DNA of 64,000 bases from Zygnema cylindricum. Taxonomy: Eukaryota > Streptophyta > Zygnematophyceae > Zygnematales > Zygnemataceae. The DNA is taken from assembly GCA_037447655.1 (NCBI GenBank), contig JBBHKE010000771.1, positions 348,342 through 412,341 of the forward strand, in the 5' to 3' direction. Position 1 is the stretch's first letter; each line of letters starts with the position of its first letter. Shown piece by piece: positions 1-64,000 of this stretch. The translations under genes and the position numbers were made by a program. The notes under the pieces are model-generated. The model was not told where the DNA came from and did no database searches. It worked only from the letters and a program-made list of their open reading frames with translations.

Positions 1-235
1 TTTAAACAATGCCATCTATGGCAAGATATACCAAACAGTCCCACTCCAAACAATCACAAAAAGATTCAAGGCCACTCAGAGCAAAATTCCATGCAAAAGA
101 AAGCGAGAACAAATGCAAATGCTCAATCCAAAAGGTTCCCAATAGAACCAATCCAAATGTACTTGTTGTTCATAATTCTTCCTACAATTACACGTGATTT
201 GAGCACCTTACTGAATTAGTGTGGCGGTTATCCAT
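1..235 (-). repeat. Fragment of gypsy-G long terminal repeat
   Basis: The first ~230 bases resemble the gypsy-G LTR region near 37,020-37,200 and 27,590-27,960. The segment ends in the short motif gaattagtgtggc, which recurs near the outer edge of the other G LTR copies (about 29,779, 39,021 and 62,324). Compared with those copies most of the LTR interior is missing, so this is a deleted remnant. Orientation is inferred from the better-preserved copies. Confidence 0.5.
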
Positions 236-1730
236 AATATGACATGAGAACGTCAAAGTCAATGTATCGACACCATGGGGCAAGCCACTACCCCTCAGAC
301 CACTACCTCCAATGGCACATTTGGCAACGGCCCTTCCGACCTACGTTGGTAACTCAGTCGGATAAAAGATTTTACACTCGTTGTGTACAGATCTGCCTTA
401 TTGGCACTCTTTGAGGAGCTCAATTTTATTATTCTCTTGCGAGTTTGACTGTTATTATAATATTACCTTACCCATTTTTTTTTATCTCATATTCCATTTA
501 CACTTTAAGTTGCAACCAATCCGTTAGGGTTCCTACTTGTTAAATGGAAGCCTATACAGCTGGGTCATCATCAAATACCAATCCATCGTCATTAAGATTT
601 TAGTGGATCAGTGTCTAGTTGATAGGAAAAAATCTCTAAAGATTTCAAAGAATAAGATATAGAAAAGCGATCGGAGAAAGTGGGAATTGTAATTTATGCT
701 TCTAGATTTTATCGAACTCCCTCAAATCTATAACAAATCCCCGTTTATCGAATATTTCTGGTAATGGAGAATTCTTAGGCATAACTTTTTCTGCATATAA
801 AGAATTTAATATCTCGGCTCGCACTAAGTTTCTTTACAAATGTGGCCGAATCCGCTATAATAGATAATGGATTTCGTGTGGATATTACTACAAGTCAAAC
901 TTTCATTCCGTGTAATTAGTGGGCTTGTGAGAGAAAGTCTAATTATCCATATCTACCCTATCACTTGCGCGAAAAATAACATCATATCCAGTCCTACAAC
1001 GTTTTTTTAGACACTACATTTAATGACTAAAGCATGCGTATTTACATCTGCAAATTCCAAATCTGTTCTTGAGTAGAATTGAAAAACGAGCGGGTATTGG
1101 GTGATTCTAAGAACCGGCATGGTTTTGCCTGCAGCAAAAAAGTGGCCGTGGGGTGAAGGTTGTCCGGTGTCAGACTGAGTCGCATGGAAGCCTCATTCCC
1201 ATCTATATATTGGGTCTCACTTATATTTAATAACATCGAACAAAGATGAAAATTTGCGTCCATCGTTGTAGCAGCAATTGCAACATAGTTTGATCTATTC
1301 ATCTTTAACTAAATCGATGTTTTATCACGTAACTTATCATCAAACGCATACGAGGCTAAAATGTTACGACGGATGGTTGCCTTTAGATTAGCCACCGATG
1401 TAACATGGGCTTTGTCTAGTGTCACATCCGAAATTTTTATTGTTCAAGCTGTCAAACCGATCTTCGTTTCTATATAATCTGACAAAACTCTACCTGCCAA
1501 TCGATCTACCATCATGGGAAATAACATCTGTTCTATTTTCGCTAAAAAAACACTTCTTTGATATCTGTAAACTTAAGTAGCATAAAATGACTTTCTTTTG
1601 AGTTTAAATAGGAAAAAAAAGCCTAATGCAGCGAACTTAAGGGCAATTTTCGGTTTTTTCTTTTTTTGGATTTTTTAGTATTTTTTCTCTGTAGATTTCC
1701 ATGTTTTTTTTTTTTAGATTTTAAAGAGGT
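236..1730. other. Unassigned AT-rich DNA, no gene recognised
   Basis: I see no recognisable protein, RNA or repeat family here. The longest open frame (1042-1302, minus, 86 codons) has no domain signature or repeated relative in the window, so I do not call it a gene. Runs of A and T between about 1,600 and 1,730 border the tandem repeat that follows. Confidence 0.5.
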
Positions 1731-2655
1731 TTTTGTAATTGTTGTCATAACTCAATTGAATACTTAGATGGTAGATGGTGATGAACGAGTTAAATGAGAT
1801 AAAATGGATTGATCTACAGTGTTCCTCTATGAATAGATTGAGGATGTGAATGAGAAGAGCTAAAAAAGGGATTTAGGTTTCAATCAATTGTGGGAGGAAT
1901 AAGAGAAATAGATAATGATAGTGTGAAAGACGAGGTGGAGCTGAATGGAGAAAAAAAAATATAGAATGTTTTTTCCTAATCTGATGAATGATAAAGGGTT
2001 TAATTACAGTTTTGGGTGAGATTTGTTGCAATTTAAATTCCAAATTTTCTCTCACTTCTTATCCGCGAGCTAAAACATCAATCACCTCAGTAGGCTACGC
2101 AAACAACATGTATAAAAGTATTCAATAATAGCCCTAATTCTAGAAATTATCACATAAAAATCAAAATGTAAATTGTTTAGACTGCCATAAGTTATATAAT
2201 AGTGATCTCTGCAAAATTAACCACATAAGCTTCTACCCTACTCCATCAGAAGCCATTCATCATAATACATAAACATATTTAAGAATCAAAGACAAAACAA
2301 GTAAAATCTATTCTCTAGTTGCCAAACTTGAAAAAAGGTTTTGACCCACCCAGAGTAGTGAATTGATGCCACGGAAAACTCTCGTGATCCGAATCTAAAA
2401 GTCCCACAAACTCACGAATCCCACCAAGTTAGGGTTCCGCCTAGCACCCTCCTTAAAACCCCCAAAACTATTACAATCAGAAAGCACCAAGTGTCATTGT
2501 TACAACAATATTTCACAAACCCTCTCCAAGAGTAATTTCTACATGAGTGCCATCTATTGCACCCACACAATTTGGTAAACAATTTTCTTGTTTAAAAAAC
2601 ATTTGATGTCTTGTAGCTCACTTTCCATGGGCCATCTAATCTAGTGTCCAAGCAT
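1731..2655. repeat. Tandem repeat, copy 1 (~925 bp)
   Basis: This is the first unit of a long direct repeat. Landmarks shared with copy 2 include ttttgtaatt at 1731 and 2656, the 'aggatgtgaatga' block near 1840 and 2797, the 'aaattccaaattttctct' block near 2035 and 2992, and a 'cactttccatgggccatct' block near 2617 and 3591. The copies are diverged by substitutions and small indels, so the duplication is old. The unit contains a PIF/Harbinger-like transposase fragment on the minus strand. Confidence 0.75.
2480..2655 (-). pseudogene. PIF/Harbinger-like transposase fragment (copy 1)
   Basis: Reading the minus strand across 2545-2580 gives LPNCVGAIDGTHVEI. This matches the block around the first catalytic aspartate of PIF/Harbinger DDE transposases, where G-x-I-D-G-T-H is characteristic. 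Only about 30-60 codons are recognisable before stops break the frame. It is a decayed fragment with no terminal inverted repeats that I could identify. The family assignment rests on this one motif, so it is fairly but not fully secure. Confidence 0.6.
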
Positions 2656-3625
2656 TTTTGTAATTGCCTACATAACTCGATTGAATACCTTGATGGTAGA
2701 TGGTCATGAAAGAGTTGAATAAAGTACAAAAGATTGATCTAGAGTTTTAACTCCATCACCCTACCGATGAGAATGTTCCTCTCTATGAATAGATAGAGGA
2801 TGTGAATGAAAAGAGCTTAGGGAGTGATTTAGGATTATCTCTCTAGTGGGAGGAAAAAAAAAACGCGTGAAGATGGTGTAGAAGGCAAGGTGGAGGAGTT
2901 GGAGAGAGAAAGATGAGATAGATAAGGATTTTGCCTAATTGGTGAATGATAAGGGGTATAATGACAGCTTTGGGTGAGAGTTGTTGCAACCTAAATTCCA
3001 AATTTTCTCTGAATTTTGTCTAATCGCGAGGTAAAACATCAATCGCTTTGGTAGGCTATGCTAACATCGTAAACAAAAGAATGAAGCAATAACCACAATT
3101 TGAGGAATTAACATCAAAATCAAAATGAAAATAGTTTAGACCGCCATAATTTGTATAATACTGATATGTGCAAATTTAACCATATAACTTTCTACCCTAC
3201 ACTATCAAAAGCCATTCACCATAATACATAAACATATTAAAGAATTAAAAACAAAACAAGATGGATCGAAAGGTTCGTAGACGCGAAACTTTAAAAATGG
3301 TGTTGACTCACCCAAAGTAGAAAATCGATGCCACAAAAAACTACTGCGATGAGAATCAAATGGTCCCAAAAACCCACGAATCCCCCCAAGTTAGATATTC
3401 GCCCAACTTCTATCCTTAAGACCTTCTAGAACGATTGCAATCAAAAAACACCAAGTAACCATGTTGCGAAAAACAACATTGCTTTAGAAAAACCCCCTCC
3501 AACAGTACTTTCTATGTGGGTGCAATCTATTCCACCCATACAATTTGGTAAACCTTTTTTTTTCTTTAATCTTTTGATATCTTGTAGCTCACTTTCCATG
3601 GGCCATCTTATCTACTGCCCAAACT
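2656..3625. repeat. Tandem repeat, copy 2 (~970 bp)
   Basis: Second unit of the direct repeat that starts at 1731. A partial third unit begins at 3626 and is lost after about 40 bases. Both full units keep the same internal order: a low-complexity block, AT-rich spacer, transposase fragment, then the ccatgggccatct block. The duplication therefore happened after the transposon fragment was already present. Confidence 0.75.
3447..3625 (-). pseudogene. PIF/Harbinger-like transposase fragment (copy 2)
   Basis: This is the second copy of the transposase fragment, inside repeat unit 2. The minus strand at about 3516-3550 reads LPNCMGGIDCTHI. The GIDGTH glycine has become cysteine while the catalytic aspartate codon remains. 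Frameshifts and stops surround the motif. It supports the call for copy 1, because the substitutions fall on a recognisable transposase frame. Confidence 0.55.
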
Positions 3626-4653
3626 TTTTGTAATTGGTGACATAACTCGATTAAATACTTTACCCACAATTAAATGTATAATACCATATTGTTTCACAGT
3701 ACGTTAGATCCCCTCTTGATACCATAATCTCATTTATACTTTTAAAACGTGTTTTTCCACAAACTACAAGATAATTCAAATGTGATTAAAAGATGTCAAG
3801 GAGAGGTTGACAAAAAAACATTTATTTTATAAATTAAATTCCGGTGGGCAACGCTACTAAAGACAATTGTAGGCCTTCTTTTTTAAACCAACATACGGTT
3901 TCAACAACTTAAATTACTTTCAATCAATACTTAGCATAAAGACCAACCTTCCCAGGCTTATTATATGTTTAATTGCTGGAAATGTCAAAACATTTAACTT
4001 ATGACACGTCGGTTGGACAACAAATCGGTAAATTTATTGCGATTTCGGCCAATATTGTGAACGAATATCAAACCGTGTATGTTTTAAGGACGGATTGATC
4101 AAATCGTACAAAATCTTTGGATAATTCTAAAACATATGGTTTTTGTAGAAAACTTGCACATTTCGTGACGCGGCCACTGATGTCTGACTTTGTACATTTT
4201 GGCGTGTTGCCATTAGACCAGAAGTGTGCACACATACATCATTTACATAGGAGTGCACAAGTTGAAATTGTGAGCAAATCATTAGAAAAGATCATCTCTT
4301 TCGCACATCACATCTTAGCAATTTGTTTAGGCAATGGTGTATACATTTTTTATCAAACACATTGTACACAGATATCAGAGTTAACAGAGATTAGACGTAG
4401 TCATAGGAGGAGAATCCAACTTTATTAGATAATATCCAAAGTGGCAATCTTGTGATTGCTACTTTTATAATTTCAATCAAAGTTACTTAAACTTGCCTGT
4501 CTAAACCTATTTTCTCTCTCCTCTCTAACTTTTGTGAGCACATAACAACACCCTTTCCTAGTATAGAGTCTTCGCATTTCTACCTAAACCCTCGGCCAGA
4601 TGCTACAGTGATCACCTCAAATTAAATGATTATGGGCCCATTGTAAATTCGAG
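3626..4653. other. Unassigned DNA, possible solo LTR
   Basis: No gene is recognised. The part from about 4,030 to 4,510 ends in a stretch (tttatt...caatct...cttttataatttcaatc, about 4,420-4,480) whose layout resembles the TATA-proximal part of copia-A LTRs near 6,520-6,600 and 11,980-12,050. It could be a diverged solo LTR, but the similarity is weak and I cannot place its ends. The open frame at 4117-4428 (+) lies in this stretch and has no domain signature. Confidence 0.3.
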
Positions 4654-4859
4654 CCCTTTGTGTTTTCAAAGTCTTTAGATTAGAGGATTTGAGCGCAGAT
4701 GAATCTAAAAGGGTGATTCTAAACGACGTTACCATTGATTCTTACAAAAGCTGCAGCCCTTTGTGTCTTCAGAGTCCCTAGATTAGAGGATTTGAACGCA
4801 AATGAATCTGAGAGAGTGAGTCTAAACAACGTTACTCTCGATTCTTGCAAAGTTGCAAC
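4654..4859. repeat. 103-bp tandem duplication
   Basis: Two adjacent units, 4654-4756 and 4757-4859, share ccctttgtgt at the start, tagattagaggatttga in the middle and gattctta/gcaaa near the end. Divergence is modest. No coding frame is preserved across both units. Function unknown. Confidence 0.8.
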
Positions 4860-6189
4860 AGCAGCAAATACAGATTAAAATGGGCGAAAAAACAAAGAGA
4901 GAGATTAAAACGGAGATGAAAACGGGCAGCAAACAGAGAGAGAGATTAAAACGATTTCGTCAAAAAACGAAGTCTTACAGCAAAAGACTAAACATTTTGT
5001 CAAAAAAAGATCATGAGGGATCATGTCTTAAATGCAGCATAGTTAAGGGGATGCAAAAGATATCATGGAATGTAGTATACACATCAAAGGTGGACGATGT
5101 TAAAAAAACAAACCGAATTCTGACACAAGCCACATAGAAGATGTAGTTAAACCTAGCCTATCTTTTGTTAGTTCTCAGTTGGCCTCACCTCGTTAAAACA
5201 ACAAATTTTGAAGTAGTGGGAGTCGAACAAAGTGGTAAAAATATTGCTTAAAATTGCATCCAGCATTACAAAAGTGTTGCAAGGTTGCACAAACTCTAAT
5301 GCCTCCAACAGTTCAACTACAAAAAAAAACAAAAAAAAACAGGGATAATCAAATACAATTGAGTAAGAATCACATAAAAAAAAATATTAGCCCAGATCAC
5401 AAAGAGGAGCCTAACTTCATGCTAAGACATAACCTGCAGGCAGAAAAGAAAAATAGTCAAAGCGAAAAATTAATTAACCAAGGCAAATCTAAACGCTAGA
5501 AAAATTGGCAACAAACAAAACAGTTACGACCCAAACACTATCAATCAGATCACGACAGATTAGGGTGAAATGACTTACTAAGCGAAGGGTGCAAAAACAT
5601 GCCAAGATGTTGTGAATGTAGAGAAGCATGTCCGTGGCAGCGAGGCCACAATGAGAGACGACTTTAATCAAACCAAATGAGTGCTATCGTGACATTTGCA
5701 AGACAACGACAAAAAAACTAGCACCGAGCAAAAATTGATGGACAATAACTCGAAGCATTCTAAAAAAAGACTGAAACAACAAGCAATCAGTCATCACACA
5801 AAAAACATGAGAGCTGATTTTTTGCTCATAACTAATAAAGTCCACATATCACGAAAAAATGCAAGAGATATTAAAAGTGGGAGAGACATAGAAATAAACA
5901 CATAAATAAAAACTTACACGAAAGTCACCAAGTGATAAGCAATGTGTAGATTTAAAAAATTCAAGAGTTGCAACATGATCCGGTCTTTTAAGATCCTCCT
6001 CCACATTGTGATTCTTGAGTGAATCATAACTGTTAGGTCATCGAAACCCATCGACCCGTCACAAAAAGCTAAACTGTAGTAAGAAAAATCAAAAGTGTAA
6101 TAGAAAAGTTTAAAAAAAAAATCAGACAGATTAAAAATAGAGGCAGATCAAAAATAGAGGCAAAAAAATAGTTGTAGGTATATAATTGA
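4860..6189. other. A-rich spacer, no gene recognised
   Basis: The stretch is strongly A-rich on the plus strand. Its open frames (4853-5137, 5254-5499 and 5696-5905) are lysine- and glutamine-rich, as expected from A-rich DNA, and show no domain. It ends at the 5' LTR of copia A. Confidence 0.5.
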
Positions 6190-6848
6190 TGTTAGTTTTT
6201 GGTGCGATTCCGAGCGACTTTTCCGGTACTCCGATTTGCATTGTATCATTTGTGTGTGATAGGCAAATCGGTTTGTTTCGTATAGACGATATTTTTGGGA
6301 GGGGAATCATAGCGGGATTAAATCAGTTTGCAGTTTCTGTTTGCAGTTTTTTTGTCAAGACATGCTGACGTTCCGCACGTCTTATTGTGCGGTGGACATT
6401 TGACACGTGGTTGATTATTATTCGACCGCCACTTAGTAAGTGTGTTTACTTTAGGCTATTTAGCTGTGTGCTTAGGATTAGTCAATCATCATTCACATAG
6501 AGAAAGACAGAACAGGCATCCAGCTTTATTGATAGGGACAATCTGTCAATTTTGTTTACAATCAAATTGTATTCATTCCTCTTTATAATGAAAATATACA
6601 AATCTGTCTAAAACTACTATGAGTCTGTCATATCTCTACCCACTTTAAACTTAGATCAAATTGCTTGGTCACTTGTCCCATTTGAGCCTTGTGTTATTCT
6701 GCTTTGGAGTCGGAAGTTTATGGCGCCCATATTTTTCTTTGTCGCTCGTAATGGTTTTGTGGCGCCCATATTTTTCTTTGTCGCTCGTAATGGTTTTGTG
6801 GCGCCCATATTTTTCTTTGTCGCTCGTAATGGTCGACCCCGCGTATCA
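6190..6848 (+). repeat. 5' LTR of copia A
   Basis: Starts tgttagtttttggtgcg and ends gcgtatca, the usual TG...CA termini. It matches 11638-12224 across its length. A TATA-like ctttataatg lies near 6580. Near its 3' end it carries three 39-bp tandem units, against one diverged unit in the 3' LTR. An open frame beginning at the ATG at 6661 runs out of the LTR through the primer-binding site. Confidence 0.9.
6721..6836 (+). repeat. 39-bp tandem repeat in copia A 5' LTR (3 units)
   Basis: Units begin at 6721, 6760 and 6799 with tggcgcccat and are almost identical, so the expansion is recent relative to LTR divergence. 39 bases is 13 codons, so the frame that enters Gag stays open across all three units and encodes three copies of a hydrophobic 13-residue peptide. 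The 3' LTR has a single diverged unit near 12174-12210. Confidence 0.9.
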
Positions 6849-6862
6849 GGTTATGGGCCTAC
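6849..6862 (+). other. Primer-binding site, half-tRNA type (initiator Met)
   Basis: The bases right after the LTR's terminal CA read ggttatgggcctac. The first 11 are the reverse complement of the anticodon arm of plant initiator tRNA-Met (GGCCCAUAACC, anticodon CAU), not of a tRNA 3' CCA end. This is the arrangement in Drosophila copia and other hemivirus-type elements, which prime with a tRNA cut in the anticodon loop. The tRNA sequence is from general knowledge. Confidence 0.75.
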
Positions 6863-8159
6863 TTGGCTCACTAGTCAAGTTCAAAGACGCCAACTATTAG
6901 TTACAGAGGCGTAGGGCGAGGGCCGCTCTGGAGGAGAGAATTCGTCTTGCAATCGTACATGGAATTGAGTCACATCTAACTGTTGCAAATGCTGGAAACC
7001 CAACAAATGCAGAGAAAAAAAAAATCAACGACTGGGATGTGAGAGAAATCCATCGTAAAAACATTTTGATAAATGGATAACCAAACAACCAACTGAGATA
7101 CGTCACGAGATTCGAGACATCATACAAAATCTGGACATCTCTGAGACTACGTACTAACTCTAACTAATGACAACACACATCAAGTTAGGGAAAACGCTAA
7201 TGACAACCATCTATCAAGACACAATGTCGATGGAGGTTCATACCTCCCATTATGCTAAACTGTTGGCCGAAGCCGACGCCGTTGGCTTCACCGTTCCCTA
7301 TGACACGAAAATTCCCCTCCTCATGCTTTCCCTGTGGTGGAATACAAACCAAATCTCACCTGGCTGGATCAAAAAGATGTAAACTCATGGAAGTGGAATG
7401 AGGTTGTTAAGGTGCCCCTCAAAAAGAAGTTCAACACCAAATTCATGACGAGCCGTGAGTTCATTGCCGAAAGCTCCGCGTACACTACAGGCAAAAATGA
7501 GAAGAAAGATCAAAATTGTGATAAAAAAACATACCGAAAATGCTTTTACTGTGATAAGGAGGGTTATTTCATCACGGTCTGCCGAAAATACTCCTATGAC
7601 AAATTACATGGGAAAGTTGACGAGACAAAATTGAAAAAGATGAAACAAAAGAGGAAAGAGATCTTGACCTCACAAGCAATGAAGGCGTCCTCTATCGTGA
7701 CAAGTAATAAACATTGGATAGTGGACACCGGTGCATCAGAGCACATGTGTTTCAGGCCAGAGTGGCTCTCCAACTTTTTTGAAATCGCACTTTGCGAATC
7801 TTCATGGGAGAGAACCACAGGAAAAAGAGACATCGAAATAGAGGCGTTAGTGGATAGCCGTAGTCAATCACGAACTTTCAAAAACGTGCTCTATGTTTCC
7901 TCCTTCAAAAATACTTATATTCAATTCCCCAAGCCGAAGACAATGGCATCACACTAGTTTGGCAGAAACACGGAAAAATCAAATACATGCGGGGTGGACT
8001 ACCGTTTGAAGTGCAGTCCTGAACCTAGAGGTCTTGCACTTGTCGCAAACGCATTTCTCCCAAAATCAAGTGAGGAGAATCCACCTAAGGTAGAATCTGC
8101 AAATTGACAAAAAACCAGAAACGTCAACCAACAAGTCTGAAATACCAGTCAAGACCGAG

Positions 8160-9300
8160 CAAAACTCCAAAATGCCAAGCTATAATCAAATGTTGTGGCA
8201 TCGCAGACAAGGACATTTGCATACTAATGGCATGAGAAAACTATTCTAAGGTCAACTTGTCCACGGACTAGGACTTAACAGTGTGACGGACTCACCTGAT
8301 CCCTGTCGTGGCTGCGAATTGGGAAAATCACACCGTCTTCCCTTTCCGAAAACGGAAGAAAACGAGCTACTTTGTTGCTTAAACTCGTTCACTCAGACAT
8401 GTGGGGACAAACAAAGGTCTAATCCTGCAGTGGAAAGAGATTCGTTGTTACTTTCATTGACGATTACTCAAAATGACCCACATCTACCTACTCAAGCAAA
8501 AGAGAGGTATTCCAATGCTTCAAGCAATATAAAGCTATGGCTGAAAAGAAACATGAAAAGTCTATAATCGGTTTGAGAAGCGAAAGTGGAAGGGAGTACC
8601 TATCCTCTAAGTTGAAGAATTTCCCTTTTGAAAGAATGGAACATCAGCTGACAGTTCAAAGTTCACTTCAGCAGAACGGTGTCGCCTAACGAATGAATCG
8701 CACACTTAACGAAATGATGCTCTGTATGATGGCCATCATCATATAAGCTTCAAATTTTGGGGAGAGGCAATGTGCACAGCAGTGTACCTACGCAATAGAT
8801 GTCGAACATCTGCGTTGGATAATGTAACTCCGTTCGAAACTTGACGTGGATTCAAACAAACCATTTTCACCTGAAAGTGTTTGAAAGCTGAGCATACGTC
8901 CATGACTATAGAAAAATAAGAGGAAAATTGGCCCCAAAATCAAAAACATCAATATTTGTAGGCTACGAAAAAAACACAAAAGCTTACAAAATCTTCAATA
9001 CTGAATCTCGGACCATGATGATACGCAGAAATGTGAAATTTAAAAAAAAGAAACACTTGCAAAAAACAAGGTTAAGGGCAACTGTAGGTGAAAAGAAAGG
9101 GAAAATTACTCCCCTTCGATTGATGACTGGTCACCAAACGACGATGATTCTGGCAAAGAGGAAGCAACTAAATGAAACGAATTCCTTGGTGAATATAACG
9201 TTCTTGAAATTAGAATCGAAGATTCACCGCTTGAACAAGAAACAAACAACGAGAGTGAAATCAATTAAAAAGAGGTTGTCACAACTCTAGAAATAGAAAA
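8160..9300 (+). pseudogene. Copia A integrase (degenerate)
   Basis: The order is typical: GAG-pre-integrase histidines (MLWHRRQGHLH near 8190), the CxxC half of the zinc site (CRGCELGKSHRLPFPK, near 8308), the first catalytic Asp in LVHSDMWG near 8385, a changed second site (RSESGREY near 8577 where DNGxEY is expected), and QQNGVA-stop-RMNRT near 8672-8705, where the catalytic Glu codon is a stop. The C-terminal part (KSKTSIFVGYEKNTKAYKIFN) reads from 8937. Several frame changes occur, and two of three catalytic residues are altered. Confidence 0.85.
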
Positions 9301-9363
9301 AGAGACTACAGCTAAAACAAAAGAAACTAAGACAAAAGAACGCAAATAAGATAAAAAAATGCA

Positions 9364-10440
9364 GTGGAAAACCCTACCTCAGTGTCCCTAACAAGGGCTA
9401 GCAGTTGCAGGGCTAGGAAACCCCCAACGAAGTTTGAAGATTGGTATGATACCACGAGCGCCCTAAGAAAGATATTCGCCAGGATGGCTCAAGCTGAAAA
9501 ACCTTTAACTCTCCACCAATCACTCAACGGTGAGGATGTGGAAAAGTGATAGGCCGCAGTTAATGAAGAAATGACGTCCATTTTGCAAAATAAAACATGG
9601 ACATTAAAAAACTTGCCGCAAGGAAAAAAACCCATTGGCAGCAAGTGGATATTTCGAAGAAAAAGAAATGCAAATGAAACAATTTATCGCTACCAAGCAA
9701 GACTAGTAGCCAAGGGTTACACTAAAAAAAAATGCATTGATTACAAAAAAACATTCGCTCCCGTTGTAAGGTATAATTCTATACGCACCTTACTTGCATT
9801 GGCTGCCATCCTCGACTTGGAAAATGAGCATATGGATGTGAATACGACGTTTGAACATGGCGAACTAGTAGAGGAACTGTACATGGAGCAGCTTGAACGG
9901 TTCGAGGACACCATAAACCCGAACAAAGTTTGTAAACTGTCCAAAGCCTTGTACGGACTGAAGTAATCTCCACGACTTTGGAACATCAAGATTGATGAGT
10001 ACCTCCAAAGTCAAGGGTTTGTAAAGATAGAGTCAGATCACTGTGTTTATAACAATACTGAAATGAACATTATCATTGCTATCTATGTTGATGATTTAAT
10101 TATCCTAGGCAAAACCAAAGAGGATATAGCCAAAGTAAAAAACATGTTAAGGAGTCAATTCGAGATGAAAGATCTAAGAGAACTCAAATATGTTCTAAGC
10201 ATAAAAGTCATAAGAGATAGAGTCAACAGAAAAATCCACCTAACTCAAAGAAAAAATATGAGAGAGCTACTCACCAGATTTAACTTAGAAGATGCAAGGC
10301 GAGTCAGCACACCTATAGAATTTGAAGGAAAGTTGATTGAGGAGCCTAAAAAGGGGCAACGTAAACCAATTTTTGCGCCCTACTGCTACCATTTTTCACG
10401 CCCTACTGGGAAGCAATGGGAGCGCTCATTTATGCAATGA
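9364..10440 (+). pseudogene. Copia A reverse transcriptase
   Basis: The N-terminal RT block (KPIGSKWIFRRKRNANETIYRYQARLVAKGY) is recognisable from about 9630. The frame stays open to a stop at 9964, then resumes through YVDDL (near 10085), the polymerase active site, which is intact. The thumb and connection region runs to about 10360. Between 10355 and 10440 the sequence leaves the family pattern. RT is the best-preserved domain of this element. Confidence 0.9.
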
Positions 10441-10589
10441 ATTGTACCCGTTCTGTTATCTCCACCGCCGTCGGCATTTTGAGTCGTTTTTAACATAGGC
10501 GAAACACGTAACATTGGATTGCGGCTAAAATGTTATTGAAGTACCTCAAAGAAACAAATGATTATACTTTAACTTTGGGAGGGGAATAA

Positions 10590-11190
10590 GAAAATGTCAA
10601 CATTCATGATTTCAGCGATGCAGATTGGGGAGGTGAACTTACCAAAAAGTAGTCTACAACTGGTTACTTGTTAATGATTGGAGATAGAAGCGTGAGCTGG
10701 GTGAGCAAGCTCCAAAAAATTGTAGCCCTATCCACCATAGAGACAGAATACATGGCCGCAACTGCCATTGTTAAAGAAGTTCTGTGGCTAAGAGCATTTC
10801 TAAATGAGATAGGATTTTTGCAATCTAAGTGGACTAAGATTTTCACATACAGTCAGATTTGCTTATCATTGATTAAAAATCTAATAAACCATTCTAAGTC
10901 TAAACACAAATTCTATGAGGTATCATTTTGTTAAAAATGAAATTTCAGCAAGAGCAATAGGGTTTGTCTACACTCTTGATAAAAAAAATGTAGATGATAT
11001 GCTTACAAAAGTTGTAGGAAGAGATTAGTTAAGTCATTGCGCAAGAAAAGCAGGATTGACTAATTTTCTTGCAGGTACCAAAAAAAATACAGAGAAACCT
11101 AAGGAGGAGAAACCTAAAGAGATCACTATCACTAAAGAGATAAAAAAACGAAAGATAAGCGATTATCTTGAAAAATCTAATTGACGCACT
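10590..11190 (+). pseudogene. Copia A RNase H and C-terminal tail
   Basis: RNase H starts with the catalytic Asp in SDADWGG near 10615. It passes a stop, then SVSWVSKLQKIVALSTIETEYMAATA with the catalytic Glu near 10743. The third acidic residue, usually in CDSQ, is tyrosine (TYSQ near 10848). A lysine-rich C-terminal tail (about 11075-11180) ends the polyprotein. A purine run (ttgggag, 11631-11637) just before the 3' LTR is the likely polypurine tract. Confidence 0.8.
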
Positions 11191-11637
11191 CTCGAAGTAC
11201 TATTCCCAAACTTAGTCTCGGAGTACTATTTCCAAATTTGTCCTCTTGGCAGAACCAATGGACCTAACAGGTTTGGAAGAATGTTATTGGCAATAAGAGT
11301 TCCAAACCTTTATGGTTCATGAACATGTATAAATTCGAGTGCACCGCCTTTCAGCATTCAAAACTTTTGACTTGAAACTGACTGGTGTACGATTACAAGG
11401 TACACAATCCCGTATGACTCCGTGGTGTACCAATGGCGCGACGTATATTCATTTTTTTTTTAAATCGTCCTGTACAGACAAATATATAGAACATAAAAAC
11501 ACGTTTTTGACAAATGTATAGTTTGATTCTAATTACGTCATCGGAGTTTTCCGAAAGTGACCGCATAATAGTACGAAAAAGGTTCGCGGTCAACTGAAGT
11601 GTGTAAGTACGAAAATCATCGCATAATCGATTGGGAG

Positions 11638-12224
11638 TGTTAGTTTTTGGTGCGATTCCAAGCAATTCTCTGGTACTCCGATTTGCATCGTATTGTATGT
11701 GTGTGATAAGCAAATCGGTTTGTTTTATATATTCGATATTTTCAAGAGGAGAATCGTAGCGGAATTAAATCAGTTTGAAGTTTGTAGTTTTTTTATGCAG
11801 TTTTTTTGTCAAGACATGCAGACGTTCCCCACATATTATAGTGCGGTGGACATTTGACCCGTGGTTGATTATTACTAGAGCGCCACTTAATAAGTGTGTT
11901 TTCTTTAGGCTATTTAGCAATGTGCTCAGGATTAGCCAATCATCATTCACATAGAGAAAGACAAAACATGCATCCAGCTTTATTGATAGGGACAATCTGT
12001 CTATTTTGTTTGCAATCAAATTGTATCCCTTCCTCTTTATAATGGGAATATACAAATCTGTCTAAAGCGACTATGTGTCTATCCTATCTCTACCTACTCA
12101 AAACTCTGATCAAACTGCTTAGTCACTTGTCCTATGTGAGCCTTGTGTTATTTTGCTTTGGAGTCGAAAGTTTGTGGCGCTAAGATTTATCTTTGTTGAT
12201 CGTAATGGCCTACCCCACGTATCA
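11638..12224 (+). repeat. 3' LTR of copia A
   Basis: Matches 6190-6848 from tgttagtttttggtgcg to the terminal gtatca, with scattered substitutions. It lacks two of the three 39-bp units, which explains most of the length difference. No primer-binding site follows it, so this is a true element end. Confidence 0.9.
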
Positions 12225-13998
12225 TTTGATTCGCAGACAAATAGCATAAAAAAAAACCTCATAGGACTTAGCGTGACCAATTACCAATAAGCTAGTATCA
12301 AAATCTTCGAAAGTGTGAAAATCACTCAAAACAGATGTAGCCAAGATGCTATGATGATTGGTGTCGTGCATGAAATACAATCAAGGCAAAAAATGCATTA
12401 TAACTAGCAAGATCATGGTCAAAAGTATGTTCAATTGAAAAATAAATATGGATGACGGCAAAAAGTATATACATCATTGAAAAGATTAAACATGAATGTG
12501 ATAAAATAGATAAGGGAAAAATATTCTTTTGATCTGATATGGACCCAATCATACTAAGCCACAAAGTAACCACTAGGCTCTCGGGTCTTAATCGTATTTT
12601 TTGCAAGAGTAATGTATACTAGGCAACAAAACGAGAAACACTTCCAAATAAAAACTAAAAAAAAAATGAGATTTGGATGAAAAGCCACACTTTTCACCTC
12701 AAACCAAAATGAGCAAAACTAAATACATATACCTAAATTTTTCAACTGCCCGCGAAAAGCAAAGCCAAGTGGTGATGTTTCCTTAAACGACCTCCAATCC
12801 ACCACCTTGTAATAAGACGTAAGTTTGGAGGGAAACCTTCTGGACATGGTTTTGGCCGGTGGATAAAAAAGCTTAGGTAGAAATACAATAGGAAATATAT
12901 TTACTTTATTTAACCTCAACACCTAGATTGGAAAAAAAAAAAAAACTTGAATATTCGATAGTGAGAGAGCAACAGAAAAACTTTGCTGCCAAGAGAAAAT
13001 TCTTCTCCAAATGTTGAAAATTCCTAATCCAAGATTAACCGAAAGAAGAGCTACGCTACCCATATGCAACCTTAACCTATGTCAAAGCTATTTTACATGA
13101 TGGGAACTACTTAATATGTTGGCCAATACTGGGCCAACATCATTTGTTCTACGCTTAACAAAATCCAGAATCGAAGGGTAAAATCCCCCTTATCCAAATG
13201 TATTCGTGAACCTACGTGATTTCACAACCAAAATGCGCACCAATGAAAAAACGCCAACGAAACATCTATCGTACATAAAACTGGTATGTCGCGAGGGTCT
13301 AAACACAAGTAAAGCACAAACAAAATCGAAGTTATAAATAATTTCAAATGTGGGAATAAAATTACGAGTACGTTCCTCCAACCTCTTTTCGTACGACTTC
13401 TTAATGATAATCGCGGACGTCATTTGAATCGTGTAGCTACAAACTAAACAAAATGTTAGATTGCAAAATATTTAGCCAACTCATTTAGGAGTGTATGACA
13501 ACCATGGCAGACAAAAGGCCAGCCGCACGATAGTCTATGGAAAAACAAAGCACTCTATGTATAACCCTTAATCTCTACTTGTTCATGTATATGTAACTTG
13601 AAAACTCAACATCCTGTTAGTTTCCCTTTGTTCCACACGCAGAAAATGTGGAAAGACATTAGTGTCCAAAATGTCAAAAAATGGTTGACAAAGGTACCCC
13701 TAATCTCTAACTTGGTAAGACGTCGATTGAGGCTTGTAAATATTATCTAATTTTTTGGGAAGCGATGAGAAAACTAAACTTAATGTAAATTTTTGCTAAT
13801 AATGAGATGTTTGGTAAAATCTCTTCTTCAGATGAGATTGAAAAACTTCCTCACAAACAAAATTACCAAAGTATGCCGGAAAAGCCTAAGCTGATAGTCC
13901 ATAGCGGGCAACGGTTTGAAAGCTGAGATGAGAAAAAGGCAAATTTTGCGTCATACAAAATAAAAAAGATGCATACCAAAACAAATGTGCAACACTAG
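12225..13998. other. Unassigned DNA between copia A and copia B
   Basis: No gene is recognised. Open frames here (12349-12606, 12719-12922 and 13190-13423, all minus) carry no domain. The right part should contain the 5' end of copia B, but I could not match any of it to the copia B LTR at 17,980-18,799, so that end is lost or too diverged. Confidence 0.4.
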
Positions 13999-14690
13999 AT
14001 GATTACGGCTGGAAAAATCTGGGAGTCTAAGTATACCGGCGGTACCATAGCTGAGTATTGTTATAGTCTTAGAACACTAATAATAGAAAATGCATGTTCA
14101 GGTGGTGCGTTTCTTGATGATCTACAAGTTTTGTTCCTAATGAGAAGGCTTTCTAGTGAATATAAAAGAGTCTCTAACAATCTGGAAAAACTCGCACAAG
14201 CTAATTGGAATTTAGCGATTGCAATTCAGTATGTCATAGATGAAGAGTCTAGTCAAAAAACATTTAAAGGTATTAGACGGGCAGAAGCTTTTAACCCGTA
14301 GACTTTTAAAAATGAATAGTTTCAAAATAGTCACAATCAAGTTCCTCGCAAACCTCACATATGTTATTATTGTAATGCAAAATAACATGGATATAGGAGC
14401 TGCCCTGATTATATACAAGCTTCTGAGAAAAGTGTATTTCGGCAAAGATGGTTTATCAGAAAAATTGAAAATTCGACAACCTACAAAAACGTCGGCTTTT
14501 TCTTCGGAGACGAACAAAAATGATGATGAAATCCTCACTTTTTCCGAACCATCTGACAAAATATTATTTGCGCTGAACAATAGAACTAAAAGAGATAAAG
14601 ACTTTGGGAGGATCATGGATACCGGTGCGTCTCAACATTTGTGTTTGAACGGAGCATATTTTGATAATCTTCACCTAATATCTCCGTAGA
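13999..14690 (+). pseudogene. Copia B Gag and protease
   Basis: Gag is open at 13999-14301, with the copia Gag core (KIWESKYTGGTIAEYCYSL and later FLMRRLSSEYKRV). After a stop, a second frame (14240-14689) carries the rest. The zinc knuckle is not clear. The protease active site RIMDTGASQHLC near 14610-14645 keeps Asp-Thr-Gly. Gag's first residues and the 5' LTR are not visible upstream. Confidence 0.8.
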
Positions 14691-14699
14691 AAATTTATT

Positions 14700-15900
14700 A
14701 TGCGGAATGACAGTTTGTCATATCTGACGCTAAAAGCACGACAACACTCAAAGTTCTTATTGACGGTAAACAAGTTGAAAAAACACTTAACGATGTTCTT
14801 TATGTTCTTGACTTCAAGAAAAACCTCTTCACTACTTCGCTCGTAGAAAGCAAAGTTTTGGTTTTGAAGTGTTGCTGAAAAATAGGAAACAAGTAGTCAG
14901 TAAACAAGGTAGAGCAGCACTTATAGGAACTGGTGGTCCAAATCTGATGTATAGGCTTGATATTGCCAATTTTAATGAAAAAGATGTTTAGTATTCGGCT
15001 GTTTTGTTTGACAATAACTCATGGCATAAAAAACTTGGTCATATCCACTATGAAAATCTTGACAGAATGGTTAAAGAAGGTATAAATTCAAGAGTCAAAA
15101 TCAATAGCAAAGAAGAACATTTTTGTGATGGATGTGCTCTCGGAAAGTTTCATAAAAATCCTTTTCCTTTCGAAAAGAGCCATAGAGCAACTAGAGTGTT
15201 AGAAGTAATTCACTTTGATATATGGAGACTGGCTCTGATACCATCACCTGGTGGACTTCGTTTCATGGTGACCTTTACAGATGACTATTCTAGGTTCACA
15301 AAAATCTATTTTATGAAAGAAAAAAGTAAGGTGCTCTCTCATTTCAAATAATTCAAGATATAGAGCGAAAAAATTCACGGGGTTCCTATCTTACCGTTGA
15401 GATTAGACAATGGCGAGGAGTACTTATCACGTGATTTCATCAACTATCTTAAAGAAAACGAAATTTCTCGTCATTTAACGGTACCATATTTTCCAGAAGA
15501 GAATGGTGTAGCTGAGAGAGTTAACAAGACACTATCACATAGTGCTAGATCAATGGTGGCAGACAAAATATAAATGATATATTCTTGTTTGAAGCCTTCA
15601 ATTGTGCGGCATACATTAAAGATAAAATTATAATCTAGAGCAGTAAAAAATGAGACGCCGTAAGAATTATGGACAGGAACCAAACCAGAAGTTAGTCACT
15701 TTAGTGTATTTGGAAGCAATATTGTCATGTTAGATAATTCTCCACTTAAATGGAAAATGGAGCCAAAAGGTGTAGCGTGAATCTTACTAGGCTATGATAA
15801 TCAATCAAAAAGATATAGAGTATACTTATATGATGAAAAAAAAAATCTTTGTCACTAGAACTATTAGAATTAAAGATGAAGAGAAGTCAGTTGATGTCTT
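14700..15900 (+). pseudogene. Copia B integrase
   Basis: The zinc-binding half (WHKKLGHI at about 15022; CDGCALGK at about 15125) and the catalytic core are preserved. The first Asp lies in VIHFDIW near 15207, the second in LDNGEEY near 15400-15420, and the Glu in EENGVAERVNKT near 15500-15530, so all three catalytic residues remain. The frame is open from 15004 to 15351, with a stop at 15349-15351 and further stops downstream. Catalytic residues survive although the frame is broken. Confidence 0.85.
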
Positions 15901-16399
15901 TTAAATGATTCCAGAGAAAAAGGCTAAGAAAATTGCTGAATATGTTATTCTGGAACATAATTGGGCCAATCTTGAGTATAAGAGAAACACCGAACACGAA
16001 TAGCGATGAGAATGTCTCATCGCTGAATTAGCGACAAGTTGAAGTCGTCGCTGACCCTTCGATAGAAAAAGTTGGAGACGTCAACAAACCACAGGACCAA
16101 ACTGACCCGACTTTGAACTTTCGACGAATTGATCCAATTGCTAAACCACGAATCAGCAAAAATACAGAAATTAGCGACGAAACAACGTCGTCGCTGAACA
16201 AGCGACGAGAGCATCTTGTCGCTAACTTACCGAATCAAAACACAAATGGATAGACAATCTCACAAAAACGCAATGTAAGGCTTCCATCAATTTCAGCCAT
16301 AGACTTTCTAGGGGGAAGAAAGACAAGTAATCGACAGAATGCAAGTGCAAACTAATATCGAATCAATACAAATTTTTGAGGAGCCTCTCACCATTCAGT

Positions 16400-17290
16400 A
16401 AGCGTTCTCTCCACCGGAGAAAGAACAGTGGGTAGCACCAGCAAATGACGAAATCAAATCGATTATGGAGGCCCAAACGTGGGAACTTGTGGAACTTCTT
16501 CCGGATCGTAAAACAATTTGGAGTAAGTGGGTCTTTAAAGTAAAGCTTATTATAGATAATACCATCGAAAGATACAAAACTAGGTTAGTAGCAAAGGGTT
16601 ATAATCAAAAAGAAAGAATTGATTATGAAGAGACATTTTTACCAGTTGTCAAATTTCCAACAGTCCGTATTTTGTTAACACTGGCAACCATAGAAAATAT
16701 ACAAATACATCAAATGGATGTTAAGAGTGCCTTCTTACAAGGGGAATTAGAAGAAGTTATTTATGTGAAACAACCAAAAATGTACCAAGAGAAAGGGATA
16801 AAAAATTTGGTGTGCAAACTACTGAAATCACTTTATGGGCTCAAGCTGGCCTCAAAGGAATATAATCTAATATTAGACGAGTATTTGACTAGTCCTGGTT
16901 TCACTACGATTAGTTATGATCATTCAGTTTTTTTCTATAGAAAAAGAAGATGGAACATTTTTTTTTGCGATATATGTTGATGACTTGTTCATTATTTCAA
17001 AAACAATAGAGGGTATTAACAAAATCAAAACGGCTATAAAATATAGATTTGAAAAGAAAAATTTAGGGGAGGCATAATATATTTTTGGTATACAAGTAGA
17101 TAAAGAAAGGACTAAAAGAAATAATAGACTTAATTAAAAAGAGGCTAAAGGGAATATGTTGGAAAAATTTGACAAAAATGATGTAAAAAGAGTTACCATT
17201 CCTTTGGAATTCAGACATAAATTCGAGAGAGCAAAAATAGACTCAGGAATAATTGTGGAAGAAAATCTACAAATAGGGGAGTCAGAATTC
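16400..17290 (+). pseudogene. Copia B reverse transcriptase
   Basis: RT is open at 16465-16980, starting with WELVELLPDRKTIWSKWVFK and passing IHQMDVKSAFLQGELEE and SLYGLK. A one-base frameshift in a T-run near 16960 moves the active site FAIYVDDLFIISK (near 16970-17000) into another frame. YVDD itself is intact. Further stops follow before the RNase H region. Confidence 0.9.
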
Positions 17291-17299
17291 ATGGAAAAG

Positions 17300-17935
17300 A
17301 TTCCAATCGACAAAATGTTTGGAGTCTAATTTATTTTATGAATTGCACGCGTCCGGATATTGCGGTAGCAAAAGATGCTCTAAGCAAAAGTCTGCAGAAT
17401 CCAAGAAAATCAGATTGGGAGGCAAGAAACGAGTGTTAAGATACTTGGCAAGGACTCGAGTGTTCAAACTAACTCTAGGTGGAGACGAAGTATAACTTTA
17501 AACGTTGAGTGATGCCAGCTACGGTGAGATGCCGAGCAGACGATCAACAACGAATATGTTTTACAAGTAGAAAACAGAACGTGTTGCTGAAGCGGCAAGC
17601 TTTAGAAGATCACTGCCCAATCGAAAAAAGAGGCAGAATGCATGGCTGCATGCTCAGCCATCAAGGAATTGCTATGGGTTAAATCTATGCTCCAAAACCT
17701 ATGCTTCATGCAAAATGGTGTGCAAAATTTTTGGTGTGACATTCAAGCTGCCATCGCCATTGCATCTAATCCCGCACATCATTTCAAAAGAAAACATATA
17801 GATATCAGACTTTATTTTGTTCGAGAAAATGTCTTTGCCAAAATTGTGAAACTTTGTTATTTACCGGATTAGAAAATGGTGGCTGACATGTTCACAAAGG
17901 CCTAACTCGGTCCCAAGTTATAGTTTTGCAGAGAT
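17300..17935 (+). pseudogene. Copia B RNase H
   Basis: Conserved pieces include NCTRPDIAVA-like sequence near 17340 (broken), then 17642-17872 open with MAACSAIKELLWVKSML, the Asp-containing WCDIQAAIAIASNP, and HHFKRKHIDIRLYFVRE. The terminal KMVADMFTKA follows a stop at 17870. This is the usual end of a copia polyprotein, about 45 bases before the 3' LTR. Confidence 0.85.
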
Positions 17936-17979
17936 GGTTGTGGGTTAAGTGGTTTAAAGAGTTTAAACCTTTAGGAGAA

Positions 17980-18799
17980 TCTTTGTTTATAAAAGCTTTA
18001 GTCGTCTTTATATTTTGTGAGAGTAATATACATGACTTAACAAACATTTTCAAAACTTGTTTTAAAGTGTGTGTCAAAATTAGTTTGAATTGACAATCTG
18101 GACTGTTTGGAACTAAAGATATCACATCGGACGGTTCTTAAGTAAAAGAAAGATTACGAAATGGCGCGCACTACTCAATTATGACATAGCGTCCGAAAGA
18201 CAAGATTGGACAGACAAAAACCTACCAGAATCTGGAAATTGACCACAATGACGCCGCGACAAGTTTCGTCATGTATAATGTTTTCATGTCGGTGATGACC
18301 TTGTGGAAACTGGAATTTGTCATCACACGTAGTTGTATATTAGTATGTACGGTTAGTGATAAACATCCGTAGACAATTAAGGTTCGTCTGTACTGTACAA
18401 AATAGTAGACACCATAGATGAATTTAACATACATCATGTATTTAGTTAGAGTACATTAGAGTACGATTAAATAGTACGATAACATTGATTACAGTGCTTT
18501 GATTGGCTAATTAGAAAATAGTAGAATTTATTTGTATAAATTTTAGGACTTAGTTGCTTTGATGTATTCCTTTTTATAAGGTTTCAAAGAGCACATATGT
18601 GCAATTTAAGGGATATTTTTTGGGCTATATCTCTTGGGTTAATTGGGCGTTTTGCTTGGAACTTTGTGAATTGTTAACATACGCAGTAAACTGTACTCTC
18701 ATACAGTTTGGGGCAATTTGGCTATATTGACTGCTTTTGTGCACTCTCATACAGTTTGGGGCAATTTGGCCATATTGACTGCTTTTGTGCAGTGGATCA
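17980..18799 (+). repeat. LTR of copia B, followed by a full tRNA-type primer-binding site
   Basis: It starts after the purine run ttaggagaa (17971-17979), which fits a polypurine tract, and ends with ca at 18798-18799. TATA-like blocks lie near 18535 and 18575. A 48-bp unit is tandemly duplicated near the end. The bases ttggtatc at 18803-18810 match the start of the common plant primer site for the 3' end of initiator tRNA-Met (TGGTATCAGAGC), followed by divergence. The LTR therefore also heads a second, truncated copia. Confidence 0.65.
18695..18790 (+). repeat. 48-bp tandem duplication inside copia B LTR
   Basis: Units 18695-18742 and 18743-18790 are nearly identical (actctcatacagtttgggg start; one c/t difference in the middle). 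The high identity shows a late local duplication in the R/U5 part of the LTR. Confidence 0.9.
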
Positions 18800-18836
18800 A
18801 AGTTGGTATCTTAAGTGCTTCATATCTTCAGTTCTA

Positions 18837-18911
18837 TGATGACTACTACTTCTACTACTTCAGCAACTGTTGGAGGAGCGCCGTCTGTCATTGAACAACA
18901 ATCACCACTTA
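18837..18911 (+). pseudogene. Copia Gag N-terminal stub
   Basis: An ATG at 18837 opens MMTTTSTTSATVGGAPSV and about 25 codons in all before the sequence jumps to an RNase H reading. Its place 27 bases after the primer-binding site fits the start of Gag. An internal deletion removed everything from early Gag to late RNase H, leaving a mini-element between two LTRs. Confidence 0.6.
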
Positions 18912-19371
18912 GAAGGATGCCAGTTATAGAGATGTGCCTTTGAGACGATATACAATTGGATATGTGTTGCAAATTGGATGTGGTGCATGCTCCTGGAGTA
19001 CCAAACAAAAAAAAGTAGTTGCTCAATCCACTATGGAGGCTGAGTACATGATTTCTTCTGCTGCCACTAAAAAAATTATGTGGGTAAAATCTTTACGCGA
19101 AGAACTTGGGTTCATGAAATCTAAGACTCAGAATTTCTTTTGTGATAATGAAGCTGCTACTTCTATTATAGCTTATCCAAAACACCATTTCAAAGCTATA
19201 TATATGGATATACGACTAAGCTTTGTCAAAGAGAAGGTTGAGAATAAAATAATTAAACAGGTTCATAAAAGTGATAAAGAGATGATTGCAGACTTGATAA
19301 CAAAACCGGTGCATTCTCCTAAATTAAAATTCTGCAGAGAAAACTGTGGACTTCAATTAAAAATTGACTAA
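18912..19371 (+). pseudogene. Copia RNase H fragment (element B-prime)
   Basis: About 150 codons, open to the natural stop at 19371. The first catalytic Asp is in DASYRD (near 18916), the Glu in TMEAEYMISSAA (near 19030) and the next Asp in FFCDNEAATSII (near 19140). It then reads HHFKAIYMDIRLSFVKEKVE and the terminal DLITKPVHSPKLKFCREN. All three acidic residues are kept, so this piece is well preserved although the rest of the polyprotein is deleted. Confidence 0.85.
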
Positions 19372-19384
19372 GATTTGAAACGAG

Positions 19385-20285
19385 TGTTGAAAAAAAGTAA
19401 TTTATATTCAATTTTTAATTTAGACTCTATAGTGAAGAGAGAGAGAGAGTCACCATAGCTGCGGCCATAGTTAGAAAGAAACAGGCAGACAAACAAGCAA
19501 TTAGACAGATTGATAGATTACCAAAAAGCGGGCTTTAGCTGGATTTGAACCTGGGTCTATGGTGTACTATATAGGTACGCCTTAACCCCTTAGGCGTTAA
19601 CGAAACGATACCCATATATGGTTCGGGTATTAATTAAAGTGATATAGAAACGTCACTTGACTTAAACAGACCAAAATTAACGAAACGACATTTATAGTCA
19701 AACGACGCTCGCGGACGCGAATCTAACCGTGTAAAATACATGATCGGACATACGTCGTCGCCCTGCTAAACCCGAATGAATATTTGAAGGATTTCAAACA
19801 GCGCGGCCTGCTTGGTCATGTGGTGACACATCATTAGACGCTGTGAAAGATGGGAGGAGGAACGATGGCTCCCAAGTTGACAAGTGTTAACCAGATGGCC
19901 AAGTTGTACAATGGCCGTACAAAATGTATAATCGGTCACTGTACCTTCTTGTACTTCACACTCTTTTGATTGGCCTAGGGTAAAGTAGTAGGTAGATATG
20001 AGTAAGAGTTAATGGACTTAGCGTATTTGAGGCACCTCTCTCTCGGTGACCTTTTATATTTATATGTTTATATTTGGCTAACCATAACTTACTACTTAAA
20101 GGAGCAAATTCAATGATTCTTTTTGTGTTTGACTCAAGAGAGTATTGTCCTCATAGGGGTGAGGGTGGTCAAAATAGTTTTGTGCCTGGGTGGCATTTAT
20201 TGAGTGAGAAAGGTAAAGGGGCAAATGTTATTCTAGAGACTTTACATAGGCTGCTAATTTTGTGGGTTAACGAAAACCACACAAG
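19385..20285 (+). repeat. Family-T LTR (+ orientation)
   Basis: Starts tgttgaaaaa, like the E element LTR (TGTTGAAACTGG on the minus strand), just after the RNase H stop. It shares with E the purine block, the GTAC-rich core (near 19,915-19,965), the ggacttag block (20013) and the ttttatatttata TATA-like site (about 20,050). A primer-site-like ccttatggg follows at 20286, so it may be the 5' LTR of a further, truncated copia. A tRNA-like sequence lies inside it on the minus strand. Confidence 0.75.
19530..19606 (-). promoter_or_regulatory. tRNA-like A-box/B-box sequence inside family-T LTR
   Basis: On the minus strand, gcctaaggggttaaggc (19579-19595) resembles a tRNA D-arm/A-box. GGTTCAAATCC (19541-19551) is a perfect match to the RNA polymerase III B-box consensus. 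Spacing between them is tRNA-like. The T-arm and acceptor stem do not pair well, so I do not call a functional tRNA. Equivalent positions in five other family-T LTRs hold related sequences, always antisense to the element. Confidence 0.6.
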
Positions 20286-20380
20286 CCTTATGGGTAATGG
20301 TTGGAGGGTAATTTGCCGATTGCTAAAAAAAGTGCACATACGATCAACTATTCCACATTTGTGTAATACCAATGCGATAT
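20286..20380 (+). pseudogene. Primer site and Gag stub after family-T LTR
   Basis: ccttatgggtaatgg (20286-20300) aligns with the half-tRNA primer site ggttatgggccca of other elements. The frame through it reads SLMGNGWRV, which lines up with the QVMGPPSRV start of the element E Gag. After about 80 bases the sequence switches to gypsy G1. This is the truncated 5' end of a copia. Confidence 0.5.
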
Positions 20381-21480
20381 CAAATTGCATCCTATACCAC
20401 CAATAGCGTGCTTGCAGCAGGCTTAAGGTGCGTTTGGTCCCATAGTGACCCAGCTCGGCGTGAATTTGTTATATCACCGAGAGGTGTTCAGTCGAGCGGG
20501 GCATGTGTCTTTGACTGCCGTCTGCTAACAATCAAACTATTGATCCACCTAACCAAATATATTTTTTAGCTCTTTTCTTTACTCGTTCCTCCTCCTCGGA
20601 TGTAGTGACTGGTCGGAAAGGTTCTGACAAGAAGAAAGGAATTAGTGCTCTATCCCTCCATTGATCTACAGCAGAACGGGAGTTGGTTAGCGAAGCTAAA
20701 GAATGTGTGATATAAGACGTTGCTGACATAGTTGCTAAGTCGTTATCTAAATCATGCCGGACTCCATTGTCTGTGGTCCTTGGCAAAGGATTTCTAGAAA
20801 TGTCGTCTGCATTCAGGCTAAGTAATCTTGGACTATGACTTATTTCCACATCATATACTTGTAAAATTAATGCGTATTTCGCTAATTGTCTTGACAGTTT
20901 ATCGTTGTCATCAGCTAACGTAAAGGTTGATGGTTGGTTAGAAGTTTAAACAATTTTTTTTTTTATGTAAAAGTAGTGATGAAAGTGTATATTACCCCAA
21001 AATGTCGCCAAACATTCTCTTCCCCAATTACTGTAATTTGACTCCGCATGATTATTATTTCTGCTTGCGTAAGCGACCACGATTTCTACTCTTGTTAGTT
21101 CACGCTGAGTTAAGATAGCCGCAATGCTAAATTTGCGACCACGATTTCTACTCTTGTTAGTTCACGCTGAGTTAAGATTGCCGCAATGCTAAGCTTTCCA
21201 AAGTCTGTTTGTAAGCAGAAAGGTAATTTGTGATTAGGAGGTTAAAAGATGGGAGCACAAAAAAGGGTATCTTTGAACTTTTGGAAAACGGAAATCTGAT
21301 CAGGTCCTTTGAAAGGGACTTTTTTTTAAGTAGATCGTTCAATGGTGAAACGACATTGCTGAAACTAGGGACAAAATCTGTGATAAAAATTAGCTAGTAT
21401 TAAGAAGGCTCGAAGACTCGTGAGATCAACGGGGGTAAGTAGTTTGTTGATAGCATCAGTTTTTGCTTTAAGTGGTGTGA
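20381..21480 (-). pseudogene. Gypsy G1 RNase H and linker to integrase
   Basis: The RNase H part (about 20,850-21,480) aligns with the better-preserved G2 region at 31,433-31,900. The linker (20532-20849) starts ISHSPRLLSLNADDISRNPLP, matching G2 RPSLLSLNADGISQNPL, the end of RNase H in gypsy elements. A 62-bp tandem duplication disrupts the RNase H frame. The integrase-proximal tail runs to 20,381 and is then cut. Confidence 0.75.
21073..21196 (-). repeat. 62-bp tandem duplication in G1 RNase H
   Basis: Two units, 21073-21134 and 21135-21196, both start gcgaccacgatttctactct and are almost identical. G2 has one unit at the matching place. 62 is not a multiple of three, so the duplication shifts the frame. 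The near-identity shows it is recent relative to the divergence of G1 and G2. Confidence 0.9.
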
Positions 21481-21484
21481 TTCA

Positions 21485-22110
21485 TTAGGAGGAAATGAAA
21501 TTTCGAAGGTAAGGCACACCCTCGGACCGGAAAGTACATTTAGCTGGATGACATTTTAATCCGACCTTTTTCAGTTCAATTATAACCCATTCGATATAAG
21601 TTGCGTGATCTTCAATTGTGGCAGAGGCAATAATCAAATAATCAATATAACATCGTGCAAACTTGCAACCACCTAAAACTAAATCCATTACTTTTTGAAA
21701 AATTGTGGGGCGTTTCTTAAGTCCAAAAGGCATCACAGACCTTTCCCAACGACCATCACTACCCCAAAAAACTGTTTTATGCTTATCTTTCTCCTCTATT
21801 TGAATATGGTTAAAGCCTTGTCGTAAATCAATAATACTCAAATATTTAGCGCCTCCTACATGATCAAATTATTTTTTCGACCAATGGCATTGGATGTCGA
21901 TTTTGTATGGTTATAGCATTGAATTCACGGTAATCGTCGCACATTCGGTGATCGGTAAAGTTTCTTTCGGCATGTTTTTTTTGGGGCATGATAGTGGGTG
22001 TTGCAAAAAGAAAGTCCGACCGATTAATGAGGCCAGCTTCATCCAATTCAGTACAACGTTGGTCCGATAAATCCCTTTGCGTTTGAGATAAGCGTTGTTT
22101 TGGTTTTAAA
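21485..22110 (-). pseudogene. Gypsy G1 reverse transcriptase (active site YIDY)
   Basis: Two frames cover RT. 21864-22046 holds the N-terminal fingers (SDFLFATPTIMPQKK, then MCDDYREFNAIT and RHPMPLVEKI). 21485-21841 holds IDLRQGFNHIQIEE, MPFGLKKRPTIFQ and the active site. The active site reads RCYIDYLIIAS: the second aspartate of YIDD is tyrosine (codon near 21639). G2 keeps YIDD, so the change is specific to this copy and would abolish polymerase activity. The two parts are separated by a frameshift near 21,850. Confidence 0.9.
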
Positions 22111-22329
22111 ATGGACGATTGTCTTCGAGATTTATAGATATTTTATACATGGTATGGTGACCAAGATCATTCATTGTTAAAGAAAAAGTGTCGATTTTTC
22201 CCAGAATCACTTTGTTTAGTAGATCATGTTCAGATTGAGAGAGATTAAAGCCAAATTTCCTTCTAGAAGTTTCCGAACCTTTAATCGTCATTGCTTCTAT
22301 GGCTTGTTCAAAAGCTAGCTGTTCATCCG

Positions 22330-22630
22330 CGATAAATGACTAACCTAATGAGTAAACAACCGGTGTTTCCAGTAAGCAGTTTTTCCAATGGTGCCAGTTG
22401 CGAGCAGGAATGGTTGCGGTCAAGTGACGAGGTGTTGAAATATGACTAAAGGGAGTAGATTGGGCAGCATTATATGCCAGAATGGACCATGACATGTGAC
22501 TAAGATTCAAAAAATCGTAGATGGTGAGTTCTAGAGAAGGTTTTATAGACGATGGAAAGAGGAAAAAATAAAAAGGTGTCTCTCTAAAGGTGACTAGAGA
22601 TCGTGTAGTTATAGGTTTTGAAAATGATGA
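22330..22630 (-). pseudogene. Gypsy G1 region between methyltransferase and RT
   Basis: A connecting stretch of the polyprotein, matched in G2 (about 32,820-33,120) and partly in G3 (about 41,560-41,900). Conserved blocks include the ctatggcttgttcaaaagctagctgttcatc segment near 22,300 and the ccatgacatgtgactaagattcaaaaaatcgtagat segment near 22,490. I recognise no domain in it. Conservation among three copies suggests it was once a translated linker or the N-terminus of RT. Confidence 0.5.
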
Positions 22631-23079
22631 TGCATTTCCCCCCCAGCTGGTTGTGACTGATGGATTTGTGCGTAACGACCTGTTGCAAATATGAGGCCTA
22701 AAACAAATGAGAGAGATTGAGGGTCCATAACACAACCCGCAAAAATGAATCGCTGTCGTTTTGTGAGACCACGACCTGTTGCAAATCCGAGGCCTAAGAC
22801 AAATAAGAGAGATTGAGGGTCCATGACACGACCTAAAAAGATAAATCGTTGTCGTTTTGTGAGACCATGTGTAGTAGTAGTGTTGGGAACGAAATACATA
22901 AGGTGTTCTTGTTCTGTGGCTGTAGGTTCATCTTGGCCGCTGTGTGAATATTGTATGAGCACGCCAGGCCCATCACTAGAGAAAGTATGAGAGTGTGGAT
23001 AAAACACTAAAGAAGGGAGAACTTTGAGTGGCTGACCTGAGAAGTTAATATTGTAATTCCGCTGGTGATCAAGGTGCAA
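22609..23079 (-). pseudogene. Methyltransferase C-terminal part of G1 (motif X, duplicated)
   Basis: This frame continues the methyltransferase downstream of a frameshift. It reads TEQEHLMYFVPN and then LTKRQRFIFLGRVMDPQSL, which fits the terminal motif IX/X region of DNMT3-like C5 methyltransferases, where an R-Q-R-x-L-L-G block returns the chain to the AdoMet site. A 96-bp in-frame tandem duplication (22677-22868) gives two copies of that block. G2 and G3 have one. A 65-bp tandem duplication upstream shifts the frame, separating this part from the main domain. Confidence 0.7.
22677..22868 (-). repeat. 96-bp in-frame tandem duplication of methyltransferase motif X
   Basis: Units 22677-22772 and 22773-22868 both begin gacctgttgcaaat. 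96 bases is 32 codons, so the frame is kept. The units differ at several positions, so the duplication is not the newest event. Each unit encodes one LTKRQRFIF...GRVMDPQSL block. Confidence 0.9.
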
Positions 23080-24032
23080 GGGAGAACTTTGATTGGTTTA
23101 CTTGAGACGTTAATGTTGTAATTCGGCGAGTGATCAAGCTGTAGGCATATTTGGACTTTGTGAAATCGAAGAAGTGCAGTCTGAATATCGGTAAGAAAGG
23201 ATCTGACATAAAGATTTCTTTCTCTAAAGCGACCAATATCAATCATGTTGGTCCATTTAGATCGGACCCAATGAGCTAAGGACCCGTGACGAGCGCCATC
23301 AATGATAAGAAAAAGACTAATTAATGTTTCTATCCGTTTGTAATCAGCTAACACTGTAGGTCGAATATCGTTATAGGCTGCCACGTTTTCCAAAATATAT
23401 CCCAATGGTCGATCTAATGATTGCAAAAAATGCATGATACAAAGTAATTCAAAGAAAAGTTTAGTGCGAGGATCAGCTAAGCCGAGATCTTTGCGTGCTC
23501 TTGACATGTCGTGACACTCCCAACCCGCATAAAAAAGATTGATTAGTTCCACATCGAGGAGGTGTTGATTGCTTATCAATCGAATATCTTGAGGCAAGGC
23601 CGTATGCATGTGAGCAAAGGCAGATTTGGGGAAAAGATCTGGATATTTTTTGTTTAAAAGATTACAGTGATGTGTTTGGGCTTTCCAAGCTAAAGGGTCA
23701 GTGTCAACTAAGTAGTAGTGCTTGATAAGTACTTCGTTGCGAAAGCATGAGTGTAGAGAGGTACCTATGCTTGCGAATAGGTATAAAATAACCAGACTAT
23801 CTTGATGAGGTTTGACTTTAATTGGCTTCCAATTGATGGGAAGAAATCCGAAAGGATCTACAAAAATGAAAAGAAAAGATAGAACTCGCGATAATGGAAT
23901 CTGAAGTGTGTGTTTGTACATGTGATCAAACTCGCGAGAATCATTTAAAAAACCTAGATTATCGAAAAGTTCAGGCAAAGAAAGACTGTCAGGCAAAATT
24001 TCCTTTGCGGATATAAAATGAAAAAATCTCAA
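23007..24032 (-). CDS. C5 DNA methyltransferase domain of gypsy G1
   Basis: A 341-codon open frame. Motif I (VILYLFASIGTSL, residues 81-93) is the AdoMet-binding loop. Motif II is YLVDTDPLA (107-115). Motif IV is AGWECHDMSRA (169-179), with the catalytic Cys at residue 173 (codon 23514-23516). A GLADPRTKLFFEL block (184-196) follows, then motif VI ENV (215-217), then GARHGSLAHWVRSKWTN (246-262), which fits motif VIII. The order I-IV-VI-VIII-X is that of DNMT1/DNMT3 enzymes, not the rearranged DRM type, and spacing is closest to DNMT3. The residue before the catalytic Cys is Glu instead of Pro. The domain sits between protease and RT in the Pol polyprotein. The family role would be cytosine methylation of DNA, perhaps the element's own copies. 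Confidence 0.8.
   Translation of the reverse strand: MRFFHFISAKEILPDSLSLPELFDNLGFLNDSREFDHMYKHTLQIPLSRVLSFLFIFVDPFGFLPINWKPIKVKPHQDSLVILYLFASIGTSLHSCFRNEVLIKHYYLVDTDPLAWKAQTHHCNLLNKKYPDLFPKSAFAHMHTALPQDIRLISNQHLLDVELINLFYAGWECHDMSRARKDLGLADPRTKLFFELLCIMHFLQSLDRPLGYILENVAAYNDIRPTVLADYKRIETLISLFLIIDGARHGSLAHWVRSKWTNMIDIGRFRERNLYVRSFLTDIQTALLRFHKVQICLQLDHSPNYNINVSSKPIKVLPCTLITSGITILTSQVSHSKFSLL
23016..23145 (-). repeat. 65-bp tandem duplication in G1 methyltransferase
   Basis: Units start at 23016 and 23081 with ggagaactttga. Both encode NYNIN-x-S-x-KP/QP-L/IKVLP-like peptides in different frames. 65 is not a multiple of three, so the duplication breaks the methyltransferase between motifs VIII and X. 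It explains why the main frame ends shortly after 23,080. Confidence 0.85.
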
Positions 24033-24354
24033 ATCCCACCGAATTTTCGAAATATGCTGGGACAGATTGGGTTGCGTGAGCCATAATGGGTTTGGGTTGT
24101 CGTGTTGAAATTAGTGGTAGACAAATTTTCTTTTACGGATAATTCGAAAGACGCTAAAAAAAAATCTAATTGTACATATCAACGCCGCCTCCTACTTTGA
24201 AAATAACATATTGCCCCACTAAACAATCATAATCACTATATTTAGTGACCAATGCGTGAGCACGGATTTTCGTAAAATCATATTTTGTACCATTTTGAAA
24301 CCTTAAACAGAGTGGATCCTTTGTAATGCCCAAAATTGGTTCGGTAGTTCCTGC

Positions 24355-24600
24355 TTATGTGAGTAAGCGTGTTGTGGTGGACTGAAGTTTATCAGCTATC
24401 AAACGTAGTTTTAGTGAAAAAGATGACCCAATAAAAATAGGTTTTGCACCGGTGTCCATAAGTGGTAGTGATGGTGTGACACCATGGACTGAAAATGCCC
24501 TCTTCCCATTATCCAAAAAACTAATATGTGGGTCAAGTGAATTTCGCTTTTCGCCATAGATTGGCCTAAGAGCGTCCATATTACGATTCATCTGTAAAGT
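24355..24600 (-). pseudogene. Gypsy G1 aspartic protease
   Basis: The frame reads VHGVTPSLPLMDTGAKPIFIGSSF. Asp-Thr-Gly with hydrophobic flanks is the retropepsin active site. The G2 copy has PLMDTGAKRVILGCSY at the same place. The frame ends at 24,355 after STTRLLT. The stretch 24,033-24,354, between protease and methyltransferase, is collinear with G2 but holds stops. Confidence 0.8.
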
Positions 24601-24879
24601 TTATATTGCTACAGATGGGATCGATGAGGGGGTAGGTTTAAGATTGGGAGAATCAAGAAATCACAGTAGATAGAATACACAATTTTTCCTTAACCTTATG
24701 TTTGTCTTGGATAGAGCGGTCAAGAATATTGAGTGCTCCACCATGATGGTGGAAGCGGTTTTGGGCAAGTTAGTTACAATCTCTTTATAGAATGATTATA
24801 AGAGACGCGTGCTTGATTGTTTACCTTCGCGATTGTGATCAAATGTTCCATTTTTAAACGTGGTGGCTCGCTTTTGGAT

Positions 24880-25959
24880 GGTTGGATGTCGTTAAACTCG
24901 ACCACCTAGCTTAGGAAGATGGACAACTGTACGGGCCATACTAGTTAGGTGAGTTGGCGGTTTCATTTGAGCCATAAAGGCTGCAAACTGGTCTTTGATC
25001 ATAGCGGCCATTTGAGTTTGCATTTTTTTTTTTTTTTTTCTCTCCGAGACCCTTTTGGTGGGGAGCTTTTTTCTGGCACTTTAAATGGTTTGACTTCTGT
25101 GGCATAATAGCCAGTATTCCACCATTTCAAATCTGATTTTCATACGAAATTTAGGGTTTTTAATGTGACAACGATACAAAAAAGTGGCCGGTCTAATTGC
25201 AGTGTGTATAGGTCTGAAATTAATCCGGACACATCCAAGCATCATGCACGGTCTTGCTACATCGAAAACAAATCCTATTGGATGGTTGATTTGGTGGGGT
25301 TCCCATGGCTGGGACCCTTGTGACCGATTATTCGGCCCCAAGTTACGAGGATTTGGTGAATTGAAATGGTTAGGTTCTTTTTGAGGGGCTTTAGGTCTCT
25401 CGTGGGCCTTCCACCAACAATTTGTCATCTCGTATTCTATGGTCTATTGAGCTATCTGGTCAAAAGTAAATTTGAGACTGTAATTTTGGGTAAGATGGTT
25501 TTGAATAAATTTCTTTCACTTGAAAAAAAAATGTACAACAAACTTCTGGACAGTTTCAGCATCTGATATTAGATCGCGTAACGCTTCGCGCAAGGTTTCC
25601 ATGCGAGCTCGTAAAGCAGTGGCAGTTTCGCCCGGTTAACGCTCAAAATTCATTAATTTCTTCACTTAGTTAAGATTTTGCATACGATACTCTTTTTGTA
25701 ACAAATTAAACATTAGGGTGAGAGGGTCTGGTAACGGGATAGTAAACCCTGGTCGTATCGAGACGGCGGCTCGGGCTGCAATGGCATATTAGAGGGGAAC
25801 CTCCGCCAGAGCCAGGTAAAGAACATTGCTAACCGCATGTAAGACCTCGAGAATAGCAGCTTGAAAAAAAAAATTCTGCTTGACCTATGGCCTCGAGCGT
25901 ACCAGCAAACTGTGGAGAATATTCGTTTATCGCAAATATGCCATCGCACTTGGGAGAAT
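24880..25959 (-). pseudogene. Gypsy G1 Gag (C-terminal part, degenerate)
   Basis: Aligned with G2 Gag (35,220-36,250). Recognisable blocks are the PYRMQNLN/EFERxP-like stretch near 25,620-25,700, the EMTNCWWKAHERPKAPQKE segment ending the capsid region (25,370-25,440), and the region near 25,160-25,260 that corresponds to the CCHC zinc knuckle of G2, here corrupted. A T-run at 25,027-25,039 marks a low-complexity spacer. Many stops break it. Confidence 0.7.
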
Positions 25960-27008
25960 ATAAGGTATGGGCAAAACTATAACTCTAAGACCTCTGTCGG
26001 TCCTCAGAGTAGGTAGCTCACACGAAGCCTCTAGGATAAGCGTGACCCTTTTGTGTTTTAGCAAGAATAACTACCACCCTGACAGACAAAAACTTTGACC
26101 ACCTTCACCCTGTGAAAGCAAGACTCTGCTGAGTCGATAGCAAAAAGAATCTATAAATTTGCTCCACTGAGTAGTAAGTTATGAAAGGTAAAACTTGACA
26201 TTTTGTACAGAAGCTCTCTGGGAGAGAGGGTCCTATCTATGTAATTTTTCTAAGTCCTATCTCTCTCTAAAACTCTATCTACAAAAGTACGCCACCAATC
26301 ATAATACTGTATCGTACAGAAATGTACAGGCGCCGATGTACTTTCTATACGGCCATTGTACGACATGGCGAATAAGTCGACACATGTCATTTTAGATTCG
26401 ATCTTGAAATCCCTAAAGATGTCGTATACCAATATGCTTGTGCCACGTGTCATTCAATGTGACGTTGACCGCAAACCGCCGAAAACTAATCCACAATCTT
26501 GGCATGCCTCGCGACTGTTTGATTAAAACGGATTTCAATTGTAGTCGTCATAAATACTTGCGCGATATTTGTTTCGCCTTCGTAACGAATTCCGCGGTAT
26601 GTGTTTCGCATATTCCAAACGCCGTACATTACAAACTGCTTCTATGCCCAAATATCCTGTTAAATGAAATGACCTACGTGTATAGATTTATCTATTTATT
26701 CAACCCTATATCGTAAAACTTTGATTCTAGTCTAATTGGTTAAGGCTACCGGCTAGAGTAAACTTTGACGGATATATGTACCAGGTTCAAATATTGGGTT
26801 CGTCAAGTTCTATTTTGGTAAATCTACCAATCTAAAGTTTGTCATCGTCTAGATAGCATAGGCAGCCATGGCTCTATCTCCCTCTCCAACTTTTAGTGAT
26901 TGCGACAAATGTGGGAGCTGGAGAGAGGAGTTAGAGGCAAACTGCATGTGATTCTTTTCTGCATTTTACACAACCTACAAAATACTAAAATAACCTTTAA
27001 TTTTTACA
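25960..27008 (-). repeat. Family-T copia LTR inserted in gypsy G1 Gag
   Basis: Matches the E element LTR over its length: a left block with acgaagcctctagg (26,014), the ccaccctgacag block, the GTAC-rich core (26,305-26,370), the tRNA-like sequence (26,720-26,800), the purine-rich gagagaggagttagag block and right end ttttaca. G1 Gag lies on both sides and is uninterrupted in G2 (36,250-36,280). The flanks agaat (25955-25959) and agaac (27009-27013) may be a target duplication. The left end is uncertain and may include a primer site, so it need not be a pure solo LTR. Confidence 0.7.
26720..26806 (+). promoter_or_regulatory. tRNA-like A-box/B-box sequence in family-T LTR
   Basis: On the plus strand, tagtctaattggttaaggct (26728-26747) fits the A-box consensus and ggttcaaatat (26784-26794) is a slightly degraded B-box. 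The LTR runs on the minus strand, so the motif is antisense to the retrotransposon, as in the other family-T copies. Confidence 0.55.
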
Positions 27009-27506
27009 AGAACCATGAAGGTAACGCCCGAGAAAAGAGAAAACGATACGCATGTTAACTCTATCTTGATAACGGAAAGCTAGATCTCGCATTTCAGTGT
27101 CGAATAACATTGGAAAATGAGATAAACTCAAAGTATGCTTTATTCCGGAAAAGCTAAATTGAAGTTTACTAGGATTATCCATCGGTGTGGAGGACATCGA
27201 AAGAGAAGAGTTAGTCGAATTGAAAGCCTGAATCAATGTTAACAGAGACCAAAAAGAAAGAAAACCTGAATCGGGTTCCTTTTCTTTATCAACCTCTTCC
27301 ACAAGTAGAGTGGATAAAATGGATTACAAAGATAAGACGGTGGGTAAATCTAAACGAGTAGAAGACCCTCTAGATTGAATTAAAGGACTTAACGTCAAAA
27401 GAACCGAAATTGATAAATTCAATTGATTCAAATTTGATGAACGGAAAGTTTCAACACTACGTGTAGATCCGTATGAGTGGTCTAGATTATCCCAATCAGT
27501 GGGCAT
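27009..27506 (-). pseudogene. Gypsy G1 Gag N-terminal part
   Basis: Starts MPTDWDNLDHSYGSTRS at 27506, matching the G2 start near 36,767 (MPTD, stop, DNVDYFFGTTRS). This conserved start marks the beginning of Gag just inside the 5' LTR. A frameshift near 27,320 leads to a second frame (26997-27302). The copia LTR then cuts the gene. No known domain is visible, as expected for a gypsy matrix-like region. Confidence 0.65.
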
Positions 27507-28291
27507 AAAAATGACTGAGATAAAAACCTAATCCGCTAATAGATATGCCTTATACGACGTGTAGCAAATGCCATACCATTCCACATACGTAGGAAACAAT
27601 CTCAACCAGTCTCTAACAAGGCCAAGATGGCCAAATCTGGTCAAGAGGTCGCTTTTACCGAAACCTCTACCTTGTAAACGACTGGGCAAGGCAGAAAAAC
27701 CACATCTATAAAGGCAGAAAATTGCTAAACAAACACCAAGAGGTGTAGATTTAAAGTTCTAAAGACAGAAAATAGTTCTATCCAAGGCCACCAACAGCCA
27801 GATCTAACAATAAAATTCCACGCCAAACAGTTAATAATAAAAACACAAGACCACTCATAGCTAGATGACAAGCATAAAAAGCGTCGACAGTGCAGATGCT
27901 CGATACAATTTAGACGAATGGGACCCAATCCACTCACGTACCCTCTAAACGATCAACAAGTATTCTGACACGCGCTTGTATCCGCAAGGTATTGTGAACT
28001 TACAAACCAATCTTTGCAATTTGGTGATTGCCAAGGGTGAACAGCGGTTGTTCGCTCCAATATGAGTTTTGCAGAGCTCTAAATAAAAAACGAATATGCT
28101 CTACTATCTCCACTTTTGGGTGAAGTATGTCACAATGTGAAAGATCGATGCATTCGATCAACAACGAGCTAGCAAGAAAACCCTAAATACCGAAATTAAT
28201 GTAGCATATTCTTGGTTAAAAAACTGGCCAATGAGATATTTAGGTCAACTAACAAGCAAACAATAATAAAAATCGCAAAACTATTTATATA

Positions 28292-28324
<33 letters not shown>

Positions 28325-28325
28325 A

Positions 28326-28416
<91 letters not shown>

Positions 28417-29835
28417 AGTTTATTTTTTTAAGCAAACAAGTACAACTTAGAATAACATTCCAATATGCAAGGATCTATTACCCGATCACACACACACATA
28501 CATACAAAAATAATGTAAAATTCAAATAAGAAAAAATAAAGAAAAACTGGCAATTTTAAATTGTACAGAATATAGAAAAATTGTCAATGTAACATTGCGG
28601 AATATAACATCACAGACAATGTTAAATCGCATACAATAAAACAAAAGCGACAATGACAAATTACACGTAATAGAAAGTGACACAATTTTAAAATCACAAT
28701 AATATTAAGCCAACGGATAGCCACTAGGCTCTTTGGTCAGTTTATATTCCTTACAGAAGTTCAATAAATAAAGATTTAACCTAATATCACAACGCATAAA
28801 CTGAAAATGTAGCAATCTGCTAGCAAGTCTAAAATAACTAGATTTAGTTACACACAAAACATGTAACGGAAGCGAACCCTTATTTAATTTCACCAGTAAA
28901 CCACACAAACAAACCCAAAACTGTCCAATCTTAATCCAAGGTTCAGCAACAGCCTGAGAAAGAAGGTTGAGCAGCAATCTACTTGATACGACGAGAGAAA
29001 AAGTGAAAGGAAACTGGCTAGGCTTAAGCGTGAGCCGCGTTGATTAAATTGCAAGGCATATTACAAGAAAATGTGAGTTCGAGCTAGGTAGCAGAACGCT
29101 TAATTACCAAATAATAGTCACTAAACTATACTGACAACTTCACAAGAAAATAATAAAAGCAAAAGTCAAATCTTCAAAAAGAGAGAGAACGAAAAAATGA
29201 AAGCATGAATTCCTGTGCTCTTGAAATTGCGAGCACATAATTCACCTAAAATTCACTAAGTACAAAGTCTACAACTGAGCGTGTAACCTACTGTAGATAC
29301 ATGTGTTCCATGTAGTCGTCTGCGCCTAGTTTAGATTTTGGCCAAATGGCGACCAGAATCATATGCCTTGCGTTACAAAATCTACATCCTAAAGATAAAA
29401 ACCCTTCGTACGCTACATGTCAATGCGTGATACCTCCAAGGGTCCACAACTTAAAATAGATCAATAGTGTCGCCGTGTGCAGTTTGAATCTTGTTTGTTC
29501 GTTCTTCTTCGTCTTTAGCGGCCGTTAATGCCCATTCGAATTCGCAGTGGTTTTGACATACTTTCACGTTGGAGCTTCAGTTCGCCCATCGTACGTACAA
29601 AACTTTGTCTTGTTCGCGTGAATTTCGACGCCTAACGAATAGAGTTACAGACTTAAAACTGTTTGCGGGCTTCACGTCACCTGACGACTTCACGTACAGA
29701 ATCCAATCAGCCAGCCGGTTTCACGGCGTCAACGAAAATATGTATGGTCCTGTCTCTACTGAAACATACCAGAATATAAATTAGTGTGGCTAGTTTTTAC
29801 AGACCATTTTATGCCAGTTAAATGCAAGTCGGTTT
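27507..29835 (-). repeat. Gypsy-G LTR and leader between G1 and G2
   Basis: Collinear with 36,770-39,093 over more than 2 kb, with many indels. Shared blocks include ggcaaggcagaaaaaccacatctataaa (27,690), ccctctaaacgatcaac (27,941), ggtgattgccaagggtgaac (28,021) and the aattagtgtggc block near the outer edge (29,780). It lies downstream of G2 and upstream of G1 Gag, so it acts as LTR for both. The inner boundary and primer site were not resolved. It contains a TA microsatellite. Confidence 0.65.
28286..28413. repeat. (TA)n microsatellite
   Basis: About 128 bases of nearly pure TA dinucleotides with three small interruptions, inside the gypsy-G LTR. The G2 LTR has no comparable tract at the matching place (about 37,500-37,620), so it expanded after the copies split. 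Confidence 0.97.
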
Positions 29836-30495
29836 ATTCCCCCTTTTAGCTCTTTAGCGAGCAGAGGAGCTTGCGAACACGACTAGAAGCTCGCGACATC
29901 CGTGGCAAAACCATTGACTATCCAGAACTGCCAACAATGGTGGCACTAAACACTCCATGTTAAACCCGTGATTGCAATGATCACAAAGTAACATTGTAAG
30001 TTTCCTCGTTCAATCGATGACAAAAAATACATGCTGTCGCCTCCGTTATAGCCATCCGCATAGGATCCATATCCTGCGACAAATCTGGTAAACATCATGG
30101 AGCACAATTCTTGGAGTGCTGTCGAAAAGTCCTCGTGTCCTCTCTTTGTAATCTCAACATCCCGTTTGGATCCACCTCCATAATCCGTAGGATGTGTGCA
30201 GAAACATTTGTGTCCAAAGTGGCAAAAGATTGCTTGAAAGATAAACATAATCTTCCAAACAAAAAGGCTTCTGTTGCGGCCTTTAACTGCCGCTTCGAGT
30301 GGTGGCAAACCGAAATGTGTCTCGATGTTGGGCAATCTATAGTCTATTAAAAGCCATGGGCATTTCACGGGTAAAAAGCAAAGCAAGACGAGTAAGTTCT
30401 TCCAAAAAAAATAATGTCAAACATTAGTGGGAGAGGAAACTTGCATCTTTTTGAATATTGCAATCGAGAAATGGTTGTCGCCCAAATAAAACATA
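29836..30495 (-). other. Terminal region of G2 with unexplained 146-codon ORF (29946-30386)
   Basis: Between the integrase remnant and the LTR lies an uninterrupted 146-codon minus-strand frame, unusual in a region where other frames are broken. Its product begins MLCFLPVKCPWLLIDYRL, has several Cys/His residues in the middle (HFGHKCFCTHPTDYGGG) and ends in a hydrophobic stretch (CYFVIIAITGLTW). I recognise no family, and G1 lacks the segment. It could be a third ORF of the element, a captured piece or chance. A plus-strand frame (30111-30350) overlaps it and is probably a shadow. Confidence 0.4.
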
Positions 30496-31083
30496 TTACG
30501 GGTTGAAATTAGCCTTACTAGCTTGACTTGACATGTGATATCCCATGGAAATATAGCCGAGAGACTCGTCTTTAACCGAAATGTGTTTCTCTAAGCAATG
30601 CTTACGCAAGGCGCGCTTAAATGTCTGGACTGCACCTGCAGCTAGGCCATCGGCTTGGGGGTGATCCCGACTAGTACATTGATGATCAATGAGAGCCTCA
30701 TCAAGCATCTCTTGAAATTCTCCCGAAATTCTGTACCTTGAACCGTTGGGACCTCAGCTGAGAACCGTATCTCATAAGAATACTTTATTTAAAAGTTGCG
30801 GTGATTAACTTAATTTTCTTATGAGGCAAGGCTACAACTTCTACCCACTTACTGAAGTTTTTGATCATAATCATGATATACTGTTTTCCTCTACGTGAGA
30901 TGGGAAAAGCTCCGGCTAGATCAACAAACCATTGATAGAATAAATCCCTAATGGCTTAAGGTTGGAACGTAGTCTGCCGATTAAAGAAAGAAGTTTGGAG
31001 AGGGTCGCAAGTGGCACACTTGTGTAAAATAGCAACAACATTGGCTTACATTTCTGACCACCAATACTGTGCTTGAACTAGGC
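30496..31083 (-). pseudogene. Gypsy G2 integrase (degenerate)
   Basis: Pieces in family order: the zinc-site end HKCATCD near 31,000-31,025, the first catalytic Asp in WFVDLAGAFPISRRGKQY near 30,890-30,935, and the C-terminal core DHQCTSRDHPQADGL with AVQTFKRALRK near 30,600-30,690. The HPQADGLxERxxxT block normally contains the catalytic Glu. Here it reads LAAGAVQTF, so that Glu appears lost. Several frameshifts separate the parts. Confidence 0.75.
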
Positions 31084-31900
31084 TTAACGTCCGCTTGGTA
31101 CTATAGTGACCAAGCCTGTGTGAATTTGCTCAATTAGAGAAAGTCGCTCTGTAGGACGAGGGACGTGTCTATGGCTCCATCTGCCAACAACCAAACTAAA
31201 GATCATCCGAGCCAAAGGTAGTTTTGGCCCTCTTTTTAACTCTGTCTTCTTCGCCAGAGGTAGTACTGTCCTTAAGGTCTGGGTCGATAGAAATAGTATA
31301 AGAGGCCCATTACCCCAAAGATCTGTGGCGGGATAAGGCTTTGGAATAGAAGCCAGACAATAAGTAAGATAAGACTCTACTAACATGGCCAGAACATCCT
31401 CGACATCGAAATCTGTCGAACTCCGTTATCCGTCATACGAGCAAAGGATTTTGGGATATTCCGTCGGCATTTAGACTAAGCAGACTCGGTCGGTGAATTA
31501 TTTCAATGTCATATTCTTTTAGAATTAAAGCCCTTCGGGCTTGTTTCCTAGAAAGCTTATCGTTAATCATCAGCCAATGCAAGGGCTGATGATCAGTTAG
31601 GTGTGTGAAAGGTTTTCCATACATATAATGGAAGAAGTGAACGACTCCCAAAACCGCGGCTAGACACTCTCCTTCGTAGCTATTGTAATTTGATTCAACC
31701 CTGTTATTGCTTCTACTCGCATAAGTAACTCTCTGTTCACCTCTTTTTGTGTCAGGATGGCAGAATTCCGGGTTTTCCAAAATCTGTTTGGAGACAAAAA
31801 AAGAGTTTGTCATTGAAAGAGGAGAATTAGAGCACTCGATAAGGCGATTTCTTAATTTTTGAAATGCCAAAATCTGATCACGACCCCATGTAAAGGCCAC
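31084..31900 (-). pseudogene. Gypsy G2 RNase H and linker
   Basis: 31433-31900 is an open 155-codon RNase H: MAFTWGRDQILAFQKLRNRL, then VTYASRSNNRVESNYNSYEGECLAAV, VHFFHYMYGKPFTHLTDHQPLHWL with the catalytic Asp, and the exit block IIHRPSLLSLNADGISQNP. The Glu of EGECLA and the Asp of TDHQ are present. The linker ORF (31084-31386) leads to integrase and matches the G1 linker at 20,532-20,700. This is the best-preserved domain of G2. Confidence 0.85.
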
Positions 31901-31908
31901 TTCTTTCT

Positions 31909-32620
31909 TTAGAAAACGTTTAACGGAGGTGTGATTGTGATGAAATTAAACACGAATCTTGAATAACAATAAGCAAGTCCGAGAAAGGCTCGCAGACTTG
32001 TGAGGTTTGTGAGAGCTGGCAATTTAATTATTGCCTCTACCTTTGCTTCGAGAGAAGTGATCCCTTCAACCAAAATAAAATGGTCGAGTGAGGACACTCC
32101 CTCGGCTCCAAAGGTGCATTTTGCTGGATGACATTTTAATCTGACCATTTTTAGTCCAATCAATACCTATTCGATGTGAGTTGCGTGATCTTCAATAATA
32201 GCAGAGGCAATGATGAGGTCATCGATGTAACATCTAGCAAACTTAGAACCTCGAAACATAGAGTCCATGACTTTTTGAAATACCGCCGAATCATTTTTCA
32301 GTCCAAATAACATTACGACCCATTCCCATCGAGCGTCACTACCCGAAAGGCAGTTTTATGCTGATCTTTTTCCCCTGTCTCAATTTGATTCAATCATTGA
32401 CGGGGTCAAGGATACTAAAATACTTTGCTCAACCTACGTGATCAAATTTTTCTTCACACATTCGATATTCAGTAAAATTACCCTCGGAATCCTTTTTCCA
32501 AGGCATGACAGTGAGAGCTGGAAATGTGGAGTCTTCCTCCTCTAGTTCAACACATCGTGTGTCTACCTTCCCATATAGTTTTATGTTAGACGATGTTTTA
32601 GTTTAAATTTTAGGAAGTCA
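31909..32620 (-). pseudogene. Gypsy G2 reverse transcriptase (YIDD intact)
   Basis: The active site reads FARCYIDDLIIAS (near 32,205-32,245), where G1 has YIDY. Downstream, MVRLKCHPAKCTFGAEGV and SLRAFLGLAYCYSRF (31,909-32,163) are the connection region typical of gypsy RTs. Upstream blocks to about 32,600 align with the G1 fingers but contain stops and a short deletion. Confidence 0.85.
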
Positions 32621-32639
32621 TCTTCAAAGATATTGACAT

Positions 32640-33430
32640 CTTATACGCGGTGTGGCGACCCAAATCGTTCATAGAAAAAGCAAAGGCAATAACATTTTGT
32701 AGAACGTCTTTCTGAAATTTTTATTCGGCCTTTGTTAGATTAGTGTCAAATTTCCACTTAGAAGCTTCAGGGTTGTCCGTTGTCATGGTTTCCATAGCTT
32801 GTCCTAAAGCCAACTACTCATCTGCGATAAGCGCTTGCTCTAACTCGTAAGCCGTAGGTGTTTGTTTAAGGCAATTCACCGAATGATTCCAGCTGCGTGT
32901 TGGAAAAGCAACAATCCAATTAGGAGTGGGTGGATCATGTATGAAACTTGCAAACTTGACAGCCGTGTATGCGGGAATACACCAAGACATATGTCTAGGA
33001 TTAAGGAAATCGTAGATAAAGATTTCCGAACAGGTGGAATTCGAAAAGGAAAAAAGAAAAATTGAAATGTGGTCCCTTAGAGAGTAGAATGGAAATATTT
33101 ACTAAGTGATGCATTCCCTCCCCCATCTGGTTGAGACGGATGTTTGTGAGAGTAGCGACCAATTTCAAACCTAACACCTAAAACAAAAAAAAGACTGAGG
33201 GTCCATGACACGACCTAATAAAGTGCATCTTTGACGTTTTGTAAGACCAGAAGCGGGTGTAATGCCATGGATGAAATGCATGAAGTGTTCTCGCTCAGTA
33301 AAGGTAGGCTCTTCGAGCTCGCTGGTATGAATGTTTCGGAGCATGTCAAGAGCGTCATTAGAAAATGTGTGTGAATGTGGGTAACAAACTAAGGGAGGAT
33401 GAACCTTAAAGGTTGACAGAAGACATTGAT
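32640..33430 (-). pseudogene. G2 methyltransferase C-terminus (motif X) and linker to RT
   Basis: Near 33,195-33,250 the minus strand encodes GLTKRQRCTLLGRVMDPQS, matching the motif X block of G1 and present once. Upstream, REHFMHFIHGIT-like sequence (33,260-33,300) matches EQEHLMYFVPN of G1. Single-copy status shows that the 96-bp duplication is private to G1. The rest of the segment aligns with the G1 linker. Confidence 0.65.
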
Positions 33431-34330
33431 ATTAAAATTTTTATGACAGTTCTTTTGAATGGAAGGCTGCCCCTTATAGAAAGGAAGCAGGGCAGTCTGA
33501 ATGTCCGTAAAAAGAAGACAAACTGACAAGTTGGCCTCACGGAGTTGACAAATGTTTATCACGTTCGTCCATTTAGAGAGAGCCCGATACGCTAACGAAC
33601 CATGGCGAGTGGCGTCAATATAAAGGGGCGGACCAATTAATTGTTTAATTCGTTGATAATCAGCCAGAACCGCAGGTCTTCAATCATTAAAGGACGCAAC
33701 ATTTTCCAAGATATATCCTATTGGATTATCTAAAGTTTGTAGAAAATGCAGCATGCGAACCAATTCAAAAAATAATTTAGTGCGGGGATTGACCAAACCA
33801 AAAAATTTCCCTGCCCGAGACATTCCTTAGCACTCCTATCCGCCAAAAACTAGATCGACCGGCCCAATTTCTAATAAGTGATGGTTCCTCACAATCTGGA
33901 TGTGTTGTGGGAGGGTAGTATGCATATGCTCGTATGTAGATTTTGGTAACAAATGCGGGTATTGGGTATAAAACAGATTACAATGATGTAATTGTGCTTT
34001 CTTTGCTAACGGATCAATCTCAACCGTATAATAAAATCAGATAAATAATCCATTCCGCAAACATGCTAGGAGGGAAGTGCCTATTCCAACGAAAAGGTAA
34101 AAAATAACCAATCCATTTGGATTAGGTTGCAATTGAACCGTATTATAATAAATGGGAAGAAACCTCGAAGAGTTTGTTGGGAGTGGGATTGGAGGAGAGA
34201 TCGGAGAAAGTGGAATTGACAAGGTTTTGATATAAATTCGGTCAAATTCGCTCGTATCTATAAGAAAACCTGTGTCACCGAAATTTTTAGTAAGTAAGAA
34301 CTATCGGGCTAATTTTCTTCAGCTCACAAT
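33431..34330 (-). pseudogene. C5 DNA methyltransferase domain of gypsy G2
   Basis: Homologous to the G1 enzyme. Motif I reads LVIFYLFVGIGTSLLA (34,065-34,120). Motif II has EIDPLAKKAQ (near 34,010). Motif IV reads VDLVFGG-stop-EC-stop-GMSRAGK, with the catalytic Cys codon at 33830-33832. The two stops are one transition away from TGG (Trp) and CAA (Gln). A GLVNPRTKLFFEL block, ENV (33,697-33,715) and DATRHGSLAYRALSKWTN (near 33,570-33,625) follow. Glu precedes the catalytic Cys, as in G1, so that residue is ancestral to both copies. Confidence 0.8.
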
Positions 34331-34533
34331 GAATGAAATATTTCAGCCCCCACCGAATTCCTTGAAAATGTAAGTATGGATATGGTCGAATTAGCCATAA
34401 AACGCATGGGCTCTTCAACAGATATTAGCAGAATACAGATTTTGCGTTCTGGGAAGTTAATAGGCCTATAAGAAAATGTCTTATCATGTAGGTCAAACTC
34501 AACTCCTTACACAAAATATAACGTCCTGTCCCA

Positions 34534-34800
34534 CTAGGCATTCATTGTCACTAAATTTAGTGACCAGAGCGTGAACCGTGATCTCAGCAAAGTTTGTGGT
34601 CGTTCGTTTTGGAACTTGAAAACAGACGGTTCCTTAGTGATTCTTAAGTCTTGCTCGGTTGTACCCGCTGATGTTAACAGGCGAGTAGAAGTGGATTGAT
34701 GCTTGTCTAGAGTTAGACTAAGCTTGAGTGCATAGCTACAGCCCAATATCACTCGCTTTGCACCCGTATCCATAAGAGGCAGGGAAGGGGCTATACCATC
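34534..34800 (-). pseudogene. Gypsy G2 aspartic protease
   Basis: The frame contains PLMDTGAKRVILGCSYALKLSL, with the retropepsin Asp-Thr-Gly intact (near 34,765-34,775), then HQSTSTRLLTSAGTTEQDLRI. It is collinear with the G1 protease and lies about 200 bases upstream of the methyltransferase region in the polyprotein direction. Confidence 0.8.
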
Positions 34801-35224
34801 AACAATGCACTATTCCCGTTATCGAAAAGACTAATATGAGGATCGAGGGAATTTTGTTCCTCTATCGAAATAGGCTAGTGGAAGCAAGATTTTTGTGCAG
34901 CTAAAGTGCTTGTAATGCGGCAGTTGCTGCTGAGCTATCGGAGGTAAAGGAGATAAAAGAGATTTTTGGTGAGTCGGAAATTATAGTCGATAGAATGCAC
35001 AACATTCATTCACGCGGTTTGCCTCGTATATAGTTCGATCCACCAGGTTAAAAGCTTCAAGCGCGAAGGTTGAAGCGATTTCAGGTAAGAAAAGAGAAGG
35101 TTCTTAAGTGAATGACAAAAGGATGATGTTTTACCGTCACGGCGGTGATCCGTCGAACCTTTGTAAAACGTAGCCTCTCGTTGTTAGATGGTAGAATATC
35201 CTAAGATTCGACCTGCCAACTTAG

Positions 35225-36767
35225 GGATGTGTAAAACTGTGCGAGTTATGCATGTAAAATGTGGCTTCATTTGAGTCATAAAGGATGCAAATCGTTCCTT
35301 CATCATAGCCGCCATTTGCGCTTGCATTTCCAAATGCTCTCTTTCTTCAGAATACCTTAGGTGTAGTGGTGTTTTTCTCTAGTTCTTTAACCGGTTGAAC
35401 AAGTTTTGCAGATCGAGCGGGAATGCCACCTATGTTAAATTGGTTCTGATAGGAAAATTATAGGTTCTACATATCACAACTTTAGACATAATGTTCGGTT
35501 TGCTTGCAATATGTACAGTTAGCAGTTTTGTCTGGAGACATTCGGGCATCATCCCCGTCTTCCCCCGTCGAAAACATAATCGGTTTCCAAGAGCAACAGG
35601 TGGGGTCGTCATAGGTAAGACTTTAAGAGGTCGTTATTAGGGCGAGGATTGTTCCACGGTGGAACAATCCATTCTTTCGAGACCGCTTTAAGACGGTATA
35701 GGCTTCCCACCAACAATTTTGCATTTCGTATTCCACGGCATGCTTGGCGGCTTGGTCGAAAGTGAACATCAAGCCGTAGGTTTGAGTCATGCTACTCTGG
35801 ATAAATTTCTTTGACTGACTCAAAAACAGTCCTACATATTTCTGGACATCTTCAGCATTCGACATTAAGTCTGGCAATGCTTCACGAAGAGTTTCCATAC
35901 GAGCACGCATGGTTGGGGCCGTCTCTCTTAATTTCTGTTCGAAGTTCATTAACTCACGAATTTGGTCAAGGTTTTGCATATGGTATTCCCCTTGCAACAT
36001 TTCAAACATCAGAGAGAGCGAATCCAATATAAGGATCGTCATCGCTTGTCTTGCTGCGATTCGAGCACGCAGCTATATGGAACTGTTACTGTATTTCTCC
36101 AATTACTGTTGTAATAACATCACCGTTGAGATCAAAGACTTTCGAAATAGCCGGTTGGTAGGAAATTTATGGTTGTCCTATGATACCAAAACTCCTAGTG
36201 AAAGCTGGAGAAAACTTTGTCATCGCATGGACACAATCATACTTGGGGGAATAAAGAGTAAATGCCAACCGTAAAGGTAACGGCCTAAAAGAGAGTTAGC
36301 GACCCATAGGTCAAACCGATTTTTGTACTGATATGCAAAATCACGCATTTAGGTATCGAATAACATTCGGAAATGAGATAAGGTCATGGTGTTATTCATT
36401 GTTCAAAAACACAAATGAAGCCGACCCACTCCCTCGTATGTGCAAGCCATTTCCAATAATAGAATGATTAGGGCTAATAATAAATTTGTAATTTGTGGAA
36501 ACTAAAAAGATAATGAATTCGAATTGGACCGGCCAAAAGAATCGTGGTGAGATTCTTCCTCGAAAAATGTGCAAAAGACCGATGATAAGAAAGATACTGA
36601 TGAGAGAGAAGATCGAACCGAAGGGAAAATTTGACCTGAGATATTAGGGAAAAGATGGTCCAAAAGACTAAGTAAATCTGATCGTCTTGATTCTGTGGGC
36701 CTAAACAGAGCCGACGATCGAGTGGTTCCGAAAAAATAATCGACATTATCTCAATCAGTGGGCATAA
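35225..36767 (-). pseudogene. Gypsy G2 Gag
   Basis: Capsid-like core in 35623-36042: MFEMLQGEYHMQNLDQIREL, MRARMETLREALPDLM, SNAEDVQKYVGLFL and EMQNCWWEAYTVLKR, a helical gypsy Gag pattern. Downstream, a CCHC zinc knuckle is visible at about 35,480-35,530 (CTYCKQTEHYV, stop, SC). The N-terminus starts with MPTD near 36,767, with the frame broken by a stop right after. The gene is longer and cleaner than in G1 because no copia LTR interrupts it. Confidence 0.75.
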
Positions 36768-39093
36768 AAATGATAAAACCAAATTACGACCTGATAGAAA
36801 AATCGATCTATACGATAGGATTCAAATGCCAAACCACACCACTCACTTGTCCAATCAGCCAATCAATCTCTAATAGGGCCTCGATGGCGAGATCTATCAG
36901 AAAGCAGTATTACGAAAACCTTATACCCTGCAAACAACGGGACAAGACCGAAAAGCCAGATCTATAAAGACAAATAACTTACTATCTAAGCACTCCCAAG
37001 TGCAAATCTAAAGCGGCACAATCCACAAAAAAACCAACCATTGTCTCTAATGGCAAGATCTCCGGAAGAAATCTCACACCAGGCAAAGCAAACTCAACCA
37101 AGGTCATTTATAGCCAAATAACAAGCATGGATGGCTGGACAAATGCAATGTTCAATACAAGTGGATTAACACTAATCCACCCCAGACACGATCCCTCTAT
37201 ACGATCAACCAACTACCTTAGCACGCGCCTGTACCCGCAAGGCATCGTGATACTTACATAACACTCTTAGCAATCTGGTGATTGGAAAGGGTGAACTGTG
37301 GTTGTTCACTACAACCGAAGTCTTGCAGAGCTCCCGAAAAAAAATCTGCTCCACTAACTCCACCCTATAGTGGAGTATGTCTCAATGTGAGCAAACGATG
37401 CCCCTTATAAAAACCAAAAAAATAGAGGAAACAAAAACCAGATACTTAAATTAGTGTAGTATATCGTTGGTCGAAAATTGGCTAATAAGATAAAAACATT
37501 AACCAACAAGCAAATGGTAATTATAAATGTAAAACTAGTAATAGATTTTTGGAGAAATGTATTTATAAATATATGTTGTTGATTTTTGAATATTTTTTTT
37601 TCTTTTTATTTTAACCAAAGAAAACTGAAATTGAAATAAAACATAATGAATTGAAAATAACAATGGAGAATGAGACAACAATTTTCAAGTGCAGGATACA
37701 AAGCAGATGGATGGTCACTAGGCCCCACGGTCTATTTATACTCCTTGATAGAGTTATCTTATTGATAATAATCTGAATTTACACTTAAATAAATTAAATC
37801 AAAACATAAACAACCGAGAAAGACAAACAAAAACTGAAAATGACAATATGCCCAATACTTATGAAGTTTGAGATAACCAAACTCAAAAAATGTACATAAG
37901 CCAAATAGAAATAAATACAAAGTCACAAGAAATAAAAACAACAAATCAATAATCCCAACATGCAATTTCCACTTACTAAAGTTTAGCCACAGCTGGGGAA
38001 AGAAGTTTGAGTCGTGAGAACGCGGTCTAAATCCACTCAAAAAGACGAGAAAGTGAAAAGAAACCGTGTAGGTCTTGGCCGAAGCCGTATAGATTAATAT
38101 GTAAGGCTTTAAAAGATATTGATAATGTAATCGAAACTAGACGCTTCACGGAAAGGCAGAAAATCACCTCTTAGCTATCTAGACAATTTACAAATAAAAA
38201 TATAGTTGCTGAAAATCCTCAATACTGAAAATAAATCAATAAATAATTATTGCACTTGAACACTGTGACCAGGAAATAATCTATAATAAACTAAATAACA
38301 AAAACTACGCCTAGCGAAAACCAGCAAATAAAAGTACAGAGTGCTATGCAAGTATTTGCGTCTTATTTCGATCTAGCCAATAAAATGCCCGAATCTTATG
38401 CCTTACGTTACACAATCTATAACCTACGGATTAAAACCCTTCATATCTACATATGAACGCATGAACCTCTAAATGGTTCATGATTTAAAATGGTCCATTC
38501 ACGTCGCTTCATCAGAACTGACAGCCGATTTGTTTGTCACTCGCGTTGACGGTCTAGATGTGATGTTACAAAAAATTGCATACTCTGCGTCGACGGCTAA
38601 GATGCTACTCCACACGAAATGATTAATATTTGCTGTCGGCCGAAATTCACGGGAGTGAAAGTTGGTACCTTATGATTATTTATACTGGCGCAAATTTGAA
38701 AATGAGTCTTCGGTGAATATTTCGGGAAATGAAAGTAGGTATGGTAGGATCGTAGGTACGGTCTACTTTGTCATCGCGCAAATTCCAAAAAATGTAAGTA
38801 GCACGGTTTACGTGAAAGATCGAATCCACCGTCGGCAAAAATCACGCAGAATATATATTGCACGGAAGACGTGAAATGACGAAATCCATCGTCGATGGAA
38901 ATCACGAAGATGTATGTGGTACGGTCCAACTCGTTATCGGCAGAAATAACGGCCAACGTAAATATGTACGGTCGGCCAACGTAACTATGTACGGCCCTTG
39001 AAAACCGAAATACACCAGGTTGCAAGTTAGTGTAGCGCTTGCGCGTCCTTAAACCTAAATACAAATATTTTAAATGGCAGACGAGATTCGACA
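36768..39093 (-). repeat. Gypsy-G 5' LTR and leader of G2
   Basis: Collinear with 27,507-29,835. The outer end lies near 39,093, where the minus strand begins TGTCGAATCTCG. A related copy near 62,370 begins TGTCGACC. The outer ~450 bases (38,560-39,010) are unusually rich in CG dinucleotides and contain degenerate ~60-bp subrepeats. The inner end and primer site are unresolved. Confidence 0.6.
38620..39005. repeat. CpG-rich degenerate ~60-bp subrepeats at the LTR edge
   Basis: Repeating units carry an accgtcggcaaaaatcacg-like core followed by a gtacgg block. Examples start near 38,827, 38,885 and 38,930, with weaker units upstream from 38,630 and two short units at 38,956-38,998. CG density is much higher than in the AT-rich surroundings. 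A related CG-rich edge is present at 29,510-29,760 and 62,120-62,310. Confidence 0.6.
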
Positions 39094-39840
39094 TGACAGG
39101 TTAAATGCGGTTTGATTTCGGCCGACATGATATTGCATGATAGACCGTCATCTATCATGGTTAAAAAGATGCTCAGCCATTCTTTCACTAGGATGTATGG
39201 TGCAATTGAAAATAGTTAGCGCTTTAATTGCAATCAACCAGGTCGTTTTTATTTGTAGAGAGAGAAATTATTTTCCAAACGAAAAAGGAATTCAAATACT
39301 CTGAATTTTTTTGTCCGATTCTAATCAGTCAAGCCATTTTCAAACTTAGATACCAGTTATTGGACAAAAACATCCTAAAGAACTCGGCGGGTCAACAAAT
39401 CCAAGTGATCGACCGTTTTAGCCATGCTTGTATACTATGGTTTCATTTCTACTATGATGGCCGCGATTTGACTTTTCATTATTGGTGTTATTGTGGCCAG
39501 CAGCTCAGCATTATTTCTCTCTCAGCAAGAAATTTAAAGGTATATACCTCTTTTTCGGTCTTCTTAGGTGGGCTGCCCGATTTTGCGGAACGAGTCAAAA
39601 TCTGGCCGTTGTGAATTTGATTTTGATACGAAAAGTTTCGATCGTTAATGTGACATCGGTAAACTTAAAGTTCTTTTTGATGATAATGGGTACATGTGAT
39701 CCACTTATCTAGGCACATGCGGACATGGTACCCTATTTTCCCATATTGGAAACATAATCGATATTTGATATTAACTGGCGCTTTTCATATGGTAAGGATA
39801 GCAAACATAAGTATTGGCTTTAATTTTTTTTTTTGCCAGC
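39094..39840 (-). pseudogene. Gypsy-G Gag fragment (G4)
   Basis: From about 39,425 to 39,835 the sequence follows the G Gag 3' region: a tggtttcatttctactatgatggccgcgattt block (compare 24,960-25,015 and 35,270-35,320), then the tgtgacatcggtaaac and acatgcggacatggtaccctattttcccat zinc-knuckle region. The coding strand is minus and full of stops. The plus-strand open frame at 39228-39614 is a shadow. The fragment is cut on the left by the G2 LTR and on the right by copia K. Confidence 0.55.
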
Positions 39841-39848
39841 TATTCTTA

Positions 39849-40331
39849 CTACAATGATCCATTTTTATATTTGTTAACTAGTGAGACCCAAATATGAGTG
39901 GAAAATCTAACATGAGGAAAAAAAATGGCAATGCCTTTCAGTACACATTTGTAAATTAAGAGCTTAACAACCTTCTTCTTATAATTCCAATTTTCATACT
40001 TTGACCATTCGGTTTGAATCTTTGTCACCATTTTTGGTTGTGTTTCTGTTGGTATCGACCTTGACAATAAAGTCATTTGAGATGGGACTTCTCTTTTTTT
40101 TTGTTCTTTGAGAATTTCCTCCCATTCCTCGCCATTATCGGTGATGGTAGTAGATGTTTTAGCGGTTGTAGTGGTGGAGAGGCTAAAAAAACAAATTCCT
40201 CCTAACCTTAGAGAACGTTGGTATCGAATTTGTTTGGACACTGTACCCCCTAGGTGATTCTCAAAAAGTTCCTCTTCCATCATCATTTTCGGATATAAAA
40301 AGTATGATCTATCAAATATGGTCACCCTACG
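39849..40331 (-). pseudogene. Copia K Gag fragment
   Basis: An open 158-codon frame starting MTIFDRSYFLYPKMMMEEEL. It aligns with the element E Gag (PTFNGSGFIYWEAMMMEALCEKRYWDIVSEQ) and continues with a TITDNGEEWEEI segment matching the E TVENDTQMWEDV block. The last ~50 residues match the E stretch AAKNFISKAPH. The reading frame remains open throughout, so decay here is limited. The ATG at 40325 may not be the original start, because in relatives Gag begins in the LTR. Confidence 0.7.
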
Positions 40332-40346
40332 GGGTGGGCTATAACT

Positions 40347-41239
40347 TGCAATTCTATGGTCTTCATTAACCCACAGAATGAGCAGCCGATGAAAATTATT
40401 ATTCTAAAATAATGTATGCCCTTTTTTGTTACTCCATGAATAATTGTAACGTTAGCACACAAGTATTCTGACCACCCTCACCTCGTGATGACTCGACTCC
40501 TCTGAGCAAAACGCGAAAAAAAATATTGAATTTTCTCTTCTAAGCAGTAAATTATGGTTGGTCGAAAATGACATTTATAGTTACAAACTCTCTTAGAAAG
40601 AGGTGCCTAAACTTCATCAAAACTTTGTCTGCTTACTCTGAGCTATCTACTATTAAAACGTTAGACCAATAAAAAAATTGTATTGTACAAAAAAATATAG
40701 TGGTTGATGTACTTTTTCTACGGCTATTGTACAATATGGCCTTGCGGGTAACGTCGTCAGATCAAAGCTATGGTTCCTCCTCTTATTTTCTATGGTGTTC
40801 TATAATGTAGTGTCATGTGACATCGCGTGACAGTGTCTCCAAATGTCGCCAAAAGTTCACTCCACTTTGACAAATATGAGGACGGTTGTCATATGAAATA
40901 TATTTACATGGTTTGATTTGCGTCCGTGCTCGTTGTTGGTTCATATATGTTTTTTCGTCAGTTTGTTCCGTTGAATGTATTCGTTAGTGGGTAACATTTT
41001 ATTAACGTATCAAACCCTATATGTATAACAATTTTTCTATGATTTGATAGATAGGGCGACATGCTCTCTGGACTGTATAGAATTTATGATCAAATCTAGG
41101 CCAGTCCAACATTTTGGCAAATACTAAGTCTACTAGTTTCTGACTAAGGAGGCAGCGATGGTTTGTCCCTGACCTTCTCTCAGTCTCTCTCGAGTCTTAT
41201 CAAAATGAAAAGTGAAATATCAATTATTTCTTTTCAACG
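40347..41239 (-). repeat. Family-T LTR of copia K
   Basis: Matches the E LTR in order: a cacagaatg end block (40,372), the ccaccctcacc block (40,473), the ctctcttagaaagagg repeat (40,588), the GTAC-rich core (40,680-40,735), a degraded tRNA-like part (41,045-41,110), the gaccttctctcagtctctctc block and a right end ttttcaacg. The primer-site remnant ggtgggctataact (40333-40346) follows on the minus strand. Confidence 0.7.
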
Positions 41240-42393
41240 TTTCCCCTCTGAATATTTTTTCGGATAAATGAGAGTGGGAGCGGCGAAAGTGGAGTCCAAC
41301 CGATAAACAAGTTTGGCTTTTTCCGATTGGGCACACCGTTTATCTACCATTTCCCATTCGAATTTTGACTGATGATGTTTCGACTTGATAATAGGCTGAT
41401 CCTTTTCAAGATTAATCCATGTTTTATATGTTGAACGAGGTCAAAGTTTATTGATCGAGAAAACAAAAATATCAGTATGAGGTAAAAGCGTACAACATAG
41501 TAATTCATGGTCGAAAGAAGTCAAACTAATACCAAATTTCCATTCCGAGGCTTTCGAGCTTTTAATGGATAAAACTTCCATTGTTTGAGCAAACGCTAAG
41601 TGTTCATCAACAATGGAAGATTTGTGGAATTTGTACGATATTAGAACTTGCTGAAGGCAACTCTTACACGTAAAATGCAACCGTCCAATGCGGTGTGGGA
41701 CAAAAAAACGATAGAATTGGGGATTGAACAACTATATAGACTAAGATTTTCCATAATATACGACCAGGTTAAAAAAAATGTAGATAGAGATTTCTTTAAT
41801 TGCAAGTATAGGACAAAAAAAATAAAAATGAAATGGGTTTCCGCGAGACTTGAAGAGTGGGAATGGCTGGAACGTGAAAGCGTATTCTTCCACACAGCTA
41901 GTTGCACGGGTTTATTTTAAGCTTAACGGTCAAAAGCAAGGTCTACCCCTAAAACAAATGATAATAACTCAAGATCCATCACCCTAACCAACAAGGTGTA
42001 GCGTTGTTTATCCGTAAGGCCAGGGGTCGTAGTACTACCTGGTATAAATTACACGAAATGCTCTTTTTTTTTGGCTGCAAGTTCCTCTAACTCTCTAGTG
42101 ATTTTATTTCAAAACATGCTTAAACAGTTATAAAAGTACCTATGTGAATTAGAATAAGACCCTAAAGTAAGAAAGGCTTTGAGTGGTTGACTGGATGCAT
42201 TACTACATTAGTTATGATGATAGTCAATTTCGACACTTGGCCGGACTTGGTGAAATGGAAATAAATCAGTCTAAATGTGACTAGTGGGAGGACTTACTGA
42301 TAAATTTGCCTCAAAAAGATGACCAACCTCAATCAGGTTGGTCGATTTGGAGCGAACTCGATTTGTAAGGGATCCATGTCGACCGGTGAAACT
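41240..42393 (-). pseudogene. Gypsy-G fragment G3 (end of methyltransferase to start of RT)
   Basis: The right part (42,300-42,390) matches the methyltransferase motif VIII region (gaccaacctcaatcaggttggtcgatttgg against G1 23,238-23,268). The middle (41,940-42,060) encodes the motif X block with LTDKQRYTLL and RVMDLE, in one copy. The left part (41,260-41,360) matches the RT start of G1 (21,990-22,070). It is a third, independent copy of the methyltransferase-RT junction. The plus-strand frame 41648-41920 is a shadow. Confidence 0.7.
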
Positions 42394-42803
42394 TTGAGGT
42401 CTCCATAGGCCTTCGGATTATGCAGCTTTTACCAAACCCCTAGGATAACCTGACCCCTTCTTGTTTCACCAAGAATTATTGCCACCCTCGCAGACAACAA
42501 CTTTGACTAACCTTATCTTGTGAAGACAAGACTCCCCTAAGTAAATAACAAAAACAATCAGGTGATTTGCTCCACGAGCATTAAGTTATAGATGGTCAAA
42601 GATGACATTTTCTATAAGAGTACTCTTAAAGAGAGACGAATATCTCAAATTTGCCTAAGTCCTAAACCCCTCTCTAAACCTTTAACTACTAGAGTACATC
42701 ACAAATCAAAATCTTGTATCGTACAAAAAGGTATTGTGCTGGTGTATTTTCTGTACGGCCATTATTAGGCATATCAAAGAAATTGACGCTTGCCATATCT
42801 TGC
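42394..42803 (-). repeat. Family-T LTR of copia H, left part
   Basis: Matches the family-T LTR from the gaggtctccataggcc end through the ccaccctcgcagac block and the GTAC-rich core (42,718-42,768). It stops where copia C begins. Its continuation is at 46,458. The two halves together make one LTR of roughly the family length. Confidence 0.65.
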
Positions 42804-42889
42804 TTAGTTTTGGTGCATTTCAAAGATGGCACAAGCCAATGAGGTAGTGACGTGAATCACTTGATGTGGTCTTTGTTGATTTGAGATAG
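42804..42889 (-). pseudogene. Copia C Gag stub
   Basis: The frame reads MATAGASIFSSMAPPISNQQ (start within the LTR, ATG near 42,931) and runs on to 42,804. The SSMAPPI part occupies the place of QVMGPPS in element E, just after the inferred LTR end. It supports the pattern of Gag starting inside the LTR. Confidence 0.45.
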
Positions 42890-43862
42890 GTGGTGCCATT
42901 GAAGAAAAAATAGAAGCACCGGCAGTTGCCATAATAATCAAATTACACAAAAAAGAAACTCTTACGAAATCCCACAAAAGACCAACTTCACAATAAAACC
43001 CCAAGCAAATCAGATATACCCTAGGTCTGTAAGTTTGAAAAAAATATAGAATATTCAACAAATAAATCACTTGCAAAATTTCACATGGTTCTACCCAAAG
43101 ATCACTATGACCTTGTAATTCAAAAAAACCCAAAAACTTCTTCGCATTTTTTCTACAAGGAATCTTACACTACAAATTAATCTAAGTCCTACATATACAA
43201 GTGGGCCTAAAACTGATCACATGGTACCACAATTACCGTGGTTGGTTGTTACACCAATCTTGATTAAAACAAAAACCCCGCCGTCAATTGTACACAAATA
43301 TTTACATTAACTTAGGAACGACAACCGCTAAAATAAAATAGTACGCGGTCAAAGTTTGTCTGCTGAAATGACGGGCAGTCAATATTTCTCTTCCAAAATG
43401 ACGGCGGACTCAGTCCACGGTCCGCGCATTCTTTCATCATCGAAGATAAACCTCCACGTGTAAATCTGGTCCCCAAATGAAACTGTACTTCTTCGTCTGA
43501 AACAACCAAACTTGACTTCCTCACGGACCAACAAGTGTGCGTGAAATGCACCAAATGTGTGTACTCCCTTTGGAGATACATACAACACTAAATCTTGTCT
43601 TCGACAATTCATCCTGCACACAAAATAACTAAGTCCAAAACATCTTTCTTACACAAACTGTTATGGTTGCTGTGGGTGCTTTGATTAGCCAACGCAATTG
43701 TGATATAAGAGCAACGTAGCTGCGATGTTAGACTAGCGCAACATGGAGCGTACTAACGAAATATAGCGAAACGTAAAGGTTTCAACTGTGTGGTCAAACT
43801 TAGCGCAGCATGGCAACATAGCAACAAGATATAGAGAGGACTAAAGGTTTCCAAAAACAACA
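42890..43862 (-). repeat. LTR of copia C (left copy)
   Basis: The right end reads ggtttccaaaaacaaca (43846-43862), giving TGTTGTTTTTGG as the LTR start on the minus strand, next to a polypurine-type tract (gaga-rich on the minus strand, 43863-43890). It matches the right copy at 46,020-46,457 over about 440 bases and is distantly related to the D/F LTR. The 3' end of the LTR is placed by alignment only. Confidence 0.65.
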
Positions 43863-43939
43863 CTCTCCTAAACGTTTAGACTCTCTCAGCCACTTAGTCC
43901 ACTTTCCTCCCTAATTTAGGTGGACTTTCTTTCCTAATT

Positions 43940-44640
43940 TAGGTGCAGGTTAAGGCTTAGTCATCATATCTGCTACAATCTTCTCATCTGCTAGATAACT
44001 AAGTTTCAAAATTGTGTTCATCTCATTCTCTCTTACAAAATGCAGCTTGATATTAATGTGTTTGCTTTTGAAATGATGACTCGGATTAGATGCAATCGCA
44101 ATAGTTGCCTGGTTATCTCATCACACTATTTGAGGTCTAGATTGCCTGAAGTGAAGTTCTTGAATGAGAGAATCTACCCAAAATAACTCCTTGACAGATG
44201 AGCTCGCTGCCATATATTCAGCCTCCGGTGTAGACTGAGCTGTTACCTTTTGAAGCTTGCTGCTTCAGCAGCATGTTCCACTACCAATCAACAAAATGAA
44301 TCCAGTGGTAGAACAGTGACTTGGCATGTCTCTTTAGGTTGCATTGTTCCAAGTCTGAATTTTGCCTTCATCTCCACCGAGAGCAAGTCGAAGAGTCCGT
44401 GTCACTGCAAAGTAGTGAAAAAAAAAATTGTTCCCTCCCAATCTGATTTTCTCGAATTTTGCAAAATCTGGCTAAAAGCACCAACTCTTGCTGCAATGTC
44501 CCGCCTTGTGTAGATTATCAAGTAGATTAGGTTGTGACAATCTACCTTGTATGGAATAGTTGCCAAAAAATTTGCCTCCTCTGACTCCAAAGCGTCGTCA
44601 AAAATGACTCCTCCATCTGTCTCCATGCCTTCCACTTTCT
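43940..44640 (-). pseudogene. Copia C RNase H
   Basis: The minus strand shows the RNase H C-terminal blocks in order (broken HHFKSKHI at 44,060-44,100, then the NYCDCI-type segment and the KGNSSVYTGG region near 44,220) and an upstream portion with RDIAARVGAFSQILQNSRKSDWE (44402-44635), the NxxRPDIA...SDWEA region. Stops and frameshifts are frequent. Confidence 0.7.
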
Positions 44641-45460
44641 ATTTATATTCTATGGGAGTGGCACTTCTCTTTGCCTTTGCCATGCCGAATTTTTCAAGCA
44701 CATTCCTTATCGCTTCCCGCTGCGTTAGATAGATTACTCTCCTATCTCTATCCATTTTTACTTTAATTCCAAGAATATACTTTGTCTCCCTTATATCCTT
44801 CATCTGAAATATTGAATTCAAGGCTGCATTTATTTTATTAATCTCATTCAATGACTTACTTAGCAACAACAAATAATCTATATACCGCAATTATATCTTC
44901 CCCTTCCATGACATAGACTAAGTGATCTGAACTAATCCTTACGAAGCCAAGATTGGTTTCAAACTCATCTAGTTTCTGATTCCATTGACGTGGAGCTTGC
45001 TTAAGACTGTACAAGGATTTTAACAGCTTACAAACTAGATTGTCTTTTTCGGTCTCTGTACATATTTTAGGCTTCTTCATATAAATTATTTGCTCTAAAT
45101 TTCTATGGAAGAAAGCAATCTTAACATCCATTTGATGTAATTCCATTTTTTCAATGGCCGCTAAAAACAACAAAATAATAACAGTTGGAGACCGGACAAC
45201 TAGAGAGAAAGTCTTTTCATAGTTTATTCCCTCCTTCTAACTATAGCCTTTTGCAACAAGCCTAGCCTTATATCTTTCAATAGAATAATCCGGATTCAAC
45301 TTAACTTTAAATACCCATTTACAGTGGATGTCCTTTCGTTCCGGTGGACGCTCCACAAGCTCCCAAGTTTGAGCCTCTATAATTAATCGCATTTCATCGT
45401 TAACTGCTAAGATCCATTGATCTTTTTCCGGAGCTGAAAAATCTTATTTTATTTTGACTT
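44639..45460 (-). pseudogene. Copia C reverse transcriptase
   Basis: 44856-45173 carries KMELHQMDVKIAFFHRNLEQ, then VCKLLKSLYSLKQAPRQWN. 44639-44890 continues with KDIRETKYILGIKVKMDRDRRVIYLTQ. The two frames meet at the active site near 44,880, where YVDD is corrupted (the frames give AVYRLF or RYIDYL). The N-terminal RT region up to about 45,460 is recognisable but interrupted. Confidence 0.8.
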
Positions 45461-46019
45461 GTTACAACGTGCTAGCAAAAAAAATAGCAGCTTCGCTGCT
45501 TTGCAACCTCCCAGCCTTCACCTGGTGCCAACGTCATGGATGAAAATAGAACAAACTCACAGCTTAGTGCTTTGCCTTGTTTCCTCCGAAAATCGGAGAC
45601 TGGAACTGTTGGATTGTAGGTTGCCGCCAAAAATTAAGAGGAAGAGGAGGATGAGTATCCTCCACAAATGGACAAATTGTAGTGTCCAAAGTGTGAGTAG
45701 GATATGTTTTGTTACTGACAAATAAATGAGAGGTGTTGGAAGAGGTAAAATGAACACTTTCAAAAATCACATATAATTTGATTTTGGAATTTTTCTCAAA
45801 ATCTATCATGCCAAAACTATCTACAGATTGACTCTCTTCTTTAACTTGAATATTTCTAGCAGTCAAAAGAGTATTGTTATCATTATTATATACTCTATAG
45901 CCTACGGACTCATCATTATATCTTATAAATATCTCGAGAACTGATTTCGAACTAAGCTTAGATATATAGAGATTATCGAAAATAAAGCATTTATTACCAA
46001 AGTCCCGCTATTGACTAAC
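45461..46019 (-). pseudogene. Copia C integrase C-terminal region
   Basis: The minus strand from 46,019 reads RKLNVSQ, stop, RDFGNKCFIFDNLYISKLSSKSVLEIFIRYN. This is the end of the copia integrase core and the start of the C-terminal domain. The following 45564-45866 frame (TARNIQVKEESQSVDSFG) is the variable linker to RT. The integrase core upstream is deleted at the LTR junction. Confidence 0.7.
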
Positions 46020-46457
46020 ATTTAGTTTTCCTCTTCGTGTAAATGTGGTCCCCAAATAAAACTGTACTTCTTTGTCCAACACAAGCAATCTTGACTTCTT
46101 TACAGACCAACACATATCCCTGAAATGCATCGAATCTTTGTACTCTTTTTGGAGTTACATACAATACTAAATCTTATCTTCGACAATTCATCCTGCACAC
46201 AAAATGATTAAGTTCAAAAAATCTTTCTTACACAAACTGTTATAGCTGCTATGGCTGCTCTGATCGGCTAACGCAACTGTGAGATAAGAGCAACGCAGCT
46301 GCAATGTCAGACTAACACAATATGGTAGCGTAGCAACGAAATTTAGATAAGACTAAAGGTTTCCAACTGCGATGTCAGATTTAGTACAACATGACAATAT
46401 AGCAACGAGAACATAGCAACGAGATATAGAGAGGACTAAAGGTTTCCAAAAACAACA
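46020..46457 (-). repeat. LTR of copia C (right copy, partial)
   Basis: Ends at 46457 in aacaaca, identical to the left copy end at 43862. Homology with the left copy runs leftwards to about 46,020, where it is joined to integrase sequence. Roughly half of the LTR is missing because of the internal deletion. Confidence 0.75.
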
Positions 46458-47045
46458 CTTGTGACTTAAAATCGCCAAAACGCCCATTTGGCTATGTTGG
46501 CTCCCATTGTGGCCATCCAATTAAAACCGACATTTAATTCTAGCCGTCGAAACAAATGTGCGATATATTTATTTCGTGAAGTACCCTCGTACGTACTAAA
46601 TATAACTCTGTCTATGTGCTAATCCTCAATTTACTTAGTTTAATGAATATTTCTAAGTGTACATCTATAAACAATTATCGCGCCCTATATATCTCAACAT
46701 TGGTCATAGACTATATGATAAACCTAATGGTTACCGACTATTTTGACGGACGGTAGGTACCAAGATCCAATCTTGGGTCTGTCATGTCTTTTGTAGTAAA
46801 TCTACCAAAATCATGCCACCAATCATGCCACTTTTAACTCTGGACAGTTCAAGCATTCATGGCTCTATTTCCTTCTCTAACATTTAGTGATTGCGGAAAG
46901 TATGGGTGCTTTAGAAAAGAGTTAGAAGCAGACCGCCTTTATTTTTTTTGTCTTTTATTTTACTAGTTAAACCTAGAAAAGTTCGATAAAAAAACATTAC
47001 TTTCTACACACCCCTTATTTTTTAGTCTACTTTAAATTTAAAGCC
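46458..47045 (-). repeat. Family-T LTR of copia H, right part
   Basis: Picks up the family-T LTR where 42,803 leaves it. The gacatttaattctagccgtcgaaacaaatg block matches 53,675-53,707 and 59,150-59,180. A degraded tRNA-like part (46,707-46,790) and the ttccttctctaacatttagtgattgcgg block follow. Copia H coding sequence begins just right of it. Confidence 0.65.
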
Positions 47046-48560
47046 ACACTTTTTCCTCCGAAAATGTAACTTAGGGCAAGGTAAAAGTTTAGTTATTATG
47101 TCCACTATCATCTCACTATCTGGGTTGTACTCTAAACTTATTATTTGTTATGTATCTTTTCTCTAACAAAACCAAATCTAAAATCCATATGTTGGGCTTT
47201 GAAGTGGTGTTTGGGACTTATTGAAATAACAATGGCCCCTTAATTATCACAAAAGATTTTCTACATACCACAATAAGATGACCAAGCTCACAAACCAAAA
47301 ACTTGACCTACATCAATTCTTTTATAGCCGAGCAAGAGGCTATATACTTAGCCTCCATGATGGACTGAGCAATAACCTTTAATTGTTTGCTGCTCAAGCA
47401 GCAAGCCCCATTTCCCATATGTAGCACATATCAAGAAATGCATCACCTCATAAGAGCATCCTCAAAACTGGCATCACTCCTAGTGGTGATGTGAGTATTG
47501 TCCCCATCCAAATTCAACCATAGATCCCTAGTCCCTACCAGATATCTGAATACTCTCTTTGATGGCTCTTCATCTCTTTTAGTGGGAAGTTTAAGACTCT
47601 TTCTCAACACTCCCACCGCTGCAGCTAAATATGGCCGAGTGCAATTCATAAAGTAAATTAAGATGCCTACTACTTGTCTATAGAATATATTATGTATGAA
47701 ATTTAGCTTTTCAGGCCCTTAATCATCATCGAAAATATTAACTCCTTCTTTTAAACTCACCTCACTGCTTTTCTTTAGTTCTATCGGAGTGGTACAACAA
47801 TTTCTTTTATCCATCTCAAACTTTTTGATCATATTCCCAATAGCCTCTTTTTGAGTTAAACTGATTATTCTCTTATCTTTGTCTCTCTCAACATGAATAC
47901 CCCGAATGTATCTTGCCTCTTCATATCTTTCATTTCAAATCTACCATTTAGATCTTTATTTAGTTTATTGATTTTATTCATGAATTACTCAATACAACGA
48001 AATCATCAATGTAAATGGCAATAAGGATTATACCATCATTATCTTCAAACAGGTAAATTGAGTGATCTGAATTGACCCGAATGTATCCCAAACCGGTAAA
48101 AAACTCATCAAGCTCTTTGTTTCACTGTCGGGGCACTTTTTTCAGGCTTTAGAGAGACTTGATCAATCGTCATACCTTGCTCTCTTCTCTTTGTTCCACA
48201 AATCCTTCGGGTTGTCTCACAAAGATTTCCTTTTCGAGTTCTCCATGCAAGAATGTTGTCTTGATGTCCATCTGCGCTGCCCCCAAACAGAGAAGGATAC
48301 GGAGGAAGGGAAATTTAACGATCGAAGCTAAGGTTTTTTTATAGTCAATTCCCTCTTTTTCTTAGTAAACCTTTTGGCCGAGCCTTATGACGCTCAATAG
48401 AGTTATCTGGATTGAGTTTTAGTTTGAAAACCTTCTTACACCCATTTAGTTTTCGGTCAGGTTGGCATCCTACCAGCTCTTAAGCATTGGCCGCCATAAT
48501 TGAGGCCATCTCCTTATTAATAACTATCTTTTTTCAGTTTCTCTCCGGAAAATTCAATGT
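47046..48560 (-). pseudogene. Copia H reverse transcriptase and RNase H
   Basis: RNase H remnants run at 47,090-47,440. 47443-47649 contains NCTRPYLAAAVGVLRKSLK and RVFRYLVGTRDLWLNL, almost the same as E (54,660-54,780). The RT active site near 48,005-48,030 reads IAIYIDDFVVLS. Upstream, VRQPEGFVEQ- and HGELEKEIF-like blocks (48,190-48,250) and the RT N-terminus run to about 48,540. It is clearly related to E and is an older member of the same family. Confidence 0.75.
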
Positions 48561-49437
48561 CTGTTTATAAATTTGAGGTTCATCAAAATGAGAGTGTTTG
48601 GTTAAGTTGTTGTTGATTAGTTTTTTTTGCAATATTTTGATGTTTCTCCTTTCGTTTCACAATCTACCGCAAGATAGATGGATGTCGTGGATTCTTTTTA
48701 ACAAATTCTTTTTCTCCCCTCTTTTATTAGTTCCGGTTCAATTTCCACCACGTCTTCTGCTTTTGGTCGGTCTGTCACTTGAGATACCACTGTCGGTTCT
48801 TTTCGGTCTGATCTGTACCTCCAAGATTATCAACTTCTCGGAAACTTGGATAGGGAGGGAGCTCAAAGTTATCATTTTTTTTTGACTCAAATCTGATTTT
48901 AATTGATTTTGTGTACTTAAAGGGATGTACAAATTTTCTTGTCATCCATAACTATTAGGTGTTTAGCTAAAATTATATCTTCCATTTTAAGATCATAAAC
49001 TCTATATCTTTTTATAACCTCCTCATATTCTAGCAGATATCTTGGTTTTCTTTTAGGATCTAACTTCTAGTTTGAGTGGTCTGTATCTAAAATGAACACT
49101 TGACTACCGGTAAACCTTCAAGTGTGATATTTTTGGTTTTTCGGCCAATCTATCTCTTATAGGGTGTTTGTCATTTAAATGCTGAAGTAAAAACTTTTTT
49201 TTTTTAAGATAGTTGGCATACTTCATTTCTTCAGCCTAGTATGTTTTACCTATCTTTTTATCCGACAACATACTTTTGGCGTTATCACTCAGTGTCTTGT
49301 TTTACATCTTGGCTACACCATTTTTTTCTAGATTTTCTAGAACTATCTTTTGGTGTTGTACTCCATCATCTTTCAAAAAATCCTCAAACTGATTAGAGGT
49401 ATACAATTGTTCTGAGACATTTAACTCAGAAATTTAA
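48561..49437 (-). pseudogene. Copia H integrase (C-terminal two thirds)
   Basis: From 49,437 leftwards the minus strand reads SEQLYTSNQFEDFLKDDGVQHQ, then LEKNGVAKM, stop, NKTLSDNAKSMLSDKKIG, the copia integrase core after the second catalytic Asp. The Glu in NGVAE is Lys or lost. The C-terminal domain and linker follow to 48,560. The frame is interrupted at 49,437 by the D/F LTR. The N-terminal part was not found in the window. Confidence 0.7.
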
Positions 49438-50271
49438 CCGCTGGAATCGAAAACGTTGAAGATGTCGGTGTAGTTATCGCAAAACGAAACCAAACAAAGA
49501 ACTTTCACAAAAATCGGTCTAAAATACAACAGCTTCAACAGTTGATAAAACACAAAATAGTGACATAATAGTTTTTTTAATCTAAAAGAATGTAGACAAT
49601 ATCGGTATGAACACACAAACAAAATTACAAACAATTTTGCCCATAGATATGTGAGATATTCACAGAAAAAATCGCCTAAAACAGGTTGTACAATTTTTGA
49701 CTACAGAGTATTCATTCATACAAAATTGTCTAAGTCTTACTCATATACAGTGCAGCTTATGCTGGTGAAAGTACGGATGCATACTTGAGGTAAAATAGCT
49801 ACCTAACACATTTAATACGGCAAATATAATCGAACAGAACAAGGTACGTCATACAAAAAAATGTTACACTAATCACCTAACCACACAAAGACAAAAATCA
49901 GTTCAACCAAATATTTACAAAAGAGTAGGATTTTGTGTCATTTTTCGTATATGTGTTTCACACGGACTAGCATTTTTCGGCGGTCTGTGTTTGCCGCGTA
50001 CATATTGGATTCGGTATCGTAAACAAATCTCCATGTGAAATTTCGTCTTCAAGTGTATCTATGCATTAATAAACGGATATTCTTGAGTGTCTTCTATCCT
50101 GTAATGACGTGTGTTTTGGGAGTGTATACAAATATGTATTCCCTATTGAGATACTATAACATCAATTCTAGTTTGTAATGGACGGAACTTACAACCAAAT
50201 ATATGCTAAGTCGTAAAACTCTCTCCCTCACACTTGAAGCATAGAGAGGACTAAAGGTTTTCAAAACAATA
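49438..50271 (-). repeat. 3' LTR of copia D/F
   Basis: Matches the 5' LTR remnant at 61,292-61,735 (aactttcacaaaaatcggtctaaaat at 49,500 against 61,367; tctaagtc..tactcatataca at 49,727 against 61,587; cacattaaatacggc-like at 49,807 and 61,660). The right end caata at 50267-50271 gives TATTG on the minus strand, a mutated TG terminus. It is followed by a purine tract on the minus strand (ctcccctaaag on plus). Confidence 0.7.
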
Positions 50272-51960
50272 CTCCCCTAAAGCTTTAGACTCTGCTAGCC
50301 ACTTAAGCCACATGCCTCTGCGCAAAACTATAATTTAGGTGTAGGCACAGGTTAAATTATCATGTAGGCAACCATATGCTTATTCGTAAATAAATGAGTT
50401 TCAAAACTCTTCCCATAACCTTCTCTCTCACTAAATGTAGCTTGATATCAATGTGTTTGCTCTTAAAGTGATTGCTAGGGTTAGATGCAATAGCAATAGC
50501 CGCCTGATTGTCACACCACACTATCTAAGGTCCTGACTGCATAAACAAAAGCTTTCGAGAGGAGACTTTACCAAAAGCACCTCATTGACAAATGAGGTGG
50601 CTGCCATGTAACTAGCCTCCAAAGTAAACTTAGTTGTTACCTATTGAAGTTTGCTCCTCAAACCGCTTGTCTCACTTCTAATCTTTAAAACATATCCGAT
50701 GGTAGAGGGTCGGCTTGACATATTTCCATTGTTCGCATCCGTCAATGTCTAAATTTTTATTTTCTCTCAACCGAGATAAAGTTATATAAGACTTTGACAA
50801 TCTACTTGTATAGAATGGAAAACATAAAATCAGCCTCATCGACTCTAAAGAGTCATCAATCACAACCCTTCCAATCTTTAAAATTTATCAAATGGTAGAG
50901 CGTTTGCTTGGCATATCTCCCTAGCTCGCATCGCTCCATGTCTGAATTTTTAATTCCTCTTAACCGAGATAGAGTTAGATAAGACTCTTGACAATCTATT
51001 TGTAAGGAACGGAAGATATAGAATCTGCCTCCTCAACTGTAAAGAGTCATCAATCACAACCACACCATCTGATTCTTTCCCCTCTATTTTTTGTCTACAC
51101 TCCATGGGAGTAGCACTTCGCTTTGCTCCTGACATGCCGAACCTTTCAAGCATGTTCCCAATGACTTCTTTCTGTGTCGAGTCAATATACTTGTAAGGAA
51201 TGGAAAATATAGAATCTGCCTCTTTAGCTTTAAAGAATCATCAATCACAACCCCACCATCTGATTTTTTTCCCCTCTATTTTTTGTCTGAACTCCATGGG
51301 AGCGGCACTTCCTTTTGCTTCTGACATGCCGAGCCTTTCAAGCATGTTCCCAATGACTTCTTTCTGTGCAAATAAATTAGTCTCTCTTTTCAATCCCTTT
51401 TACCTGAATTCCCAAAATATATTTAGCTTCGCCTAAATCTTTCATTTCAAACCTAGAATTTAGAGTTGTTTTTCTTTTGTTGATTTCATTAATGGATTTG
51501 CTCAGCAACCACATGTTATCAACATAAACAACACTATAAATCACTCCATCTTCCCTTCTATGATATAAATTGAATGATCTGAACTGATTATAGAAAAACC
51601 AATATTTTTCAGAAATTCATCTAATTTTAGGTTCAACTGTCGTATAGCTTGCTTTAGACCATAAAGAGACTTCAACAATTTACAAACCATATTATCTTTC
51701 CCTTTTTTGGCATATCCCTCTGGTTGCTTCAAATAACGAACTTCTTTTAAGTCTCCATGCAAGAAAGCAGTCTTCACATCCATTTGATGCAGTTCCATAT
51801 CTTCTATTGTTGTTAAAGATAAAAGAGTCCTAACAATATGAAAACTAACTTCAAGCGAAATAATCTTTTCCTAATCAATGTTCATTTTTAGCTATACCAT
51901 TTAGCAACTAGCTTATTCTTATACCTCTCAATGGTTTTATCCGGATTCTACTTTAACTTG
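50272..51960 (-). pseudogene. Copia D/F reverse transcriptase and RNase H
   Basis: RT: 51541-51798 reads MELHQMDVKTAFLHGDLKEV, then VCKLLKSLYGLKQ. The active site near 51,515-51,530 is VVYVDN, the second Asp of YVDD being Asn. 50950-51153 covers the LERFGMSGAKRSATPMECR region. Tandem copies of a ~191-bp segment spanning this part interrupt it. RNase H remnants run at 50,340-50,660. The N-terminal RT region to 51,960 is recognisable with stops. Confidence 0.8.
50698..51372 (-). repeat. ~191-194-bp tandem duplications in copia D/F RT
   Basis: The block atggtagag... at 50,698 recurs at 50,892 (period 194), and the block tgtaaggaa...ggaa.atatagaatctgcctc at 51,001 recurs at 51,192 (period 191). 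The result is about three overlapping copies of a segment from the RT thumb region. The units at 51,001 and 51,192 are close in sequence. Confidence 0.8.
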
Positions 51961-52867
51961 AATACCCATTTACAACAGATCGCTTTCCGATCCGGTGAAA
52001 GTTCTACAAGCTACCACGTTTGAGCCTCCATGTTAGACTTTATCTCGTCATTTGCCGCATCAATCCACATATTTTTTTTTCGGAACTGAAAAAGATTCTT
52101 CTATGGTAGAAAGCTCCCTTTTGTTTTCAGAATAAGCATGATCCAAAATGTCACCTCTCAACCGACTGTTTTGTCTTCTTCCACCCGAGAAATCTGAAAC
52201 GAGAACTATTTGTCTCGGTGTGCTATTGAAAGAGGGGAGGGAGGAGAAGGGGGAGGAGGAAAAGTTTAATAGTAGTTGCAAGAGCACGTAGATCATGCAA
52301 CCCGAAAACATGTTGCAGTCTAGATATAAAGGAAAAAACCACGATTCCTTGAATAGAATGTGCTCAAGGATGACATATTCTTACTGGTTTTTGTCTTTTT
52401 TGCCTCATTCATGCTAAAACATCGACACTTGAATTTTTTCTTTGATCTGAACATTCATAGCAATCTGAATTGCATTTTTTTGAGGATTATACACTTTAAA
52501 TCCTACAAATTCATCATGATAGACCAAAAATATCCCAAGTACAGATTTTAGATTTAATTTCCAATTTGAAAGATTATCCAACATAAAACATTTACTTTTA
52601 AAGAATCTAAAGTGATTAACATTCGGCTTCCTTTTTGTCCACATTTCGTAAGGTGTTTTATCTTTTACAGATCTGGGAACTATTATTTGTTTAATGTAAG
52701 AACACGTTAAAAAACTTCCTTCCAAAATTTAGGATCCACACCCTTATCCATCATCATAAATTTAGCACATTCAATGAAGGTCTTATTGAGTATTTCAGCC
52801 ACACTATTCCGTTCAATGGTGTAAGAAACAGTAAACTTATGAGAATTTCCATTTTTTTTTAAGTATT
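51961..52867 (-). pseudogene. Copia D/F integrase, C-terminal half
   Basis: 52707-52867 begins AEYLKKNGNSHKFTVSYTIERNSVAE, where the catalytic Glu is kept, then ILNKTFIECAKFMMMDKGVDPKFWKE. 52414-52725 continues with PRSVKDKTPYEMWTKRKPNVNHFRFFKSKCFMLDN and the C-terminal domain. The linker to RT runs to 51,960. An upstream methionine at 52892 belongs to the E LTR, not to this gene. Confidence 0.85.
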
Positions 52868-52872
52868 CAGCA
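52868..52872. other. Target-site duplication of copia E (left), CAGCA
   Basis: cagca at 52868-52872 abuts the 3' LTR of E. The same five bases at 59611-59615 abut the 5' LTR. Removing E plus one copy makes the D/F integrase coding frame continuous. This is a perfect 5-bp duplication, the standard size for copia elements. Confidence 0.9.
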
Positions 52873-53182
52873 TGCAATTCTGTGTCCTCCATTGGACAAC
52901 ATTATACACGAAGCCTCTAGGTACTGTTTAACTAACCCACTTAAAGCCAGAATCACTACTGTCCAAGATGGCAAACTGACAATTTGACTACACCTTTGTG
53001 TAGCTTGGACTCCCTTGAGTCCATAGCAAAATTAATCACTCAAAACGACCAACCAGCCAATAAGTTATTATCCGGCAAAAATGCCAATTTTATATAAAGC
53101 TCTCTTAAAGAGAGAAGACTATCTACTAGATTTTCCTAAGTCCCAAATCCCTCTCACAACCCCAATCTACTGAAATACGAAC

Positions 53183-53698
53183 CAATCACATGACTATAAA
53201 GTACAGAATTGTACTATGGTCGGTGTCTTTTCTGTACGGCCTGTGTACGACAAGGCCAATTGTACTATGGTCGGTTTCCTTTCTGTATGACCTGTGTACG
53301 ATAAGGCTAATGAGCAAACACGTGTCACTTTTCCACTCGTCCGTATATTCCCCGGAATTCCCACGACCAAATATCATCTCTCCACGTGGCGCTAGGTCCT
53401 GCCACGTCCATAAACGTAAAAGTGACCATTCCGCAATCTCCAATCACATGACTATGAAGTACAAAATTGTACTATGGTCGGTGTCTTTTTTGTAAGGCCT
53501 GTTTACCACAAGGCCAATGAGCAGACGTGTGTCACTTTTTCACTCGTCCGTATATTCCACTGAATTCCCGCGACCAAATGTTATCTCTCCACGTGGCGCT
53601 AGGTCATGTGACGTCCATAAACGTCAAAGTGACCATTGCGCGATCTCGGTAGTGATATGCGCCGTCGGATTTAATCCGACATTAAATGTCGACCGTCG
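53183..53698 (-). repeat. 258-bp tandem duplication in E 3' LTR, with nested 50-bp repeat
   Basis: caatcacatgacta starts both units (53183 and 53441). Within the first unit a 50-bp piece (aattgtactatggtcgg at 53208 and 53258) is duplicated again. Each 258-bp unit has a ccacgtggc G-box (53382-53390 and 53589-53597) and GTAC motifs. The 5' LTR has one unit only. Confidence 0.85.
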
Positions 53699-53851
53699 AA
53701 ACAAATATCCGCTTGATTTCTTTCGTGCGAAATGACGTCCGCATTGAAATACTTTAACTAGTTCTATGTTTCTTTGTTCACATTTCAATTAATCGGCTTC
53801 AAGATTATGTATCAATTTGAGTACGTATCACACCCTATGCATTTTAATAGA

Positions 53852-53930
53852 CTTCACGATAGAATGGTTAGAGGTAACGGCTACGCCGTATTCTACCAGT
53901 CGGAGGTTCGAGTCCTACCGGACTGAACCT
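53852..53930 (+). promoter_or_regulatory. tRNA-like A-box/B-box sequence in E 3' LTR
   Basis: On plus, tagaatggttagaggtaac (53860-53878) resembles the A-box/D-arm, and GGTTCGAGTCC (53905-53915) is a perfect B-box. The T-arm can form four of five pairs. The acceptor stem does not pair well. It is antisense to E. The 5' LTR has a weaker version at 59,328-59,400. Confidence 0.6.
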
Positions 53931-54167
53931 TTTGTTTGAGAGTGATATTTGTCACTCTTTAGTCCTGCCTGCAAAACTAAGGGAGCCATGGCTTAACCAC
54001 CCTCTTTATCCTTTAGTGACTACAACAAGTATGGGGCTATAGAGAGGAGGTGAAGATAGGTTGTCTACCTTTTTTTTTCCTTTTATACTAACCTATTTAC
54101 ACCTAGAAAACACTCAAGAAATCAATCAATTTAAACATTACCCTTATTTTCTAGTCTAGTTTTAACT

Positions 54168-54890
54168 TTAGTTTAGTTCACATTTTTTTTGGCAATATTT
54201 CAATTTAGGAGATAGCACATGTTTTGTCATCATATCAGCCACCATTTCCTCATCACATATATGTATAAGATTCACAATCTTAATCTCAACCTTTTCTCTT
54301 ACAAAATTCAAACATATGTCCATTTGCTTAGCTTTGAAATGATGTTTTGGATTTATTGCAATTGTAATGACAGCTTGATTATCACTATACACTTCATGTA
54401 CTCCCTCTTTCATATATCCCAGTTCTTGCAACAAGGACTTGACCCACATGAATTCTTTCACAGCAGAACAAAAGGCAATGTACTCAGCCTCCATAGTAGA
54501 CTGAGCAACCACTTTTTGTTGTTTACCGCTCTAACAGCAAGCACTTTCCACCACATACAACACATATGTAGAAGTGCATCTTCTCATAGGTGCGTCCCCA
54601 TAACTGGCATCACTCCAAGTAGTGATATCAGTGTGCTCCCCTCTGAAATGCAACCATAAGTCTCTAGTTCCTACCAGATATCTCATGACTCTCTTGGCTG
54701 CCTCCCAGTCTCTCTTACTAGGATCATTAAGACTCATACTGAGTACTCCAACTGCTGCTACTATGTACGGCCTGGTACAGTTTATAAAATAGATCAAACT
54801 TTTTACGACCTGTCTATAAGGGATAGACTTCATAAACTCTTTCTCCTCTGGACTCATCTGATCATCCAAGATCATCACTCCTTCGCACTT
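54168..54890 (-). pseudogene. Copia E RNase H
   Basis: 54531-54878 reads SLIYFINCTRPYIVAAVGVLS, KRDWEAAKRVMRYLVGTRDLWL and ITTWSDASYGDAPMRRCTSTYVL with the first catalytic Asp. After a stop near 54,530, 54168-54512 continues MVAQSTMEAEYIAFCSAVKEF (Glu), VYSDNQAVITIA (Asp) and HHFKAKQMDICLNFVREK, ending LSPKLKYCQKKCELN. Catalytic acids are all present. One stop separates the halves. Confidence 0.9.
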
Positions 54891-55640
54891 CTATCATTTA
54901 TTTTTTTCTAGTCAATGGGAGTGGTACAACTGTTAGCCTTTTCCATTTGGAATTTCTAAAGCATATTATCTATTGTTTCTTTCTGAGTAAGTCTAATGAT
55001 CTTTTTCCCCGTATCTCTCTCAATTTGGATCCCCAAAATGTATTTTGCCTCACCTAAATCCTTCATATTAAAACTGTCTCTAAGATCTTTCTTTAGCCTA
55101 TTGATCTTTTCCAAAGACTTACTCAACACAAATCGATCATCCACATAAATTGTAATAAAAATCACACTATTCTCATCCTTAAACATATAGATAGAATGGT
55201 CAGAATTGATTATGATATAACTTAGACTGGTGAGAAACTCATGTAGTTTCTTATTCCACTGTCGGGGAGCCTGCTTCATTCCATATAAGGACTTGATTAG
55301 CCTGCACTTTTTGCTCTCTTCTCCTTCTTCCACAAATCCCTCTGGTTGCCTCATGAATATCTCTTCTTCTAACTCATCATTAACAAAGGCAGTCTTAATA
55401 TCCATCTGGTGAATTTCCATGTCTTCCGCTGTTGGTGACTGAGGAGAATCTTTACTGACAGGAACCGAACAACTGGAGCAAAGGTCTCCTCATAGTCAAT
55501 CCCCTCCTTTTGAGTGAACCCTTTATCTACCAATCAAGCCTTATATCTCTCAATGGTATTATCAGGGTTCAGTTTTAGCTTAAATACCCATTTACACCCA
55601 ATAGGTTTTCTGTCTAGAAGACAATCGGCTAGTTTTTAAG
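54891..55640 (-). pseudogene. Copia E reverse transcriptase
   Basis: 54956-55420 is open: EIHQMDIKTAFVNDELEEEIF, CRLIKSLYGMKQAPRQWNKKL, then FITIYVDDRFVLSKS with YVDD intact, and FNMKDLGEAKYILGIQIERD. The N-terminal piece (WVFKLKLNPDNTIERY, KEGIDYEETFAPVVRF) lies at 55,440-55,600 with two stops and a frameshift. It is the best RT in the window apart from these breaks. Confidence 0.9.
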
Positions 55641-56216
55641 TATTTGTTTCCATGATGGAGGCCATCTCATCATTTATGGCTCTAATCCATCTTTCTTTCT
55701 CTGGACTATTCACTGCCTCCGAGTTAAACTGAGGCTCATCTGTGTGAGATAGCTTAGTTACTTTATGAGCAGCCTGTTTTTCCTGTATCGTTTTGTTGCT
55801 CTTTCTCCATCCCTCAAACTCCGAAGCTGGAATGGATGGAAGTCTTAGATTTCTCCTCACTATCTCATCAGCTACCTTGTCTATGGAAGCCGATATTGGT
55901 CCCACTTCTTCTATCTCCTTGAATTCCATAAGAGTATGTGAGGTTTCCGGTGAGTCTCGTGTATCTTGGATCTCCTCTGAGTCTCCAATCACGATTTCAC
56001 TGATGTCCCTTTCGGAAACGACCGAGTCCTCCTTACTTTCGGACTCAAACCTGATTTTTATCTTCTTTGTATATTTAAAAGGGTCAAATGACTTCCTTTC
56101 ATCCATCACAACTAGGTGTTTGACCAGAATGATATCTTTCTTTGCTAAGTCATAGACTCTATACCCCTTAACATCCTAATCATATCCCACAAAGTATGAA
56201 GGTTTTCCTTTAGCAT
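55641..56216 (-). pseudogene. Copia E variable linker between integrase and RT
   Basis: 55636-56109 is an open 157-codon frame, acidic and serine-rich (KIRFESESKEDSVVSERDIS, EIVIGDSEEIQDTRDSPE) and ending PEKERWIRAINDEMASIMETNT, the standard start of the copia RT. Such linkers are low-complexity and fast-evolving. No stop occurs within it. Confidence 0.85.
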
Positions 56217-57270
56217 CTAGTTTCCAGTTTTTTTATCCGTGTGAATACTGTAAACTTGGCTACCGAACACTTTAAGATGTGAGATATCAGGTTTCCTTCC
56301 TACCCATCTCTCAAAAAGTGCCACTCCCTTTACAGATGAGGTAAGGATTCTTTTCTTAATGTAGTTAGCATAGTTTATTGCCCGTGCCCAAAATCTCTTT
56401 CCTATTTTCTTGTCCGCAAACATACTGCATGCACTATCTCCTAGTGTTCAATTCAACCTCTCAGCTTCCCAATTTTTTTCCGGGTTATATGGTGCAGTTT
56501 CAGGTGCTGCACTCCCTCATCTCTTAGATATTTCTCAAACTGGTTCGAGGCATTTCCCCCCCCCATTATCACTCCTTATTCTCTTAATGGGGGTTTCATG
56601 CAACTTGTCACTCTAGACTTTATATTCTTTAAAGTAAATTGATGTTTTAAAATTGATGTTTTACACTTTGTTTTTAGGAAATACACTCTAGAGTATCTAG
56701 ACCAATGATCGGTTATTGTCAACATAAACCTCTTTCCTCCAACCGAATGTACTTTTGCAGGTCCTTAAGTATTTGTGTGGAACAAATCTAGTACTTTCTC
56801 TGCTCTATATATGTGGCGACTTTGGGGAAGGGTAGTTTGTGAGCCTTACCTTGAGCACAGCCACTACAATCATCCATCATTTCATTCTCCCCAAACTGAA
56901 TGCCTTCTATTACCCCAAGCTTTTTCATATCCATCAACCTATCAAAATGCACATGTACCTATCGTTTATGCCAAATCATCAACTTGGGAAAACCAACATA
57001 GTAACCATTCTTCTTTTCATTACTCAGGTTAAGCCTAAATATTCATTGGCTACCCTTATCTGCCCGCTCCTTCTCCACCTTCATATTTCCCACTCCCGAC
57101 CCTATCACCCCCTTAACCCCTCCACCGCCCACCATTTTTCCTCCCTTCATTGTCCCCCTCCCTTTGCCTTTGCCCTACCCCTCTTAACTTCATCCTCATA
57201 CTTAGCTGTAAAGACTCGTTTTCTAGTGAAAGTATTAATCTCTTTGTCAATTAACACAGACGTAGAGAGA
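56217..57270 (-). pseudogene. Copia E integrase (degenerate)
   Basis: The zinc-site end CSGCAQGKAHKLPFPK is visible near 56,815-56,870. The first catalytic block near 56,770-56,800 reads DLFHTNT-stop-GPA, where HTD or HSD is expected, so the first Asp is Asn. The Glu block WEAERLN (56,455-56,475) is present. 56217-56423 continues MFADKKIGKRFWARAINYANY and GRKPDISHLKVFGSQVYSI. Frameshifts are frequent between 56,430 and 56,770. Confidence 0.8.
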
Positions 57271-57280
57271 AGAATTTTAC

Positions 57281-57493
57281 TCAGCTAAAAATGTAGAGTA
57301 CATATGAGAATGTGAGTATAGAAGTCTTACCGTCCACTAAGACTTTCACATCTACGGACTCCACTGGATCTGTAGTAACCACTCTCCCATCCCCATACTC
57401 TATCTCTCCTGTAGGGATTTTTCTTAGTTTCGTGAAAAGTTCCTTATCACGACAAAAATGCATGGATGCACTTTAGTCGATGATCCATCTTTA
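57281..57493 (-). pseudogene. Copia E protease (active site lost)
   Basis: The frame around 57,455-57,490 reads WIID-stop-SASMHFC, where relatives have WI(I/V)D-S/T-G-A-S. The second residue is a stop and the glycine is serine, so the active site is destroyed. Downstream, 57281-57463 (DKELFTKLRKIPTGEIEYGDG and VLVDGKTSILTFSYVLYI) is the usual protease core leading into integrase. Confidence 0.8.
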
Positions 57494-58619
57494 TTATGGA
57501 GTTTCCCGAATTACTCCAAGGGCACACTTTTGTCTCCAAGGAATCTCTTTCTCCTCCAGACTATCGTCAAGAAGAAGCTCCCCATCCTCCTCAAAAGACT
57601 CGTCTTCGGTTTCTCCTGTCAGTTTTGTAACCACAAGTGTCTTTTTTTTCACTCTGGAAAAACCCCATTTACAGCTCTCTTTGAGCCTTAGCTCCGATAG
57701 CTTGACAGAGTCCACGATAAAGTGTCCGTCTTCTTGCAAAAATGACAAAAGCCCTTTGGAGGCCTTGGTCGTGCTGGCTGATCTCTTCCCCCTTTGTATA
57801 GTTACTTCGCGACCTTCCTCATCGATCCTCTTCGCAGCTAGAGCTTGAATGCTCTTTCCTCCTCTCCTAATCTTCATAGTGTTTTCCTACACAAGTATCA
57901 TCCGGACCACTGTATTCCACTTCCATGAACTATCTGTCATTTCCTGTATTAGGTAAACAATGTTCTCGTACTCATCTGGTAACTTAATGATGTGATTGTC
58001 AACTTTCATCTTTATTGTACTTGTCCACCCGGCATTTTCTATCTCTATATACAAACAAGAAAGATCATTACAATAATCTAACATCTTTCCTCCTTTGTAA
58101 GTGTAACTCATAAGTTTTTGCTCAGTGAAGTGGAGCTTCTGAATACTACCACCTCTATAGATCTCAACCAAACTCACCCACAACTCATCGGCCTTGTAAA
58201 TGTGAAGGTGAAGAGTGGCCAAAGCTTACGTGAGGTGCCTTAGAAATAAAGTTCTTGGCAGCCATGTTCACGTCTTCCCACATTTGAGTATCGTTCTCCA
58301 CGGTCTTCACGGTCGCAGCTCTTGGTGCCGTGGCAATAGGAGTGAGGGCTGTCTCCTTCCCTTTCCCCTTTTTTGACACACTGTTGTCCCCATAATTTGC
58401 CTCATCTATGGAAGTAGTTGATGTTGCTGGAAACCTTACTTCTCCAAATCCTGGTGGAGTTTTCGAAGGTGGACGTTTCACTTGTTCACTCACAATATCC
58501 CAATATCGTTTTTCGCACAAAGCTTCCATCATCATGGCTTCCCAATAGATGAACCCAGATCCATTGAAGGTGGGCACCCTAGAGGGTGGGCCCATAACCT
58601 GCAATTCTGTGTCCTCCAT
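57494..58619 (-). pseudogene. Copia E Gag (starts inside the LTR)
   Basis: The first ATG (58619) lies in the LTR. The frame reads MEDTELQ to the LTR end, then VMGPP across the primer-binding site and SRVPTFNGSGFIYWEAMMMEA, the copia Gag start. A frameshift near 58,200 leads to 57887-58222 (LHIYKADELWVSLVEIYRGG, KLHFTEQKLMSYTYKGGKMLDY). 57494-57877 holds the zinc-knuckle region, where a frameshift splits CHFCKK from DGHFIVD and the last Cys is Ser. Relatives in families A and D/F read through the primer site the same way. Confidence 0.85.
58585..58599 (-). other. Primer-binding site of copia E, half-tRNA type
   Basis: On the minus strand, immediately after the LTR terminal TTGCA, the sequence is GGTTATGGGCCCACC. 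It is a 15-base perfect reverse complement of the anticodon arm of plant initiator tRNA-Met (GGUGGGCCCAUAACC, as I know that tRNA). It indicates priming by a tRNA fragment cut in the anticodon loop. It also encodes Val-Met-Gly-Pro of Gag. Confidence 0.8.
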
Positions 58620-59610
58620 TGGACCACAGAATACAGGAAGCCTCTAGATAGTATTTAACTAACCCACTTTAAGCCACAAACCATTGCAGTTTAGGAAGGC
58701 AAACTGACAGTTTGATTGCACCGTTGTCGAGCGTGGACTCCCCTAAGTTCGTAGCAAAACGAATCATTGAAAACGGCCAACCAACCGATAAGTTATGAGC
58801 CGGCAAAAATGCCAATTTTATATAAAGTTCTCTTAAAGAGAGAAGACTATCTACCAAATTTTCGTAAGTCCTAAATCCCTCTCACAATCCCTTTCTACTG
58901 AAATACGGACAAATCACATGACTGTAAAGTACAGAAAGGTATTATTGCCGGTGTCTTTTTTGTACGGCCTGTGTACGACAATGCCACTAAGCAAACGCGT
59001 GTCACTTTTCCAATCGTCCCTATGTTCTCCGTAATTCCCGCAACCAAATATCATCACTCCACGTGGCGCCAGATCATACCACGTCCATAAACGTCAAAGT
59101 GACCATTCCGCGATCTTGGGAGTGATATGAACTGTTGGATTAAATCCGACATAAAATGTCGACCGTCAAAACAAATGTCGGATTCATTTTTTTCGTGCGA
59201 AATGACGTCCGCACTGATATAATTTAACTAGTTCTATGTTCTTTTGTTCACATTTTAGTTTATCGGTTTCAGGATCATGTATCAGTTTAAGTACATATCA
59301 CACCCTATATATTTTAACGGACTTCACGATATACTAATTAAAGCTCCCGGCTACGTTGTACTCTACTGGTCAAAGTTTCGAGTCTTGTCGCACTCAACCT
59401 TTTGTTTGAGAGTGACATTTGTCACTCTTTAGTGCTGCCTACAGAACTAAGGCAGCCATGGCTTTATCACCCTCTCTATCCTTGAGTGACTATAACAACT
59501 ATGGGGGCTAGAGAGAGGAGGTGAAGACAAGTTCTCTACCGTTTTCTTTTTCGTTTTATACTAACCTATTTATACCTGGAAAATACTCTAAAAATCAACC
59601 AGTTTCAACA
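58600..59610 (-). repeat. 5' LTR of copia E (1,011 bp)
   Basis: Starts TGTTGAAACTGG and ends GAATTGCA on minus, a canonical TG...CA. A TATA box reads CTTTATATAAAA (58816-58827), leaving about 200 bases of R-U5. G-box ccacgtggc is at 59059-59067. A degraded tRNA-like sequence is at 59,328-59,400. It differs from the 3' LTR by substitutions and by lacking the 258-bp tandem copy. Confidence 0.92.
59328..59400 (+). promoter_or_regulatory. tRNA-like sequence in E 5' LTR (degraded)
   Basis: Aligned with 53,852-53,930. The A-box part reads atactaattaaagctc. The B-box is agtttcgagtct (59374-59385), with substitutions at conserved positions compared with the 3' LTR. The 3' LTR copy is nearer the consensus. 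This shows decay, not selection, in this copy. Confidence 0.5.
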
Positions 59611-59615
59611 CAGCA
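59611..59615. other. Target-site duplication of copia E (right), CAGCA
   Basis: Pairs with 52868-52872. It lies inside the D/F integrase codons ...NAFA, which fixes the insertion point. Confidence 0.9.
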
Positions 59616-60283
59616 AAGGCATTTGAGACATACTTTCCACCGTTGTCAATTCGCAAAATAAAGATCGGTTTCCCGTAAAGTTTCTCCTCCCATATCTGAA
59701 AATGCTTCAAATGTGTGAAGACCTTGCTCTTCTTCTTCATTAAATACACTCGGCTGAAACGTGAATAGTCATCGATGAAAGTAACAAGGTATTTCTTGCC
59801 ACCTAGGGAAGCAGCTTTGGCTAGTTCCTATATATCAGAGTGGATTAAGCCGAGTACATCCTTTGGTCGATAATCTGAAGTTTGTGGCTGTGGAAGCTTA
59901 TGATACTTCCCGAGAGCACAACCATCGAGATCATGGGATTTTTTTTAACCAAGCTTTATATGCCACAAAACATTTTCAGGAAAGACATTACACTAGAAAA
60001 AATCAAATTTTTTAAGCAGGTCCATCCGATACAACATGTTGGGGCCTCTAGTTCCCACTAATGTTAGTCTCCCATCTTTGTATACTATCATTTTGTCTAT
60101 TTTCTAAAGGATTTCAAAACCTTTACTCTCTACAACTGATGTAGAAAATGTTTTTTTATTAAATTTAGACACATATAAAACATTATGCAAAGTTTTTTTT
60201 ACAGCTTTGCCATCCATCTCACAATTCAGATATATGGTACCCTTAACATTAGCTTCCACCGTGGCACCAGAAGCATAAAAAGC
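59616..60283 (-). pseudogene. Copia D/F integrase, N-terminal half
   Basis: The minus strand shows GCALGKYHKLPQPQTSDYRPKD near 59,870-59,935, then VLGLIHSDI, stop, ELAKAASLGGKKYLVTFIDDYSRF with the first catalytic Asp (near 59,845). IFILRIDNGGKYVSNAFA follows with the second Asp (near 59,640), ending at the E insertion. Two of three catalytic residues are here and the third lies in the other half at about 52,815. One clear stop lies after HSDI. Confidence 0.8.
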
Positions 60284-60530
60284 TTAATAAGTAAGGATAG
60301 GTGTCATGTCATTGAAATAAGATTTGTTCGAACACATATGGGAGGAACTCTCAACGTCCATAATCCACTCGAGATATTTCTCTCCCTCCATTATGTTGGC
60401 CATAGCAAAAAACTCAGTATCGTCAATTTTAGGGAATTTGATAACCGTTGATTTCTCTGTCTCCATCTTCTACACGTGTTCATTTTGTTTCGCTGAAAAA
60501 GCCGCATTTTTGCTGAAAGGTTTCGCTATA
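60284..60530 (-). pseudogene. Copia D/F protease (active site lost)
   Basis: 60284-60466 reads YLEWIMDVESSSHMCSNKSYF, where DSGASSHMC is expected. Asp is kept but Ser-Gly has become Val-Glu, so activity is lost. The region upstream to 60,530 (KNAAFSAKQNEHV) corresponds to the zinc-knuckle exit. Confidence 0.75.
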
Positions 60531-61335
60531 AATGGAGTTTCTCACCTTCAACCTTTTGCGATAAAAACCTGTTTCACACACTTTTATATACAAAGGAAAA
60601 ATAATTACAAATATCAATTTTTATAACGATAGACATACCTTTCATATTGCTTGAAATACTGATTTTTTTGAAATTTTTTATCTTTCTCAAACTGAGCATT
60701 ATGAAACTGAGCATTGTAAGCTACAGCTAGCTTTCCGAAATTAAATGCAAGCTCATTTTATTCGTTTGCTAACACATACTCTATAGATGTAGTTAGATTC
60801 CACCGTGTCTTATCCAATTTTTTGAGTTCATCATAAAAACCTTTATACTCAATAAGAAGCCCCCTCACGAGAAGCATTACTATGTAATGCTCAAAAAACC
60901 ACCTAATTATGCATTTTTTGCAACTAGAGGTTTGAATTTATTGCAATATCATGCAATGCTTGCGCCAGTTTATTTTTATTCCCAGATCGCCCAAATGTTA
61001 TAATCTAATGCTGTGCAATAGCCCTAAAAAAAATATTTTTTCAAAACATGCCAAATTTTTGATGCTTTAGAAGCCTGAATTAATGTCATATGCAACTCTT
61101 TAGATATCATTAATTTTATTAGATGAAGAGCATGCTCATTTTTTTTATCATAATTGGCCTCAATTTCTGCTATAGATGCATTAACAACATAAAAAAACTT
61201 CACTTGTACAAAGTAAGACTTGACAAAATCTGCCCAATAGAGATATTTTCTCCCATCAAAGACCAGAATTTGTGAAAGCGGGCCCGTGATCTGTAGAGCC
61301 TGAACCGAGCACGATAAAAATGCCAATGTAGTCAT
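60531..61335 (-). pseudogene. Copia D/F Gag
   Basis: 61024-61335 starts in the LTR (MTTLAFLSCSVQALQ), passes the primer site as ITGPLSQILVFDGRKYLYW, and continues FVKSYFVQVKFFYVVNAS and MISKELHMTLIQASKASKIWHVLKKYF, the copia Gag core. After a stop near 61,023 the rest is recognisable to about 60,600 (YYELKKLDKTRWNLTTSIEYV-like segment near 60,790-60,840) with stops. Confidence 0.75.
61279..61291 (-). other. Primer-binding site of copia D/F (degraded half-tRNA type)
   Basis: On minus, after the LTR end CTACA, the sequence reads GATCACGGGCCCG. It differs from GGTTATGGGCCCA at transitions only in the first twelve bases. Its place right after the LTR supports the same half-tRNA origin, though by itself it would not be convincing. 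Confidence 0.5.
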
Positions 61336-61735
61336 CTTATAACCAATCCAAGTAAAAAACTTTCACAAAAACCGGTCTGAAATATAGCAATTTCAAGAGT
61401 TGATAAAACATAATCTAGGAAACAATAGCTCTGCAAATATTCACAATGTGGATTATTAAGATAAACACAAACACAAATTTACAAATAATTTTGCCGACAG
61501 ATTTGTGAGATTTTTCATAAATAAAAATGCCAAAAACAGGTTATATAGTTTTTGACTACAAAAGTATTTATTCCTACAAAATTCTCTAAGTCCTACTCAT
61601 ATACACAAAAACCTATGCTGTTGAACGTATGGAGCAATACCATCCGTTCAATAACTAACTAACACATTAAATACGGCGAGTATAACTGCATATAGCCTAC
61701 TAAGCCCTTTTCAAATGTAGCTACCCGTAGTTGGA
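61292..61735 (-). repeat. 5' LTR of copia D/F (truncated)
   Basis: Matches the 3' LTR at 49,438-50,271 for about its first half (see that entry). It is cut near 61,735 by a gypsy-G Gag fragment, so the outer end and target duplication are lost. Confidence 0.65.
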
Positions 61736-61965
61736 CAATAAAAACCTCGAGTCCTTCGCGGGGCGAACCATGGCATGTGCACAACTGTTTCAGCCATTTT
61801 GGGAAATTGTGGTTTCATTTATACCATGAAACTCGCAAATTGCTCTTTAATTATGGTGGCCATTGTAGCTTGCAACTCGATTTTTTCTCTCTTTCAACGA
61901 GAGATCTTAAATGGTGTCGTGCATGTGTCAAATTTAACCAACAAACATGCAACCCAACCAGCTGT
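61736..61965 (-). pseudogene. Gypsy-G Gag fragment (G5)
   Basis: gttggacaataaaaacctcgag and tggtttcatttataccatgaaactcgcaaattgctctttaattatggtggccattgtagcttgc match the Gag region of G1 (24,900-25,020) and G2 (35,210-35,330). About 200 bases are recognisable. It is too short to carry a domain. Confidence 0.6.
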
Positions 61966-62372
61966 GTAGCAGAAAAAGGTGGAAAAGACAACAAGCAATG
62001 CAAATCCCAAAGTAAAAAGAATGATTATACAAAGCAAAAATGAATATGACAATGTGAAAATGAAATAACGGGTGGAAAAGATAAAAGTTGGAAGGTGAGT
62101 GGGAAACATAGAGAGAGATCCTCGCGTTCAAATTCGCGTTGGTCTTAATACATTTTCATGTTGACCTTTCGCATCACCAATCGTCCGGACGACAACTTAA
62201 ATATGTTCGTAGATATTCTCGCGCATAACGAATAGACTTCCGAAACCAAATTTGTTCGCAGTTTTCACGTCGATTGACGAACATATGTACGGACCTGCCG
62301 CCACCAAACTAAGGTTCAAATTAGTGTGGCATTGGTCTTAAAAAACCATTTATATGCATTCAAATGGTCGAC
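61966..62372 (-). repeat. Gypsy-G LTR outer part
   Basis: The cgcataacgaatagacttccg to caaattagtgtggc segment (62,220-62,337) matches the outer LTR part at 29,625-29,792. The outer end is near 62,371, where minus reads TGTCGACCATTTG. It is CG-richer than its surroundings, as in the other copies. Confidence 0.6.
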
Positions 62373-62980
62373 ATGATACCCAATGATTTCCTACTTATGT
62401 GAATAGACAATATTAAATAAGCAACTGTGCAAAAATCTTGCATGCAAACGAAAAACCACACGTGCGAACAAAAATTATGTGTGTGTGCTAAATCATGTGT
62501 GTGTGCATAAAATCGAGCGTGCTTGAGAAAAATCGTGCTTGCGATTAACAAATAGAATGATGAATGACAGAACACAACACACTTTAAATTGCGCTTAGAA
62601 CTCTCATTCCTAAATTTTGTAGAACAGACTTGTCACCACCAAAATAAGTTTCAAATTAATGTGGCATCAATCTTAAAAAACCATTTACATGTATTTAAAT
62701 GGTCGACGTGATACAACATAACATCCCATTTAAGTGAAATGACGATGTTAACTAAGGAACCCTGCAAAAATCATGCGTGCAAACAAAAACCACATGTGCG
62801 AACAAAAATCATGTGTGCGTGCTAAAATCATGTATGTGTGCATAAAACCGTGCGTGCTTGTTGAAAAATCGTGTGGAAAAAATCTTGAGTGCGACAACAG
62901 ATAGAATGTTGCGTGACATAGAACACAACACACTTTAATTGCACTTAGAATTCTCAATCCTAAACAGTGTAGAATGTACA
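62325..62980. repeat. ~327-bp tandem duplication
   Basis: Unit 1 (62325-62651) and unit 2 (62652-62980) share caaattaatgtggc-type starts, ccattta.atg.att.aaatggtcgac, the cgtgtg/tgcgtgc-rich block, and the acacaacacactttaa...gcacttagaa end. The repeat spans the LTR edge and its flank, so it formed after the LTR inserted. A GT/CG-rich motif series (tgtgtgtgc) lies in each unit. Confidence 0.85.
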
Positions 62981-63600
62981 TTTTGTGTCATATTGATCAT
63001 TATTAATTATTAGTTAAACTAAAAGCTCAAAAAAAATTGAAAACATCTTAAACGTAGGTGCACCAAAAGTTTAGCTCACAAAATCTAAGTACTTGGACCA
63101 AAATTGTCTTATCACAATATCTACCCCATTATTACTATATCGTCAAAGTCACACAATTTTAGTTACAAATGCAGAATATTTAGTGGTACTTGGGGAGATG
63201 AGCAATCCAGTGATTGTAAGTTGAAGCTAAACTTACCAACTGTGAGGCTTTATTTTTCGGCAAAGGAAAAACTTTATATTAAAAGGCTTAGATCGAGTAT
63301 CTAATGAGAGTGAGAGACTGAGGACCCTATTGGCTTGGAAAGACCATGCACTATTATAAAATTAATTATATGTGGGTTTATCTTGCTACGCTGGTCAACA
63401 GAAATAGATTGCAATGCAGAAATATTGTCGTTCATTGTCTAATCTTTACGGAGAGAAAATGATGTGGAAGATTCAAAACATATCGTGGTTAGTATACATA
63501 AATGTTCTTTGACCTTATGGATGTTCTGAATAATTCCACCAAAATTGTTAACAAGACCACTGATATAAACGAGTGGTGGTGGGAGAAAACAAATTGGAAA
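62981..63600. other. Unassigned AT-rich DNA
   Basis: No gene, repeat family or coding signature recognised. The small open frame at 63104-63304 (+) has no supporting feature. Confidence 0.5.
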
Positions 63601-64000
63601 GGATGAAACTGAAGACTAATGTCAAGGTCAAGCGGAGAGGAATGAAAGAGGAAGAAAACAAAAAAAAAAGGTAGTGAAAGATACGAAAATCGGTGGTAGG
63701 GTTAGAGGCGGTGAAAGATACGAAGAGCGGTGGGAAAGTTGGTTTAGGTGGTGAGGGTGGAAAATAGTGGTGAGGGTGGAAAAAGTGAAGGTCGTAATGG
63801 TGGAGGCGATGGTTGTTGAGAGGGAGAGGGACTTAGGTTTAGAGAGGTTAGGGGTTTGAAAAGAGATGGGTGGTCTTTTACTAGATGAGTGAGAATTGGA
63901 GAAGATCAGAAAAATTGAGTAACTCGAAAGAAAAAGAAGTGGCAAAGTAGAAAAAGAAAAGAGAATGAAAAAAAAGTGGTGAAAAAGAGAGAGAGAGAGA
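63601..64000. repeat. Purine-rich low-complexity tract
   Basis: The plus strand is dominated by G and A (ggtggtgagggtggaaa-like units, aaaagaaa runs, terminal (ga)n). The minus-strand open frame 63628-63945 is Ser/Thr/Pro/Phe/Leu-rich, a direct result of this composition, so I do not call it a gene. The tract continues beyond the window. Confidence 0.75.

Follow-up and report, generated by a model that had tools for sequence, protein, structure and literature searches.

A gypsy-type retrotransposon family with a predicted DNMT3-type methyltransferase in its Pol frame and a PHD finger behind its integrase

DNA methylation is normally a host weapon against transposons. The closest described system is KnitGypsy-Dnmt3 of Klebsormidium nitens, a gypsy-type element that, according to its description, carries a DNMT3-related domain in the Pol frame, has no introns, is framed by repeats in the order A-coding-B-A-B and is under purifying selection, with Ka/Ks < 0.2 (de Mendoza et al. 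2018, PMC5890265). When the K. nitens enzyme was tested in yeast, no methylation was obtained, a result that the authors themselves called inconclusive (PMC5890265). Split direct repeats, A1-B1-A2-B2, are also part of the definition of DIRS/PAT elements (PMC4157794). The stretch of DNA analysed here (64,000 nt in full, hereafter the window) contains on its minus strand a gypsy-type element, G1, with a C5-cytosine methyltransferase domain inside; the element parts given below all lie on that strand.

A sequence-only reading of this locus had reported a 341-codon methyltransferase frame between protease and reverse transcriptase (RT). The frame is real and slightly longer, with 367 codons from stop to stop (23007-24110), and its classification as DNMT3-type draws on PF00145, PDB matches and a tree. 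The proposed profile check placed it above the PF00145 cutoff (E 5.7e-6, 26.4 bits, cutoff 22). Motifs I (about 23789-23748), II, VI (ENV, about 23402-23379) and VIII (about 23303-23235) were all found in this one frame, as claimed; for motif IV, the cysteine is present (Cys199, codon 23516-23514), but the residues are W-E-C-H and not P-C-Q. Motif X had been placed in another frame, where we indeed found motifs IX and X (22609-23097) with an internal tandem duplication, by tblastn to the matching part of G2 and to G3 (see below); the equivalent stretch runs in frame in the full copy L009. Small tandem duplications flank the frame break (22675-22771/22771-22867 and 23013-23076/23078-23141). On the RT side, the claimed position is borne out by an RVT_1 match (21485-21868, E 4.8e-18); the protease side was seen by eye only, as an aspartic-protease-like stretch with LPLMDTGA (24170-24560, approximate limits). 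Downstream, the C-terminal part of RNase H and a linker (20532-20945) had no Pfam match of their own and were recognised by tblastn to the G2 frames 31433-31945 and 31084-31425, followed by the N-terminal part of the integrase, then truncated (20232-20528; 58.6% identity to the L009 integrase, E 1.8e-34). Upstream lie a gag-region remnant (26997-27323), for which Pfam gave nothing above cutoff and of which 27011-27125 matches G2 36267-36381 at 70%, and a 5′ repeat/leader region (27486-28289) with 67% identity over 826 columns to its G2 counterpart (36745-37543).

The second copy, G2, is colinear with G1 (about 37543-29860), and the DNMT sits at the same Pol position in both. The G2 DNMT domain (33392-34415; tblastn 53% identity, E 4e-93 for 34282-33392) has its main frame, 34282-33392, interrupted by four stops, and on its own still matches PF00145 (E 5.6e-7, 29.7 bits, cutoff 22) and DNMT3A (2e-7). 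It is accompanied by motifs IX/X (33119-33407, tblastn E 1e-22), a broken RT (32074-32446; 69% identity, E 2e-36 for 32343-32074), RNase H (31433-31945, RT_RNaseH E 1.2e-19), the zinc-binding part and core of an integrase with stops (30592-31176; 71-91% identity to the L009 integrase, E 2.5e-74) and a C-terminal PHD finger remnant (29860-30003; 66.7% identity to that of L009, E 2.9e-18). A gag-region remnant within the colinear block (35623-36072) had no Pfam family above cutoff. Two fragments complete the set: G3, with the C-terminal part of the DNMT and motif X (41926-42384, E 3.9e-11 and 6e-16), and G4, a stretch from upstream of the DNMT core (618-794, E 9.4e-9). A chance motif match was considered and is ruled out by the two window copies with their separate profile matches. 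Both large copies are broken fossils, and G1 is a dead, decayed member of a large gypsy-type retrotransposon family. A search of the window for a canonical tRNA-Met primer site with up to two mismatches gave four matches against 3.4 expected, which we took as chance; one of them falls in G2 at 36177.

Globally, the 353 Mb source genome contains at least 111 scored DNMT matches, the window's own copy included, and those listed have 56-77% identity, the query's own copy aside. The suggested genome search for intact copies was successful: L009 has an uninterrupted frame of 2395 amino acids with a zinc knuckle, a weak protease, DNMT, RT, RNase H, integrase and a C-terminal PHD finger. Zinc knuckle, RVT_1, RT_RNaseH, H2C2 and rve were above their Pfam cutoffs, as were the DNMT (PF00145, 47.5 bits, cutoff 22) and the PHD finger (40.9 bits, cutoff 24), with Asp_protease_2 upstream of the DNMT below cutoff (E 1.6e-3). 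The polyprotein of the family, complete in L009, thus has the order gag, protease, DNMT3-type methyltransferase, RT, RNase H, DDE integrase and PHD finger. Pfam searches of L009 in five pieces at E 0.1 or better found no phage-integrase family, the matches to the frame at E 0.1 included neither ADD nor PWWP, and L009 had no chromodomain match. Among the best 50 of 150 RT matches, 23 have a listed DNMT match within 5.5 kb; since the DNMT match list is a lower bound, the remaining 27 are not evidence for DNMT-less sister elements. Some copies are recent insertions with near-identical repeat pairs, and some have open frames. Other repeat pairs have diverged by 12-14%, which at first pointed to slow turnover of transposons as in a conifer; with a genome of 353 Mb we abandoned that reading. 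C561, one of the 27 RT matches mentioned above, carries a DNMT.

The domain is almost certainly a DNMT3-type C5 methyltransferase by descent. All 25 PDB sequences matched by the G1 domain up to E 1 were DNMT3A, 3B or 3C (best 5.6e-4), the same group gave the best match of the L009 domain (2.7e-10), and the family as a whole resembles DNMT3 much more closely than DNMT2. In L009, the motifs run linearly from I to X, without rearrangement. A phylogeny, also among the proposed checks, joined the family DNMT to DNMT3A with support of 100/99. Eight relative proteins from ENA contigs, P0001-P0008, likewise fall within the DNMT3 group. An RNase H fused to P0008 was apparent by eye; Pfam gave nothing, and we make no claim of it. 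A longer-query search for full-length polyproteins yielded no more than P0001 plus the generic DNMTs P0011 and P0012, and a scan of viral contigs gave 37 pattern matches, none of which was confirmed.

The family DNMT is under purifying selection. Among 16 stop-free copies, the median dN/dS was 0.216 (40 of 120 pairs), and between the G1 and G2 domains synonymous exceeded nonsynonymous divergence in frame (pS 0.767, pN 0.270), as against 0.416/0.379 and 0.281/0.432 in the shifted frames. The idea of a host DNMT pseudogene caught by accident inside a retrotransposon fossil, which the broken window copies taken alone might invite, is refuted by this selection together with the shared position in G1 and G2, the at least 111 genome matches and the open frame of L009.

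To our knowledge, the proline before the catalytic cysteine is near-invariant in C5 cytosine methyltransferases, and it was present in all 14 rows of our comparison alignment. In the 51 family copies read, of at least 111, this residue was glutamate in 49 and proline in none. Descent from C5 methyltransferases stands regardless, with activity in doubt: the replacement might have lowered or changed it. The substitution is one reason to consider that strong catalysis was lost and that the domain was kept as a nucleic-acid- or partner-binding module, like animal DNMT3L; the somewhat looser selection on the DNMT than on the RT (dN/dS 0.216 vs 0.105) points the same way. However, the cysteine is retained in 51 of these 51 copies, the glutamate of ENV in 48 and the arginine pair of motif VIII in 42 and 41, a degree of conservation not required of a domain whose role is structural alone, and we regard this alternative as unlikely, though it is the strongest of the rivals.

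The element may mark the DNA copies it makes of itself and select where they land. As part of Pol, the DNMT is carried with the RT, and it would methylate the element's cDNA at cytosines prior to integration; a new copy would then arrive already marked. Such methylation of its own cDNA is possible, and we propose it with some reserve. Alternatively, the enzyme could work in trans: on the chromatin of the host, it would dampen gene expression or silencing in the vicinity of the element, or it would slow the spread of the element itself. The high copy number could then supply many expressed sources, and host-level effects are discussed by de Mendoza et al. (PMC5890265). Lying within Pol beside RT and integrase, however, the enzyme more plausibly has nucleic acid of the element as its substrate, and we consider action on the host quite improbable. 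Less probable still is methylation of the element's RNA, which the same authors raised for dinoflagellate LINE enzymes (PMC5890265) and which would fit the best PDB matches of the relative P0001, tRNA methyltransferases of the DNMT2 type; the family itself is far closer to DNMT3 and joins DNMT3A. Stronger CpG loss, considered as a sign of self-methylation, was not seen: CpG was 0.87-0.90 in DNMT elements vs 0.41-0.79 in neighbouring copia regions. The elements are thus not poorer in CpG, and if they were more heavily methylated, no trace of it is apparent.

The landing site could be the business of the PHD finger, which was matched in 17 of 20 loci (two of them doubtful) as well as in G2. Fused to the integrase, it would dock on histone H3 tails and steer insertion, a concrete hypothesis on insertion targeting. 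As for the entry route, six of nine loci with long flanks have split repeats in the order A-frame-B-A-B, the full set is missing in the other three, and none was seen in the truncated G1 and G2. Five of these six have 4-bp target duplications (chance about 0.006 each), the exception being the old copy L011, and five have a palindrome at the B|A junction, the exception being L026. These duplications point to integration of the DDE type, out of a circle-like intermediate. In such a scheme, the RT would make a long terminal repeat of the form B-A, both element ends would be joined in a circle-like intermediate, and the integrase would open it at the GACAGCTGTC palindrome. Because this opening would lie within one repeat, the A-frame-B-A-B layout would result. 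We consider this route nearly as probable as its negation, and grade in much the same way, a little below an even balance, the overall explanation in which the DNMT methylates the element's own cDNA, the PHD finger steers insertion and integration takes a circle-like route.

A bolder reading would see mark, address and entry route together in one retrotransposon: a DNMT3-type writer with a Glu-Cys active site paired with an integrase-fused PHD reader, in an element that integrates with 4-bp duplications from a circle opened at the terminal-repeat palindrome. Animal DNMT3 combines a methyltransferase with a zinc finger that reads H3 tails, a logic that would here have been rebuilt. We find this combined reading rather doubtful. 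The Glu-Cys active site in any case offers a naturally occurring test of a position considered near-invariant, and with a further genome rich in DNMT-bearing gypsy copies, some of them open and with near-identical repeats, enzyme function becomes testable in recent insertions. The combination of split repeats, a DDE integrase and 4-bp target duplications makes the manner of integration a question, one that the K. nitens description poses too.

With the catalytic domains of DNMT3A, 3B and 3C, the family shares its best PDB matches, the motif order and, by eye, W-x-N in motif VIII; unlike in them, motif II is separated from motif III by an extra stretch, and glutamate replaces the proline before the cysteine. 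The extra stretch is common to P0001-P0008, as seen in seven alignment rows, whereas those seven rows keep Pro-Cys and the clade is separate from the family (100/99). Chromoviruses are gypsy elements with an integrase chromodomain; their integrase likewise ends in a fold that reads chromatin, which here is a PHD finger instead. In the DNA transposon Ginger1-9_HM, a gypsy-like integrase core is followed by a PHD finger, as here, but that element is described with a Ulp1 protease domain, and the passages on it mention neither RT nor DNMT (PMC2836005). Split direct repeats are common to DIRS/PAT elements and this family, in which rve was found in place of a tyrosine recombinase. SymbioDIRS-Dnmt3 of Symbiodinium, as described, resembles it in a DNMT3-type domain in the Pol frame and A-coding-B-A-B repeats, and differs in its tyrosine recombinase, as opposed to the DDE integrase (rve) and 4-bp target duplications here (PMC5890265). 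In the text passages compared on KnitGypsy-Dnmt3, we found no PHD finger, no glutamate before the cysteine and no target duplications such as those of the present family (the word PHD is absent from the main text of PMC5890265), and the tabulated genome size of K. nitens is 104 Mb against 353 Mb here (PMC9915684). The two are alike in the DNMT in the Pol frame, the gypsy domains, the lack of introns, the A-coding-B-A-B repeats and purifying selection (median dN/dS 0.216 here). Since the family fits that description (PMC5890265), its kind is already known, and the sequence-only proposal that it belongs to or parallels the charophyte gypsy case agrees, at the level of the description, with a DNMT3-type domain in a gypsy Pol together with split repeats.

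The methyltransferase (DNMT) frame of G1, one of two large broken gypsy-type copies in the window, extends over 367 codons from stop to stop (24110-23007, minus strand) and matched PF00145 in a profile search (E = 5.7e-6; 26.4 bits, cutoff 22). It contains ILYLFASIG, VDTDP, AGWECHDMS and GYILENVA, which we take to be motifs I, II, IV and VI, as well as motif VIII. Motifs IX and X follow the main frame in another one (23097-22609), with two short tandem duplications around the break, and the reverse transcriptase (RT) lies at 21868-21485 (RVT_1, 4.8e-18). Both the motif series described by the sequence-only reading (I, II, IV, VI and VIII in frame, X elsewhere) and its assignment to the C5 methyltransferases were borne out. 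All 25 matches of the frame to PDB entries up to E = 1 were DNMT3A, 3B or 3C.

A tblastn search with this frame revealed a second copy, G2, at 34282-33392 on the minus strand (53% identity, E = 4e-93), as well as a third and a fourth fragment at 42384-41926 and 794-618. G2 taken alone matched PF00145 at 5.6e-7 and DNMT3A at 2e-7; a profile built from both copies matched DNMT3A at 6.6e-8, with HaeIII (0.019) and a DNMT2 (0.03) as the best matches outside DNMT3. From ∼28289 and ∼37543, respectively, G1 and G2 are colinear through gag, a protease-like part, DNMT, RT, RNase H and the integrase start, except for an insertion of ∼0.9 kb in G1, which makes the DNMT a long-standing component of the element. 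At its 5′ border, G1 carries a near-perfect palindrome of ∼135 bp (28282-28417), perhaps a foldback element. Separately, a dispersed repeat of ∼70% identity occurs in two orientations at 25981-26390, 42390-42796, 19854-20279 and 40357-40782, with one copy in or beside the G1 insertion and one close to the truncated 3′ end of G1; it looks like solo terminal repeats.

Phylogeny placed the window family with DNMT3A. In a tree of 16 sequences (protein-search relatives P0005 and P0009 omitted), a split supported at 100/99 separated G1, G2, seven metagenome relatives from ENA contigs and DNMT3A from DNMT1, DNMT2, HhaI and three other DNMTs taken from the protein database, although sister pairs within the DNMT3A-side group were not resolved and long branches were flagged. 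The same split was again obtained at 100/99 with nine added genome copies and without G2. Between motifs II and III, the window family and the seven relatives have additional sequence that is missing from DNMT3A, DNMT1, DNMT2 and HhaI. The single relative compared with the PDB, P0001, had DNMT2-type enzymes as its best matches. By eye, three ENA proteins (P0003, P0007 and P0009) appear to share a stretch upstream of the DNMT that has no Pfam family; they may represent further elements with a DNMT, from a different host.

Searching the source genome (352,776,454 bases in 2,689 contigs) with the G1 DNMT gave 1,482 first-look candidates, of which 111 were scored, including the window's own copy, all at E = 1.1e-111 or better. 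Since neither G2 nor the DNMT-carrying locus C561 is on this list, the genome holds at least 111 such matches. With the RT of locus L009 (P0013) as query, 150 matches were scored among 2,914 candidates. We examined 51 of the 111 DNMT copies: 25 distinct ones came from loci L001-L028, a set of 28 that includes three duplicates, and another 26 were read as DNMT stretches alone. The sequence-only reading had proposed a search for intact copies, and L009 has a single frame of 2,395 aa. When scanned in five pieces, it matched zf-CCHC (21.2 bits, cutoff 20.8), Asp_protease_2 below its cutoff (19.5 versus 24.3 bits), DNA_methylase (47.5 bits, cutoff 22), then RVT_1, RT_RNaseH and Integrase_H2C2 in that order, rve (48.1 bits, cutoff 32.6) and finally PHD (40.9 bits, cutoff 24); the first piece, the gag region, had no profile match.

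Of the 51 copies, all retained the catalytic Cys, 48 the Glu of ENV, 47 the Asp of motif I, and 42 and 41 the two Arg of motif VIII. Pro before the catalytic Cys is regarded as near-invariant among C5 methyltransferases and was present in all 14 rows of our comparison alignment. Here, this position is Glu in 49 of 51 copies, Lys in one, Val in one and Pro in none, in open-frame copies and fossils alike. Glu-Cys in place of the Pro-Cys of the class, at a sensitive site, makes activity doubtful but leaves descent unaffected.

G1 and G2 differ over 291 codons with pS 0.767 and pN 0.270, compared with pS/pN of 0.416/0.379 and 0.281/0.432 in the shifted frames; we give no dN/dS ratio for this pair because dS is saturated. 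Using the Nei-Gojobori method and excluding copies with stops, the median dN/dS of the DNMT was 0.216 (quartiles 0.167 and 0.278; 40 of 120 non-independent pairs from 16 copies, with dS 0.02-1, the other 80 being outside this range or saturated and omitted), and that of the RT was 0.105 (25 of 91 pairs, 14 copies). By these values, the DNMT has been maintained by selection, somewhat less tightly than the RT.

A PHD match was present in 17 of 20 loci, a non-random sample selected, in the main, because the open frame was long or stops were few, and absent from L013, L017 and L024; in G2, a remnant lies at 30003-29860 (E = 2.9e-18). For two of the 17, the finger is doubtful as part of the locus's own copy: in L023 it is a short piece containing a stop, and in L021 PHD and RT are on the strand opposite the DNMT, so that this PHD belongs to a neighbouring copy. 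The nearest solved relatives are the fingers of PHF12, Lid/KDM5, BAZ2B, WSTF and PHF21A, several of which read the unmodified H3 tail; as a lead, the element's finger may do likewise. In literature listings on PHD terms, no title paired such a finger with a DNMT-bearing retrotransposon, and de Mendoza et al. do not use the word PHD in their main text (PMC5890265).

Of nine loci examined with lengthened flanks, six (L009, L011, L012, L014, L015 and L026) had the split repeat order A-frame-B-A-B, L010 had a B pair alone, L028 an A-like pair alone and L016 no repeats; L020, without extra flanks, showed A-frame-B-A-B as well. Identity within the A pair was 100% in L009 (931 bp), 99.5% in L012 (1,475 bp), 99.6% in L014 (1,388 bp), 97% in both L026 and L015 and 80% in L011, so the insertions are partly recent and partly old. 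All six split-repeat loci start with TGTCATGCC and end with GCACGACA, and five are flanked by a 4-bp target duplication (TTGG, CCCT, AAGG, CCAT or ACTC; chance agreement ∼0.006 per element), which is absent from the old L011. The junction of the first B and second A is the palindrome GACAGCTGTC in five of six loci, L026 being the exception, and a G run, likely a polypurine tract, lies at the first B or immediately before it. If RT began the second strand at this run, the terminal repeat made would be B-A; the ends of the resulting (B-A)-coding-(B-A) could join into a circle, and opening it at the palindrome inside one repeat would yield exactly A-coding-B-A-B with TG...CA ends. On such a model, no tyrosine recombinase would be needed to explain the DIRS-like repeats, and the Pfam scan of L009 showed no such enzyme. 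Short tandem repeats in or beside the A repeat (L009:256-442, L010:738-1058, also L012 and L014) are a possible regulatory array.

Beyond G1 and G2, much of the window consists of degraded copia. Two old copia-type elements have repeat pairs (6190-6754/11638-12208 and 52873-54137/58600-59610) that are 12-14% diverged, with C/T change at CHG and CG above CHH. A perfect TGGTATCAGAGC, the primer-binding sequence usual for copia elements, lies near a copia element at 15232-15243 (minus strand); matches with up to two mismatches do not exceed the chance number. In four pooled repeat pairs of non-DNMT elements, C-to-T changes were more frequent at CHG (0.371, p = 5e-6) and CG (0.275, p = 0.007) than at CHH (0.175), and a fifth pair outside the pool (1730-2691/2655-3661) showed a weaker trend in the same direction (CG 0.456, CHG 0.353, CHH 0.259). 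Methylation at CG and CHG is a plant-like pattern, and the excess over CHH fits it, as expected. CpG observed/expected was 0.87-0.90 in the DNMT elements, while four copia regions close by gave 0.41-0.79 and the stretch at 38.0-41.9 kb gave 1.13; the copia region 54200-58600 had the lowest value (0.41) of nine regions computed.

On the likeliest reading, the DNMT would travel with RT and integrase and mark the cDNA ahead of integration, and the PHD finger would assist the choice of insertion site. Domain order, selection and the retained catalytic residues favour this reading, whereas neither the Glu-Cys site nor the CpG content of the DNMT elements, which shows no additional loss, supports it. 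In the text of the 2018 paper on Klebsormidium nitens, the enzyme was negative when tested in yeast, which its authors did not take as conclusive, and we found no PHD finger, Glu-Cys site, target duplications or palindrome there (PMC5890265). That text describes gypsy elements (KnitGypsy-Dnmt3) with DNMT3-related domains in the Pol frame, A-coding-B-A-B repeats and purifying selection (PMC5890265). The sequence-only reading had suggested that our family belongs to or parallels this charophyte case, and each feature of the description that we tested was indeed found in it. The window family thus represents a kind of element already known, resembling KnitGypsy-Dnmt3, as described in that text, in its DNMT3 domain within Pol, its A-coding-B-A-B repeats and its purifying selection.
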